A stretch of 64,000 nucleotides of DNA. Origin: Cordylochernes scorpioides. Taxonomy: Eukaryota > Arthropoda > Arachnida > Pseudoscorpiones > Chernetidae. Both the position numbers and the translations under genes were made by a program. The stretch lies in the NCBI GenBank assembly GCA_030710605.1, contig CP092876.1, positions 59,464,252 through 59,528,251 of the forward strand. The letters run 5' to 3'. The notes under the pieces were generated by a model. The model did not search any database and was not told where the DNA came from. It was given only the letters and a program-made list of their open reading frames with translations. Positions 1 through 64,000 of the stretch are shown in pieces; positions within the stretch are counted from its first letter, which is position 1, and the number at the start of each line of letters is the position of its first letter.

Positions 1-7
1 ACTTTAA

Positions 8-33
8 AAATAATAATAATAATAATAATAACA
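8..33. repeat. (TAA)n microsatellite
   Basis: About eight TAA/AAT units in a row at the start of the window. Confidence 0.9.
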
Positions 34-454
34 ATGCGTATTACTGGTACTATTACTCTTATTCCTTTGTGTACCCTAAATTTCTGTGCTTGGAGAATCT
101 GTATATATGTATAATAGCGAAAAAAAAAAGGTCTTAATAAAGCTTTTTGTTGTTGTGTGTGTTGTTGTAATATATAAATAACAAATAGTTTTATTTAATA
201 TTGAAACTACAATTTATAACTCTATCAGAACTGAATCATAACAAAAAAGCTTAAGTTCACTAACGGTTGTCATCGGTGAAGTAAGAGGGTGTATGGAATA
301 TTCTCTCCTACATTTACAGAGTGGGGTGAAACCAGTAATTTTGATCACTTAGAATATTTAAACGGAAACATTTAAAGCATACAAGTACCATTCCTCAACT
401 CCCTGTTATGTTCATTATATTGGCTGAAATTCTGGTGAGAGAAAGATATTTTTG
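34..454. other. AT-rich spacer, no gene seen
   Basis: No ORF of note. Around 85-175 the sequence (AATAAAG followed by TG-rich DNA) weakly resembles the ends of the LTR-like repeats at 31102 and 35566, so it may hold a third decayed copy. Confidence 0.5.
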
Positions 455-612
455 TAAGATTATAAACCCAAAAGGAGCTTCTTCCGTAGAACATGTTTAT
501 TTCGCTAACTTTTGAGCGACAACGGGCGAATTATAAAGCATAATTCGAGCGAACGATGCTAGCGAAATACACATGTTCTACAGAAGAAGCTCCTTTTGAG
601 TTTATAATCTTA
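455..612. repeat. Foldback (inverted-repeat) element
   Basis: Arms 455-513 and about 560-612 are near-perfect reverse complements with a short unique loop. The block could extrude as a hairpin of more than 50 bp. No coding capacity. It shares a short TGTAGAA-type motif with the foldbacks further right, but not their hammerhead-like core. Confidence 0.85.
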
Positions 613-1286
613 CTATGTAGTTATGGCAATCCAAAGTTGATGTCCACATCCTAACAGAAACATCTTTTCTTCACAGAAACTTATTTTATAGAATAGATAT
701 TTTTACGCCAAGAGATTTAGTAATTGAGATATACCAATAATTTTTTTTTTTAATTAGTTATAATTAAAGTAGCAAGGCGTATTTCAGGACCTAAATAACT
801 TCCAGTATTTCTGGACCCATCATATGACATTTGAATTTACCTTGCTTGTTCCATTCGGCCATAGAGAGTCCTCTTCTTATTATTATTCTTTCTTATCCCC
901 ACTCAATCATATTAGGGTATCAAGTTGTGACCCTTGGTGGTGTCTGTTTAACAACCATCATGACTGGGTGAAGTAGAATGCGTCTGCCTTTGTCATTAAG
1001 ACTGGGAGCACTACTCAGTGGCAGGTCGACTTAGCTTTAAAAGAAATGGCCGTCTCTGACATGAAGAACAGACGCCATGTGCAGCTTCTCCTAACATGGA
1101 GTACAAATGCTGCTCATCCTGTATCCCTGGAGTCCTTACAGGGTACTATCAGCCGGGCCAGCTGAGCCCAGGTTTTTTAGTGAGCTTGTTACTGCTCCCC
1201 CTCCTCCTTTTTCATCCGGGCTTGGGCGGAGTTTCCTAATGTACAAGTATCATCACAGGATTGCGGAGATTTCGTCAAATTACAAA
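613..1286. other. Spacer, no gene seen
   Basis: Mixed composition. 1000-1220 is more GC-rich than its surroundings and could be a transposon relic, but I recognise no domain in either strand. Confidence 0.4.
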
Positions 1287-1409
1287 CAAAAGTATAAGAC
1301 GCCGATATTCTTTTATTTGCTCGATTAAAAGAAGCTTTCTGAAGAAGAGTTTGCCAGAAAGCTTTTTTAACCAATCAAATAAAAAGAGTGCAGCGTCTTA
1401 TGCTTTTTT
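1287..1409 (+). repeat. Foldback with hammerhead-like centre
   Basis: Arms 1287-1340 and 1356-1409 are inverted repeats of about 52 bp. The loop starts with CTGAAGA at 1340-1346, which fits the hammerhead core CUGANGA. GAAAGCTT follows about 11 bases later, as in the foldbacks at 26110, 42678 and 43793. Helix II is not intact here. It looks like a compact relative of those elements. Confidence 0.6.
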
Positions 1410-2074
1410 TTTTTTTTTTTGTAACTTAAAGTAGGCGCGTGACATGTAACTGTGACATTGTTAAAACTCTTCCTCAATAAAATTAGAAAAAAAAATTGTG
1501 CTCACCATTTTATCACTTTCCTAAATATATTATTTTTTGTGTGTTTGTGCAAAAACTATAATAATACTTGAATATTAAAATGTTTCATTTGGCGAAATAA
1601 TAAATATTACTAATTGCATAAGAGAAAAAAACGCTCAATTACGTTTTTAAAAAAGGCTTTGAAATCCCTTTAAAAAAGGAGAAGCGATCAAACTGTAAAA
1701 TGAATTTATATCCTGACCACTCATAGGAACTTTTTAAAAGGGCACAGCGCCATCTACCGGTATAAATATCAACTAAACGTTGCTTTATTCCAAAATATAT
1801 TAGCCAATTAATTTCTTTTGATAAAATCAAGAAAATACAATCACGTAAGCGTTTCGGGCCGTTGGCGCTCAGCGTAATGTAGGATGTATCTCAGGATGGC
1901 GTTCTGATGTCTAAACTGCTCATTTGAGAGCGGTCAAGATATGTCATTTATCCGAAAGCTGAAAGTGTTTTATGCAAGACTTACAATTCACAAAGGTTTC
2001 TTGTTATAACACCAATATTTGGGCGAATTGTGAGGATAAACGCAAGAAAGCTACATGGGTTATTTCAAAGTAAA
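1410..2074. other. AT-rich spacer with one GCGCCATCT motif
   Basis: No gene seen. GCGCCATCTACCGG at 1747-1760 is one of several similar motifs in the window that resemble an animal CTCF core; see findings. Flanking words such as TATCCTGACCA recur near 28140, so this is a decayed dispersed repeat. Confidence 0.4.
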
Positions 2075-3374
2075 TACGAGGGCTGTTCGATAAGTAAGGT
2101 AAAAAATAAAGGAAATTTGTTTTTGGAAAATAATATTTTGATTTTTCAACATAGTCCCCATTCAGCTCCACACACCTGGTTCAGCTATGTTCTGTCTTTT
2201 TTAATCCTCTCGGAAAAATAGGATGTTTCGAGGTTCTCAAAGTATCCATTTACATCGTCGATATCCTCCTCAATTTATAAAATCCCCCCTCCCAGCCATT
2301 TATTTAGATTTGGGAAGCGGAACAAGTCACACGGGGTCAAATATGGGGATATGATAGATGAGGGATCAATTGGAAACCTAATTCAAACAATTTGGCAGCT
2401 GCTACATTCGACCTATGGGGCGGAGCATTATCGTGGTGAAAAAGCACCTTTTTCCGAACCAATCTCGGAGGTTTGGCACGCAATTCTTCCTTTAATCGAT
2501 CCATAAGTGCTGAATAATATTCTCCTGTTATTGTTTGTCCGTTTTTAAAGTAGTCAATTAGAAATATTCCTTGGGAATCCCAAAAGACAGTGGCCATCAC
2601 CTTTCCGGATGACACAACAGTCTTTGCCTTCTTTGGAGCCCGTTCACCCAGTCCTGTCCACTGCTTTGACTGCTGTTGGATTCTGGTGGGTAGCGGTGTA
2701 TTCAGGTCACGTCTACCGTCACAAACCGACGCAAAAGTTTCAAAAATTAGAGCTATCATATCAAGAGCTATCAGCAATAAACACTGCGGGGAAATGTCAT
2801 GCACTTTTGGTCGATCGTAAACAGTAGCGGCACCCATCTAACACACAACTTCATCTGTAACTTTACATGAAGGATATGATGTAGACTGTCTAATGAGATG
2901 CCCGTGGTCTCAGCTATCTCACGTATCGTCACTCGTCGATCCTCCATAACGATGCAAAGGATTTTTTATACCATTTCTGGCGTGGTTATATCCATAAGCC
3001 GTTCAGAACGTGGTTCATCTCGTGTTTATTTTCGGCCGTTTAAATTCATCCATCCAGTAATGAATTGCCTTAAATGTGATGGGACTGAGTCTATATGAAC
3101 TTCTTTTAGCTCGGCTTTAATTTGAGACGCCAACCAACGTTTAAAAAATAAATGCTTGATAACAGCTCGAAATTCATTTTGGAATCAATCGCTCTCTCTC
3201 TCTACGGCGCAACCTGAAAACATAATACTTTTCCGAGGGGATAAAAAAATCAGAACATCGATGAACCAGGTGTATGGAGCTGAATGGGAACTATGTTGAA
3301 AAATCAAATCATCATTTTCCAAAAACAAATTTTCTTTCTTTATTTTTTACCTTACATATCGATTAGCCCTCGGA
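2075..3374 (-). mobile_element. Mariner-family DNA transposon, decayed
   Basis: Long terminal inverted repeats of about 110 bp bound the element: left 2075-2185, right about 3255-3374, matching with scattered differences. They include CGAGGGCT at the outer ends. Total length about 1.3 kb is normal for mariner. A TA is visible at the left edge; the right TA is mutated. The transposase lies on the minus strand and is broken. Confidence 0.85.
2330..3180 (-). pseudogene. Mariner transposase pseudogene
   Basis: The minus strand gives recognisable mariner (DDE/D superfamily) transposase in several frames. The helix-turn-helix region lies around 2850-3100. The catalytic part 2337-2837 includes QSKQWTGLGERAPKKAK and the second catalytic Asp in FHHDNAPPHRS. 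The C-terminus is cut by a stop just after the HLSYP stretch, before the third catalytic Asp, and the N-terminal half has stops. No functional protein can be made. The enzyme would have catalysed cut-and-paste transposition at TA sites. Confidence 0.85.
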
Positions 3375-3587
3375 GTTGTAATGAACAAAGAAAAATGTGT
3401 TTTCTACAATTGAGGAAGGGGTGACGTGTATGAGCGTTATCTATAGTTGAAATATTGAAAGGAGAACTTCCTGCCCGACTGTGGGATGTTTTACTGATTG
3501 AAAAGTGACAGAAAAATATTAAGAAGTTATTTGAAGGAAAGTATGTTGGCCGTGTGTATTAAAACTAAATCGGAAATATATATATAT

Positions 3588-3921
3588 TGTTACATCATGA
3601 TTAATGGCGTATTTCTTATATTATTTTTAATATATTTGAAATTTAAATTATATATTTATTTATTTTTATATTCTATGATATTTATTTAAAACAGATTATT
3701 TAGATTATCATCATTTGTATTTAGTACACGTGTGACTTCACTGCTCTCTTTGATGTGAGAAAATAAATAAATTATTCTGGAGGCTACTCAAAGTAGACTT
3801 ATCTCATTATTCCCTTATATAAATTTGTAGGATGGTTGAAACACGCTCTGGTAAGATGCAAGACCCAGCACAGGAGAGAATCATGGCTGAAGAGTCTGCC
3901 AAGCCGCAACCTGGTGCAACA
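3588..3921 (+). repeat. 5' LTR of gypsy element 1
   Basis: Starts TGTTAC and ends CAACA. It contains AATAAAT near 3765 and the gag start codon at 3832, so U5 is translated. Matches the 3' LTR over its whole length except one base. Confidence 0.95.
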
Positions 3922-4971
3922 ATTGGTAGAGATGCTAGTTCCAACCCAGTTGTCCTGAATCCCAACATCGACATCCCCAAGTATGATGGAACGGAAGACC
4001 CTCGCCCATGGATTGAATCTCTTGAAGAAATTGGCTTCCTGTACCATTGGGCAGACTACATTATCTCTCGTTATGCTGCCATGAATATGATTGGTAGCGC
4101 CAAAACCTGGCTGAACCTACACAAGATAAGTTTCACCAGCTGGGAAAATTTCAAGAGCCGCCTAATTGAGGATTTTGCCTCAGACGCCAACAAAGAAGAA
4201 ATTAAGATGAGACTAAACAGGATGCAACAGTGGAATGAACCTGCAATCAGGTTCGCAGAGGATATCCTTGTACTGTGCAACAAGGTCGACCCCCAAATGG
4301 AAGAAGAGACTAAAATAAACTGGGTTATTGGAGGGTTGAAGAAAGAATACTCTTTTGCCCTTCACCTAAACCCTCCTAAAAATACCAATGAACTTCTAGA
4401 AATTTGTAAAAAGCTGGATTTGTTCGAAAAGAATTACCAAGAACGTGCAGAAAAATCAAAATCTCTATATAATGGACCACGCTCTCCTCGTCCCCATCAT
4501 CAAGAGCAATGGAAGAATGCTACGTCGTTCAGAAGACCATATCAGAACACCTCCAAGCCCCAGGCACCCGCTCCGAGGTACTACCAGAACACCTCCAAAC
4601 CCCAGGCCCCCACTCCGAGGTACTACCAGAACAAGCCTCTGCCCCAGGTATCTGCCCCTAGACGATCTTACACTCCCAATCCTGAGCCAAAACCGGTCTA
4701 CCCAAGTAAAACATACAATAAGAATCCAAATTCAAATAGGAATAGGGCAGAAGACGGGAGACCAATATGTTTCAAGTGTAACAGGCCAGGACACGTAGCG
4801 CGGTATTGCAGAGTCAAGTTTGTGAGGATCGTAGAAGAGGACCCCTCAGTTTCCCAAGACAAGAGCCAAGAAAATCTTCAAATGGACGAAAGGAAAGATT
4901 ATACACGGCCTCGCCTCTATGCGGATGTTTGTAATGACACACAAACGAATATTCCGTGTTGGAAGATTTAA
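3832..4971 (+). CDS. gag: Gag polyprotein of gypsy element 1
   Basis: The 379-residue product is the structural capsid/nucleocapsid protein that packages element RNA in the cytoplasm. A retrotransposon-gag-type capsid region spans residues about 40-200 (W-rich, YDGTEDPRPW then IGGLKKEY). A proline- and glutamine-rich linker with short repeated QNTSKPQAP blocks follows. One zinc knuckle CX2CX4HX4C (CFKCNRPGHVARYC) lies near residues 316-329. The start at 3832 is inside the 5' LTR. No later Met precedes the conserved capsid region, so an LTR start is required. The stop at 4971 overlaps the protease frame by 53 bases, which suggests frameshifted expression of Pro-Pol. Confidence 0.9.
   Translation: MVETRSGKMQDPAQERIMAEESAKPQPGATIGRDASSNPVVLNPNIDIPKYDGTEDPRPWIESLEEIGFLYHWADYIISRYAAMNMIGSAKTWLNLHKISFTSWENFKSRLIEDFASDANKEEIKMRLNRMQQWNEPAIRFAEDILVLCNKVDPQMEEETKINWVIGGLKKEYSFALHLNPPKNTNELLEICKKLDLFEKNYQERAEKSKSLYNGPRSPRPHHQEQWKNATSFRRPYQNTSKPQAPAPRYYQNTSKPQAPTPRYYQNKPLPQVSAPRRSYTPNPEPKPVYPSKTYNKNPNSNRNRAEDGRPICFKCNRPGHVARYCRVKFVRIVEEDPSVSQDKSQENLQMDERKDYTRPRLYADVCNDTQTNIPCWKI
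3924..3938 (+). promoter_or_regulatory. Putative tRNA primer-binding site
   Basis: TGGTAGAGATGCTAG lies two bases after the 5' LTR, where a primer-binding site beginning TGG is expected. It resembles the TGG-led site of gypsy element 2 (TGGCGGAGACGCTGG), suggesting the same class of primer. I could not assign the tRNA. The gag frame reads through it. Confidence 0.45.
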
Positions 4972-5371
4972 ACTAAGTGTCGCGCCTGATTCCTTCAATC
5001 AAAGCAAGTCGACCATAAATGGAATTAGAAAGTTGGACCCTAGGTACAAAATTAATATTAATGTGGACAAGATAGGGTTATGCGAAGCTTTGATTGATAC
5101 AGGCGCCGATCTTTCAGTGGTCGACCTAAGAACAGCACTTTTTGTTGGCCGTGAAATAAATAGTCTCACTAAAACGTGTTCAGGACCCGATGGCAAAAAA
5201 TTAGATATGGTAGGTAGCATTATTTTAGATTTGAAAATTGATGACACTGAATTATCCCACGAATTTGTAGTAATGGACGCGCATCTACGAACTCTTATTC
5301 TTGGACGAGATTTCCTTAAAAAAATGAATGCTAAAATTGATTGTAAACGAGAAACAATAAATATAATTTGA
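4919..5371 (+). CDS. Aspartic protease of gypsy element 1
   Basis: The 150-residue frame carries a retropepsin-type active site, LIDTGADLSVVD, near residues 57-68 and the C-terminal LILGRDFLKKM signature. It would cleave Gag and Gag-Pol during particle maturation. The frame is +1 relative to gag, with overlap from 4919 to 4971. The first Met may not be used if the protein is made by frameshifting. It ends in TGA at 5369-5371, whose last base is the A of the next ATG (TGATG). That implies either reinitiation or a one-base break between PR and RT. Confidence 0.85.
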   Translation: MRMFVMTHKRIFRVGRFKLSVAPDSFNQSKSTINGIRKLDPRYKININVDKIGLCEALIDTGADLSVVDLRTALFVGREINSLTKTCSGPDGKKLDMVGSIILDLKIDDTELSHEFVVMDAHLRTLILGRDFLKKMNAKIDCKRETINII

Positions 5372-6684
5372 TGAGTAATCATGACGTAAGCAATTATGAT
5401 CTGAAAAAAATAAAGAGCACTACAGATACCGTTATACCTAAACTATCTATTAAATTGATTAGGGCCTCAATAGAAACAGAGGATGGCGAATACATCATCG
5501 AGGAGAACCATAAAATGTTTCAAACAAATGGACTTCGACTAGCGAGAAGCTTAATAAATGTTGTGAATAAGGAAACATATATCTGGATAACAAACCCTCA
5601 CCCTCGACCATTAAAAATATTAAAAAACCAAACATTGTGCTTTGGAAGCCAGCCAGCCGAAGTGAATCTTATGGAAGAAAGTGAACAAAAAGAGCATGAA
5701 GAACCCCAATTTCAGATAAACGAAAATTTAGCATATACGGAAAAGGAGCAATTGAAACAAGTTTTGGAAAAGTACGAGGATTTGTTTTCGTCGGGATTAG
5801 GAAGATCCAACTTAGCGAAACATCGGATTGATACAGAAGGCGCGAAACCGATCAAACACAAGCCGTATAGGGTGAGCGCGAAAGAGCGAGAAATCATAAA
5901 AGAACAAATTGATGAAATGCTCAGAGACGGCATAATTAGACCATCCTCGAGTCCATGGTCCTTCCCTGTAATCTTGGTCAAGAAGCGAGATGGTAAGTAC
6001 AGATTTTGCGTTGACTACAGAAAATTGAATGATGTAACAGTGAAGGATGTTTACCCAATTCCCAGAATTGATGAAGTATTGGATACACTTCAAGGATCCA
6101 AATACTTTTCAGCAATTGACCTTAAATCAGGATATTGGCAAGTAGAGGTTGAGGAGAAAGATAAAGAAAAGACAGCCTTCACTACAGCACATGGCCTATA
6201 TGAGTTCAACGTAATGCCCTTTGGTCTATGCAATGCCCCTGCTACATTTGAGAGGAACATGGAAAATATGCTTGGTAATCTTAGATGGCAAATTTGCTTA
6301 TGTTATCTAGATGACGTAATCATTTATAGCTCGGATTTTTCAACACATCTCAAAAGAATAGAAGCTGTTTTAAAATGTTTTCGCGAGGCTAATTTAAAAT
6401 TGAACAACAAAAAATGCCAATTTGCTTTCGAAGAACTGGAGATTCTTGGCCATATAACTAATCAACATGGTATAAAACCAGCGGAGCATAATATCAAGGC
6501 TATTAGAGATTTTCCTCGGCCCAAAAAGATAAAAGAAGTTCAATCATTTTTAGGAATGTGCTCATATTATAGAAAATTTATCAAAGGTTTTTTCAAAAAT
6601 TGCCGATCCATTAACCAGTCTTATAAAAAAGAATGTACCTTTTACCTGGACAGAAAATCAAGAAAAAGCATTTCAAACCCTTAA
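5371..6684 (+). CDS. pol: Reverse transcriptase (N-terminal part of Pol), frameshifted at end
   Basis: 437 residues from ATG 5371. A linker region comes first, then a complete RT palm/fingers domain: FCVDYRKLN, FSAIDLKSGYWQ (first catalytic Asp), [12 protein letters not shown], and the YLDD box at 6304-6315 with the two other catalytic Asp residues. It would copy element RNA into cDNA. After the conserved SYYRKFI stretch the frame leaves homology at a T run near 6590 and stops at 6684; RNase H continues in another frame. In related elements PR, RT, RH and IN form one polyprotein, so this end is not natural. Confidence 0.9.
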   Translation: MSNHDVSNYDLKKIKSTTDTVIPKLSIKLIRASIETEDGEYIIEENHKMFQTNGLRLARSLINVVNKETYIWITNPHPRPLKILKNQTLCFGSQPAEVNLMEESEQKEHEEPQFQINENLAYTEKEQLKQVLEKYEDLFSSGLGRSNLAKHRIDTEGAKPIKHKPYRVSAKEREIIKEQIDEMLRDGIIRPSSSPWSFPVILVKKRDGKYRFCVDYRKLNDVTVKDVYPIPRIDEVLDTLQGSKYFSAIDLKSGYWQVEVEEKDKEKTAFTTAHGLYEFNVMPFGLCNAPATFERNMENMLGNLRWQICLCYLDDVIIYSSDFSTHLKRIEAVLKCFREANLKLNNKKCQFAFEELEILGHITNQHGIKPAEHNIKAIRDFPRPKKIKEVQSFLGMCSYYRKFIKGFFKNCRSINQSYKKECTFYLDRKSRKSISNP

Positions 6685-7081
6685 AGTAGCACTGATAAAT
6701 CCTCCAATCTTAGGGCACTTTGATCCTAATGCAATTACTTACATTCATACTGACGCATCTAACATCGGCCTGGGTGCAACATTAGTCCAAAAGTTCGGCG
6801 ATAAAGAAAAGGTGATCTCATATTTAAGTCGAACACTGAGCAAACCTGAGCAAAATTATTCGACTACCGAAAAAGAATGTCTAGCTGTTGTGTGGTCAAT
6901 GTCCAAGTTACGACCCTACCTATATGGAAGGCACTTCAAAATCGTAACTGATCATCACGCACTATGCTGGCTTAAGAATCTGAAAGATCCGACCGGCCGA
7001 TTAGCACGATGGGCACTGAAGATTCAGGAATATAATTTCGAAATTATACACAAATCGGGTAAAAAAACATCTGGACGCTGA
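6592..7081 (+). pseudogene. RNase H domain of Pol, out of frame with RT
   Basis: The frame opens at the T-run shift near 6590 and runs through a gypsy RNase H: a TDAS motif near 6749-6760, [12 protein letters not shown], and VTDHHALCWL near the end. It normally degrades the RNA strand of the RNA/DNA hybrid. A second single-base shift in an A run near 7063 ends the frame at 7081, before the expected conserved DADGLSR-type continuation, which is present in the next frame. Catalytic residues are intact, so damage is limited to indels. Confidence 0.85.
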
Positions 7082-7289
7082 TGGTCTATCTAGAGGACCC
7101 TTACCGGAAAACGAATGGGACGAAGATTATGAAAGACTATTTCTGAATCAAATAATAGACGAAAAGGATGATTTTATCGAGAATATTAAGGAGAACCTTA
7201 GTGCAAACAAGCGTTCAATTACACAGAACTTCAAAGAAGAAAATGGGTGTCTCTACAAGAAAAATCCAAATCCTGAAGGTAGGGCATGG

Positions 7290-8441
7290 TTGCTGGTAGT
7301 GCCAAAGAAGAGAAGGAAGGAAATCATGAGTGAATACCACAACCATATGCAGAATGGCCATCTGGGCGTCGCCAGAACCACTTACCGATTGAAGAATAAA
7401 TACTATTGGCCTTCCATGTTGAAAGATGTTTCAGAATTTGTAAAGACGTGCCACCTTTGCCAAAGTCGGAAAGGTTCAAATCACTTGCCTTCTGGACTTT
7501 TACAACCTATTCCCCCAGCTAACTACCCTTTTGAAAGAATCGGAATTGACTTTGTTGGCCCCTTGCCATCAACGAAAAGAAGAAGGAAGTGGATAATTGT
7601 GTTGACTGATTATTATACCAAGTATGCTGAAACAAAGGCAGTATCAGAAGCAACCGTGAAAGAAGTCTCTACATTTTTAATTGAACATATTATTTTGCGT
7701 CACGGGGCCCCAAGATTTCTTATTAGCGATAGAGGTTCACAATTCACTAGCAATTTGATGAAGGAGGTAATGAAAATGTGCAAAGTGAAACACTGCTTCA
7801 CAACGAGCTACCACCCCCAGACTAACGGACTAACGGAACGGCTAAATAGAACTTTAATCAATATGATCAGCATGTATGTGAACACAGACCAAAAGAACTG
7901 GGATGAAATCCTCCCTTTTATCACCCACGCGTATAATACCACGATTCAAGAAACCACAGGCTACTCTCCATTTTTCCTGTTGTTTGGGAGGGAACCCAAG
8001 TCCCTCTTAAACGACGAGAATATCCCAACGGACAGTAACATGGACGATTACGACGAATATATAGAAAACTACTTAGATAAAATAGCAAGGACGAGACAGG
8101 TAGTCATTAACAACACAGAGAAGACTCAGGAAAGAATGAAAAGAAACTATGATAAAAAACACAATGAGAAAATCTATGAACCAGGACATTTAGTGGCAGT
8201 TTGGACACCAGTCAGGAAAATCGGAAAATGTGAAAAATTATTGAGAAAATATTTTGGCCCATATCGAATATTAAAGAAGCTGTCTAACGTAAATTACTTA
8301 ATTGAGCCGAAAGATAATCCTGGCCAAGACCCATTGATTGTCCATGTCTCAAGACTCAAACCCTATTTTGAGAGAATTGATGAGGTAACTCACGAGGACG
8401 TGACGACCTCTGGAGAGGGGGAAGTGTTACATCATGATTAA
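7290..8441 (+). CDS. Integrase (C-terminal part of Pol)
   Basis: The frame is actually open from about 7066; 7290 is its first Met. It encodes a gypsy integrase of at least 383 residues. An HHCC zinc-binding domain (HNHMQNGHLG then CHLCQSRK) comes first. The catalytic core follows with Asp in GIDFVGPL, Asp in ISDRGSQF and Glu in NGLTERLNRTL. A C-terminal basic domain ends in VHVSRLKPYF. No chromodomain is seen. It would insert cDNA into the genome. The frame ends 16 nt after the codons HHD, at the 3' LTR edge, so pol runs into the LTR. Confidence 0.9.
   Translation: MLVVPKKRRKEIMSEYHNHMQNGHLGVARTTYRLKNKYYWPSMLKDVSEFVKTCHLCQSRKGSNHLPSGLLQPIPPANYPFERIGIDFVGPLPSTKRRRKWIIVLTDYYTKYAETKAVSEATVKEVSTFLIEHIILRHGAPRFLISDRGSQFTSNLMKEVMKMCKVKHCFTTSYHPQTNGLTERLNRTLINMISMYVNTDQKNWDEILPFITHAYNTTIQETTGYSPFFLLFGREPKSLLNDENIPTDSNMDDYDEYIENYLDKIARTRQVVINNTEKTQERMKRNYDKKHNEKIYEPGHLVAVWTPVRKIGKCEKLLRKYFGPYRILKKLSNVNYLIEPKDNPGQDPLIVHVSRLKPYFERIDEVTHEDVTTSGEGEVLHHD
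8409..8424 (+). promoter_or_regulatory. Polypurine tract of gypsy element 1
   Basis: The purine-rich run GGAGAGGGGGAAG directly precedes the 3' LTR, in the position used to prime plus-strand DNA synthesis. Confidence 0.8.
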
Positions 8442-8759
8442 TGGCGTATTTCTTATATTATTTTTAATATATTTGAAATTTAAATTATATATTTATTTAT
8501 TTTTATATTCTATGATATTTATTTAAAACAGATTATTTAGATTATCATCATTTGTATTTAGGTACACGTGTGACTTCACTGCTCTCTTTGATGTGAGAAA
8601 ATAAATAAATTATTCTGGAGGCTACTCAAAGTAGACTTATCTCATTATTCCCTTATATAAATTTGTAGGATGGTTGAAACACGCTCTGGTAAGATGCAAG
8701 ACCCAGCACAGGAGAGAATCATGGCTGAAGAGTCTGCCAAGCCGCAACCTGGTGCAACA
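8425..8759 (+). repeat. 3' LTR of gypsy element 1
   Basis: 335 bp, matching 3588-3921 with one extra G. It includes a second copy of the first 30 gag codons, which continues as a meaningless short ORF into the flank. Confidence 0.95.
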
Positions 8760-8808
8760 ATATATATATATATTTCCACGAGATATCTATACGAAGATGA
8801 CTTCAATA

Positions 8809-9020
8809 TACATTCATTGACAAAACTTAAGGAAATTGTGCCTTTTAGCATGTATATCAGGATTCAGACAATAACTCTCTGAAAAATATTTGATACACAG
8901 TGACCTTATTGAAGACATACGAGATAAACAAGTGTTAACAAAATTGTCTCTGTCTCTTTAAAAAAAATAGACAACCGGTGACATCAAAGATACTCCACTA
9001 AAGTTTTGTCCATGAATGCA
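8809..9020. mobile_element. Tc1-type MITE, family A copy 1
   Basis: About 210 bp with inverted ends of the form CACTCATGGACAAAACTTAAGG. Four more copies lie at 22843, 24804, 41631 and 49186. Non-coding. The ends and TA target fit a Tc1-like element mobilised in trans. Confidence 0.75.
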
Positions 9021-9358
9021 GTGTCCTTACACCCCGCAAACATACAAGATTACGCCATCGAATTTTTCCAAGGTACAAGAAAGACAAACTAGTGGCACGA
9101 TTAAAAAGATTCCTTCCAAATCTCTCTCTCCAGTCCTTTAGATTCTATAGTTTGGATTTCCTGAAATAAAAACGTAATTTTAAAAGCCAACAAATAATGG
9201 CGTTTGAAAAGTTATAAATGATATAGACAAAAGAATGTCGGTCACACAGATGTACCAAGATATAAGGATAGAAGAAAAATAATTGCCACTTACTTTTTAG
9301 AAAACTATTTAGCATGTCAAGAAAATTTACAGAGGTACTGTTTATTTGTATGAATACA
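9021..9358. other. Spacer, no gene seen
   Basis: AT-rich sequence between a MITE and a mariner. Nothing recognised. Confidence 0.5.
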
Positions 9359-10685
9359 TACAAGGTATGTCCCATAAGTTCCCGGACTGGGTCCATAAAA
9401 AAAAAAGATAAGATTTTTTTTTAATTTTTTTATTAAAACTTTTCAAAGTAATCCCCCCTTGCTTCAAAGCACCAGCGCCATCGTTTCTCTCAATTGTCGA
9501 AACAGTTTTTATAGGCCTTATTTGGAATGCTCTTCAATGCCAGCAGCGATTTTTCTATTTTGTCTTCCCTGGTGTCAAAATGTCTTCCTTTTAGAACTGC
9601 TTTGAGTTTGGGGAACAGGAAAAAGTCATTTGGTGCGATGTCTGGGGAATAGGGTGGTTGAGGTAGGATTTCTGTCCCGTTTTTCGCCAAAAAACTCGTC
9701 ACCAAGTGCGCTGTGTGAGGGCGGGCAATGTCATGGTGTAGGATCCAGTCACCATTAGTCCATTTTTCTGGCCTTTTTTTCGAGTTGCTTCCCTTAGACG
9801 GCGAAAAATGCTCAAATACATTTCCTTAATAACTGTTTGGCCTGCAGGAAGATACTCGTGATGAACAATGCCCTTGTTATCCAAAAAAGCGACCAGCAAC
9901 ACCTTGTTTCTGGATATCAATATCCTGGATTTTTTGGGTCTAGGCTCACCCTGACCTCTCCACTCGGCAGATTGACGCTTGGTTTCAGGGTCATAGCCAT
10001 AGACCCATGTCTCATCGCCTGTGATTATCTTGTCTTTCCATTCCGGATCCGTTCTTGTCATTTTAAACATGTCTTCACAGGTTGCAAGCCGACACAGATT
10101 TTGCTCATTAGTGAGGAATCTTGGGATGCATTTTGCAGGAGTCTTTTTGAGCTTCAAATCTTCGGTTACGATCTTTCCAATCGTTGTTTTAGAGATGCCT
10201 GTGTCTTGCTCTAGCTCCAGCAAAGTGGTTTGAGGATTTTCTTTTATCAAATCGGTGATTTTTTGCACATTTTATCAGTACTTTGAAATTTTGGGCGTCC
10301 TTGACGAGGAGCATCCTCAATAGAAATTCGGCCAGCTTTAAATCTAGAATGCCATTCAAAAACAGTTGTTTTCTTTGGGGCGTCATTGGGGAATGCTTTA
10401 TTAAGCATTTCAAAAGTTTCGGTTGCTAATATTTGAAGTTTCACACAAAATTCTATGCAAATCCTCTGCTTCAATTTTTTCCCATCGTAAAATCGCCGCA
10501 GCGCTAGGTGTGACCTTTAAATAAATTAGAATTACCTTGGCGCGCGCGCACCTACCGACTCGATATTGGTACCACCGTGTTGCCAGATATTTTTTTTCTA
10601 TAATAAACAGTCAAATTTATTTACATTTTCCATTTATTTATTTTTTTATGGACCCAGTCCGGGAACTTATGGGACATACCTTGTA
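9359..10685 (-). mobile_element. Mariner-family transposon with intact ends
   Basis: 1327 bp. Terminal inverted repeats of about 40 bp begin TACAAGGTATGTCCCATAAG on both sides, with TA at each edge. The minus-strand transposase is nearly complete but frameshifted. Well-preserved ends mean it could still be mobilised by a related transposase. Confidence 0.93.
9490..10474 (-). pseudogene. Mariner transposase, frameshifted
   Basis: Three frames carry one protein. 10247-10474 is the N-terminal helix-turn-helix (MKQRICIEFCVKLQ). 9699-10268 is the linker plus the first catalytic Asp in ITGDETWVYGYD. 9490-9705 is the C-terminal part with PYSPDIAPNDFFLFP, including the third Asp. The second Asp region (HHDIARPHT type) is readable only across the break near 9772-9780, a run of seven T. 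The other break is near 10265. Motifs fit the DD34D mariner class. Few lesions and intact TIRs suggest a fairly recent copy. Confidence 0.88.
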
Positions 10686-10744
10686 TATACCAAAAGTGGC
10701 GCATCTCCCTTTGTGAAAATGTATCAAAACAATTAATTTCGGTT

Positions 10745-11388
10745 TATCACCTCAGCGTATAAAGCGTAATGGAAGTGATTAATAATGACCCAAATGAGCC
10801 AACATTTTACTTTGTACTGGGGTGATAGACTTAAATGCATTATTTTAATGCATTTTAAAAGGGATGGGTGTCACTTTTGATACACAAATAATATCCTCCC
10901 ACTACCCTAAATATATTTATATCACGCGGAGTGTGTAACCTTAGTCCAGGGGTCGGCAAACTTTTGCGTCCGAAGAGTCAAAAATTACTATTTACAAATT
11001 TTCAAAGTTTTTAAGAGCCACAAATCTGTTTCTTGCCAACAATAAATATTAATCGCATAAATAATATTTGCGTATAGAACTATATAAAGAGCCGCAGCTT
11101 TACATCCAAAGAGCCGCATGTGGCTCGCGAGCCGCAATTTGCCCACCCCTGCCTTAGCCTTCATTAGTGGTTGTAAAGAGGGTGATTCCTAAACTACAAG
11201 GTAAGTGATATATATCTCTGGTTTTCATAAATAATTATGTTCCAAATGTGACACCTATCCTATTTTGAAATGCATTAAAACAATGAATTTAAGTCTATTA
11301 CTCTAGTAAAAAACGTAATGGTGTCTTATTTGGGTCTTTCTTTATGACTTCCGTTACGTTTTGTACACCGGAGTGAAAAACCTATATA
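10745..11388. repeat. Large imperfect inverted repeat
   Basis: Arms 10745-10886 and 11238-11388 are reverse complements at roughly 75-80% by eye, sharing the GGGTGTCAC and TAGACTTAAAT words. The interior 10887-11237 holds a short unique core and a hAT MITE. Probably a non-autonomous foldback transposon. The core recurs at 12361-12475. Confidence 0.75.
10947..11151. mobile_element. hAT-type MITE, copy 1
   Basis: 205 bp starting CAGGGGTCGGCAAAC and ending CACCCCTG, with the GAGCCGC-rich interior common to this widespread hAT family. Flanked by 8-bp duplications CCTTAGTC (10939-10946) and CCTTAGCC (11152-11159), as expected for hAT. Other copies at 43074 and 48273. Confidence 0.88.
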
Positions 11389-11716
11389 TATATATTTATC
11401 ATTAATTTAGAATTAATATGCATACACACAATTTACAATTACACTGTTGTATATAAATCTCTCTCTCTATCTTTCATAGATAAAATAATAATTTATAATA
11501 TTAAATATAATTATTAGCTGTATATATACTGAATGCAATATTTAAATCAAAGATACAATTCTTTCATTGCCTTGTAGAACGAGATGGTGTACGCGTGCTC
11601 GCATGTGTTAGTAAAAAAACACAAACATCCTCGATAAAGAGAGGCGGGTTGCCCCTCGAAATATTGTAACAATAGAATAATTATAAATCCAATATATGCA
11701 TCTAATATATATGTGG
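11389..11716. other. AT-rich spacer, no gene seen
   Basis: Contains short (TA)n and (CT)n tracts. Nothing recognised. Confidence 0.5.
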
Positions 11717-11969
11717 TGTTACGACAAGAAAGCTTCGACAAACGCCGTGGTGGCAAGCAGGGTTAGCTCGGCCTCATGTATTCACCCCAAGGATGGCTGA
11801 GGGGGGTCGATTGACCAGTCAAGAAGGAGATGCTTATCTGGTGGTCAGGAGTGAAGTCATCTTCCCTGTATGTAACTAGCTTTGTTCTCCATAAGTCACG
11901 AAGGTAAATAAAGAGAAGTCGAACAGAGATCTTTACCGATCCCGCGTGCTTATTTGGTCATCCTTGACA
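11717..11969 (+). repeat. Isolated LTR-like sequence
   Basis: Starts TGTTACGAC, has AATAAA near 11909 and ends CTTGACA, followed at once by TGGCGGTGGCC, which looks like a TGG-led primer-binding site. No matching second LTR or internal region is present. It is either a truncated gypsy element or a near-solo LTR. No target duplication found. Confidence 0.4.
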
Positions 11970-11988
11970 TGGCGGTGGCCGTGTAACA

Positions 11989-12360
11989 ATATTATTCCTC
12001 TATGGAGAAAAAATATGTTACATTTCTCCTTAACTTTACATCTCATTTAGAAGCAATAAACAAATCATTAACACTGAGTATATTATCTGGAAAGGGGAAA
12101 GTCACCGGGGAAAAAAATAGGGAAAGAAAGAAGCATTCAACGTCCTTTTCGTTCAAAATAAGGATAACAACGATAATGTGACACAATCAGTATTGTTATG
12201 ATGCTAGGGAGATAGCTATAGTTCTGTAGGCGTTTTTGTCATATATGAGAAAGTAGAGAATATTCAAAACTGTCAAATAAAACATGGCGTTGCTGCTGAA
12301 TGCGGGAAACTACATGTTGGTAAATCCTTCAACGGCTGCCAAAGGGTGAAATTACCGTTA
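11989..12360. other. Spacer, no gene seen
   Basis: AT-rich, nothing recognised. Confidence 0.5.
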
Positions 12361-12475
12361 CATATATATCACGCGGAGTGTGTAACTTTATCCTTCTTCG
12401 GTGCTGGTGAAGAGGATGTTTCCTAAACTACAAGGCTGGGATGATATATCTCTGGGGGGGCTTCATAAATAATTA
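12361..12475. repeat. Paralogue of 10915-11232 lacking the hAT MITE
   Basis: Both begin ATCACGCGGAGTGTGTAAC and continue through CCTAAACTACAAGG to TTCATAAATAATTAT. The copy at 10915 is split by the hAT MITE with its 8-bp duplication; this one is not. It therefore represents the empty site. Confidence 0.8.
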
Positions 12476-12745
12476 TTGATTTTTTATTGAAGGATTCGTT
12501 AAGTTGTGATACCTTTTCCCGAAGCTACTGACAAACGAGTACTCTTGTCTTTTGCGAACAACCTGAGGACACAGTGCCGTCGCCTTACGCTCAGTTTTTG
12601 AAATAGTGGAAGCACTACCGAGGAATTTCTGTAATATGTTTGTCGATATACCCACTGTTACATAAAAGGATTCGTACATTATTATGTCAGAATATATTGG
12701 CCGCAGGCTTTGGGGATCCAAACCCGATACATTTTGTGGAAACAT
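12473..12745 (-). other. Unassigned 90-residue ORF
   Basis: The minus-strand ORF begins MFPQNVSGLDPQ. The region 12540-12740 is less AT-rich than its flanks. I recognise no domain, and the upstream DNA has no clear promoter. It could be a decayed transposon fragment or chance. Confidence 0.15.
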
Positions 12746-13438
12746 GGCCCTTCTTGAACTGCTTAAACTGCAGTTGACTTGAGGAAGACAACTCTACTGA
12801 ATGCCTGCTGCAAGGACGATAAATTTGACATATTGTTTTTTTGTGTTTTGATTAGGCGTAATTCGCCTATACTTGTGCTTTGATGGAACATTACAATTGC
12901 ATCCGTTCGCGGACACAGTGCACTGTTAGAGTTAACCGTTACCCAATACTAAAATTTTAGACGAGCCAACGTATTCGTTATTTGTTAAATTTTAAAGCTA
13001 GACTGTTTAGGGGAAAAAGTGGCGTGGAGAAAACGTATCAGGAACCACACTATAGCCAACCTCTGTGCAGCACTAGCTTGTAAATCCATTTTCTAACCAA
13101 ATAGTAAACATCATCAAACAGAGCACCACTAAATAAACCCCACACACTTGGCTATTTTGACTTTAGGATGCAGTCTAGAGGAAGGTTTGAGTCGGTGCCA
13201 TTCGGCGCACATACTTCCCACGGCTGCTGCTGATTGTGCTAATTGGACGTCCTCAAGGCCAAGTCCGGATGTCAGCCGCCTCTAAGGAGGAAGCAATTAC
13301 TTCATTGATTTCAAACTGGCGGCGGCACTCGCCGCCTTCTACGTCGTAAGCCAGTAAGACGCCTCTTTTATTTTTTAACTGAAGTTTTTAAGTTCTGGAG
13401 AATCCCTTCCTCTCTGGTGCCATATGTTCTATAAATAT
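12746..13438. other. Spacer, no gene seen
   Basis: Includes a small perfect hairpin TAGGCG-TAATT-CGCCTA near 12854 and a GC-rich patch 13190-13370 of unknown origin just before gypsy element 2. Confidence 0.4.
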
Positions 13439-13675
13439 TGTCGCGGAGATAAATAAAGCAAGGGCAAGTTTGGGGATAATTAATTTATTATAAGGGGTTT
13501 TTATAGGGAGATGGATAAAGTAGAACTTACCCCAAGTTAAGGTTAATCCTAATGAGGGACGTCAGCTCCCCCCCGCCGGCCAGATTCCCCAGAACCCCTC
13601 ACACCCGGTGTCCAGCGATGATTGACAAACGTCCCATGGGGCCTCTCGTGATTGGAGCCGCTGGGCTTCTTGACA
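13439..13675 (-). repeat. 3' LTR of gypsy element 2
   Basis: Read on the minus strand it starts TGTCAAGAAGCCC and ends CGCGACA. Identical to 18494-18730. Confidence 0.96.
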
Positions 13676-13692
13676 TTATTCCCTCCTTAGAA
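13676..13692 (-). promoter_or_regulatory. Polypurine tract of gypsy element 2
   Basis: On the minus strand, AAGGAGGGAATAA abuts the 3' LTR, the position of the plus-strand primer. Confidence 0.75.
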
Positions 13693-13712
13693 AAAAAACA
13701 GCGACCCGCTGA

Positions 13713-15866
13713 TTAGCTTGTCTCAGCCCTTGTTCTGGAAGGAAATTTATCACGGCTGGTGTTCCCTAGCAGAATAGAATGTTGTTCTTCAGGGTCCAGG
13801 TAGGGCTTCATCCGAATGACATGGACGATATCCTTGGCTTTCCGTGATCGGGGAGAGGGGTCCACGGGCTCTACTTCATACGTAACTTCTGAAAGCTTCT
13901 TGGTCACCTTATAGGGACCGAAGTATCTCTTCAGTAGCTTTTCTGATAGTCCTACTTTTCGGATGGGAGTAAAAACCCACACAAGATCATCCTTCTGGTA
14001 ATAGACTGGAGTATGTTTCTGGTCGTATAGTCTACGGTCTTTCGCCTGTGATTGTAGAAGGCGTGATCGGGAGAGTTGACGCGCTTCCTCAGCTCTGGTC
14101 ACAAGTTCTCCAACGTAGTCGTTAGAGATCTCATCTGGTAGGTAGGGTAGTACGGCATCGATGTAGGTCTCGGCCTCGCGGGCGTGGACAAGAAAGAACG
14201 GGGTGTAGCCGGTCGCCTCCTGTTTAGCAGTGTTGTAAGCAAAAGTTACATAGGGCAAAACTTGGTCCCAGTCCTTCTGCTCAACACCTGTGTACATGGA
14301 CAGCATGTCTCCCAGAGTTTTGTTGAACCTTTCAGTCAGGCCGTTGGTCTGGGGATGGTAGGCCGTTGTAAATCTGTGCACAATTCCGCACAGAGCATTG
14401 ATCTCTTTTATTACTTGAGAAATGAAATTTCTGCCGCGATCTGTTATCATTTCTCTAGGAGCTCCATGCTTCAAGATGACGTCTTCAACCAGGAACTTAG
14501 CTGTTTCGATTGCTCCTCCGTCTGGGATTGCTTTCGTTATGGCATACCTTGTCATATAATCGGTGCACACAATGATCCAACGGTTTCCATCTTTAGAAAC
14601 TGGAAATCTTCCAAGGAGATCAACCCCGACTTTATAGAATGGTTTTTCTACGGGCGGTATGGATACAAGTTGTCCAGCCGGACGTCGAGGTAATTTCTTC
14701 CTTCGTTGACACTCCCGACAATGGCTTACATATTGGCGAACAGTTCTATAAAGGCCAGGCCAATAGAATCGTTTTTTGACTTTGTCATACGTCCGGGCGA
14801 AACCCAAATGCCCAGCTGTAGGAGCATCATGTAAATCTGCCATAACTTCCGATCTTAAGTGTTTAGGGATCATCATAAGCCAGGGTCTTCCAGTTGTGCT
14901 ATAGTTTTTCTTGTATAAGATGCCGTCGATAATGCTGAATTCCTTTCTGGTGTAGCCCGAGTTTAAATTATCGATTATTTTAGCTAAATCCGGGTCTTTA
15001 GTCTGTTCTATATCGACGTTGGTTAGTGACATCACAGCACTTGGTTGATCGTTCTCAAGCGGGCTCCTTGACAGACAATCGGCATCCTTATGTTTGCGTC
15101 CGCTCTTGTAGATAACGGTCACGTCAAATTCTTGCAACTTCAGCGCCCATCTTGCCAAACGGCCAGAAGGATCTTTCTGCCCTACCAACCAACATAGAGA
15201 ATGATGGTCAGTGACAACCGTGAATGGTCGACCAAACAAATATGGGCGGAATTTGCTAATAGACCAGACTACAGCAAGGCATTCTTTTTCCGTTGTAGAA
15301 TAGTTATTTTCAGCCTTTGTCAAGCTTCTAGATGCATAAGCTATAGGCCGCTCCTTTCCACCTTGTATTTGTAGAAGAACAGCTCCAATACCATATCCGC
15401 TTGCATCCGTGTGTAGATGGGTATCAGCGGATTCATCAAAGTGTCCTAAGACAGGCTCTGAAATTAGAGCTGTTTTAAGGACTTCAAACGCTTTCTCTTG
15501 AGCTGCATCCCAATAAAATTGTTTTTCAGTCTTCAGTAGGTCATGCAAAGATCTAGCTTTGCCGGCAAAGTTCTCAATAAATCTTCGGTAATAGGAACAT
15601 AATCCAAGAAAGCTCTTCAGTTCATAGATATTCCTTGGCCTCGGAAATTTAGAGACGGCTTCAACTTTATCTGGATCTGGATGAATTCCATTGGCGTCAA
15701 CAAGGTGTCCCAAAATCTTTATCCTCCTTGATCCAAAAAGACACTTTTTGTGGTTCAAGCTTAGTCCAGCTTTCTGGATGTAGCTCAATACAAGTTGTAG
15801 ACGACGTAGATGTTCCTCAAAGGTAGGTGCGTAAACTACGATGTCGTCCAGGTAGCAAAGGCACAT
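13713..15866 (-). CDS. pol: Pol C-terminal part: RT end, RNase H, integrase
   Basis: The 717-residue frame begins inside RT with [12 protein letters not shown] (YLDD box). It continues through the RT thumb, RNase H ([37 protein letters not shown]) and a full integrase. The integrase has a zinc domain ([19 protein letters not shown]) and a core with Asp in GVDLLGRF, Asp in ITDRGRNF and Glu in [11 protein letters not shown], then a basic C-terminus ending near VIRMKPYL. All catalytic residues are present. The N-terminal Met is arbitrary: the true product is a Pro-Pol polyprotein, cut here by the one-base shift near 15890. Confidence 0.93.
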
Positions 15867-17152
15867 GTTCCATTTAAGACTGCCCAGAACACTATCATCC
15901 TTTCAAACGTTGCTGGAGCGTTGCAAAGACCGAAGGGCATTACTTGGAATTCATACAGCCCATCTGGAGTGATGAAAGCAGTTTTCTCCCTGTCTTTTTC
16001 GTCCACTTCAATCTGCCAATACCCGGACCGAAGATCCATCGTGGAGAAGTAACTAGAGCCGGCTAAACTGTCCAAGGCATCGTCAATGCGTGGCAGCGGG
16101 TAAACATCTTTTTTTGTTATCTTATTTAATCGACGGTAATCTACGCAGAATCTCCAGGTCCCGTCTTTCTTTCGAACTAGAATAACTGGAGATGACCAAG
16201 GACTTTCAGAGGGCTTCACGATGTGATTTTCAATCATCTTGTTCACTTCCTCTTGAATTAGTCGTCGTTCACTTGGTGCTACTCTATAGGGCCGCTGTTT
16301 GATAGGAGACTGGTCGCCTGTGTTTATCTTGTGCTTCACAGTACTGGTGGGCTTAATAGGAGTACTCCCAAAGTCAAATATGCCAATAAACTCGTCAAGG
16401 CATGAAACAAGCTGTAACCTTTGAATTTCAGACAGCCCTGGATCTAGAGTAAGGTTTATCTTCTGTGACCATTCACGTGACTTTAGCTGCGTTTCTTGTA
16501 ACTTATCGCTGGATTCAATAAGACTGCAGATATTCCCATTCTCATAACTTTCCATGGTGCACATATTCATTCCTGATGGAATCAGTTGCGGCCAAGACGC
16601 TCCATTCGCCACCCAAATGCTACCTCGGCCGTGTCGAAATGTAACCAATGAGTTTGGTATAAGAACTTTCTTTCTTAATAATAAGTCCTTAGAAGTTGAG
16701 ACTAAAACATCTCTAACACCACATATTTCTTCGTTTATCACACTGATCTTCTTTATTGATTTAGGCGGGATGACAAAGTCGTCGGAAGCAAACAATCTCT
16801 GGTTTTCCTCCTCTCGAGATTCCAGGACGGAGGTTTCCCCGAGATGGAGTTCATTTCTGCCACAATCAATGACCGCTTCGGTGGCCTTGAAGAAGTCCCA
16901 TCCAAATATGATGTCATGGCTGCATTCCACCATAACAACGAATTCAAATGAGATATTCAGACCATTAACTTCTATGTTCAGGACACATTTTCCTAGGGTC
17001 TCTATTAAATTTTTGTTTGCAGCTTTAAGAATGGGACCTGGTTCTTTGAAGAGAGGTGTCTTTAGTTCGCGTCGAAATTTGTCTGAAATAACAGAAAAGT
17101 CGGCTCCTGAATCCACCAATGCTTTAATTTTGCGTCCATTTATTTCGACCAT
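15836..17152 (-). CDS. pol: Protease and N-terminal RT of gypsy element 2, frameshifted at end
   Basis: 438 residues. The protease active site is [14 protein letters not shown] near residues 11-24, with [17 protein letters not shown] closing the domain near residue 95. A linker and then RT fingers/palm follow, up to [14 protein letters not shown]. The frame then loses homology and stops at 15836, 31 bases into the next frame. The frame is open upstream of the first Met for about 30 codons and overlaps the end of gag, so Pro-Pol is probably made by frameshifting from Gag. Confidence 0.92.
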
Positions 17153-17238
17153 AACAAAATTTTCTTTTAATTTAGCGGCGATATACCCTGGAGGATTTTC
17201 CTCAATGGCGACCTCACCCCCGTTAGAAGCCGCTCCAC

Positions 17239-18393
17239 TTAGTTTTTCACATTCTGAGGCATGGGAGAACGGCTGAAACGACGGGCTGGCGACTGGGATT
17301 GTCTTCGGGCTGGCGACCTTGCGCGGCTTGGATGTGGGGAAGAGCTCCGGTAGAAGTACGTCGAGGTTTGGGGCGTTACATAGTCGTCGTCGGCGTCATA
17401 TCTCGGGGGTCGACTCGAAAATCCAACATTTCTTCCTTCTCCGCCATTCCTTGACCTGGCTTCAGCGAAGACCTGCCGTCGTTCCCTACAATAACGGACG
17501 ACATGTCCGGGTCGTCCGCAGTGGAAGCAGATAGGTTTGTCGTCGTAGGTTCTCCAATGTTCCGTTTTCCTGGGTTGGGTTGGTCGGTCGATATTATAAT
17601 AGGGCGTTCGTGGTTGTTGTTGTACCACGTTGACTTGTGGTCTGGTAGGTTGTAGAGCACGGCTGACCTCTTCCCTCACAGTCTGTTCCAGGGCGTTCAC
17701 CTCTCGGAGAGGATTGATCACTTCAGGTGCTGAGAGAACCTTTTGTATCTCTTCTCTAACGATGCGGCGAATTAACGCGGCCAAGTCGTCTGAGTCGTCA
17801 ACACACGAAATGGGCATTACGTTTGACAACCTGGCGAATTTCGTACGGCCGATCCTGCGCTGCTTGACGGTTGTCAGATGACGGCAAAACTTCAGGATCT
17901 CATCTACTGTCTGTATGTCTTTCGCCACCAATACCTGGTATGTGTCCTCCGAAATTCCCTTTATAATGTGAGCAACTCTCTCACCTTCTTCCATGCGAGG
18001 GTTTACCTGGTGGCAGAGACTAAGAATCTCCTGGATGTATGACTCGCTGGATTCCTCGGCCTTCTGTGCTCTTGACTTCAGAACTTCCTCGGCGCGTCGA
18101 GCAGAATCCTCTTGCAGTCCGAACACACCGCGGAATGCGTCTTCAAAGCTTCTCCACGAGTTGAGTGATTCTTCGTTATTATCAAACCACCTTCCAGCAG
18201 TTCCGTTCAAGTAAAATACGACGTTGGCAAGCTTCATGGTCTCGTCCCATCTGTTGTACGTCGACACTCTCTCGTACTCTTTCAACCACTGTCCAGGGTT
18301 TATATTTCCATCTCCAGAAAAGGTAGAAGGATCTCGTTGGCGCTGACAAGGGAGGTAGGATCCGCTAACAGTAGGTCTGTGGTCGTCTTCCAT
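17239..18393 (-). CDS. gag: Gag polyprotein of gypsy element 2
   Basis: From ATG 18393 the product has 384 residues. A capsid region includes [18 protein letters not shown] and [13 protein letters not shown] basic linker and one zinc knuckle [14 protein letters not shown] follow, then an SR/RRSP-rich tail. The frame stays open upstream through the primer-binding site into the LTR (to 18522), so a non-AUG or LTR start is possible, as in gypsy element 1 where the gag ATG lies in the LTR. It would form the cytoplasmic particle and bind RNA. Confidence 0.9.
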
Positions 18394-18473
18394 TTCTATT
18401 AGTTGTGGCAAAGGTTGAAGAATTGGTTCACGTCCCTGTAGACGTCGACTTCTTCGAAGTTCCGTCACGCTAC

Positions 18474-18488
18474 CCAGCGTCTCCGCCA
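18474..18488 (-). promoter_or_regulatory. Putative primer-binding site of gypsy element 2
   Basis: TGGCGGAGACGCTGG on the minus strand lies five bases inside the 5' LTR end. Similar in pattern to the site at 3924-3938. tRNA not identified. Confidence 0.45.
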
Positions 18489-18493
18489 AAATA

Positions 18494-18730
18494 TGTCGCG
18501 GAGATAAATAAAGCAAGGGCAAGTTTGGGGATAATTAATTTATTATAAGGGGTTTTTATAGGGAGATGGATAAAGTAGAACTTACCCCAAGTTAAGGTTA
18601 ATCCTAATGAGGGACGTCAGCTCCCCCCCGCCGGCCAGATTCCCCAGAACCCCTCACACCCGGTGTCCAGCGATGATTGACAAACGTCCCATGGGGCCTC
18701 TCGTGATTGGAGCCGCTGGGCTTCTTGACA
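18494..18730 (-). repeat. 5' LTR of gypsy element 2
   Basis: 237 bp, identical by eye to 13439-13675. Confidence 0.96.
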
Positions 18731-18734
18731 ATAT

Positions 18735-19339
18735 AATAAAGGAACCTTATATACTGAACCTATAGTTTGGAGACACCGCAACGTTTGTAAACCTCCATTT
18801 TTTAATAGGCTGTTCTTTAAATTACCTTTTACTATATACGTCTAAGTGATGGGTTGTCCAAGATATACGTTCTGGTATCTATATAATGTTCCAGTGTCCT
18901 TGACTTATATGCAGTTTGTTCGAGTTTTTATTACTTTAATAATTCTGTGTGTATTTTTGTATGATATTTGACCAAGAATAAATGGTCACGTGTTTACATT
19001 TATTGTGTATATATTTTCGTTGGAAATAAAGTGTGTTAGTTGTGTTGTGTAAGACCAGTGCTTAAAGAGGGGTTGATTAGATCCTGGGGGGGTCCGCTAC
19101 ATTCAAAGGGAAGACTCGCGCGTCAACTATACCTCAAGTTTATAGTTGAAAGAGCGAATTACTGAAACCAGCGAAGTTTACGGAACACAGCTGGACGGAT
19201 GTAGTTGGGTTAATTCTAAATCCCATTATGTTCAGAAATTGACTCTAATCGTTTTTGATTTTTTTTCGTCATTGTGGGAGAACATTTTGCTATATGGTCT
19301 ATTAATACCACAGGTTTTTGGAGATGAGTTTCTTTTCGT
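18735..19339. other. AT-rich spacer, no gene seen
   Basis: Nothing recognised apart from a G-run near 19085. Confidence 0.5.
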
Positions 19340-19990
19340 TGTACTGTCAGGGTGCCAGGAATGACTACCAATGGGATCCTGCTATCAAATGAAATGGCAT
19401 CTCAAACCATGCCCAGGATGTCACCAGACACGTTTGCGACGGTCATCAGGACAGTAAGAAAGAGGACTCGTCACTAAAGTCTATACGTCCTCAGTCAGCG
19501 TAGTTCCAAGTTGATCGCTCCCGACACCACTGTAGTCAGACTTGTCGGTGTATAGGTTTGAGGAGTAGTCATCGTAACGATCGGCGAGCTCTTAGATTCT
19601 GCTCTCTCAGTCGTCTGTTGATGGTCGTTTTGGACACTATAGTGTGCCGGTCACACGTTGGATGGTAGATAACGTCGAATCCGGGCTGCGACAGCCATTC
19701 TGACAACCGCTCTGTCCTCCTGTTCTGTTGTGTCCCTTGGTCGACCGCTGCCGTCCTGACGTTGCATTCTTCCGTTGTTGACCCTCTCTTGCCAACATTG
19801 TCTAATAGCTGCGTCACTTCGATACAGATGTCGCGTGATTAGTCGATTTGACCAACCAGCCTCTTTCAATCCAATGACACGACCTTTTTCAAACTCTGAC
19901 ATATGTTCGTAATGAGCACGAATTTTTCGGCGAGGTATTGATACAGTAGGAATAGGCTTACTGCAAAAAAAAAAAATGTAAACGGAAATT
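19340..19990 (-). pseudogene. Tc1-like transposase remnant
   Basis: The minus strand encodes the N-terminal paired-type helix-turn-helix of a Tc1-like transposase: 19651-19902 with EKGRVIGLKEAGWSNRLITRHL and GRMQRQDGSGRPR. The linker TTINRRLREQNLRARRSLR follows in 19569-19817. Downstream to 19340 the middle of the catalytic domain is readable in broken frames; the last catalytic acidic residue is missing. Frames alternate, so at least two indels are present. A poly-A run near 19967 marks the 5' flank. The enzyme class performs cut-and-paste transposition at TA. Confidence 0.8.
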
Positions 19991-20480
19991 CTGAAAATCA
20001 GATCGTGCCGCGCCGAATATTGAGTCTAGAATACTCGCGCTGGGTGCGCAGTTGAGATGTGCTGGAGCTTTTTCTATACATATATCGACCACCAAATTTC
20101 GATCATTTGCATTGTTTGGACGAAACGTCTTTGTATACGTATTTGATATAAATCGGACAACTCCTTCCTGGTAGGTCGTTTTTTTTATTATATAATGTAT
20201 TTGGTATATATATATTTAATAAATAAATATATAAAGATTTTTCTTCTTGGATCCATTATCAGTTTCAAAAGGTACTAAAGAGTGTCGAATAAAAATAAAA
20301 TATATTATTTTAAAGCTCAGCCTGTGATTCAGACCCATGAATCACGCAAATACTTTATTTTACCTTAGTTGGACGATTTACAAACGCGACCAAAATAATA
20401 GGGTGACAGCATTCGGAGCAGCAGGTGTTAGCACTATTGACACCGCCGAGTAAATTACTATTTATCATATTTTATAGCTA
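19991..20480. other. AT-rich spacer, no gene seen
   Basis: Nothing recognised. Confidence 0.5.
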
Positions 20481-21351
20481 CAGGGTGTTTCATTTTAAAA
20501 GAACGATTTAAGTGTTTTATTAAAATATCTATGTTTGTAAAACTTTCTATGTTTAAGCCTTGACGTTTAGAAACAGCCTTGCATCGATGTTTCCAGGAAA
20601 TAAAACTTAGAATATTTTGATCAATACCATTCCAACAGTCCTAAACGACTTGCCAGAGACTATCTAGCGTCTTCGGTTTTATATATCTAATAACAGTTTT
20701 CAGCAAGCCAAAAACAACAAAAATACATAGGGGTCAAGTGTGCGGATTTTGCAGGGATGTGCTTAAAAGGGATGTACGAAATGCCGCTTTCATCCATCTT
20801 TTCATCCAGATATTGACGTGTTAAACGTAAGGTGTGACTCGTGACTTTATCCTGGTTTAGTCACACGGATCTTGAGTCACTTGGATACAAAAGATGAGTT
20901 TTTTGGTAGATTTGCTATTTATCTTGACATTTGGGTCCACCTTCTTTATTGGAAGCTTCCCAGTGTAGCAGAAACCTGCAACGATCCACCTTGAGAAACT
21001 TTCCTTGCATTACTTGACCCAGTTCTGAAAGGTGTTTATTTGAGAGTTAGTGTAGTAAATGGCAGCGGGGTTAGTTGCAATCATTGAGGTAAACCCATGC
21101 CTTGTCCAGTGTAACAACATTCTTCCATTTTTTACCTGCCAGGTACTTTCGATAATAGAGCATTTCGAGTAAACGAGTCTTTATCTTTGGAAAGTCCTAA
21201 AACGTAATCTTTTACAAAATCACTTATAATTTTGAGCCTTTCTGATATTTGAAAATCGTTTTTTCATGAAATATAAATCAATCCTTGTTCTTTCGAATGA
21301 ATAAAACATCACTCGAATCGCACGTTTCTTTCACGAAATGGAACACCCTGT
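20481..21351 (-). mobile_element. Degraded IS630/mariner-superfamily element
   Basis: Inverted ends CAGGGTGTTTCATTT (20481) and AAATGGAACACCCTG (ending 21350) bound 870 bp, with TA at the left edge. The minus-strand interior translates in broken frames to transposase-like text ending in WNGIDQNILS and SWKHRCKAVSKRQG, typical of the C-terminus of this superfamily. Many stops; long dead. Confidence 0.65.
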
Positions 21352-21378
21352 TTATATTTTGTACCAGTTAAAACATAC

Positions 21379-21697
21379 CAGTGTGTTGAGGAACTACAAG
21401 AGTAATTTTGCATTAACTTTTTCATAAAGAGATTAATGTCAAATTTCCCGGGCAAATAGGGAGTGTCCTCCAAAATCCCCGAAGCAGCTGATAAGGACTC
21501 CCGGGTGACATGAAGGTATAATTCCACCGCAGGTCCCGCGGGAACGTCCAAGGTCGGCACATTAGGGAATGAGAAACTATTGATTCGTCCTCGCTTTAAT
21601 TCAAATGTACTTGAAGCACACGAGAAGGTACATATTCTCTTTGCGTCATAAATTAACTCATACCAGCCTGTCTTTGGTGAACAACGAATGTTCACTT
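21379..21697 (-). CDS. Putative internal exon of a host gene
   Basis: 319-bp minus-strand open exon candidate. The acceptor AG is at 21698-21699 after a pyrimidine-rich tract, and a strong donor GTATGT starts at 21378. It encodes about 105 residues with four Cys, a WYELIYD stretch, GPAVELYLHVTRE and one N-glycosylation sequon (NYS), which suggests an extracellular or lumenal domain. Codon usage and lack of TE similarity separate it from the transposon just downstream, whose TIR begins 28 bases into the intron. Entry phase 1 matches the exit phase of the candidate exon at 30801-31031. I do not recognise the family. It could be a chance ORF. Confidence 0.4.
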
Positions 21698-21769
21698 CTT
21701 AGGATATAGGGCATTGAAGAACGTACAAGATAGTATTGAATGGAAAAGTGAACATCAGAATTTTCAAAA

Positions 21770-22500
21770 ATGTTAGCAAGCTCATTGAACTGCTGGGGTC
21801 ATAAAGAGGTAAATCCAGGTGAGCGCCTGAACTGATGAAAATTTGTCACAAAATATTAAAAGAAATATAGAAGTTAGTCCTTTTCTCCGAAAACCCTGAG
21901 GTTTTAAATTTTCTAGACTTGCATTGCTATCGAAATTCAGTGGGAGTACAAAATTTCAGACTTCTATGTGGTCTGGAAGTACTTGGTCACAAAAAATTAA
22001 AATAAATAATAGAAATTACTCCAGTTTCGACCCCTTTTTAATGGAACTACAGCCGCTCATTACACCAGCGAAACGGCTGCGCTTATTTTCCTTCGTTTGA
22101 AAGGGAAAATACAAATTTTCCCTAGTCGATTCCCCATCTAGAAGTCTAAAATTTTGCACTCTGACAATGTTAGTAAGATTGAATGAGTCTATAGAATACC
22201 AGAGTTCTACGTGGCCAGTATGTATATTGATCACAAAATATCAAAGGAAATATAGAAAACGTAGCCTATTATCGAACACCCCGAAGTCCGATATTTTGTC
22301 GTTGTTAACTTACATCGTTGGCTGTATTGAGCGAGTCTACAAATATTCAAACTTCTGTGTGATCTGGATGTACATTAAAATTGATCACAAAAGTTGAAAG
22401 TAGACATAGAAATTAGACAATTCTCACAACTACCCAGAAATGTAAAATGTAGTCAACTTGCATTGTCATCGGGTTTGAACAAGTGTGCCAAGTTTCAAGC
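21770..22500. repeat. Diverged tandem units of a dispersed repeat
   Basis: The phrase TGATCACAAAATATTAAAAG followed by AATATAGAAATTAG recurs near 21843, 21995, 22228 and 22385, each time near a TTGCATTG or TCTACGTGGTC-like word. Related sequence lies at 27600-27990 and, inverted, at 30000-30125. Unit about 150-230 bp, strongly diverged, origin unknown. Confidence 0.6.
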
Positions 22501-22842
22501 TTAAAAAAAAAACATCCACACACTTACATTATTTGAGTAAGAGAGCGCGTTTTTGCTAGTTGTTTGCATAACAACAAGAGTTTGTGCTGGCTTTTTGCCG
22601 AGTAAAACAACAAAACTCCATAGCCGCACTCAGTAAGAATCAGGTAGAGTTTCGTGCACACACCGAAGACTGTCACAGGAACTACGACACTGCGTGAATC
22701 TCGGTCCCCCAGCAGCGGAACAACACGGTGCTGCTACACGAGAGAGTACACTCCCACCTCCATACTTTCCACCGTATAAATAGATCCCTATCCCTAAATA
22801 TCGATAGAAACCATCGTCGCAGCGTTTTAAAAAAGTAATATA
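22501..22842. other. Spacer, no gene seen
   Basis: Nothing recognised. Confidence 0.5.
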
Positions 22843-23020
22843 TACACTCATAGACAAAACTTAGGAAAATTGTACCTTTTAGCATGTGCATCGGGATTTT
22901 TCAGACAATAACTCTGAAAGATATTTGATACACAATGACCTTTATTGAAGACACACGAGATAACCAAGTGTGAACAAAATTGCATCTGTCTACTTCCTTT
23001 AGTTTTGTCTATGAGTGTAT
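22843..23020. mobile_element. Tc1-type MITE, family A copy 2
   Basis: 178 bp, ends TACACTCATAGACAAAAC and GTTTTGTCTATGAGTGTA, a near-perfect inverted pair. Best-preserved copy of the family. Confidence 0.88.
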
Positions 23021-23226
23021 ATCTTCTTCCTCACGACACAAAATATCTTTTTATTGCGAAATCCACATTAGAATCCGTCCAGAGAGAGCCAGTCGTTCGA
23101 TGGAAGAACAAACATCCATTTATCGTTTAAAAAGAAAGCTTTTAGAAAATTATCAATGAAGTCAGTGCATGGACATTTAGAATCTGAATGAGATTGTGAT
23201 AGGATTAAAACTAAGTCAAGCATACG

Positions 23227-23409
23227 TATAAGGTTGTCCCAAAAGTTCGTGTTTTTCTTAAAACGTTATTTTTCTTATTACTTGGGGAATAATATTATTA
23301 AGGCGAATACATAATAATACATAATACAAAGACATTATACATAACGGCGAATAATATTGGTATTTAAATTTTTGGCAAGTTATTAACGAACTTTTGGGAC
23401 AACCTTGTA
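23227..23409. mobile_element. Mariner-type MITE
   Basis: About 180 bp bounded by inverted repeats AAGGTTGTCCCAAAAGTTCG (left) and its complement ending at 23409, next to TA. Non-coding internal-deletion derivative of a mariner not otherwise present here. Confidence 0.85.
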
Positions 23410-24803
23410 AATCCGACGACAACCAACCATGGCGACGGAGGAAGGGGAGCGGTTACAAAAATTGGCAATCAGAAGCGCAGTTTCTCGAAATCGAAGTCTA
23501 TTATAAAACTCCCGTCTGGGCTAAATGGAGTAATTAGAGGGGCTGCAACTTTTCTGGGGTTCCTATAGATCTTTTTCTGCGATGGCAAAGTAGGACGGAC
23601 GCGGTCCGGGAGTTTGAACATCTAACCAACAACAAATAATAATTGGATCATTGAAATATATTCTATGACCTCAATAACAGCAGCATCCTTTGAGGATTTC
23701 TCACTTTTAAGCTTTAAAAAAATTATTCTACTAAATAGCCTCAATATACGGAAAAAAGAGGGTTATATTGTGTGTCTGCGTTCGACACAGAGTAGATAAA
23801 CGCTAGTGTTCTAGTTCATTTAGAATTGATTGAAGCTGATTGGCCTCAATCGCTTTTATTTGATCAAGTCACAGAGGATAATACAACCCCAGACTATATT
23901 TATTAACACTACGACTATCGGCACTAGAAGACAATATACCAAAATGAACTGGGTCAAGAAAAATTCGATATAAATTATTGAGATACTGAAAAAAAATATG
24001 GATTTTTTTTCTTTATACAACTTGATATAGAGGGCCCAGACGAAATATATTTACAATATTTCTATTAGAAAGATGTTCCAAAATCGTTCACAATGCACAA
24101 TTAAAGTGTATGAAATTTGCATAAGAGATTTTTTTTTAATGGCCTTCTAATAAAACGAGCGATAACTAGACGTGATTATTCCGTTAGGAGGTGTTTGTTA
24201 GAAGGAAAATGGAGAAACCGGGTGAAGAAGGCTGTCGGATGTTTGCGACATGCATCCCTTTTATTTTTCTCATCATACGTATTTTTTACTAATCGCTTCT
24301 CACACTAGTTTTGCAGTAAAAATATGCAATTAAAAAAAAAAAAACTTCTACCGTGATAGAAAAATAAAATACTAATCCAAATGTATGTTTAAAAAAAAAA
24401 AGACCCTTACTAAGTTTTGTGGCTAACTTTTGTCTTCAGGAAGGGATTGAAAGAAGAACTGGGTGACTTTCGTCATTCAGAAAGAACAGCTTGTGTGACA
24501 ATGAAGCGGTGTGCGTGTTCACCTGATTGGCCGAGGTAACGCCCCTTGAAAACCTTCCTGTCAGAGAAAACGCCTTGATGACAGCCGTGGTTGCTAGGAC
24601 ACCTGAAGAAAAATAAGTGAATGTCTTTTGGATCAATTACGGCAAAGGTCTAAAAGAAACCAACCATCGTAAGAGTAAAAAAATTACCAGTTCCTGAGGT
24701 AGCTGGAAGTCTTGCGATGCTTCAACATTTTAGTTTCTAAATACATTTTTATATTTGATTAAGACAAAAAAAAGTCTAAATGCACAAAAAGAATGTGTAA
24801 ATA
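23410..24803. other. AT-rich region, no gene seen
   Basis: 1.4 kb with several poly-A and poly-T runs. No domain or RNA gene recognised on either strand. Confidence 0.5.
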
Positions 24804-25000
24804 TCCAGTCATGGACAAAACTTAAGGAAGTTATCTCTTTTAGCATGTATGTCGGAATTCAGACAATAACTATGAGAGATATTTGATATACAGTGACCTT
24901 TATTGAAAAAAAAACATGAGATAATCATGTGTGGACAAAATAGCCTCTGTATCCTTAAAAAAAACCTTCCACTTTCTTAAGTATTGACCATAAGTGTATA
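24804..25000. mobile_element. Tc1-type MITE, family A copy 3
   Basis: About 197 bp, diverged copy; interior word GATATTTGATA and CAGTGACCTTTATTG shared with copies 1 and 2. Confidence 0.8.
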
Positions 25001-25067
25001 TTCTCTCCTTACAACTTGATTAGCGGTAAAGAGCTAAATAAGTAGCACGACAATCAAGATACAACGG

Positions 25068-25131
25068 ATTCAATTCTAAATAAAAAGATATGGAGATTTC
25101 AATTCTAAATAAAAAGATATGGAGATTTCAA
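25068..25131. repeat. Tandem duplication of a 31-bp unit
   Basis: TTCAATTCTAAATAAAAAG plus GATATGGAGAT occurs twice in direct succession with no differences. Confidence 0.9.
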
Positions 25132-25449
25132 AACAATTTTCAAATATGGAGAGAATTTATGCTGCTGTCATGATATAAATTAGAATGGAAGGGCATGGTT
25201 CCCTATTGATGATGACTGCATTATAAAGTCTCTCTCTATATTTAAACAAATTTTGATTATTAAAAAAAAATAGCGTTTTCAAATTTGTTATCATTTTCAC
25301 GTATAAGGGCGCTATAATGATGGAATTCTGACCATTGTTATAAAATATCATCTCTCTAAATAAATTTTATATATTTTGTTGTACAAAAAGTTGGGGTTCG
25401 CCTGATTGAGATCGTAATTTTAAAAGAGTTGAGTCCTTTTATGAATAAA
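25132..25449. other. AT-rich spacer, no gene seen
   Basis: Nothing recognised. Confidence 0.5.
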
Positions 25450-25690
25450 CTAGCCGAATGACCCGGGCAACGCCCGTGTTTTACTCGATTGAATGTTTTG
25501 ATTCAAATACTATTTGTTACAATTATAAATTGGCGCCTTATATAAATGCATATGTTAGTTAATAACTATATAGCCTATGTGCTTTATCTATCTATGTACT
25601 GTTGGCTTCCGTAGGCGTCTCTTACTGGGAAAAAGAAAGAGAGGATTCCATTTGGTTATTAACTAATATATGCATTTATTTAAGGAGCGA
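25450..25690 (-). mobile_element. Helitron 3' end fragment
   Basis: On the minus strand the sequence ends with a CGGGC-GTT-GCCCG hairpin, about 12 bases, then CTAG followed by T, the Helitron 3' terminus pattern. The rest of the element is not recognisable. 25530-25565 and 25650-25685 form an inverted repeat inside it. Confidence 0.6.
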
Positions 25691-25743
25691 CCCGCTCCAA
25701 CACAATGGTTACAAAAACGAAAAAGCGAGTGGGGGGGCATGAT

Positions 25744-25765
25744 GGGGGGGGGGGGGGGGGGGGGG
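25744..25765 (+). repeat. 22-base G run
   Basis: Uninterrupted G homopolymer, potential quadruplex former and an error-prone assembly site. Confidence 0.9.
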
Positions 25766-26109
25766 CAAAGGTGGCGTGATCGTAGCCGACCAATAGGAGG
25801 GCGCCATTCCAAAAAAAAAAGCAAACGGTGACAGAGATGACTGATGAAGAATGACGCTCGTAACTGTATATAGAATATGTTGCCAAGAGTATACTAGCAA
25901 TCGCATCCATCGTGTAGGTACTAAATATATTTCTTGGAAATATGTAAAAAAGGATACACCTCGATTTTATTATCAGACAAAGGAAGAAAGGAAAGGCTTC
26001 ATAGAATCTAAAAATCCGAGAAACAAAAGTCAAGAAACGACAACAAAATAAGGTTACTGAGCTCAATGTCTAACATCTCCCTTCAATAAAATAATCCCTT
26101 GTATCAATG

Positions 26110-26343
26110 TTAAGTAAAAATATCAGACCTCCAGGGAAATGTATCTTTTCAAAACCTTTTTAATCTCTAGCTTTCGGGCACGATGTCTTTCTAAAGGAGA
26201 AAATATGGTATAATGGTTCGCCTATAGAACACGAATCATTATACCATGTTTTCTCCTGTAGAAGGGCGTCCATGCCCGAAAGCTAGAGATTAAAAGGTTT
26301 TTGAAAAGATATTTTTCCCTGGAGGTCTGATATTTTTACTTAA
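26110..26343. repeat. Foldback element with hammerhead-like core
   Basis: Arms 26110-26215 and 26240-26343 are inverted repeats of about 100 bp, starting TTAAGTAAAAATATCAGACC. The right arm holds, in order: TCTC 26252-26255, CTGTAGA 26256-26262, A, GGGC 26264-26267, six-base loop, GCCC 26274-26277, GAA 26278-26280, AGCT 26281-26284, A, GAGA 26286-26289. That is hammerhead layout with TCTC/GAGA as helix I and self-complementary AGCT as helix III. One core base differs from CUGANGA. The left arm copy is more decayed. Confidence 0.8.
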
Positions 26344-26499
26344 CATCTCCCTGATCGTCAATCGAGAAGGATGATTTCTCTAGCTCTCAAAAATTCAAAT
26401 TTAGTTAGTAATGTATAAAGTAAGAGATAGATTGGTATACCATTTGTGTGGCGTGCTGAGGGATGAATGCTGAAAAGGGAGTTATGAATATTAATTTCT

Positions 26500-26760
26500 A
26501 TTTTAATAAAAAATACAATCCTTTTTATCAATATTCAAGTTGAAACATTAGGGGGGCTCCAGGGATAAGTTTCTATTCGATAAATGTAATTCATATCCCT
26601 AGCTTTCCGGAATGAAAGCCCTTCTACAGAAGAAAATAAGAGACACAATAGCTAGAGATCTGAAAGTCAAATATAAAAGCTAGAGATCTTAATTGAATTT
26701 TTCAAAAAGAAACGTATCCCTAGAAGCTTGATGTTTTCACTTTTTTTTAATATTTTAATT
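26500..26760. repeat. Decayed relative of the 26110 foldback
   Basis: Shares the outer word CAATCCTTTTTATCAATATT and the CTCCAGGGATAAG and CTTCTACAGAAG parts of the family. The arms match only partly (26575-26635 and 26685-26735). Confidence 0.6.
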
Positions 26761-26965
26761 TCCAAATTTACTTTTAAATTAAATCAATTAAAATTGTGTA
26801 ATTTCAATTTGACAGATTTTGTGATGGTTGAAGAAAATATTAATTTACGCTACAATTTTCGACAGGTCAAAGACCCAAATAATCGTTTTAAAAGTATATA
26901 GAAATCGCTAAATTTCCCCCTTTTACTTATCAATGTTTATAAACAATGCTATATATATAGTTAGG

Positions 26966-27569
26966 ATACTATTTTCATATGGCCGCAGCCTTGCAGAAAA
27001 TTGACATGGATCCCGAGCAGCAGCTTTACACACCCAAGATAGTGGACATTGCGACTGCTGTGATAGAGATGTATGGAGATATCTGAGGGTCTTCATTGGA
27101 CACGACAACAACATATGTCTACCCAGAGCAGCAGCTTTACACACCCAAGATAGTGGACATTGCGACTGCTGTGATAGAGATGTATGGAGACATCTGAGGG
27201 TCTTCATTGGACACGACAACAACATATGTCTACCCAGAGCAGCAGCTTTACACACCCAAGATAGAGGACATTGCGACTGCTGTGATAGAGATGTATGAAG
27301 ACATCTGAGGGTCTTCATTGGACACGACAACAACATATGTCTACCCAGAGCAGCAGCTTTACACACCCAAGATAGTGGACATTGCGACTGCTGTGATAGA
27401 GATGTATGGAGACATCTGAGGGTCTTCATTGGACACGACAACAACATATGTCTACCCAGAGCAGCAGCTTTACACACCCAAGATAGTGGACATTGCGACT
27501 GCTGTGATAGAGATGTATGGAGACATCTGAGGGTCTTCATTGGACACGACAACAACATACTATTTTCAT
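26966..27569. repeat. 111-bp minisatellite, about 4.9 copies
   Basis: Units of 111 bp start at about 27016, 27127, 27238, 27349 and 27460 and differ at only a few sites. The array 27013-27556 is flanked on both sides by the same 13 bases ATACTATTTTCAT (26966-26978 and 27557-27569). Since 111 is divisible by 3, the minus strand shows a 37-residue repeated ORF, which I treat as incidental. A lone inverted, diverged unit lies at 44028-44108. Confidence 0.93.
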
Positions 27570-27599
27570 GAAGAGGGAAGAGGAGGAACACAATAGATG

Positions 27600-27990
27600 G
27601 TTCGCAGCCCAGTTCATATCAAACTTTGTGATCAATTTCTAATATACTTCTATATCATACACAAATTGAAAATTTCAACACTCACTCAAACAAGTTAACA
27701 ATGCATATTGACAAAATTTCAAGACTTCTTTGTGGTCGAGAAAAAAACGAATTTCTATATTTTATTTCACAAATTTTTGCGATCAACTTTTAATATATCT
27801 TCAAGACTACTTAGAACCTAGGAATTTTTCACACTCACTCAAACAGGCAATGCAAGTTTCCAAATTTAGATTTCTGTGTCGTCGGGAATGACCCAATTAC
27901 TACATTTCCTTTCAAATCTTTTGATCAATATTTAAAACATATCCAGATCACGTAGAAGTCTGATATTTTATAGACTAGTGCCTGGTGGTC
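27600..27990. repeat. Dispersed AT-rich repeat, related to 21770-22500
   Basis: Shares GTAGAAGTCTGATATTTT, TTTGTGATCAA and GGCAATGCAAGT words with the block at 21770-22500 and with 30000-30125. Strongly diverged. Confidence 0.5.
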
Positions 27991-29318
27991 GAGAATTGAC
28001 TAGAGAATAGAATTTGAATATTTCGATCCAAACGAAGAAAAATAGGGGCAGCCGTTTCTCTGACGTGATTAGCAGCTGACATTCCATAAAAATAAGTCTA
28101 CCGTATAAAACTAGAGTAATATTAAAAATAATAAAGGCATATCCTGACCAGAAGCACATGGCAGAGCGCCATCTAGTGGAACAGAAAGTATGAAACTAGA
28201 GTAGTAAATAATTGTGAATATATTGCCATATAAGCATTTAAAAAATAAATAACTAGAATGTTTTTGCCAGTTTAACGATTTAAATATAGAATATTATAAA
28301 CAATAGCTATAGGGTACAATTATAAAATTTGAAATTAATGGGATTTAATATGAAACAATTGTTAAGAAAATTTGTAGCTTTCGCTAAATAGTAAACCTCT
28401 TCACTCGATTGTCATTCGGCGCTTTTATTTTTACTCATATAAATCTAATTTTTCAATGGCGGTAGAGCAGAACTATTTATTTTCTCTTTTTTAGTGCATT
28501 TTAATAATCGCTTTTAAAAATATTTAAAAATTATCTTTAAAAAACTAGTTATAGATGGAGAGCCGTTCCCCCATAAACGGCATCCAGCTTTATTTTGATT
28601 TCTTCACATGTTTCCATCCTTAAGTAAAGAGCAAATCACTGAAGGATGCTGCACTTTCCCCATCTTGCTCTAAACAACGTGGGCTGACTTACTGAAATGG
28701 CTGCTATAGCGAGACAATCCCAGGAATAAGTGCGAAATTTGGAGTTTTCACGTTTAAAGAATGCTTGCGAATTGAGATAACAAAAACTTGATTTAGCAAT
28801 GCTATCCGTTTCTAAACACTTTTTAACATACCCTTATACATGTTGCATCAAATGGATTTTAAATGAGTTGCAATTGAAAAAAAAAATTAAGCAATTCATT
28901 TAGATAGACATTTAAATAGGTAGATAAAATAAAATGTACTATACACGGTGAGTAAGTGTTATTTGTCCTTTTGGAATGCTAATTCTGTTTTTACTGATCC
29001 CGATTATTTTCTGTACAGGTCATGATCGATGGTAACAGTAATCGGCCGATTTGACTATAAATGCATACACCCCGTGTAGAAAGCAGTTCGACTTTGCATT
29101 TACAAGAATCCCGTTTGGTTGCTTTCTTCTTACTGATGGGCTTGGATTAGTGCAAGTCGGAGATCCCTTCCATTGAAGCAATTTATTATTTTTTTACAAT
29201 AAGAGGGTGCTTATACTTCCAGATTCTATTCCGGTTGTCTAAAATAAACACAATGAGTGTATCAACAGCCCTTAATATTTATTCTAAACTGTGTGTTTGT
29301 GCAAGAGAATAATGCAGA
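27991..29318. other. AT-rich region with a possible mariner N-terminal remnant
   Basis: No intact gene. On the minus strand 28560-28700 translates to text like METCEEIKIKLDAVYG, reminiscent of the mariner helix-turn-helix start, but too short and broken to name securely. GCGCCATCTAGTGG at 28166-28179 matches the vertebrate CTCF core consensus; see findings. Confidence 0.35.
29056..29089 (+). promoter_or_regulatory. Possible TATA plus initiator pair
   Basis: TATAAA at 29056-29061 and CAGTTC at 29084-29089 are spaced about 29 bases apart, as in arthropod core promoters. No transcript can be tied to it; possibly an old LTR promoter. Confidence 0.2.
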
Positions 29319-29399
29319 TTTAACCTTACTTCTGTAGAAGGGGTCCAAGACCCGAAAGTTCGAGTCAATTAAATTATATTTTCTGCAAAAAACTCTTCC
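29319..29399 (+). repeat. Partial hammerhead-like repeat
   Basis: CTGTAGA at 29332-29338, a helix II of GGGTC/GACCC and GAAAG follow each other, flanked by ACTT and GAGT that can pair. This is one arm of the 26110/43793 foldback family without its partner. Confidence 0.55.
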
Positions 29400-29999
29400 C
29401 TCTGGATAGAATTTTCTCTCAAGTAAGAATGCAGATTATATTTATAAATAGATTAAAAGGGTCCCTGTGCAATTGAAGGAAGGAGGCCTCGCGTCCCGCA
29501 GATGCCGCGCGGTTCGATATGGCCGGGTTGAGAGAGTCAACGCCTCGGTGGATCAATGGCTCCAAGGCATTGCTCGTCAACACCTCGTGTCGCCTTCCCT
29601 TCTCCAGCTTTCCTCCTTCACCATCCTTATTCTGTGTTAATGGTTCACTAAGACTCTATGAGCTGCAATACGTTCAAAGGGCCTTGGGGAATGGGTCTAA
29701 TTTAGTAATGCTTCGAACATTCATCAGCGTTAGACTTTTCACCTCCCAGAAGCTGGACTCGATTCATCCTCAATTATATCAGAAAACAATGCAATTTTTC
29801 TTATAAAAACATTCAGTTCGGCAGAACTGATTAAAGACTATACGAAGAAAAAATATTGAGAATAGAAGAACGCCACGTGCTCCACCCAATAGCTGAGAGA
29901 TTGAAACTACTCTTTAATCAAAATTACATAGGTGATTATATATGTAGCTGAATAAAATATATATTAAATATATAATTATATTAAATATATATAGAAATA
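29400..29999. other. Spacer with a short unassigned ORF
   Basis: A GC-richer stretch 29480-29720 is open on the plus strand (29519-29806, 95 codons), but no domain, splice signal or homologue is recognised. The rest is AT-rich. Confidence 0.3.
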
Positions 30000-30125
30000 T
30001 CATTAAAAGCGAATATTTACAGACCACCTAGAGGCTTAAAAATATCCACACTTACTCATTCTCGATGGCAATGCAAGTGCACAACATTTTAGATTTCTAG
30101 GTGGTCAGGAGGTATGTTAAGTAGA
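30000..30125. repeat. Dispersed repeat fragment with inverted ends
   Basis: CAGACCACCTAGAGGCTTAAAAATAT near 30021 and its complement near 30085-30110 form a weak inverted repeat. Contains GATGGCAATGCAAGTG, shared with 27600-27990. Confidence 0.5.
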
Positions 30126-30800
30126 AAAATGGAGAGTCAAATAAACAAAAGAAGGGAAATAAATGTTTTGACAAGTGATCATATGAAAAGAAAGAGGATA
30201 AAATAATTAAAGACTTCTTAATAAAATGCAAACCAATCAAAAAAACACAATTATTTAGCAAAATAAAATTAAATGAAACGTAATAAAGAGAAGAAAAAAA
30301 GGGCAATAGGAAAATTTTTAAGCAAATAAAATTTAATTTAATTTAAAAGAGTGAAAAATAAACAGTTTATAAAACAAACCTATAAAGTAGAAATAAAAAG
30401 ATGCAAAAATTTATTTGAGAGTTCGAAATAATGCATAGTCATCGTGAGTGAACAAGTAGAAATATACCTATCGAAACCTGAAAAGAGGTAAGTATTTTTT
30501 AAAGACCTCTAAGAAAACGCTTTTATTAAAAATGCATTTAAAAAAAAAAAGATATCAATTCTTTCAGCTACCACCATTAAATAAGTAAATGTATATGACA
30601 GAAAATGGAGGCGGAGAAGGCATTTATCATGAATTTTGAACTTGATTCGAATTAATATGATCAAGCTCTTTAGGTTTTGTTTTCAATCGCTTCAATGTTT
30701 AACCTAATTCGCTGAATATATATTATGTTAATAATTATTGCATAAACAAAATATGCGTTGTAGAAATAAGAAAATGAATGTTATTTACAAATTTACTCAC
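30126..30800. other. AT-rich spacer, no gene seen
   Basis: If 30801-31031 is an exon, this is the start of its downstream intron. Confidence 0.4.
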
Positions 30801-31031
30801 GTGACTCAATATAATGATGCAGAGGTACTAAATATGAGGAGAGAAAAGCGTCAAAGTATATCCTTTCAAAACTTCTGACTTTACACATGGCTCGTAAGGA
30901 AAGAGCAAAGTTGAGCTGCTCAACAATGAATACACCAGCTAATGATAGAATTATAACCAACAGAGTGTACTTGCGCCGATGTAAATCACTAAGGCGAAAG
31001 ATCAAACAGAAGATGTAAAAAAGTAAGATTG
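30801..31031 (-). CDS. Putative exon of a multi-pass or signal-anchored membrane protein
   Basis: 231-bp minus-strand candidate. It ends at a near-consensus donor GTGAGT (intron starts at 30800) and begins after CCAG at 31032-31035, or alternatively with ATG 31041 as a first exon. The 77 residues include two hydrophobic stretches, AILLFYIFCLIF and YTLLVIILSLAGVFIV, separated by basic RLSDLHRRK, then a hydrophilic part with one Cys. The exit phase is 1, the entry phase of the candidate exon at 21379-21697, so both could belong to one gene with a 9.1 kb intron. No family recognised. The ORF looks protein-like, not TE-like. Confidence 0.4.
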
Positions 31032-31101
31032 CTGGAACCATTAATGTATTGGTTTATTTGGGTGAGGAAAGTTAAGACTATAGAACGCGGCTGATTCCAC
31101 A

Positions 31102-31296
31102 CGTCTTTTCAGCGATATGCTAATCTTGACATACGAGTATGCACGGTGTGGCCACTGGACATAGGTCGAACCTGGAGGCTGTTATTGAGTTCTGCATTAC
31201 CTGGAGTATAGGGGCTCTATCTATGCTTCCTTCCTGCGGTGAATCTGTATAAGACCGGTGTTCTTAATAAGATTGTGTGTGTGTCTATAACCGTTT
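31102..31296 (+). repeat. LTR-like dispersed repeat, copy 1
   Basis: Shares with 35566-35735 the words ACCTGGAGGCTG, GCTCTATCTATGCTTC, TCCTGCGGTGA and a terminal CTTAATAA-AGAT-TGTGTGTGT. An AATAAA-type signal before a TG tract is reminiscent of an LTR R/U5 region. No internal region assigned. Confidence 0.5.
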
Positions 31297-32039
31297 TTTT
31301 TTTGTTTTTTTTAATACGGTTTATATGGTCATTGTGGGGTTTTGTTCCAGGACATGTCTGTCAGGATGTCTGACAAAGGGCCGCACGGAGAAACAATGTC
31401 TGCGGTTGGCAGGCCGCCCGCTTCGGTGGTATTTTGGTCTGTTGTGGTAGCCCGTGGTCCGCTGCGTGTATTTCAACTTCTGACACACCTCGTCGTGGGT
31501 GGTTCCTAAAAGAGAGTGCACGATAAAACGGGAAGTATATTCGTCAATACCTGACTAGTATCCCACTCACTCAGTGGGCGCGTTGGATAAACGTATCGTT
31601 TTTAAGTTTGAAGATCATTTATTGGATGGAAGATTGTTCGGATAAAATAGAGGGATCATTCCCCAGAGGAGAGAGACAGTGAATCATTGAAACGTTGGAA
31701 ATTAAATAAATAATTGGTGGTTGATGTAGCTGTATTTTTTCAAACCTTTTTATTCAAGATTTTTGAAATTTAGAAAGTGCAACGCGTGTCACCAATAATT
31801 TCCAGGAATGAAACGGGGATCACGTAAAATATTCACAATCCTGAAATATTTTATAAGATCGTATAAATACAACTATAAACAGGTATAAACAAAATGGTTC
31901 ACAGAAAGGCACACGCGTTTTTTTTTTTTTTTTTCGAATTTATAAGTTCGTTGTGCATATCAAAACATTTTCTAACTTCACAAGAAGATGCTCTATTACA
32001 ATTAAAGACCTTTGCATTGTTTTCATGATTTAAAACTAG
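31297..32039. other. Spacer, no gene seen
   Basis: GC-richer 31320-31520 is open for 66 codons on the minus strand, without recognisable domains. Poly-T tract at 31919-31934. Confidence 0.35.
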
Positions 32040-32420
32040 CCGAAAAAAGTGTCAAGGATGATCTGAATACTGGCTGACCTTTATCGGTAAGCAATCCCAA
32101 AATGCATTCAAAAAATCAAGTCATTGATCAAAGAAAATCCAAGAATAACTATCTGAAGACTTTGATATCTCTTTTGGAATATATCGAACGATCGAAAAGA
32201 TGCACATCTTAAACGATCCTCTCGGGTAAATTTATCTAAAATCTCTTAACAAATGGGCATAAAGGGAAGCGCGAGGTAATGTGCAAAAACATAGTCGAAA
32301 TGTCCGAATCCGATCTTCATTATCTCAGAAATGTCATCCCAGGAGATGGAACGATATGACCCCGAGACTAAGAGGCAGTTAACCACAGCGGCTAGAGGCA
32401 GGAGAGATGCAACTATTGGA
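32040..32420 (+). pseudogene. Mariner-like transposase fragment
   Basis: Broken plus-strand frames give mariner linker text: SLIKENPRITI at about 32125, KRSSRVNLSK, then CKNIVEMSESD and NVIPGDGT at 32300-32355. The last corresponds to the first catalytic Asp block (usually VITGDE), here mutated. No TIRs found and both ends missing; old fragment. Confidence 0.7.
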
Positions 32421-32532
32421 ACTATTTGAAACCCAATTTTTTTTTATTTTACAATGAATAGTATTTATATACTTTGAATATATTGTATGTAATATATATA
32501 AATCTTCTATAAAATAATCCCTTGCATAAATA

Positions 32533-32653
32533 TTGAGTAAAATCAATCATTCCTCCAGGGAAAAGTGTATTTTTGATAACGTTTTTATTGTTCTCTCTGT
32601 GGCCTGTGGTCAAAAAGACACTTTTCCCTGGAGGAATGATTGATTTTACTCAA
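32533..32653. repeat. Short foldback of the 26110 family, centre deleted
   Basis: Arms 32533-32576 and 32610-32653 are reverse complements, starting TTGAGTAAAATCAATC and including CCTCCAGGGAAAAG. The hammerhead-like part is missing; only about 33 bases separate the arms. The outer word AAAATAATCCCTTG is shared with 26090 and 44008. Confidence 0.88.
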
Positions 32654-33430
32654 CTATATAAATCTCTCACCTAATGAAAGCAGCCGTACATTTTATAGCT
32701 TGATATTTTACATCTTCTGCCAAAATATTTCGGTCTCAAAAAGGGGGAAACTTGGATAACCCCTTGGAGAGGTGTTTCTTAAATATGCCAACTTTACATC
32801 ACCTACTGACGGCCTCCGGTAGATGCGGGGGATTACACTTATTTCTCAAAAGATTTTTACTTGGCGGCCAGAAAGAAGGATTCCGTGCAATTGTAAAAAG
32901 CCGCTCTCGAGGTCACCTTGGGTGCCAAATTGACCCTAATTCCATCAGCCACGCCATAAATTCTTCCGACCTCGGTGGACTGCCTCGTCAACGCACCCAC
33001 GCTCAAACTTGAAATGAACGTTGTTACCTAACACACTTTCTTCCAGCGCCGTGTAATAATTGCTAGGAGGGCTGAACAGATATAGTAATCCTCATTATTT
33101 GCACTGAAACGAACTCTTTTTCACCGCAATACATTGATCAATGCCATCACAAATTATCAACAAAGTATTATTTTCCCCCAGATCTGTGTACGGCGGGTGG
33201 ATTGACCGCTACCTTAGGAAAAACACAAATGAACTCCGAACCTGGTTAGTTCCAAGTAATTTTAGCTAGAGTTTCCCAACAAAATATCTTTGGTCTAATG
33301 AATTTGGTGAGGTCTATGCGAACACAAGTCAACATGTGTCATTGTGGTAAATGCTGACGGCGTTGTGGGCGGGAAGAAATCCGTTAATACTTATTGGAAT
33401 TGGTTTGTGAACTAACGGGGGGATTGGATG
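32654..33430. other. Spacer with a short unassigned ORF
   Basis: The plus-strand ORF 32752-33012 (86 codons) lies in a GC-richer island. No domain recognised, so not called a gene. Confidence 0.3.
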
Positions 33431-34757
33431 TACAAGGTGTGTCCAATAAATAATGAGACTGGTCAAAAATAAAGAAAAAATAGAATGATTAAAAAAAATA
33501 TTAGTATTTTTCAAAATAGTCCCCTCCCGCATCTATACATAATTTCCATCTCTTCTCCCATGATTTAAAACATTTAGAAAAGGCATCTTTCGGGATGTTC
33601 TTCAAGACCTTTTCCGAATCCGCTATGATGGACTCTCTTAGTGTCAAACCTCCTTCCTTTTAGAGCTATTTTAAGTTCTGGAAAGAGAAAAAAATAATTT
33701 GGAGCTAGGTCTGGGGAATAGGGAGGTTGTGTGTGTTGAAGTATTTGGATGCTGTGTTTAGCCAAATAAGTCAGTACAGATGTAGCGGTGTGTGGTGGTG
33801 CATTATCATGATGGATAACCCAATTTTTGGAACTCCACATTTCACTTCTTTTCAGACGAATTGATTCACGTACACGTCTCATAATGTTTATATAAGACTC
33901 CTTATTGATTGTTTGACCTTCCTCTAGATATTCATAATGCACAATTCCCTTTATGTCAAATAACGTGACCAATAAGACTTTGTTTTTTGACTTGCAAAGT
34001 CGGGATTTCTTCGTTCTTGGTTCATTTTTTCCTTTCCACTTCATGGATTGGCGTTTTGTTTCCGGGTCATACCCGTAAACCCATGTCTCGTCTCCAGTTA
34101 TTACTTTTTCCTTCCAATTAGGGTTTTCTTCCACCATTTCAAGCATTTTTTGGCAACTTCAACGCGATTCTCCTTTTATTGGATTGTGAGCATTTTAGGG
34201 ACAAATTTTGAAGGTGTCTTCTTTAACTGCAAGTCTTCTTTAATTATCGATCCAACTAATGATTTTGATATCCCTGTTTCTTCCTCAATGTCCCATAACC
34301 TTATTCGTGGATTTTCTTTTATCAAATTTGAAATTTGGCTCACCTTTTCAGGGTTCCTGTGCAGAATTGGACGTCCAACACGCTTCTCATCTTTCACCGA
34401 TTCCATTCCATTTTTAAATCGTGAAAACCATCTAAATGTGGTGGGCTTATTTACATTTTCATTTCCAAATGCCAATTTCAACAAATCTAAAGTTTCTGAA
34501 GCCGATTTGCCAATTTTGTAGCAAAGTTTAATACAAATTCGTTGTTCGAATTTTCTATCCATTACAAATTAGAAGTTGTTATGCAAGGCGTTCTTTTTAC
34601 AAACTTACAATTTATCGACTGCGCGCACAATCACGTGATGTGATATACCGCAGTGTAGCTGAAGCTTTCTATTTTTTTAATAGACTTTAAAAAAAAATAT
34701 CATTTCATTTTTTCTTTGCTTTTGACCGGTCTCATTATTTATTGGACACACCTTGTA
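33431..34757 (-). mobile_element. Mariner-family transposon with intact ends
   Basis: 1327 bp. Inverted ends of about 45 bp begin TACAAGGTGTGTCCAATAAA on both strands, with TA edges. Same length as the 9359 element, but the ends and protein differ, so it is a separate subfamily. Confidence 0.93.
33574..34562 (-). pseudogene. Mariner transposase, inactivated
   Basis: N-terminal half 34176-34562 has both helix-turn-helix regions (MDRKFEQRICIKLCYK, ISNLIKENPRIR). It ends at a TAA where related proteins have Gln, followed by a shift near an A run at 34148. The catalytic half 33574-34146 has the first Asp in ITGDETWVYGYD and the second in IHHDNAPPHT. The third Asp is replaced by Tyr in SPDLAPNYFFLF, and the spacing is 36 residues rather than 34. 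The C-terminus leaves frame near 33640. It cannot be active. Confidence 0.9.
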
Positions 34758-35565
34758 GAAGGAGAGATGTAGTTGCTGAGATGTGCAGTACCCATCCTAG
34801 TACGATATTTCTAACCGGCCATAAGTGCTGTTTTGTATAGGCACGAAGGAACGCGATTAACCAGTTCCTTCTGCTTCAATGTCTGAAGAACACTTTCAAG
34901 ATGTTGCGGGTTCCGGTTAGCAGTAATGTTTTGGCCTATTGGTACCTACTGCACTACCAGTGGCCACTAGCTACAGAGTAGGCTCTTGCATGAATGTAGG
35001 ATGAAGCACAAGGTTCCGCGCGACAACAAGCACGTTTTAAGTACCAAAAAAGACCCACCTTTCTTCAGAGACAAGCACTTGTTGGGATGTGAGTGTTGCG
35101 GTAGTCGGAAAAACAACGAAAAACGTACTTTAACTTGTTGTTTCCTAAGCCTTTAGACCGAAATGTTAACTTTTCTTGAAGTTTGATTTTTTAGTCAGAA
35201 ACCTGAAATATCGGGTGGGGGGCGCATGCTCACATGTTAAGCTACTTTTATTCTCGATTCTATTTTAACGACTTCATCATCCAGTACCGGACACCGGTCG
35301 TTGTAGGTGGCATTATAAAGGAACAATTTAAATACTCTCAGCAAGATATCCAGAGGATTTGATTCAGCTGCTGGGACAATCCCAGTTTAAAGTCATACAG
35401 CAGACGACCCTGAACACCTTTGTCTCTCTTCGAACATTGCAACACAAGCGCAATGGTGTCAAGTGACATTCTGCTAACAACACTTCTGTTCTTACCCTAT
35501 CAATGATAACATATACGATTACAAAACGTCAAAAAATTCGTTGAATACCTGTTACGTTGAATAAC
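34758..35565. other. Probable old transposon debris, unassigned
   Basis: Moderate GC content and scattered transposase-like words on the minus strand, but no motif clear enough to name a family. Confidence 0.3.
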
Positions 35566-35735
35566 TCGCCTTTTCAGTGATACGCTAACTTATGCACGGA
35601 CATGCGTCGGACCTGGAGGCTGTTTGGTTCTGCGCTGGCTGGAATATAGGAGCTCCATCTATGCTTCTTTCCTGTGGTGAGAATCTGTAAAAGACCTATG
35701 GTCTTAATAAAGATCTGTGTGTGTGTTATTTCTTA
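35566..35735 (+). repeat. LTR-like dispersed repeat, copy 2
   Basis: See copy 1 at 31102. Same orientation, 4.5 kb apart, about 75-80% similar by eye. Could be the two LTRs of a dead element or two solo copies. Confidence 0.5.
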
Positions 35736-36710
35736 CATATGGCTATACGTTTCGAAAGGTAGTTCATCTGCTGAAGAGAAAACTCTCCAGAATCACCTAT
35801 ATTGAAACAATCGGTCCAGTTAGCCTCGATAAGTCTGGACGACTCGACGTTCAACCGTATGCCACACACCGGCCATTCTGGTTAGCCAACCTATTGTTCC
35901 TGCTCCTAATTTTAGTGGAGCGAGACGCCACTTTTAGACTCTTGGACACCGCTCACTCCCGTCGTCAGCCGAAGAGGGGGAAATTCACTAAAACCCTTTA
36001 CTTTGTCTCAAGGCAGGACTTTAAAATGTACGACGCTTCCAAAGCTCAGTACACTGTTCGCGCGATTATGTCATTATCATTTCATTTCTATTCCTTTTTA
36101 AAATATAATGGGTTTTACGCCATTCGAGAACAACAGTAAATACAGCCTTTACTAATTGTCCAGACGATACATGGTTAGTTTGTGTCTCGTTTAACAAATG
36201 GTTAGCCGCCTTACACTATTTATTTCAGCACCAAATTAGGTATAAGATATTTAAAAGCATGGGAAATTATTTTAACTATTATATTCATTTAACTTTCCTA
36301 GAAGCCAGCCGAGCTATGCCAGTCTACCGCTAAGAATGTGGGTAGAAATCTTCTGTACAAATTCCCAAGTAAATAAAACCATGCCTAAGCTTATGCTCAT
36401 GATTTACAATAGGTTATAAGTCGTCCAAACCCAGCAGAACACTTACTAATTAAACAGACAAAAGCCAAATAAAGTTGCACACCGTTTTATCTGCGCGCTA
36501 TACTCCATAGAACACAAGAAACTTTGAAAGCATAGCCATCATATTGAAAAGTCATCCAATAAAGATATTATAATAATTTAAGGTAGGCTAATATCTCAAT
36601 CCCCCGAGGTTTATGATGGGCGAGAGAGAGAGAGAATACTAAAGAAAATGTTTACCCTTATTTTCAAATAACTTATAGCATTCCTCTGGTCACCGTTGAA
36701 TAAAAATCTT
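35736..36710. other. Spacer with unassigned 140-codon ORF
   Basis: The plus-strand ORF 35717-36139 directly follows the LTR-like repeat. One hydrophobic stretch (LANLLFLLLILVE) and no known domain. Might be an internal relic of the element owning the LTR-like repeat. 36140-36710 is plain AT-rich DNA with a (GA)n tract at 36622. Confidence 0.3.
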
Positions 36711-37207
36711 GAGGGTAAAGTCCGGGGAATGAGGATGATGAGGGCGAAGTCCGGGGAATGGGAATGATGAGGGTAAAGTCCGGGGAATGGGGATAATGAG
36801 GGTAAAGTCCGGGGAATGGGGATTATGAGGGTAAAGTCCGGGGAATGGGGATTATGAGGGTAAAGTCCGGGGAATGGGGATGATGAGGGCAAAGTCCGAG
36901 GAATGGGGATGATGAGGGTAAAGTCCGGGGAATGGGAATGATGAGGGTAAAGTCCGGGGAATGGGGATGATGAGGGTAAAGTCCGGGGAATGGGGATGAT
37001 GAGGGTAAAGTCCGGGGAATGGGGATGATGAGGATAAAGTCCGGGGAATGGGGATGATGAGGATAAAGTCCGGGGAATGGGGATGATGAGGGTAAAGTCC
37101 GGGAAATGGGGATGATGAGGGTAAAGTCCGGGGAATGGGGATGATGAGGGTAAAGTCCGGGGAATGGGGATGATGAGGGTAAAGTCCGGGAATGGGGATG
37201 ATGAGGA
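36711..37207. repeat. 29-bp minisatellite, about 17 copies
   Basis: Unit GGGTAAAGTCCGGGGAATGG + GGATGATGA (29 bp) repeated with few substitutions. Because 29 is not a multiple of 3, all minus-strand frames stay open and give spurious Pro-rich ORFs. Confidence 0.95.
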
Positions 37208-37348
37208 TTCATTGTATTTTACTAGAAAATCCAAAAGGAAAATTGCAGTGTGTGAACAGACCTCATTGTGAAGCAACCCTTGTTTTCCTAGTTCTTTGGC
37301 CTTTTTCTCCTCACTGACTTTCGCAATCAATCTCAGATATTATAATTA

Positions 37349-38075
37349 CTAGACGAATGGCCCGGGCAACGCCCGGGGTTTACCCGAGTGCGAATATATT
37401 TTAAAAACGTTGACTTGGGTGGTCGCTATTAACAGGGTGGTCTGTATAGACAGGTGGATGTATCACACAGCTGATAACAGGGTTGTCTAGAGTGGTCGCT
37501 ATAGACAGGGTGGTCTGTATAGACAGGTGGATGTATCACACTGCTGATAACAGGGTTGCCTAAGGTGACCGCTATAGACAGGGTGGTCTGTATAGACAGG
37601 CAGCTGATAACAGGGTTGTCTAGAGTGGTCGCTATAGTCAGGGTGGTCTGTATAGACAGGTTTATGAGAGAGGCAAACTTACAGGTTGTTGACGCCGCAA
37701 TCCCCAGAGAGAGTGTTTTTGTTGCATCATGCTGTGACTCACACGATGACCCAAGGTCAACAGGGGTGGAGCAGCAAACTTAAGCCTATCTCCGTCGTCG
37801 CAATGGTGGCGCTGCCTGCGAGCTATATCTACAATTCTGCAAATAACTCTAAGGATATTCAAGATATTCAAGAAATTACTTTTCGAAAACCTTTCCGGGG
37901 ATATACCTAATAATATCCCAGAATTTCATGGCGATTGGATGTATGGTTTTTGAATAACAGGGTTGTCTAGAGGGGGGCAGGGAGGACACGTGTTCCCTGG
38001 CAGCCAATGAGCGCGCATTCTATCCGTGAGCTTCAGACAAACAAACAGACAGAATAAGGCAAATATATAAGTAGA
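37349..38075 (-). mobile_element. Non-autonomous Helitron, complete
   Basis: 727 bp. On the minus strand it starts TC (38075) right after A and ends with a CCCGGGC-GTT-GCCCGGG hairpin, 12 bases, then CTAG (37352-37349) before T. This gives the A/T insertion context and 3' hairpin that define Helitrons. Interior has no Rep/helicase. It contains a minisatellite (37410-37670). The text around 37860-37930 (CCTTTCCGGGGATATACC) is the kind common in arthropod Helitrons. Confidence 0.85.
37410..37670. repeat. Minisatellite inside the Helitron
   Basis: About four units built from GTGGTCGCTATAGACAGGG, TGGTCTGTATAGACAGG and GCTGATAACAGGGTTG, spaced 60-75 bp with insertions and deletions. Confidence 0.85.
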
Positions 38076-39150
38076 TATTTCCTGGTTTTCCTTCATAAAT
38101 AACTCTTTAAGTACTAGGCTACAAATAAGGCTGTCTGAAGACCTGGGGTTTGGTTCAAATCATTTTTCTTATCTATTGGCTCGATTGATGTTTTATTTCG
38201 GGGTTATGCAGGAACCAATTATCCTGTTATGTTCATATTCTTCTATTTGTTTCCTGTTAATAAATCATATTGGCTGAATAGATTTACGTTTTTTTTTTAA
38301 TTTCAACAAGTTATTTGTATTTAAAGTATACTTGTATAAAACCTTTCTATTTAATTACATGTAGAGAAATTATATTTGTGATTTTTTTTAATGTACCACC
38401 ATGTTACCACCATTTTTTCCCTTATATTCTCAAAAAAATAATAATAATAATAATAGACAGGGTAGATCAATTAAATATGTGTTAGTACTGGAAATGCTTC
38501 ATCGCGCTGTCAAATGGCTGATTTATCGGGCACGTTATTTCTATCATACCGTTCAGAAGTCCAACCCCTCCTCTGGCAGGCAGGAGAAGCAGCACACGTA
38601 AGGGACTGCCCTGTAGGGCGAAGTACGGTGTCGTGAGCCCTGAGCCGCTACGGTAACCGTGAAGGCCTACAGGGAACTCTGAAATGTGGTTGACTAACGG
38701 GGCAATGGCACCCCCCCCCCCCCCTTTTTTTTTTTTTTTCATGGAGAAGAGGACATCCATACGGACAAGGCACCTCAGTTGACCGGTATTGTGATCAGGA
38801 TGCATGGACCGATCTGATCTGCTTCATGGACAAGACACCACCATTTCTATCATTATCTGGGATCATTCTCAGCTCGATTCTCTTACATTCTTAGTAAAAT
38901 TGTATCTCCATTTAATAAATATAATTCCTAGTTTTCTCTCAAGTACCTAACGATTCTATAAAAGTGAGGCACTTGATATTACAATTCGGTCTTTCTCGCG
39001 GTATTTGAAGTAATGAGACGGCGAATGGGCTCCAGTCAGGAAAGACATCCGTTCCTATACGCAATCTTATTCCCACAGCTCGATTTAAAGACCTCAATTC
39101 CTTCATTTCTACATATTCTCACGACCCATTTAACATTTTGTTTCTCATTC
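38076..39150. other. Spacer, no gene seen
   Basis: Contains an (AAT)n tract at 38432-38454 and a C14-T15 run at 38711-38739. A GC-richer stretch 38540-38800 has no recognised domain. Confidence 0.45.
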
Positions 39151-39210
39151 TTTTTTTCTACCATGGTTTTTCAGGATGACCCAAAGACCAGCTTTTTCGG
39201 TCGTTGAGGT

Positions 39211-39268
39211 ACAGCTTGCACCACACTGATGAGGGCCAACAGCCCGAAACGTGTACGTGGTTAGCTTT
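39211..39268 (+). ncRNA. Hammerhead ribozyme, minimal type I, copy 1
   Basis: All core parts are present in order: helix I strand ACCACA 39220-39225, CTGATGA 39226-39232, helix II GGGC 39233-39236 / loop CAACA / GCCC 39242-39245, GAA 39246-39248, helix III ACGTGT 39249-39254, cleavage base A 39255, helix I strand CGTGGT 39256-39261. ACCAC pairs with GTGGT. A distal AGCT/AGCT pairing (39213-39216, 39263-39266) extends helix I. Helix III is self-complementary with G-U pairs, so cleavage would favour a dimer, as proposed for Penelope-element ribozymes. Activity not shown. Confidence 0.75.
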
Positions 39269-39305
39269 TCTTGATTAACGCATTCTTAAATACTCTACTT
39301 CTTTT

Positions 39306-39698
39306 AAATTAAGTTGAAGACTTCGTCAACCTTTTTTTTAAACGCTTAATGTCCTTTGACATTTATGCCACCCGCTGTCACATTAATCTTCGTCCTGTTT
39401 GGATCTTGGCCCGGCGATTGATAAATGTCTAGCTACAGTTCCAACCCCTCCTACAACCGGCCCGACGAGACCTCGAACTTAACGACCTTCCTGGGCCGGA
39501 CCACGAGCCCAGCATTGCACCAAATAAACCTACTGAGCCTTACATCTCCGCCCTTGTCTCATCACATGTCACAGACAATACTTCACTAATAAGTTTTCCA
39601 CCTTTTTTAAAAAGAGCGAAAGTGATTTGACGAAATTTCAAAAGACAATAAACGTTTATTTAAAAAATAGGTTGACGAAGTCTTCAAGTAGAATTAAA
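39306..39698. repeat. Inverted repeat beside the ribozyme
   Basis: Arms 39306-39345 and 39650-39698 are reverse complements around GGTTGACGAAGTCTTCAA. The loop of about 300 bases has no gene. It may be the remains of the element that brought the ribozyme. Confidence 0.75.
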
Positions 39699-39719
39699 CA
39701 AATCCAACCTACAATCACA

Positions 39720-40270
39720 TAGTAGTCTCTAAGTACTACATTTAGCAACATGTCCACCTAAGCCGAAGGTTGTACGCCTGTAGCCGTAGCTACACCCTGT
39801 AACACCCTGCGGGCTGTTAGAATTAATGCAAGTTTGCCACCTCTGATAGCTCCCTCGTCTCAGGCTTCTGTGGGGATGACCAGACATCCTAGAAGCAAAT
39901 GGTCTCCCAGACCTTTCGCTCCATAAGCCGGCATGCCCTTCGCTGCTATCCTGCTCATTAGCCAAGAAACGGTATCCAAACTGGTGTTCGGATATGGTAC
40001 TTGGAAAAAACACCTCCCAGACAAAGCGTCTGAAAGGATTTCTATCCCGGTGGCCTACAGTCACAGCAGAATAGAGCAAACTATCTACTGTGTCCAGCAG
40101 GGACCGCGGGGGCCAATGGTCGACCCTGTTCACTCACAGCTAAGGTAAAGCTCAGCTGCCACGTCGTGGGCTTTCTCGAGAAGCTTGCTGGGGATGACCA
40201 GACATCCAAGCCGGCGGAATGACCAGACAGAGCGTTTCAGGCTTCTGTGGGGATGACCAGATAACTCACG
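39720..40270. other. GC-richer block with three GGGGATGACCAGA copies
   Basis: GGGGATGACCAGACATCC occurs at about 39872 and 40191, and GGGGATGACCAGATAAC at about 40239. A 134-codon minus ORF (39729-40133) is open, with no domain recognised. Probably an unnamed repeat or TE relic. Confidence 0.35.
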
Positions 40271-40707
40271 AGAGAGCATCTAAGGAATGTACATTTTAAC
40301 ATTGAAATTATTAGCTGATTTTGAATACAAGAGTATTATGACAATGCAGACACGTGAGCCTTTTTGAAAAAAAAAGTACAATAAAATCAATTTTAGATCA
40401 CTGTTTGTTTTAATGTTATGCTGATAGAATAATTTGAGAAAGAAATGCCTGACTTGAGGCGTAAAGAAGATAATAGCATTACCTATTTACATATTTACAA
40501 AATCTTTGTTCCGCCCAAAGTAAAACAACAACAATGAATTAGGGTGAAGCCGCGCTATCTGGCGGTCGACTTCAGACTGTTTTCCTTAGAAAATATATCT
40601 CAAAATATCAACATATAAACTAAAAATATTAGGAATAAACTTAACTTATTCTTTTTACATATATTTTTATTATTATTTGAACAATCACATAGGCTCGTTA
40701 CCTTAGT
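40271..40707. other. AT-rich spacer, no gene seen
   Basis: Holds a CTCF-like GCGCTATCTGGCGG at 40552-40565; otherwise nothing recognised. Confidence 0.45.
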
Positions 40708-40760
40708 TTTTTGTTGTTGTTGTTGTTGTTTGTTTGTTTGTTTGTTTGTTTTTTATTATT
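40708..40760. repeat. (GTT)n/(GTTT)n microsatellite
   Basis: Seven GTT units run into six GTTT units. Confidence 0.95.
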
Positions 40761-40865
40761 GACAAGTATTTGAGGGGGAGCTCTAATAAACACCGGTGTA
40801 TAAGCTTTATATATATATAATTCCGTTTTTAACTCTTGCTATGTTAAACATTTTGAATATTTATA

Positions 40866-41030
40866 TACAGTTAAACCTGTCTATAGCGCCCCCTCTTGGG
40901 ACTCACCAAAATAGGGTGCTATAGACAGGTCATTTTTAATGTAAAATGTTTACATTTTAATGTTTAAAATCGGGCGCTATAGAGAGGAAGGCGCTATTTA
41001 GCGGGGGCGCTATAGACAGGTTTAACTGTA
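40866..41030. mobile_element. Pogo/Tigger-like MITE
   Basis: 165 bp with inverted ends TACAGTTAAACCTGTCTATA (left) and complement at right, next to TA. Internal palindrome TAAAATGTTTACATTTTA. No coding capacity. Confidence 0.85.
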
Positions 41031-41061
41031 TATTTATTTATATGTATTTAAATATTTGGAA

Positions 41062-41077
41062 GGGGGGGGGGGGGGGG
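41062..41077 (+). repeat. 16-base G run
   Basis: Homopolymer, possible quadruplex and assembly-error site. Confidence 0.85.
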
Positions 41078-41559
41078 TTCACATTTTAGGAATTTAAAAA
41101 ATAATAATAATTTTCTTTTACTTGTATTTCTTCTGTGTGTTGACTGTTCATATTTTTTTAATTTTATAACTAAATACATATATTTGCTGATCTATATAGA
41201 AATTTCTGATGTTATTTCAAAGAGTAGTTAACATAGAATATGGAAAAAAATGCGGATCGTTATAAAAAAAAAAGCTTCTTGGCCGCTTGTGAGATCTGCC
41301 TGTCCCCAGGTCCAATCTACTAATGGCGCCGACGTCATTTTATTAATTTGCAGATGGATGAAAGGAATGCTGTCCCCTGAGACTCTGTGAATTAGTAGAC
41401 GCAATGCAAATTTGAGGTCGTCGTGTATATATTTTTGTGGTTTTCGTTTAGAGGTCAACTTTAATTTTCAATTACTTAGGTGGGGCTGAGGCAAATGTTC
41501 ACTTTGATTAAAACGTTATGTGTGAAATAATTACTGGAATACTTCCCCTGGATCACCTC
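41078..41559. other. AT-rich spacer, no gene seen
   Basis: A 76-codon minus ORF (41228-41458) has no recognised domain. Confidence 0.4.
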
Positions 41560-41582
41560 TCTCTCTCTCTCTCTCTCTCTTA
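41560..41582. repeat. (CT)n microsatellite
   Basis: Eleven CT units. Confidence 0.9.
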
Positions 41583-41630
41583 TATATTCATATTGATTCA
41601 TTTTTGTAATCAACCGTATGTACAATCATG

Positions 41631-41836
41631 GACAAAATTAAGGAAGTGGATAGTCTTTGATGTCGTCTTTTTTTTTTTTTTTTTAGGAGACAGAGGCATT
41701 TTTTCGTTTACATTTGGTTATCTCGCGTCTTTAATAAAGGTCACTGTTGTGTATCAAATATCTTTAAGACTTACTGTCTGAATCTCGATATACATGCTAA
41801 AAGTTACAACTTGCTTATGTTTTGTCCATGAGTGTA
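41631..41836. mobile_element. Tc1-type MITE, family A copy 4 (inverted)
   Basis: Ends TACAATCATGGACAAAAT and TTTTGTCCATGAGTGTA; interior matches the other copies in reverse orientation. Confidence 0.82.
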
Positions 41837-41974
41837 GTTTCGAATTTATCACCCCGTCGCTTTAAAAAATGTTCAATTATAAATAAATATATTTTAATTT
41901 CTTTATATATATTCGCCAAGATTTTAGACTCAACTTTTGTACGGCTTTAATCCAGAAGGATTGTCTATTAGTAA

Positions 41975-42152
41975 TACAGTGGAACCTCCATGAGAGGACA
42001 CTCGCGCTAGAAGACACCGCTTTACAAAGGATTAATTTGCAAAATTACCATTTTTACTATTTAGTAAATATCCGGTAAGAGGACATCTCTCCCTAAAGGA
42101 CACTTTGGCTCTACAATTAGGTGTTGTCCTTTTACAGGGAAGTTCTACTGTA
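41975..42152. mobile_element. Pogo/Tigger-like MITE, second family
   Basis: Ends TACAGTGGAACCTCCATGAG and ACAGGGAAGTTCTACTGTA form an imperfect inverted pair at TA. AGAGGACA words recur inside. Non-coding, 178 bp. Confidence 0.75.
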
Positions 42153-42660
42153 GTAGATATGGCGTACATCGCGGCGGTTTATTTGTAAAGTAAAATATCG
42201 CTCCTAGCTGCTTCCAAGCATTTTTTATGTGATTCTCGTTAGTTATTTCTATTCTATAGAGAAACTTTAAAAACAAAAGCTTAGCCTATATCGGTCTACA
42301 TATCCTCAAATTCCCCCGTCACGTGTGGGACAGGCTATGGTTCTATGTCAATTATTCGAGCCCAACAAAAGTGGAGGCCAAAACGCTAGCTGAAATATCC
42401 TATTTCCGTTACGTCATACACAATATGCATAATGCATGATATCTGCAGCTCATTAAAAAAAGGGGGGAAATCAATAACAGCCTTTCACACACTACCTCTT
42501 CGAGACAATGGAAACTTAAATATAGAGTCTATTAGGATAGGTTGCTGAACAATAGTAGACTTGTAGTTAAAATGTGATTTTCAAGAAAACAAACATATGA
42601 ATATATCTTCGACGAACGAAGAAGTAAGGATATGTGCAAAAATAATGAACAAAACTGCTT
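42153..42660. other. AT-rich spacer, no gene seen
   Basis: Nothing recognised. Confidence 0.45.
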
Positions 42661-42677
42661 CCGAGGGTGAGTTTCTT

Positions 42678-42804
42678 GCTTTATTGTATATTCTTCTCAA
42701 GCTTTCGGGTTTTACAAACCCTTCTACAGGATTTAGATCAAATACTCCTATAGAAGGATTTGTAATATACCCTAAAGAGCTTGAGAAGAATATAAAATAA
42801 AGGA
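42678..42804. repeat. Foldback with hammerhead-like arms
   Basis: Arms 42681-42730 and 42747-42798 are inverted repeats. On the minus strand the left arm reads CTGTAGA, A, GGGTTT/AAACCC helix, GAA, AGCT, T, GAG: the same order as at 43901-43942. The right arm is decayed. Confidence 0.75.
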
Positions 42805-43073
42805 AGAAACCTGTTGTGTATGTAAATAGATGATTTGCATTCTTTAAAGCCTCATTATGTAAAAATATATGTGTATATAAATTGGACATTTTTGTTGTTG
42901 GGGAGTCGGAAGAATAAGAGCTAAATAAAAAGACATGTTCAAGTGTGAGTTGCTGTACGTCTAATTTCGACACAACAAAACCCATCCTCGGAAGATATTT
43001 TGTTTATTATTGTATATGTATACAGAGGATTTCGCTTTTCCGAAGAAAGGATCAGGCCTCTAATGCCCTAGAG

Positions 43074-43477
43074 CAGGGATCGGCAACCTTTTGAGTTGGA
43101 AGAGTCAAAAATTACAATTTACAAAGTTTTTTAAAGAGCTACACAATTTTTTTCTTTCCAACAATAAATAGTACTCGTATAAATAATATTTACGTATGGA
43201 ACTATTTAAAAAGCCACAGCTTCACATCCAAAGACAATTAAAATAATTTTATTGACATCTTGTCAATACATGCAAAGAATACGGAAATATATTTATTTAC
43301 GGGGCTGCTAACCAGAATGGATGATTTTAAGCCCCTTTGGACGCATAAAGCGGAATATATACAAAGCACTATATACCTTGCACTGTTGGAGGGGGCTGGG
43401 GATGGGTGGCCAGGGAAAAGAATACGTAGATTCATATCCAAAGATTCGCGTGTGTCTCGCGAGCCGCAGGTTGCCGA
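43074..43477. mobile_element. hAT-type MITE, copy 2, interrupted
   Basis: Starts CAGGGATCGGCAACC after CCCTAGAG and ends GGTTGCCGAC before CCTAGAG, so hAT ends and a target duplication are visible. An insertion at about 43236-43440 splits the interior. Confidence 0.8.
43224..43440 (-). mobile_element. Insertion inside hAT MITE, retroposon-like
   Basis: About 205 bp flanked by a 13-base direct repeat TTCACATCCAAAG / TTCATATCCAAAG. On the minus strand it ends with AATAAAATTATTTTAATTG, like a transcript 3' end with a polyadenylation signal. Probably a truncated retroposed transcript or SINE; source not recognised. Confidence 0.5.
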
Positions 43478-43792
43478 CCTAGAGCCGTATTGTATTGAGA
43501 TCTGGGAAGACATCATCAAGCCAGTAAAAAACAACGGCATCCAGTAAGGTGAACGAAGGCTGGGAGAACAGCAAGATGACAACATCCAGTTAATGACACG
43601 GCGCTGAGATATTAATAACCTCGGGTCGAATCCGGGAGGAAGGAAGGAAGGAGAAAGTGACTCGTGTAAATAAAATAGCTTGCTGTGTCTCTTTGTGTCC
43701 AATATTACAGATTCCTATATGTAGATAATGACTGAGGTTGTTTTTTAAGTAGTAGAGTAGAAATATAAATACTATGTATATACAATAAAGTC

Positions 43793-43996
43793 TTGAGTAA
43801 AAATATCAGGCCTCCAGGGAAAAGTATATTTTCAAAAACCTTTTAAAAATCTCAAGCTTTCGGGTACAAACGCCCTTCTACAATAGAATACAAATGGTAT
43901 AATCTCCTGTAGAAGGGCGTTTGTGCCCGAAAGCTTGAGATTTTTAAAGGTTTTTGAAAAGATACTTTTCCCTGGAGGCCTGATATTTTTACTCAA
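43793..43996. repeat. Foldback element with hammerhead-like core, best copy
   Basis: Arms 43793-43880 and about 43900-43996 are near-perfect inverted repeats. The right arm holds AATCTC 43901-43906, CTGTAGA 43907-43913, A, GGGC 43915-43918, six-base loop, GCCC 43925-43928, GAA 43929-43931, AGCT 43932-43935, T 43936, GAGATT 43937-43942. AATCTC and GAGATT form a perfect six-pair helix I. Only the fourth core base departs from CUGANGA (U for A), and one A is extra before helix II. The left arm gives a second copy on the minus strand. Confidence 0.85.
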
Positions 43997-44027
43997 TAAT
44001 GATTACAAGGGATTATTTTATTGTTGT

Positions 44028-44108
44028 TTTCGTGTCCAATGAAGAGCCTCAGATGTCCCCATGCATTTCTATCACAGCAGTTGTCCTCTATCTTTGTTGC
44101 ATGTCCTA
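44028..44108 (-). repeat. Single diverged unit of the 111-bp minisatellite
   Basis: In reverse orientation it matches the array at 27013-27556 through CTGCTGTGATAGAAATGCAT, GACATCTGAGG and TTCATTGGACACGA. The array therefore grew from a dispersed repeat. Confidence 0.8.
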
Positions 44109-44406
44109 TAAGTTTTTGTGCCATCTGGATGTGTCATAGTGTTCCGTTCTGAGTCGATTATTTTATTGAAGCATTAAAGTGTATTTAATTGTAGATACTA
44201 AATGGAGAGAGGCATACAGTTGTTGTTCTATGTACCTGTTTCTATCCCTTGGTCCTCAAGTTTTGTTTCGATGTGTTTTCTGTAATGTTTAGTTTAAAAG
44301 CTTGAGCGATCTGTCAGACCGATGTGTTGACCCAAGTATTGTTATCAAGTTTTTAAATACGGGAAATCAGAGTGTAATGGCTTTCTTTACGTCCAATTCT
44401 GTTGAA

Positions 44407-44905
44407 CTTAATTTTTTTCAATAGATTCAATTATAATACATTGATGGCTTATGATTGTAAAACAACATTTGACAATTATCCTCGTAAATATTATATAAAG
44501 CCATTTATAATACAATATAATGCGGCTTATGATTGTCGTAAATGAATGAAAGGAAGAAAAAAATTGCAACGAGTTTCTTTATACTTATACTTATTCTAAA
44601 TAAAGAAACTCGTTGCAAATTTTTTCTTCCTTTCATTCATTGAATATCTAATTGCAATTATTTAGGATTTTATTGTGTATTGTCGTAAATATTTATTTAT
44701 TAAAACAATGACACTTTATTTTTCCGTTTATCATTACTCTTCACAATTCATCCTTTCATACTTCATCCCTAAGGTTAGAAATAATCGTTATTTCTCCTTT
44801 AAATAAATTTCTTTTTTCGCTCAAAAGAAACATATGCGGGATAATTGTCAAATGTCGTTTTAGATTCAATTATATTGAATCTATTGAACGTAATTTCATT
44901 TTTAT
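44407..44905. repeat. Nested inverted repeats
   Basis: Outer arms 44415-44490 and 44848-44905 are reverse complements (ACATTTGACAATTATCC, CAATAGATTCAAT). Inside, 44541-44582 and 44599-44640 make a 42-bp hairpin with a 16-base loop. No ORF. Likely a non-autonomous element inserted into another foldback. Confidence 0.85.
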
Positions 44906-45248
44906 TCTCCAAACTCTAAGTCAGAATTCTCTTCTAAGATTAAATTCAAAGAAGAACCTAAATCCATCAAATTTATATATATATAGCATTTTTCATGGAT
45001 AAAACAAATTCAAATAATAGAAAACCGTAGGCGGACATTGCAACACAGGATTGTGTGTAACTCAACTTCCCGGGGAAAAGTAATCAGTAAAAGGCGGAAC
45101 ATACTCACCTAATAATAGATATAATATGCAAATATATATGTGAAAATGTAAGAAAATATAAATGTTTTAACAAAAGAGGCGCCTCTTCCATTAAGAATCA
45201 TTGAAACAGTACAATTTTATGGGAATTTTTTTTTAAGAGATGCCTCTT
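44906..45248. other. AT-rich spacer, no gene seen
   Basis: Nothing recognised. Confidence 0.45.
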
Positions 45249-46035
45249 TTAGTACATAAAGATCACTTAAAAAACATTTTGAAAAAGAAAAAAAAAAAAG
45301 GTTTGAAATGTGGATTTAAAAAAAAAAAAAGAGGTAAAAATACAATTATATTATGATGCATTAGCGCGCCATCTGTTATCCACTGATGAGCCAGGCCTTT
45401 CCCATTGCAGTAAGGACAGTAGAAATTGCTTATTTTTAAAAAGAATCCTACGCGTCTATAATAGTTTCGAATTTTGATAAAAATACAATGTTATTGAAAT
45501 GAATGTTTTCGGTAAGAATAAGCTGAAGGCATTCTTCAAGGATTTATTATTAGCTCTGAAATCTATTAAAACACAGCTCCACCTAGTAACAACATCATCC
45601 GCCCAAATTTGGACGGGTTACACTTATATCTCAAAACCATCTGGGGACTTTTCCAGGCTCATCTGCAGAAGGTTCAGTGAAAATGGTGAATTTGCAAGGA
45701 GAGCAAGTTTTAGTACATAAAGATCATTTAAAGAACATTTTGAAAAAAAAAATTTGAAATGTGGATTTAAAAAAAAAGTGAGCTAAAAAAATACAATGTT
45801 ATTGAAAAGATTGAAATGGAAGTTTTTTCGGTTATAAGAAGCTGAAGGCATTCTTCAAGTATTTATTATTATCTCTGAAATCTATTATAACATAACTCTA
45901 CCTAATAACAACAACATCGGCCCAATTTGGACGGGTTAGAACTTACATCACCCGCTCACGTCCATCTAAGACTTTTCCAGGCTCATCTGCAGAAGGTTCA
46001 GTAAAAATGGTGAATTTGCAAGGAGAGCAAGTCAA
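45249..46035. repeat. Diverged tandem duplication of about 310-330 bp
   Basis: Order A (45249-45350), gap, B (45483-45706), A' (45709-45788), B' (45789-46035). B and B' share GAAGGCATTCTTCAAG, CCCAA-TTTGGACGGGTTA and a 47-base block with one difference (45658-45708 versus 45986-46032). The conserved block begins after TTTTCCAG and ends in GAGAGCAAGT; see findings. Confidence 0.85.
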
Positions 46036-46477
46036 AATCCACCTAGTATGCCTTTATAATAATCCAAATAGGAATGAATATATTTGCTTACATAGAATTA
46101 CTGACAATTAATTTACCACATTTAGAAAGAGGAGTCTCGCAAACAGACATCTCCCAAGACCTAAGGATGATAACGTCTTTGGTTTCAAACACCACAAAAG
46201 ATCTGCGTAAAGATTTGTTTTTTAAAAATTCGATATATCATCTAAAATTGATAGTAAGAGGGCTTAATTTTACTACACATGAAAAAAAGCATTTTTTTTT
46301 TTTTTTTTTTTTATATCTTAAAGGTAATATGTGCATATAATGTATAGGCATTTTAATTCAACATTTTTAGGTTTGTAGGCGAGTGAAATATATTTATACA
46401 ACTTTTTAAGTACAAAAGATTTTGTAAAATAAAAATAATACCAATGTGAAATTGTACTGGGATAAGGTGAATAAATT
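46036..46477. other. AT-rich spacer, no gene seen
   Basis: T20 run at 46292-46311. Nothing recognised. Confidence 0.45.
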
Positions 46478-46815
46478 AAGAAAAGGGCATCTCTTTATTG
46501 TGAAACTGAAAGTTGCTGATGGCTTGCGCCATCTGTCGGGATAAATATCAACACACTTCTGGCCTTAACTGCCCGTTTCATGATTTTTCAGGATACCTGA
46601 ATGACTAGTTTTTTTGGTCGTTGAGGTACAGCTTGCACCACGCTGACGAGGGTCAACAGCCCGAAATGCGTACGTGGTTAGCTTTTCTTGATTAATCAAG
46701 AATGGGCAAATTCTGGAATAATTAAAAATCAACAGATTAGTTAATATTTATTCCGATAGATGACGCAAGCTATCAGCAACTTTCAGTTGCACGATAAGAT
46801 GCTATTTTCTTAATA
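46478..46815. mobile_element. Foldback element carrying a hammerhead ribozyme
   Basis: 338 bp. Arms 46478-46552 and 46739-46815 are reverse complements over about 75 bp, including AACTGAAAGTTGCTGAT and the GCGCCATCTGTCGG motif. The ribozyme at 46627-46685 lies in the loop. No coding capacity. In form it matches an inverted pair of terminal repeats, as seen in Penelope-like elements, but no reverse transcriptase is nearby. Confidence 0.8.
46627..46685 (+). ncRNA. Hammerhead ribozyme, minimal type I, copy 2
   Basis: Helix I ACCACG 46637-46642 pairs perfectly with CGTGGT 46673-46678. Core CTGACGA 46643-46649. Helix II GGGT 46650-46653 / loop CAACA / GCCC 46659-46662. GAA 46663-46665. Helix III ATGCGT 46666-46671. 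Cleavage base A 46672. The upstream GGTACAGCTTGC and downstream TTAGCTTTTCTTGATTAA are shared with copy 1. Differences from copy 1 keep pairing: the 39225 A-C mismatch is G-C here. Confidence 0.78.
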
Positions 46816-47312
46816 AAATACTTTGTTTAGACAATATAAATAGTCGAGAAAAAGCCGGAGTTTCAAATAATTTACAGAAAATCTTTAAAATGGTTTCTCC
46901 AAGCCACTGCGGGCATAAGATCATTTTGATCTGGAATTACATTTAATGGAACAAATTTTTACCAAGTTTTTAGAACTTAATTGAATTTTAAAATAGACAA
47001 AATTGATTTTTTTTAATTCGTCCGAGAAAGGAAGGAAGGGGATGATGCATCTATTTAGTTTGCAGACTTCGTTATCTGTTTATAGACTCTTGAAGAGATT
47101 ACATTATATATAGAAAATTGAAAATTTATTTTTCTCAAATTTGGCTCTCACAATCTTGTTTATAAACATATCACGTTGCGGTATTTTGAGCTAAAGAGAT
47201 CCAGAAAAACGCACTGGTAACTAGAGCATCCATTGTGTAAGCGAGATATCAGGCAGGGAGGCCGATTTTTCATAACACTTTGAGAAAATTACAATATGTA
47301 CAAAATATGTAT
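46816..47312. other. AT-rich spacer, no gene seen
   Basis: Nothing recognised. Confidence 0.45.
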
Positions 47313-47599
47313 TACACTGGCCACAAAGAAAAAAAATCGCATCACCTATAAATACTTATGTTAAATATCTGAAAATTGTTGAGCTGTATAATGGTAATAT
47401 GAAAAATAATTGAAATTTCGAAAAAAATGGTGTAAATTTATTGAAATATACATCTTTTATCAATATTTGGTGTGTCCTCCTTTGGCACATATACAAGCAG
47501 TTACACGGTGATGTATACTGTCATACAGTTTTTTTAATGGCTTCTTGTGGGATGCTAGACCAAACTATATCATTTTTTATTCGAAGCTGTTGAAGATTA

Positions 47600-48240
47600 C
47601 TTGGCTGTGGAGATTGTCAAATTTTCCTCACCATCATGCCCCATACATGCTCAATTGGGGAAAGTTCTGGGGAACATGCGGGCCAGGGAAGGATGCCAAC
47701 ATTTTGAAGGAAGGCTCGTGAGATGTTGGTTGTACGTGGTCGGGCATTATCTTGTTGGAAAATGGCATTGTTAGCCACCTCAAGAAATGGTAACACAACA
47801 GGTTGCAACACATCTGCAATGTGAAGCTGAGCAGTCATTGAGAGTTGAATAAAAACTAAAGGGGTCCTACTTACATAGCTGATGCCACCATCACATCATG
47901 AAGCTAGGGTTCGTGTCGTATGCCTTTCCACAATACAGTCCTGATGGGATCTTTCTTGGACCTACGTCTAACATGTATCCTGACGTCATGATCCCCCAAA
48001 CTAAATATGATTCATCAGAAAAAATGACAGGATGCCATTTTTGAGCCCAAAGACGTCTCTTTATACACCAGCTTAGTCTGTCATTTTAGTGTCTGGCAGA
48101 GAGTGGAATTCTTAATAAAGGCCGGCGACTACGGAGTTCTGCTTTGATAAGACGGTATTTAATGGTGTTCAGAGATGGTCCAGATTCATTCTACACATGT
48201 ACAGTTGTTGTCCTGTCTGTTACAACCATCCTTCGAATCC
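47600..48240 (-). pseudogene. Tc1-like transposase pseudogene
   Basis: The C-terminal catalytic part is readable at 47617-47838: FQQDNARPRTTNISR with the second acidic residue, and PWPACSPELSPIEHVWG with the final Glu, 32 residues later by my count. Upstream to 48240 the middle domain (DHDVRIHV, RRRSKKDPIRT) is readable in broken frames. Stops and indels throughout; the N-terminal DNA-binding domain is not recognisable. It belongs to the DDE Tc1 family rather than mariner. Confidence 0.85.
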
Positions 48241-48272
48241 TCCTATCTTCTCTCTCTATTATTACTCTAGGT

Positions 48273-48462
48273 CGGCAAACTGCGGTTCTTTCGATGTGAA
48301 GCTGCGGCTCTTTATATAGTTCCATACGCAAATATTATTTATGCGAGTACTATTTATTGTTTCCACAAAAAAAAAAAAAACATTTTGTGGCTCTTTAAAA
48401 ACTTTAAAATTTTGTAAATTGTATTTTTTGACTCTTTCGACCCAAAAGTTTGCCGACCCCTG
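48273..48462 (-). mobile_element. hAT-type MITE, copy 3, nested in Tc1 element
   Basis: Ends with GTTTGCCGACCCCTG at 48462, flanked by CTCTAGGT on both sides (48265-48272 and 48463-48470). The first few bases of the left end are missing. Inverted relative to copy 1. Confidence 0.85.
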
Positions 48463-49185
48463 CTCTAGGTCTACCTGAGACAGGTTTTTTTTAAACTTTT
48501 CTCTTCCTCTTCATCACTGAGACCAAATCTTTACAACAGTACTTTTATTGCAGCGCCTACTTTCATAGCAATTTCTCTAGTCAAAATTCCACCCTATGAG
48601 GCCTATGTTTCTGCCTCTTGTAAAATCAGAAATTTGCGAATATGACGACGACTTTTAATTCTTCCTTGGATTCTTCATATTAAAGATTATCTTCATTTTT
48701 TTTTTTTTAAATAAGATAAATTTAATAAATAATACATTAGGAAGCTTTTTAAAATAAACTTCCATGAATAAACAAGGCTGTTATTTTATCCCCTTATATT
48801 CTAGTTACGGTTTCAGAAAATTTATCATTTACATACCTTAATGTTCTTATTAAGTATGTATATTTTCTAAGTGTTTGTAGGTTATGCACTTTGTGAGGCC
48901 AGTGTAGTTTCAAGCAAAAGGTTATGTTATGTTTGGTGGATTATAATTTTGAGATTAAGACGGGTTCCAATCGACTTCTTTAATAAACATTCAGAGTCAT
49001 TAAAATTTTGAACGTGTATTACATGAACTTGGAAATAATTGTTCAGGTATAAATAAAATTACGAAAAATTGAAACATTTTTAACGTACAACAAAAACATG
49101 TATTTCAAAAAGAAGGGTATTTTCGAATAGAACTCGTTAATGCCCCAGTCGATGTCAGCCATTAAAAGTAATAAAAATGCAAATT

Positions 49186-49408
49186 TACACTCGTAGACAA
49201 AACTTAAGGAAGTTATACCTTTTAGCGTGTATATGGGGATTCAGACAATAACTCTGAAAGATGTTACAGTAACCTTTATTGAAGACGCACGAGATGATAA
49301 CCAAGTGTGAACAAAATTGCCTCTCTATCTTTCAAAAAAAAAAAAAAAAGAACAGACCGCCGGATATCAAAGACTTTGAACTTCTTTAAGTTTTGTCGAT
49401 GAATTTAG
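49186..49408. mobile_element. Tc1-type MITE, family A copy 5
   Basis: Ends TACACTCGTAGACAAAAC and GTTTTGTCGATGAATTTA. Interior matches copies 1-4; a poly-A run expanded at 49332-49349. Confidence 0.82.
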
Positions 49409-49899
49409 ATAATTCGATTTTTTTTTTTTTTTTTTTGTCCCTTGGGCTTCCGATTACCCAAGTTCGACTGTATATCCGAACCAAAATAGCGACCTTGTTT
49501 GAATTCTCCATTCAGTTTTTTATTCTTTGAATTATCGAATATTGAATATTTACATCACACAAAAAGAAATATGTTTCAAATATCTTTCTATCACACCACA
49601 CAAGTATTTTGCACACGTTTATTTAAAGAGGGAAGACTGAGTATAAATATATGTTAAACGATAAATCAAAGAATAAAAAACTGAATGGAGAATTCAAACA
49701 AGGTCGCTATTTTGGTTCGGATATAGTCGAACTTGGGTAATCGGAAGCCCAAGGGACAAAAAAAAAAATTCGAATTATCTAAAAATTTGAATTAAAAACA
49801 TTTTGAATAAAAGGGACTAAATTCTAGGAACCAAGATGAATATTTGAATTTGAGACATTTTCGAAGTGAAGATGTTCAAATTATCTAAGTTTGACTGTA
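49406..49899. mobile_element. Pogo-like foldback element
   Basis: Inverted arms 49406-49530 and 49666-49780, about 120 bp and nearly identical (CCCTTGGGCTTCCGATTACC and complement). The right end 49870-49899 has a second pogo/Tigger-type terminus reading TACAGTCAAACTTAGATAAT on the minus strand. Loop of 135 bases without an ORF. Confidence 0.85.
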
Positions 49900-50279
49900 T
49901 TTACATATTTCCAGGCCAATATGTAGGCTAAATTTATTATTGTATAAATATATTAATACGCCATCGATGTGCGAAGACGGGATAATTTGGAGCAGTTGGA
50001 ATAAACGTCCATTTTAGAAACGCAGCACATCCTTCTTATTACTGAGGCACGGCGCACTTTCCGAGATTTCGAGACTTCTGTGTACAGAGAATCAATTCCC
50101 CCAGTGGACGTATAAATACAATTTGGATTAGAGATCTGAATCAGAAGGTAACAAGAAACAAACCAAATTGTTCAATTGTGCACATTTCATCCCTAAATAT
50201 GACAAGATTCAGGAGAGAGAAAACACTTTATATTTTCAAATTAAAGAAACTGGCATATAAATCTAAAACTTTTTTTTTA
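49900..50279. other. Spacer, no gene seen
   Basis: Nothing recognised. Confidence 0.45.
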
Positions 50280-50376
50280 TTTAAAAAATATTTTCTCACA
50301 ATGTGTTTCTTTTTATTTTAAAATGCTAGCTTTCAAGCGATAATCCTTCTTCAACGGGCTTAAAAATATTTACAAA

Positions 50377-51702
50377 TACGAGGTGTGTTCAAAAAGTATC
50401 GCGACCTTTGAATTTTCGCGGGTTACGTATATTCGAATTTCGATCTTTTTGTGGCTTTATGTTGGTACTCATGTCTCTCACTTATGCCGACAAGCTCGGC
50501 CATTTTGAATGTTCACTTAATTGTTGACAGCTGCTTTGCTTGCAGGTGTTTTGGATCGTCTTCAATTTTTACCTATTTAAAAAAAAATGGATCAAAGAAC
50601 CTGTATCAAATTTTGTGTGAAAAACGAAATTAAGTGCGCGGATGCATTCCGAATGTTGACTGTGGCATACGAAGAAGCTACCTTGGACCGAAGCAACGTT
50701 TATCGGTGGTACAAAATGTTCTCAGAAGGTGAGAAGATGTGAACGGCGAAGTGCATGCCGGACGCCCGAGCACTTCAGCAACAGACGAAAAAATTAATGA
50801 AGTGGAGAAAATGATATTGGCCAATCGTCGAATCACCGTTAGAGAAGTTGCCGAGGACCTAAACATATCGATTGGCTCGTGCCATTCGATTTTTATCAAT
50901 GATTTGGGCATGAGACGGGTCGCCGCGAAATTCGTACCAAAATTGCTCAATTGCGACCAAAAACAGCATCGAATGAACATTGCTAATGAGATGTTGGACT
51001 GTCCGCGACGACCCAAATTTGCTCCAGAGGGTTATCACTGGTGACGAAGCGTGGGTTTATGGTTATGACGTGGAAACCAAAGATCAATCATCTCAATGAA
51101 AGCTGCCGCACGAACCAAGACCGAAAAAAGCGCGCCAAGTTCGGTCGAATGTGAAAGTTTTGCTGACAGTTTTCTTCGATTGCAGGGGCGTAGTGCATCA
51201 TGAGTTCTTGCCACAGGGTAGAACGGTCAATAAGGAATATTACCTGCAAGTTATGCGCAATTTGCGCGAAGCAATCCGCCAGAAACGCCCGGATTTGTGG
51301 AAGAACAAAAATTGGCTTTTGCACCACGATAACGCCCCTGCTCACGCATCGTTGCTTGTGCGCGACTTTTTGGCCAAAAACAACACACTAATGATGCCGC
51401 AGCCACCGTATTCCCCAGATCTGGCCCCCTGTGACTTTTTCTTGTCCCCTAAACTGAAGAGGCCCATGAAAGGACGACGTTACGCTACGCTTGACGAGAT
51501 AAAGACGGCATCGAAGGAGGAGCTGAAAAAGATTTTTTTTAAAGGATTTTTGAAGTGCTTCGAAGATTGGAAAAACCGTTGGCACAAGTGTATAATATCT
51601 CATGGGGATTACTTTGAAGGGGACAAAATAGGTATTCATGAATAAATAAATAATTTTTGAAAAAAACACAAAAGTCGCGATACCTTTTGAACACACCTCG
51701 TA
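50377..51702 (+). mobile_element. Mariner-family transposon, nested
   Basis: 1326 bp. Inverted ends of about 30 bp begin TACGAGGTGTGTTCAAAAAG on both strands, with TA edges. Encodes a near-complete plus-strand transposase. Inserted in the loop of an older foldback. Confidence 0.94.
50587..51645 (+). pseudogene. Mariner transposase, nearly full length, few lesions
   Basis: About 345 codons from ATG 50587 (MDQRTCIKFCVKNE) to 51645. The N-terminal helix-turn-helix pair, the linker (RVAAKFVPKLLNCDQKQ), ITGDEAWVYGYD, LLHHDNAPAHAS and PYSPDLAPCDFFL are all present. By my count 34 residues separate the last two Asp, the mariner DD34D signature. Lesions: a one-base loss near 50737, a small deletion near 51003-51010, a TGA near 51098 where Trp is expected, and a T-run near 51533. 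The least decayed mariner in the window, but inactive as it stands. Confidence 0.93.
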
Positions 51703-51885
51703 CATAGCCGCGAAGCGTAGTATTTCTTCGCGGTCTCGGACCGGCATTCTAGAACCAAGTGGTATTTCTTGTAAGATAGATTCGTTGTTTTTATTAAGTC
51801 CGTTGAAGAGCGATTATCGCTTGAAAGCTAGCGTTTTAAAATAAAAATAAGGTCATTGTGAAAAAATATTTTGTAAATTTAAACT

Positions 51886-52179
51886 TTTTCATAATTTTAT
51901 CAAGAATAGAGATTTATATCAAAAACCTACTGACAAACCTAGGAATGGGGGGATTAAAAGACTACCATATGGCTCAAAGTACGGCTTGTATTTGAGCTGA
52001 GATTTAGGAAAGAGAGGAAGGAAACAAAAGCTCTTTATGCGAAAAAACAATAGATAGTGAGCCAAATGACATTGGCCTTCCTAAGCTGTTGTGTTGAGAT
52101 GCCAATTACCTACCGTGTAAACACCACGGTCAAGTAGACAGTTTGCTGATACATTATCTTTGTCACCTGTGTGGGTAGG
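51886..52179. other. Spacer before the satellite, no gene seen
   Basis: Nothing recognised. Confidence 0.45.
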
Positions 52180-55100
52180 TCGTGTTGTAACGGTAATTAT
52201 CGTGTTAACGCCACTTCTACTCTGTGTTGTACTACACCGCTGTACTGTCGTGCTGTAACTGTAATTATCGTGTTAACCCCGCATCTTCTACTCCGTGTTG
52301 TACTACACCGCTGTACTGTCGATTTGTGACGGTAATTATCGTGTTAACCTCGCATCTTCAACTCCGTGTTTTACTACACCGCTGTACTGTCGTGTCGTGA
52401 CGGTAATTATCGTTTTAACCCCGCATCTTCTACTCTGTGTTGTACTACACTGCTGTACTGTCGTGTTGTGACGGTAATTATCGTGTTAACCCCGCATCTT
52501 CTACTCCGTGTTGTACTACACCGCTGTACTGTCGTGTCGTGACGGTAATTATCGTGTTAACCCAGCATCTTCTACTCCGTGTTGTACTACACCGCTGTAC
52601 TGACGTGTTGTGACTGTAATTATCGTGTTAACCCTGCATCTTCTACTCCGTGTTGTACTACACCGCTGTACTGACGTGTTGTGACTGTAATTATCGTGTT
52701 AACCCCGCATCTTCTACTCCGTGTTGTACTACACCGCTGTACTGTCGTGTTGTGACGGCAATTATCGTGTTAACCTCGCATCTTCTACTCTGTGTTGTAC
52801 TACACCGCTGTGTTGTCGTGTCGTGACTGTAATTATCGTGTTAACCCCGCATCTTCTACTCCGTGTTGTACTACACCGCTGTACTGTCGTGTTGTGACGG
52901 CAATTATCGTGTTAACCTCGCATCTTCTACTCTGTGTTGTACTACACCGCTGTACTTTCGTGTTGTGACGGCAATTATCGTGTTAACCCCGCATCTTCCA
53001 CTCTGTGTTGTACTACACCGCTGTACTGTCGTGTTGTAACTGTAATTATCGTTTTAACCCCGCATCTTCTACTCCGTGTTGTACTTAACCGCTGTACTGA
53101 CGTGTTATGACGGCAATTATCGTGTTAACCCCGCATCTTCTACTCCGTGTTGTACTACACCGCTCTACTGTCGTGTCGTGACGGCAATTATCGTGTTAAC
53201 CCCGCATCTTCTACTCCGTGTTGTACTACACCGCTGTACTGTCGTGTCGTGACGGTAATTATCGTGTTAACCCTGCATCTTCTACTCCGTGTTGTACTAC
53301 ACCGCTGTACTGACGTGTTGTGACTGTAATTATCGGGTTAACCCTGCATCTTCTACTCCGTGTTGTACTACACCGCTGTACTGACGTGTTGTGACTGTAA
53401 TTATCGGGTTAACCCTGCATCTTCTACTCCGTGTTGTACTACACCGCTGTACTGACGTGTTGTGACTGTAATTATCGTGTTAACCCCGCATCTTCTACTC
53501 CGTGTTGTACTACACCGCTGTACTGTCGTGTTGTGACGGCAATTATCGTGTTAACCTCGCATCTTCTACTCTGTGTTGTACTACACCGCTGTACTGTCGT
53601 GTCGTGACGGTATTTATCGTGTTAACCCAGCATCTTCTACTCCGTGTTGTACTAAACCGCTGTACTGTCGTGTTGTGACGGTAATTATCGTGGTAACCCC
53701 GCATCTTCTACTCCGTGTTGTACTACACCGCTGTACTTTCGTGTTGTGACGGTAATTATCGTGGTAACCCCGCATCTTCTACTCCGTGTTGTACTACACC
53801 GCTGTACTTTCGTGTTGTGACGGCAATTATCGTGTTAACCCTGCATCTTCTACTCTGTGTTGTACTACACCGCTGTGTTGTCGTGTCGTGACTGTAATTA
53901 TCGTGTTAACCCCGCATCTTCTACTCCGTGTTGTACTACACCGCTGTGTTGTCGTGTCGTGACTGTAATTATCGTGTTAACCCCGCATCTTCTACTCCGT
54001 GTTGTACTACACCGCTGTACTGTCGTGTTGTGACGGCAATTATCGTGTTAACCTCGCATCTTCTACTCTGTGTTGTACTACACCGCTGTGTTGTCGTGTC
54101 GTGACTGTAATTATCGTGTTAACCCCGCATCTTCTACTCCGTGTTGTACTACACCGCCCTACTGTCGTGTCGTGACGGTAATTATCGTGCTAACCCCGCA
54201 TCTTCTACTCCGTGTTGTACTACACCGCTGTACTGTCGTGTTGTGACAGTAATTATCATGTTATCCCCGCATCTTCTACTCCGTGTTGTACTACACTGCT
54301 GTAATGTCGTGTCGTGATGGTAATTATCGTGTTAACCCCGCATCTTCTACTCCGTGTTGTACTACACCGCTGTACTGTCGTGTTGTGATGGTAATTATCG
54401 TGTTAACCCCGCATCTTCTACTCCGTGTTGTACTACACCGCTGTACTGTCGTGTCGTGACGGTAATTATCGTTTTAACCCCGCATCTTCTACTACGTGTT
54501 GTACTACACCGCTGTACTGTCGTGTTGTGACGGTAATTATCGTGTTAACCCCGCATCTTCTACTCTGTGTTGTACTACACCGCTGTACTGTCGTGTTGTG
54601 ATGGTAATTATCGTGTTAACCCCGCATCTTCTACTCCGTGTTGTACTACACCGCTGTACTGTCGTGTCGTGACGGTATTTATCGTGTTAACCCCGCATCT
54701 TCTACTCTGTGTTGTACTACACCGCTGTACTGTCGTGTCGTGACTGTAATTATCGTGTTAACCCCGCATCTTCTACTCCGTGTTGTACTACACCGCTGTA
54801 CTGTCGTGTTGTGATGGTAATTATCGTGTTAACCCCGCATCTTCTACTCCGTGTTGTACTACACCGCTCTACTGTCGTGTCGTGACTGTAATTATCGTGT
54901 TAACCCCGCATCTTCTACTCCGTGTTGTACTACACCGCTGTACTGTCGTGTTGTGACGGCAATTATCGTGTTAACCCCGCATCTTCTACTCCGTGTTGTA
55001 CTACACCGCTGTACTGTCGTGTTGTGATGGTAATTATCGTGTTAACCCTGCATCTTCTACTCCGTGTTGTACTACACCGCTGTACTGTCGTGTTGTGATG

Positions 55101-58100
55101 GTAATTATCGTGTTAACCCTGCATCTTCTACTCCGTGTTGTACTACACCGCTGTACTGACGTGTTGTGACTGTAATTATCGTGTTAACCCTGCATCTTCT
55201 ACTCCGTGTTGTACTACACCGCTGTACTGTCGTGTCGTGACGGTAATTATCGTGTTAACCCCGCATCTTCTACTCCGTGTTGTACTACACCGCTGGACTG
55301 TCGTGTCGTGACGGTATTTATCGTGTTAACCCCGCATCTTCTACTCCGTGTTGTACTACACCGCTGTGTTGTCGTGTCGTGACTGTAATTATCGTGTTAA
55401 CCCCGCATCTTCTACTCCGTGTTGTACTACACCGCTGTACTGTCGTGTCGTGACGGTATTTATCGTGTTAACCCCGCATCTTCTACTCCGTGTTGTACTA
55501 CACCGCTCTACTGTCGTGTTGTGACGGTAATTATCGTGTATACCCCGCATCTTCTACTCCGTGTTGTACTACACCGCTGTAATGTCGTGTCGTGACGGTA
55601 TTTATCGTGCTAACCCCGCATCTTCTACTCCGTGTTGTACTACACCGCTTTACTGTCGTGTCGTGACTGTAATTATCGTGTTAACCCCGCATCTTCTACT
55701 CCGTGTTGTACTACACCGCTGTACTGTCGTGTCATGGCGGTAATTATCGTGCTAACCCCGCATCTTCTACTCCGTGTTGTACTACACCGCTGTACTGTCG
55801 TGTCATGACGGTAATTATCGTGCTAACCCCGCATCTACTCCGTGTTGTACTACACCGCTGTACTGTCGTGTCGTGACGGTAATTATCGTGCTAACCCCGC
55901 ATCTTCTACTCCGTGTTGTACTACACCGCTGTACTGTCGTGTCGTGACTGTAATTATCGTGCTAACCCCGCATCTTCTACTCCGTGTTGTACTACACCGC
56001 TGTACTGTCGTGTCGTGACTGTAATTATCGTGCTAACCCCGCATCTTCTACTCCGTGTTGTACTACACCGCTGTACTGTCGTGTCGTGACTGTAATTATC
56101 GTGCTAACCCCGCATCTTCTACTCCGTGTTGTACTACACCGCTGTACTGTCGTGTCATGACGGTAATTATCGTGCTAACCCCGCATCTACTCCGTGTTGT
56201 ACTACACCGCTGTACTGTCGTGTCGTGACGGTAATTATCGTGCTAACCCCGCATCTTCTACTCCGTGTAGTACTACACCGCTGTACTGTCGTGTCGTGAC
56301 TGTAATTATCGTGTTAACCCCGCATCTTCTACTCCGTGTTGTACTACACCGCTCTACTGTCGTGTCATGACGGTAATTATCGTGCTAACCCCGCATCTTC
56401 TACTCCGTGTTGTACTAAACCGCTGTACTGTCGTGTCATGACGGTAATTATCGTGCTAACCCCGCATCTTCTACTCCGTGTTGTACTACACCGCTCAACT
56501 GTCGTGTCATGACGGTAATTATCGTGCTAACCCCGTATCTTCTACTCCGTGTTGTACTACACCGCTGTACTGTCGTGTCATGACGGTAATTATCGTGCTA
56601 ACCCCGCATCTTCTACTCCGTGTTGTACTACACCGCTGTACTGTCGTGTCATGACGGTAATTATCGTGCTAACCCCGCATCTTCTACTCCGTGTTGTACT
56701 ACACCGCTGTACTGTCGTGTCATGACGGTAATTATCGTGCTAACCCCGCATCTTCTACTCCGTGTTGTACTACACCGCTCTACTGTCGTGTCATGACGGT
56801 AATTATCGTGCTAACCCCGCATCTTCTACTCCGTGTTGTACTACACCGCTGTACTGTCGTGTCGTGACTGTAATTATCGTGCTAACCCCGCATCTTCTAC
56901 TCCGTGTTGTTCCACACCGCTGTACTGTCGTGTCGTGACGGTAATTATCGTGTTAACCCCGCATCTTCTACTCCATGTTGTACTACACCGCTGTACTGTC
57001 GTGTCGTGACTGTAATTATCGTGCTAACCCCGCATCTTCTACTCCGTGTTGTACTACACCGCTGTACTGTCGTGTCGTGACGGTAATTATCGTGCTAACC
57101 CCGCATCTTCTACTCCGTGTTGTACTACACCGCTGTACTGTCGTGTCGTGACGGTAATTATCGTGCTAACCCCGCATCTTCTACTCCGTGTTGTACTACA
57201 CCGCTGTACTGTCGTGTCGTGACGGTAATTATCGTGCTAACCCCGCATCTTCTACTCCGTGTTGTACTACACCGCTGTACTGTCGTGTCTTGACGGTAAT
57301 TATCGTGTTAACCCCGCATCTTCTACTCCGTGTTGTACTACACCGCTGTACTGTCGTGTTGTGACGGTATTTATCGTGTTAACCCCGCATCTTCTACTCC
57401 GTGTTGTACTACACCGCTGTACTGTCGTGTCGTGACGGTATTTATCGTGTTAACCCCGCATCTTCTACTCCGTGTTGTACTACACCGCTGTACTGTCGTG
57501 TCGTGACGGTAATTATTGTGTTAACCCCGCATCTTCTACTCCGTGTTGTACTACACCGCTGTACTGTCGTGTCGTGACGGTATTTATCGTGTTAACCCCG
57601 CATCTTCTACTCCGTGTTGTACTACACCGCTGTACTGTCGTGTCGTGACGGTATTTATCGTGTTAACCCCGCATCTTCTACTCCGTGTTGTACTACACCG
57701 CTGTACTGTCGTGTCGTGACGGTAATTATCGTGTTAACCCCGCATCTTCTACTCCGTGTTGTACTACACCGCTGTACTGTCGTGTCGTGACGGTAATTAT
57801 CGTGCTAACCCCGCATCTTCTACTCCGTGTTGTACTACACCGCTGTACTGTCGTGTCGTGACGGTAATTATCGTGTTAACCCCGCATCTTCTACTCCGTG
57901 TTGTACTACACCGCTCTACTGTCGTGTCATGGCGGTAATTATCGTGCTAACCCCGCATCTTCTACTCCGTGTTGTACTACACCGCTCTACTGTCGTGTTG
58001 GGACGGTATTTATCGTGTTAACCCCGCATGTTCTACTCCGTGTTGTACTACACCGCTGTACTGTCGTGTCGTGACTGTAATTATCGTGTTAACCCCGTAT

Positions 58101-60431
58101 CTTCTACTCCGTGTTGTACTACACCGCTGTACTGTCGTGTCGTGACGGTATTTATCGTGTTAACCCCGCATCTTCTACTCCGTGTTGTACTACAACGCTG
58201 TACTATCGTGTCGTGACGTTATTTATCGTGTTAACCCCGCATCTTCTACTCCGTGTTGTACTACACCGCTGTACTGTCGTGTCGTGACGGTATTTATCGT
58301 GTTAACCCCGCATCTTCTACTCCGTGTTGTACTACACCGCTGTACTGTCGTGTCGTGACGGTATTTATCGTGTCAACCCCGCATCTTCTACTCCGTGTTG
58401 TACTACACCGCTGTACTGTCGTGTCGTGACGGTATTTATCGTGTTAACCCCGCATCTTCTACTCCGTGTTGTACTACACCGCTGTACTGTCGTGTCGTGA
58501 CGGTATTTATCGTGTTAACCCCGCATCTTCTACTCCGTGTTGTACTACACCGCTGTACTGTCGTGTCGTGACGGTATTTATCGTGTTAACCCCGCATCTT
58601 CTACTCCGTGTTGTACTACACCGCTGTACTGTCGTGTCGTGACGGTATTTATCGTGTTAACCCCGCATCTTCTACTCCGTGTTGTACTACACCGCTCTAC
58701 TGTCGTGTCGTGACGGTATTTATCGTGTTAACCCGCATCTTCTACTCCGTGTTGTACTACACCGCTGTACTGTCGTGTCGTGACGGTATTTATCGTGTTA
58801 ACCCCGCATCTTCTACTCCGTGTTGTACTACACCGCTGTACTGTCGTGTCGTGACGGTAATTATCGTGATAACCCCGCATCTTCTACTCCGTGTTGTACT
58901 ACACCGCTCTACTGTCGTGTTGGGACGGTATTTATCGTGTTAACCCCGCATCTTCTACTCCGTGTTGTACTACACCGCTGTACTGTCGTGTTGGGACGGT
59001 ATTTATCGTGTTAACCCCGCATCTTCTACTCCGTGTTGTACTACACCGCTCTACTGTCGTGTTGGGACGGTATTTATCGTGTTAACCCCGCATCTTCTAC
59101 TCCGTGTTGTACTACACCGCTCTACTGTCGTGTTGGGACGGTATTTATCGTGTTAACCCCGCATCTTCTACTCCGTGTTGTACTACACCGCTGTACTGTC
59201 GTGTTGGGACGGTATTTATCGTGTTAACCCCGCATCTTCTACTCCGTGTTGTACTACACCGCTCTACTGTCGTGTTGGGACGGTATTTATCGTGTTAACC
59301 CCGCATCTTCTACTCCGTGTTGTACTACACCGCTCTACTGTCGTGTTGGGACGGTATTATTCGTGTTAACCCCGCATCTTCTACTCCGTGTTGTACTACA
59401 CCGCTGTACTGTCGTGTTGTGACGGCAATTATCGTGTTAACCCCGCATCTTCTACTCCGTGTTGTACTACACCGCTGTACTGTCGTGTCGTGACGGTATT
59501 TATCGTGTTAACCCCGCATCTTCTACTCCGTGTTGTACTACACCGCTCTACTGTCGTGTTGGGAAGGTATTTATCGTGTTAACCCCGCATCTTCTACTCC
59601 GTGTTGTACTACACCGCTCTACTGTCGTGTTGGGACGGTATTTATCGTGTTAACCCCGCATCTTCTACTCCGTGTTGTACTACACCGCTCTACTGTCGTG
59701 TCGTGACGGTATTTATCGTGTTAACCCCGCATCTTCTACTCCGTGTTGTACTACACCGCTCTACTGTCGTGTTGGGACGGTATTTATCGTGTTAACCCCG
59801 CATCTTCTACTCCGTGTTGTACTACACCGCTGTACTGTCGTGTCGTGACGGTATTTATCGTGTTAACCCCGCATCTTCTACTCCGTGTTGTACTACACCG
59901 CTCTACTGTCGTGTCGTGACGGTATTTATCGTGTTAACCCCGCATCTTCTACTCCGTGTTGTACTACACCGCTCTACTGTCGTGTTGGGACGGTATTTAT
60001 CGTGTTAACCCCGCATCTTCTACTCCGTGTTGTACTACACCGCTGTACTGTCGTGTCGTGACGGTATTTATCGTGTTAACCCCGCATCTTCTACTCCGTG
60101 TTGTACTACACCGCTCTACTGTCGTGTCGTGACGGTATTTATCGTGTTAACCCCGCATCTTCTACTCCGTGTTGTACTACACCGCTCTACTGTCGTGTTG
60201 GGACGGTATTTATCGTGTTAACCCCGCATCTTCTACTCCGTGTTGTACTACACCGCTCTACTGTCGTGTTGGGACGGTATTTATCGTGTTAACCCCGCAT
60301 CTTCTACTCCGTGTTGTACTACACCGCTCTACTGTCGTGTTGGGACGGTATTTATCGTGTTAACCCCGCATCTTCTACTCCGTGTTGTACTACACCGCTC
60401 TACTGTCGTGTTGGGACGGTATTTATCGTGG
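52180..60431. repeat. 71-bp satellite array, about 116 copies
   Basis: Head-to-tail 71-bp units built around TGTTGTACTACACCGCTGTA, CTGTCGTGTCGTGACGGT and TATCGTGTTAACCCCGCATC. The left edge is degenerate (52180-52320); the right edge is abrupt at 60431. Variants form blocks: TGTAATTATCG forms left of about 55500, GTGCTAACC about 55600-57290, GGTATTTATCG about 57350-58800, and TTGGGACGG with GCTCTACTG 58900-60431. Units lacking TTC occur near 55830 and 56185, inside copies of the same multi-unit segment. 71 is not a multiple of 3; the many short ORFs are not genes. Confidence 0.98.
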
Positions 60432-60587
60432 AAATTTAGCCGGGAGGATATTGATCTACAAATACAAAGGTCACCTCTATCATCAAAATAGACGTTAAAA
60501 CTAGACGCCATCTATTGATCGTCTAGCAAATTAGTGGAGACAGGTCAGTGACAAAGCCACAATACCAGGTTTGGCAAACTGAGAAGA
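60432..60587. other. Junction between satellite and ribozyme
   Basis: Unique sequence with GACGCCATCTATTG at 60504-60517, related to the GCGCCATCT motifs near other ribozyme and foldback copies. Confidence 0.4.
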
Positions 60588-60640
60588 GTCCACCTGGAGA
60601 CCATGGTTTCAGGCTAATGGCCCTCGTCAGTCCAGGGAGG
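60588..60640 (-). ncRNA. Hammerhead ribozyme, minimal type I, minus strand
   Basis: Read on the minus strand: helix I CCTGGA (60636-60631), core CTGACGA (60630-60624), helix II GGGC (60623-60620) / loop CATTA / GCCT (60614-60611), GAA (60610-60608), palindromic helix III ACCATGGT (60607-60600), cleavage base C (60599), helix I TCCAGG (60598-60593). CCTGGA and TCCAGG pair perfectly, and the cleavage triplet is GUC, the preferred one. Helix II closes with one G-U pair. Lies 160 bases past the satellite. The best-formed ribozyme in the window. Confidence 0.8.
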
Positions 60641-60949
60641 AATTTATTTCACAAGTTCCACAAGGGATCTAATGACATATTCACGATCCTCCAAAGAGGT
60701 GTTTAGCTGCCAAGGTGGCAAGGCCAAAATATTCATTTTCTATTCCATTCTTACTATTTCACAAGATATTTACGCAAATTTGGACTATATACTTATTTCT
60801 TGATTGCACGGGAAACTTCTTGAGCCAATAGTGCTTTGTCGTTGACGTACCTCTGGGCATAAAGAACTCAGATGAGAGTTGAGATGCCCCACCTACTGTA
60901 CATAGATCCAATCTGTATAATACGTAAAACACATTTATTTGACATTTAG

Positions 60950-61000
60950 GTACAGCCTGCAACACGCTGACGAAGACCAACACCCAGAATCGCGTACGTT
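60950..61000 (+). ncRNA. Decayed hammerhead ribozyme, copy 3 of the 39211 family
   Basis: GGTACAGCCTGCAACACG, CTGACGA (60967-60973), CAACA loop, AGAATCGCGTACG and GGCTTTTCTTGATT align with copies 1 and 2. Helix II and helix I pairing are lost. Confidence 0.65.
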
Positions 61001-61010
61001 TTTGGCTTTT

Positions 61011-62590
61011 CTTGATTTATCAATAAATAGGTTAGGACAAATATTACAGAACAAACCTAATCCAACATTTAGTTTGCATTTGTTCAACTCTATGGCGTTC
61101 TGCCATCTAAAAATGACCGTGTGCGCGGTTAAAATGTGACCTTTTTTTTTTTTTTTTAAATACTAACAACTGACCATTATCTTTTTTTCTTACTTTTTAT
61201 ATCGATAGAAGAAAGTAAAAATGGAATGATCAAAAATGTAACTGTTAAGTCTCGGCATTTGCGGATTCTTTTCTATTCAGTCATCATTAAAAATGCCAAC
61301 AGAGAACGTGATGTATTTTAGAATCGACGAGAGATATGAAGCAAATTACATTCTCCTTCTCGAAGGTATTCTTTCATTTGCCATCCAACTTTCTTGAATC
61401 TATAATGGGGGAGATAGAGCGAATAGAACGAAATATCACTGGGGGATAAACATCGTTCCAAATGGGATGATGATGTTATGTTTACCATTTGTTCACGTTT
61501 TCCTTCTAGGAAGTCTTTCTAATATCTTAGAATACTTAACAATGTATGGATCTTCAACACTCTTTCCCTAAAAGTAAAGGTTCTATGAGATGAGGTAAAA
61601 AAATGTATGTAAATGTAAAAGTATTTATTATATTTTATGTACAGATTATTATTATTTTTTATTATTATATTTTGCTACTCTATGGAAACTTCTCTAATTG
61701 CTTATCTTGTACCTTATAAAAGTTGATGTTATTCTTGCCTTAAATAAATTGCTGTGTCATTCTGAAGTTTGTCTTTCCTAATTTTCTATGTGACAATTAT
61801 ATTAGTGGACGTGTATACAGAACCAAATCATAAACCAGAAAACGCACTTTTACCACCGTAAAACAGAATGTCGTAACTGCGGTAAACTAAGGAGCTATGC
61901 TAACTTTGAACGATGTGTATCTAGAGGCATAAACGGGAGACATGAATCGCTCTCCCTCCGTGGCTGGGAAAGCCGAATGGGAACAGAGTGGTCACAAATG
62001 AGATTCCTTTGGCGCCTGCGCGAAAGGTTGAAGAGTCCCCGGGGGCCCAGATGTTTACTAACAACAACTTCCTGAGGTCCAGAGGGATCTGTACCTCCTG
62101 GGAGGATTGAACAACTTAGGTAGCACCTATTTGTCAATTCCCTAACATGGATCAAGTGTGAGCACCCCCTTCAAATATTTGAAATCTAAGTTAATTCGTT
62201 TTATACCGATGCAAATGTGGGTTCCAGTAATTTTGAGGGGCATGTAAACGCCTTTTCTCCCTAATTACGGAAGAATAATCGGGAAAAATTGCAGTGAAAG
62301 CACTCTGAGAGAACATATAAATGCTTTTCTTAAACACGAGTCACTTAAAAGTAACAGAAAGGCCATTTACACATTGCAAAAGTTTATAAACCAATATTTT
62401 AGCATAGAGCTTAACTCTAATATATAATATTAGTTAATAATACCTTATATGTTAATCGAATACGAATACATATCTTCAGCTTTGAATACGAGATTTTTCC
62501 TCTCAATCCTTTGTACATTTTGATATAACAATTTTTTATCTACACGTAGAATTTTATTTTGATTAATAAAGTATTTTTCAATTGTAAATG
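61011..62590. other. AT-rich region, no gene seen
   Basis: Poly-T at 61142-61158. TATAAAAG near 61717 and AATAAAT near 61743 could be an LTR remnant, but no pair was found. A GC-richer stretch 61900-62130 is open on the minus strand (86 codons) without a recognised domain. Confidence 0.35.
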
Positions 62591-63245
62591 CATCGAATAA
62601 ATACTTCTAAACGTTGAGAGGCAAACATAGATTGGATGGCATGTACAGGTATAGCTTCCCATGTAGCTTCAACCCATGAATGCCACAGCTCATTGACAGT
62701 AGAGACGAGCCAGTGGCTCAGCAACCATCGACCAGACGTTTTCTATTGGTAACAGATCAGGAGAACGCACTGGCCAGGGCAGCAGTCAAACATTTTCTGT
62801 ATGTAGGAAGGTCCGTACAATGCTGGCAAACTGCGATTGTTAATTATCCTGCTGAAACGTAGCGTTTCCCAGGCCTCGAATAAAGGGTACCGCGTCACGG
62901 GCCTTAACACGTCATAAATATAACAGGGGCTTTCCAAAGAGCCGAGAATGCGAACAAGAGATGGCCGAAACGCGTATCAAATGGCACCCGGTGCCATCAC
63001 TCCAGGTAATGGACCAGTATGACGATGTCGAATGCACGCTGGCAAAGTGCCTTCTCCATGATGGCGCCAAACACAGATTCGGCCATCATGATGCTGCTAA
63101 CAGAACCTGGATTCGTCTTAAAGAATGACGTCACGCCATTTCTAAGTTCAGATTCGTCGTTGATCACACCATTGAGGGCGCTCCTTTTCGTAATATAGCG
63201 TCAAGGGTGGCCGAAGGGTGCTCGACTGCACGGACCGTAAGACCT
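62591..63245 (-). pseudogene. Tc1-like transposase remnant
   Basis: Broken minus-strand frames give, in order, DESRFCLQHHDGR and VWRHHGER near 63030-63110 (first catalytic Asp block), GVMAPGAI near 62990, and PWPVRSPDLLPIENVWSMV near 62705-62775 with the final Glu. An ELWHSWVEATWEAIPVHAIQ-like C-terminus follows to 62630. No TIRs identified. A different Tc1 lineage from 19340 and 47313. Confidence 0.8.
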
Positions 63246-63249
63246 TGGT

Positions 63250-63975
63250 TTGCGTGGATGGGAAAACTAATTCTCCAAACAATTTGGATCTTCCTCTCTC
63301 CTCCATTTATATTTATTACAAAGAAAAAAATAAGTTTTGAAGAAGTTGGATTTTGAAATTATACCTAAATGGCATTTTGTGATTTATTTGTGAAAGAGCA
63401 ATGTTCGATGCAGAGATATATGTATTTCTACTGTTCCCTAAGAGCTTATGCCCATACATTCTTTAAATACCATAACCAATAATTCCTTTCTAGAGCCGGG
63501 TATAAAAGTAGAATATCCCAATATCATATAAGATGTATGCACACATGCAATATCATAGCGGTCTGGTGGATTAAAGTGGTAAAACTGCTGGGAAGGTTCA
63601 CCATTGAGGTGAGATAAGCCCTCTCAATAAAATTTTCATTGTAAAAAGACAGAAGAAAGCTACCACTTTTTTTTAAGTCTATTTTTTCATCTAGATAAGA
63701 AGAGCGGTCTCATGATATCAAATAAGTGAACCATCGTGAAAACGTGAGTGCTGTGGAGAGATGAGAGGGGGGAGAAAATACAAATCATGCTTCAAATTTA
63801 GAAGGAAGAAAAAGTTTTTTAACCAAGCAAACTTTAAAAATGCAAGAAGTGGGACATTATTCTAAGTTACAACCCAACTTCTCCAAACTCTCTCTCTTTC
63901 TTCTTTGTAATAAATTTCAATGGAAGAGGAAGATCTCCAAATTGTTTGGGGAATTAGTTTCCGCAAGCCCCACAG
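63250..63975. repeat. Inverted repeat flanking a 550-bp spacer
   Basis: 63255-63335 and 63890-63972 are reverse complements with TTCTTTGTAATAAAT, GGAAGATC and CCAAATTGTTTGG shared. The interior has no gene. Possibly a non-autonomous element or the edges of one cut by the window end. Confidence 0.65.
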
Positions 63976-64000
63976 ACACCAAAGTTGATCACAGTCCACC

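Follow-up and report, generated by a model that had tools for sequence, protein, structure and literature searches.

A minimal type I hammerhead motif beside a satellite array of the pseudoscorpion Cordylochernes scorpioides, and its likely place in a dispersed repeat family

Close to one end of a tandem satellite array of the pseudoscorpion Cordylochernes scorpioides, the minus strand carries a short motif that an earlier note on this DNA took for a near-perfect hammerhead ribozyme, residing in a retroelement and possibly processing satellite-flanking transcripts. The locus thus raises the question of whether such a motif has arisen by chance, belongs to a repeated element that carries ribozymes, or serves the neighbouring satellite. 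We address it here within the window, that is, the whole 64,000-nucleotide stretch of DNA that was analysed.

The motif and its expectation by chance

The motif, referred to below as the focal hammerhead, consists of the following parts.

60593-60636, minus strand: minimal type I hammerhead motif, the focal hammerhead (descriptor scan, covariance model and fold)
60636-60631, minus strand: 5' half of helix I, CCTGGA (sequence)
60630-60624, minus strand: core, CTGACGA (sequence)
60623-60611, minus strand: helix II and loop, GGGC-CATTA-GCCT (sequence)
60610-60608, minus strand: GAA (sequence)
60600-60607, minus strand: helix III, the palindrome ACCATGGT, for which full pairing is possible only between two copies
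60599, minus strand: C ahead of the predicted cut
60598-60593, minus strand: 3' half of helix I, TCCAGG

The invariant core of the hammerhead comprises C3 U4 G5 A6 N G8 A9, followed by G12 A13 A14, the A15.1-U16.1 pair and H17. When the sequence is checked against it, the focal hammerhead contains the whole invariant core of type I hammerheads on the minus strand, so that the earlier reading, in which all conserved positions are filled, holds; the same is true of the six out of six pairs claimed for helix I (CCTGGA/TCCAGG), of the 8-base palindrome of helix III and of the GUC cleavage triplet, with the predicted cut at the 60599/60598 junction. The core, helix I, the palindrome and the triplet all accord with the description "near-perfect", from which helix II departs by opening with a G-U rather than a G-C pair, the sole flaw of the motif. 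Helices I and II are present, and helix III is a palindrome that is paired in the predicted dimer only.

A strict descriptor scan of both strands of the window returned 2 exact-core hammerheads, the focal one and another at 46643 on the plus strand, and a looser scan added a third at 39226 (plus strand), in which the first pair of helix I is A-C. That the focal motif is a chance product, an unrelated stretch meeting the hammerhead descriptor inside a window with true family copies, appears quite improbable. A simulation of 1.508 Gb of first-order Markov sequence (single strand) produced only 7 motifs with an exact core and at least 6, 4 and 3 pairs in helices I, II and III, respectively. This amounts to 5.9e-4 motifs expected by chance per window on both strands, against the 2 observed, a figure that is optimistic because the descriptor was devised after the motif had been seen. 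At the same rate, several chance motifs meeting the descriptor would be expected in a Gb-sized genome, which favours a fortuitous origin. The likeness of the focal hammerhead to four other copies, described below, is a stronger test than the chance count.

Rfam also sides with chance. Searches at gathering and permissive thresholds gave no hammerhead match for the focal motif, an outcome that the earlier note, which had proposed this check, had named as refuting; the matches obtained belong to other families, all below their own gathering scores. The best relative of the motif, located at 46 kb, is likewise without an Rfam hammerhead match and, since Rfam is blind to this relative too, its silence is not decisive against the focal hammerhead.

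A dispersed hammerhead family with compensatory changes in helix I

Comparison of the window with itself by blastn uncovered one repeat at 39162-39278, 46579-46695 and 60934-61026 on the plus strand and at about 1820-1893 on the minus strand, to which the focal hammerhead was not joined. These four copies contain the following hammerheads.

46617-46702, plus strand: the 46-kb copy, the best preserved of the family, with an intact core (CTGACGA at 46643) and a GUA triplet
39200-39285, plus strand: the 39-kb copy, with an intact core (CTGATGA at 39226), helix I opening with an A-C mismatch
60941-61026, plus strand: the 60.9-kb copy, decayed, with helix II broken (blastn and covariance model)
1816-1898, minus strand: the 1.8-kb copy, decayed, with a 3-nt core deletion and a compensated helix I pair (blastn and covariance model)

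The cores of the 60.9-kb copy and the focal hammerhead are about 340 bp apart and on opposite strands. We built a covariance model, R1, from these four copies and the hammerhead structure, leaving the focal hammerhead out of the training, and ran it over the whole window with filters off, the E-values of the tool being rough. R1 recovers its four sources and then the focal hammerhead, with 29.2 bits and an E-value of 6.9e-4 over positions 1-86, which argues against a chance motif; the next match has an E-value of 1.8. With a sequence-only profile of the core, the focal hammerhead is again the first match after the four sources (E 0.023). Two longer sequence-only profiles place it at E 0.14 and 0.44, outranked by one or two pieces, namely, an arm of the 46-kb copy and, in one of the profiles, also a box at 28.2 kb. 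The focal hammerhead is likely to represent a diverged copy of a short, dispersed repeat whose sense strand includes a minimal type I hammerhead.

The structure of the family points in the same direction. Pairs were counted in the five copies, in an alignment that was fitted to the covariance model and hence favours the structure of the model. All 6 pairs of helix I display two-sided change, in 7 cells, 5 of which are contributed by the focal hammerhead, the other two (columns 22-65) coming from decayed copies with A-U and U-A; across the five rows, 93.3% of the helix I cells are paired. The covariation of helix I reaches 0.500, compared to 0.216 ± 0.061 in shuffled alignments, none of which (0/500) scored as high, and the 6 pairs with two-sided change compare with 2.0 in shuffles (3/500 as high), whereas slid controls do not exceed a covariation of 0.117. 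In the same five-copy alignment, two-sided change is absent from helices II and III. Two other treatments were set aside: a MAFFT alignment of the five ribozymes, in which helix I of the focal hammerhead was misplaced, and a 16-row pair count, in which 11 rows were matches with E-values of 1.8 or worse.

In the core, the focal hammerhead carries the family majority at 11 of 11 columns, compared to 7 of 20 and 10 of 24 in the flanks. Judging from this sequence pattern, the ribozyme may have outlived its surroundings, as would be expected if it descended from a separate, once active subfamily. When the hammerhead columns are removed and 20 upstream and 24 downstream positions are scored together, only 159 of 127,826 positions match or beat the focal flanks, which is difficult to reconcile with chance. 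Most of the signal comes from the downstream flank: 437 of 127,954 positions are as good as this flank alone, and 7,866 of 127,962 as good as the upstream one. Among pairwise alignments of the focal flanks, the best is that with the 60.9-kb copy (4/2000 shuffles transition-weighted, 77/2000 unweighted), and most of the others are not significant, a point in favour of chance; over about 170-200 nt, the focal flanks align no better than shuffles (76-278/300 downstream, 25-297/300 upstream). Further downstream, the focal copy contains a short box.

60505-60514, minus strand: tail box TAGATGGCGT, 116 nt downstream of core C3 of the focal hammerhead

The box TAGATGGCGY, which was picked after the copies had been seen, occurs exactly at 3 of 127,980 window positions, two of which, in the focal hammerhead and the 1.8-kb copy, share the offset of +116 from core C3. 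This common offset is a further argument against a chance motif. A box with one mismatch is found at +114 in the 46-kb copy, and one with two mismatches at +122 in the 60.9-kb copy; the 39-kb copy has no tail box. The minus strand has three boxes of the CCRVYAGATGGCGC form: one belongs to the tail of the 1.8-kb copy (1747-1760), one to the left arm of the 46-kb copy (46526-46539), and one stands alone (28166-28179). These boxes and the tail box are reminiscent of a CTCF-type site. It is conceivable, if rather doubtful, that the pseudoscorpion has its own lineage of hammerhead elements of about 250-340 bp, with a tail box recalling a CTCF-type site about 116 nt past the core; separate subfamilies of it would have preserved the ribozyme through compensatory change as the remaining sequence drifted apart. 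Such a class would be recognised by the ribozyme and the tail box, and would lack LTRs, tandem units and ORFs.

Beyond the window, pattern scans of viral contigs gave 0 matching loci, and those of genome contigs gave 0 and 1 locus, the latter in Anaerocolumna. We rejected this locus, in which no hammerhead extends past the matched stretch and the lone R1 match falls elsewhere (E 0.27). Region 60432-61000 was unmatched in a phage collection. As the contig collections comprise viruses and prokaryotes, missing matches there say little.

Parent element, predicted cleavage and the neighbouring satellite

What kind of element the family derives from can be approached through its best preserved member.

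46475-46814, plus strand: copy of about 340 bp holding the 46-kb hammerhead, with inverted arms at 46475-46552 and 46740-46814

Its edges, read by eye, may carry a 4-bp duplication, TAAA. The arms are 84.6% alike over 78 columns, and the RNA is predicted to form one long hairpin of -157 kcal/mol, as would befit a family of fold-back (MITE-like) DNA elements in which the hammerhead is passively carried between inverted arms. Such a family nevertheless appears improbable, given that the arms of the 46-kb sequence are confined to that copy by the shuffle test. Inverted arms score above shuffles in the 46-kb copy (0/1000) and in the 39-kb copy (7/1000), the latter with a different sequence, and not in the 1.8-kb (312/1000), 60.9-kb (435/1000) or focal (742/1000) copies. 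Furthermore, the 1.8-kb copy has the right arm of the 46-kb copy (0/1000 shuffles) but not the left one (158/1000). Because only the right arm is common to the 1.8-kb copy and no other copy has the arms, the left arm probably arose when the 3' part of the family was duplicated locally in inverted orientation, and we rejected inverted arms as a family trait.

Pfam scans gave neither an RT nor a GIY-YIG domain in the six frames of 60432-64000, where the only matches were DDE_3 (E 0.013) and DUF6382 (E 0.024), both under the cut-offs, or in the plus-strand frames of 39001-49002 and the minus-strand frames of 1-2000. Tandem pseudo-LTR hammerheads were not found, the closest same-strand pair (39200 and 46617) being 7.4 kb apart with no Pfam domain between them on the plus strand, and the window has no tandem hammerhead units of the retrozyme kind (150-450 bp). 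A Penelope-like element is one candidate for the parent, a retrozyme that such an element mobilised another, although the defining features tested for either were not found in the parts of the window that were searched. Of the earlier proposal that the ribozyme resides in a retroelement, one part is retained: R1, the helix I covariation and the fold support a minimal type I hammerhead in a repeated element, with helix III fully pairing only as a dimer. Membership in a Penelope-like element is not upheld, there being no RT or GIY-YIG in the searched frames. We infer a retroelement parent for the focal hammerhead, as well as catalysis through a dimer.

The minimum-energy fold of two focal strands is a double hammerhead with an 8-bp helix III; the dimer gain of -5.6 kcal/mol is ordinary, with 157 of 200 shuffles gaining equally or more. 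None of the predicted dimers of the other four copies, with structures read by eye, is a double hammerhead. In the fold of the 53-nt focal monomer, helices I and II are kept and core bases pair with the cleavage triplet, and in a context of 221 nt the predicted fold is other than a hammerhead. Constraining the focal RNA to form helices I and II and leave the core open costs 4.4 to 6.3 kcal/mol. In the mechanism that we propose, read-through minus-strand RNA of the focal site would form helices I and II unaided. Since helix III is nothing more than a palindrome, two copies would have to come together for efficient cutting, either within one tandem transcript or as separate molecules, and the cut would leave a 2',3'-cyclic phosphate on C60599 and a 5'-OH on U60598. 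In the parent element, such cuts could trim or unitise the RNA ahead of reverse transcription.

The satellite offers a different role for the motif.

52179-60430, no strand: satellite array with a 71-bp unit in 116.4 copies, outside the hammerhead family

The array ends at 60430, in agreement with the distance of about 160 bases given earlier. The orientation and this distance would permit minus-strand RNA to be cut about 160 nt before the array, giving the satellite RNA a defined 5'-OH end, and hammerheads within satellites are known, as in the satellite pDo500 of Dolichopoda cave crickets (PMC2837043). We consider satellite processing highly improbable, given that the strict scan of 52179-60430 found no hammerhead inside the array and that a lone copy has no partner for its palindromic helix III. 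Only one of the four other copies, the 60.9-kb one, is close to the array, where it occupies the opposite strand; listed tandem repeats are at least 1.4 kb from the 1.8-kb, 39-kb and 46-kb copies. A comparison of the two array flanks showed no link among the first 40 alignment lines listed. The link between hammerhead and satellite is one of proximity alone, and the earlier suggestion tying the ribozyme to satellite-flanking transcripts finds no support in these data. The focal copy of the dispersed repeat probably came to lie beside the satellite as a passive insertion.

Known systems and other features of the window

Minimal type I hammerheads without helix III occur dispersed or in Penelope-like elements (PMC7761336, PMC6155905), whose hammerheads generally lack this helix (PMC6155905); they are reported to be without tertiary contacts between loops I and II, and their activity and role in the host elements are called still mysterious (PMC7761336). 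The hammerheads of Penelope-like elements and Terminons share with the window family the core, helix I, a short helix II, a helix III of few nucleotides, dispersal and the expectation of dimer cleavage (PMC7761336, PMC6155905), whereas the window family is without RT, GIY-YIG or a tandem pair in the searched regions. The Penelope-like hammerhead of Anolis reportedly cleaved only once its own protein had been added, and in this element, PAc, the ORF begins at stem II (PMC11167929). In contrast, the focal hammerhead has no ATG there, and the 39-kb copy, read by eye, has an ATG followed by a stop after 11 codons. The RNAs of metazoan non-LTR retrozymes measure about 170-400 nt (PMC7229834), a range that includes the 340-bp copy, and these elements likewise combine a type I hammerhead with a short unit; unlike them, the window has one hammerhead per dispersed copy and no tandem units. 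Hammerheads accompany interspersed repeats in mosquito and other organisms (PMC3088659). The hammerhead satellites, which besides pDo500 include those of newt and Schistosoma (Sm-alpha; PMC6155905), resemble the present case in that a hammerhead resides in repetitive DNA, but here the ribozyme is outside the satellite, the 71-bp array being empty in the strict scan.

The focal hammerhead thus looks like a further example of a known minimal kind, found in scattered repeats and not in the neighbouring satellite. In the literature collection queried, no paper combining hammerheads and pseudoscorpions was found. Minimal hammerheads of an arachnid genome can evade Rfam and yet surface with a model of their own family, and the compensatory changes in helix I make this family a system for asking what preserves ribozymes in dispersed elements. 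A satellite connection, if true, would be of wider interest.

The window contains several other repeats. Five long imperfect palindromes, 77-92% alike, are at 26107-26346, 42671-42810, 43793-43996, 44541-44641 and 49404-49783; three of them overlap sub-threshold Rfam miRNA matches, probably because they are hairpins. The units of a 111-bp tandem array at 27012-27559 share about 78 bp with 44022-44094, beside the palindrome at 43793-43996. Two Ty3/gypsy-like elements, at 3588-8761 and 13433-18734, have direct end repeats that are 99.7% and 99.2% identical, respectively, and are therefore probably recent insertions. A Ty3/gypsy ORF at 7020-8438 matches a Cordylochernes scorpioides protein along 89% of its length, with 98% identity; among the best 120 of 1,120 matches, at least 16, including the 12 best, are from this species, followed by spiders and ticks. 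Finally, pieces of mariner-like transposase ORFs, judged by eye, are present at 2337-2837, 33574-34158 and 9699-10271 on the minus strand and at 51100-51645 on the plus strand. The motif HDNAPxH is found in all of them except 9699-10271, which was assigned by its blastn match to 33574-34158, and the piece at 51100-51645 stops about 530 bp short of the satellite array.
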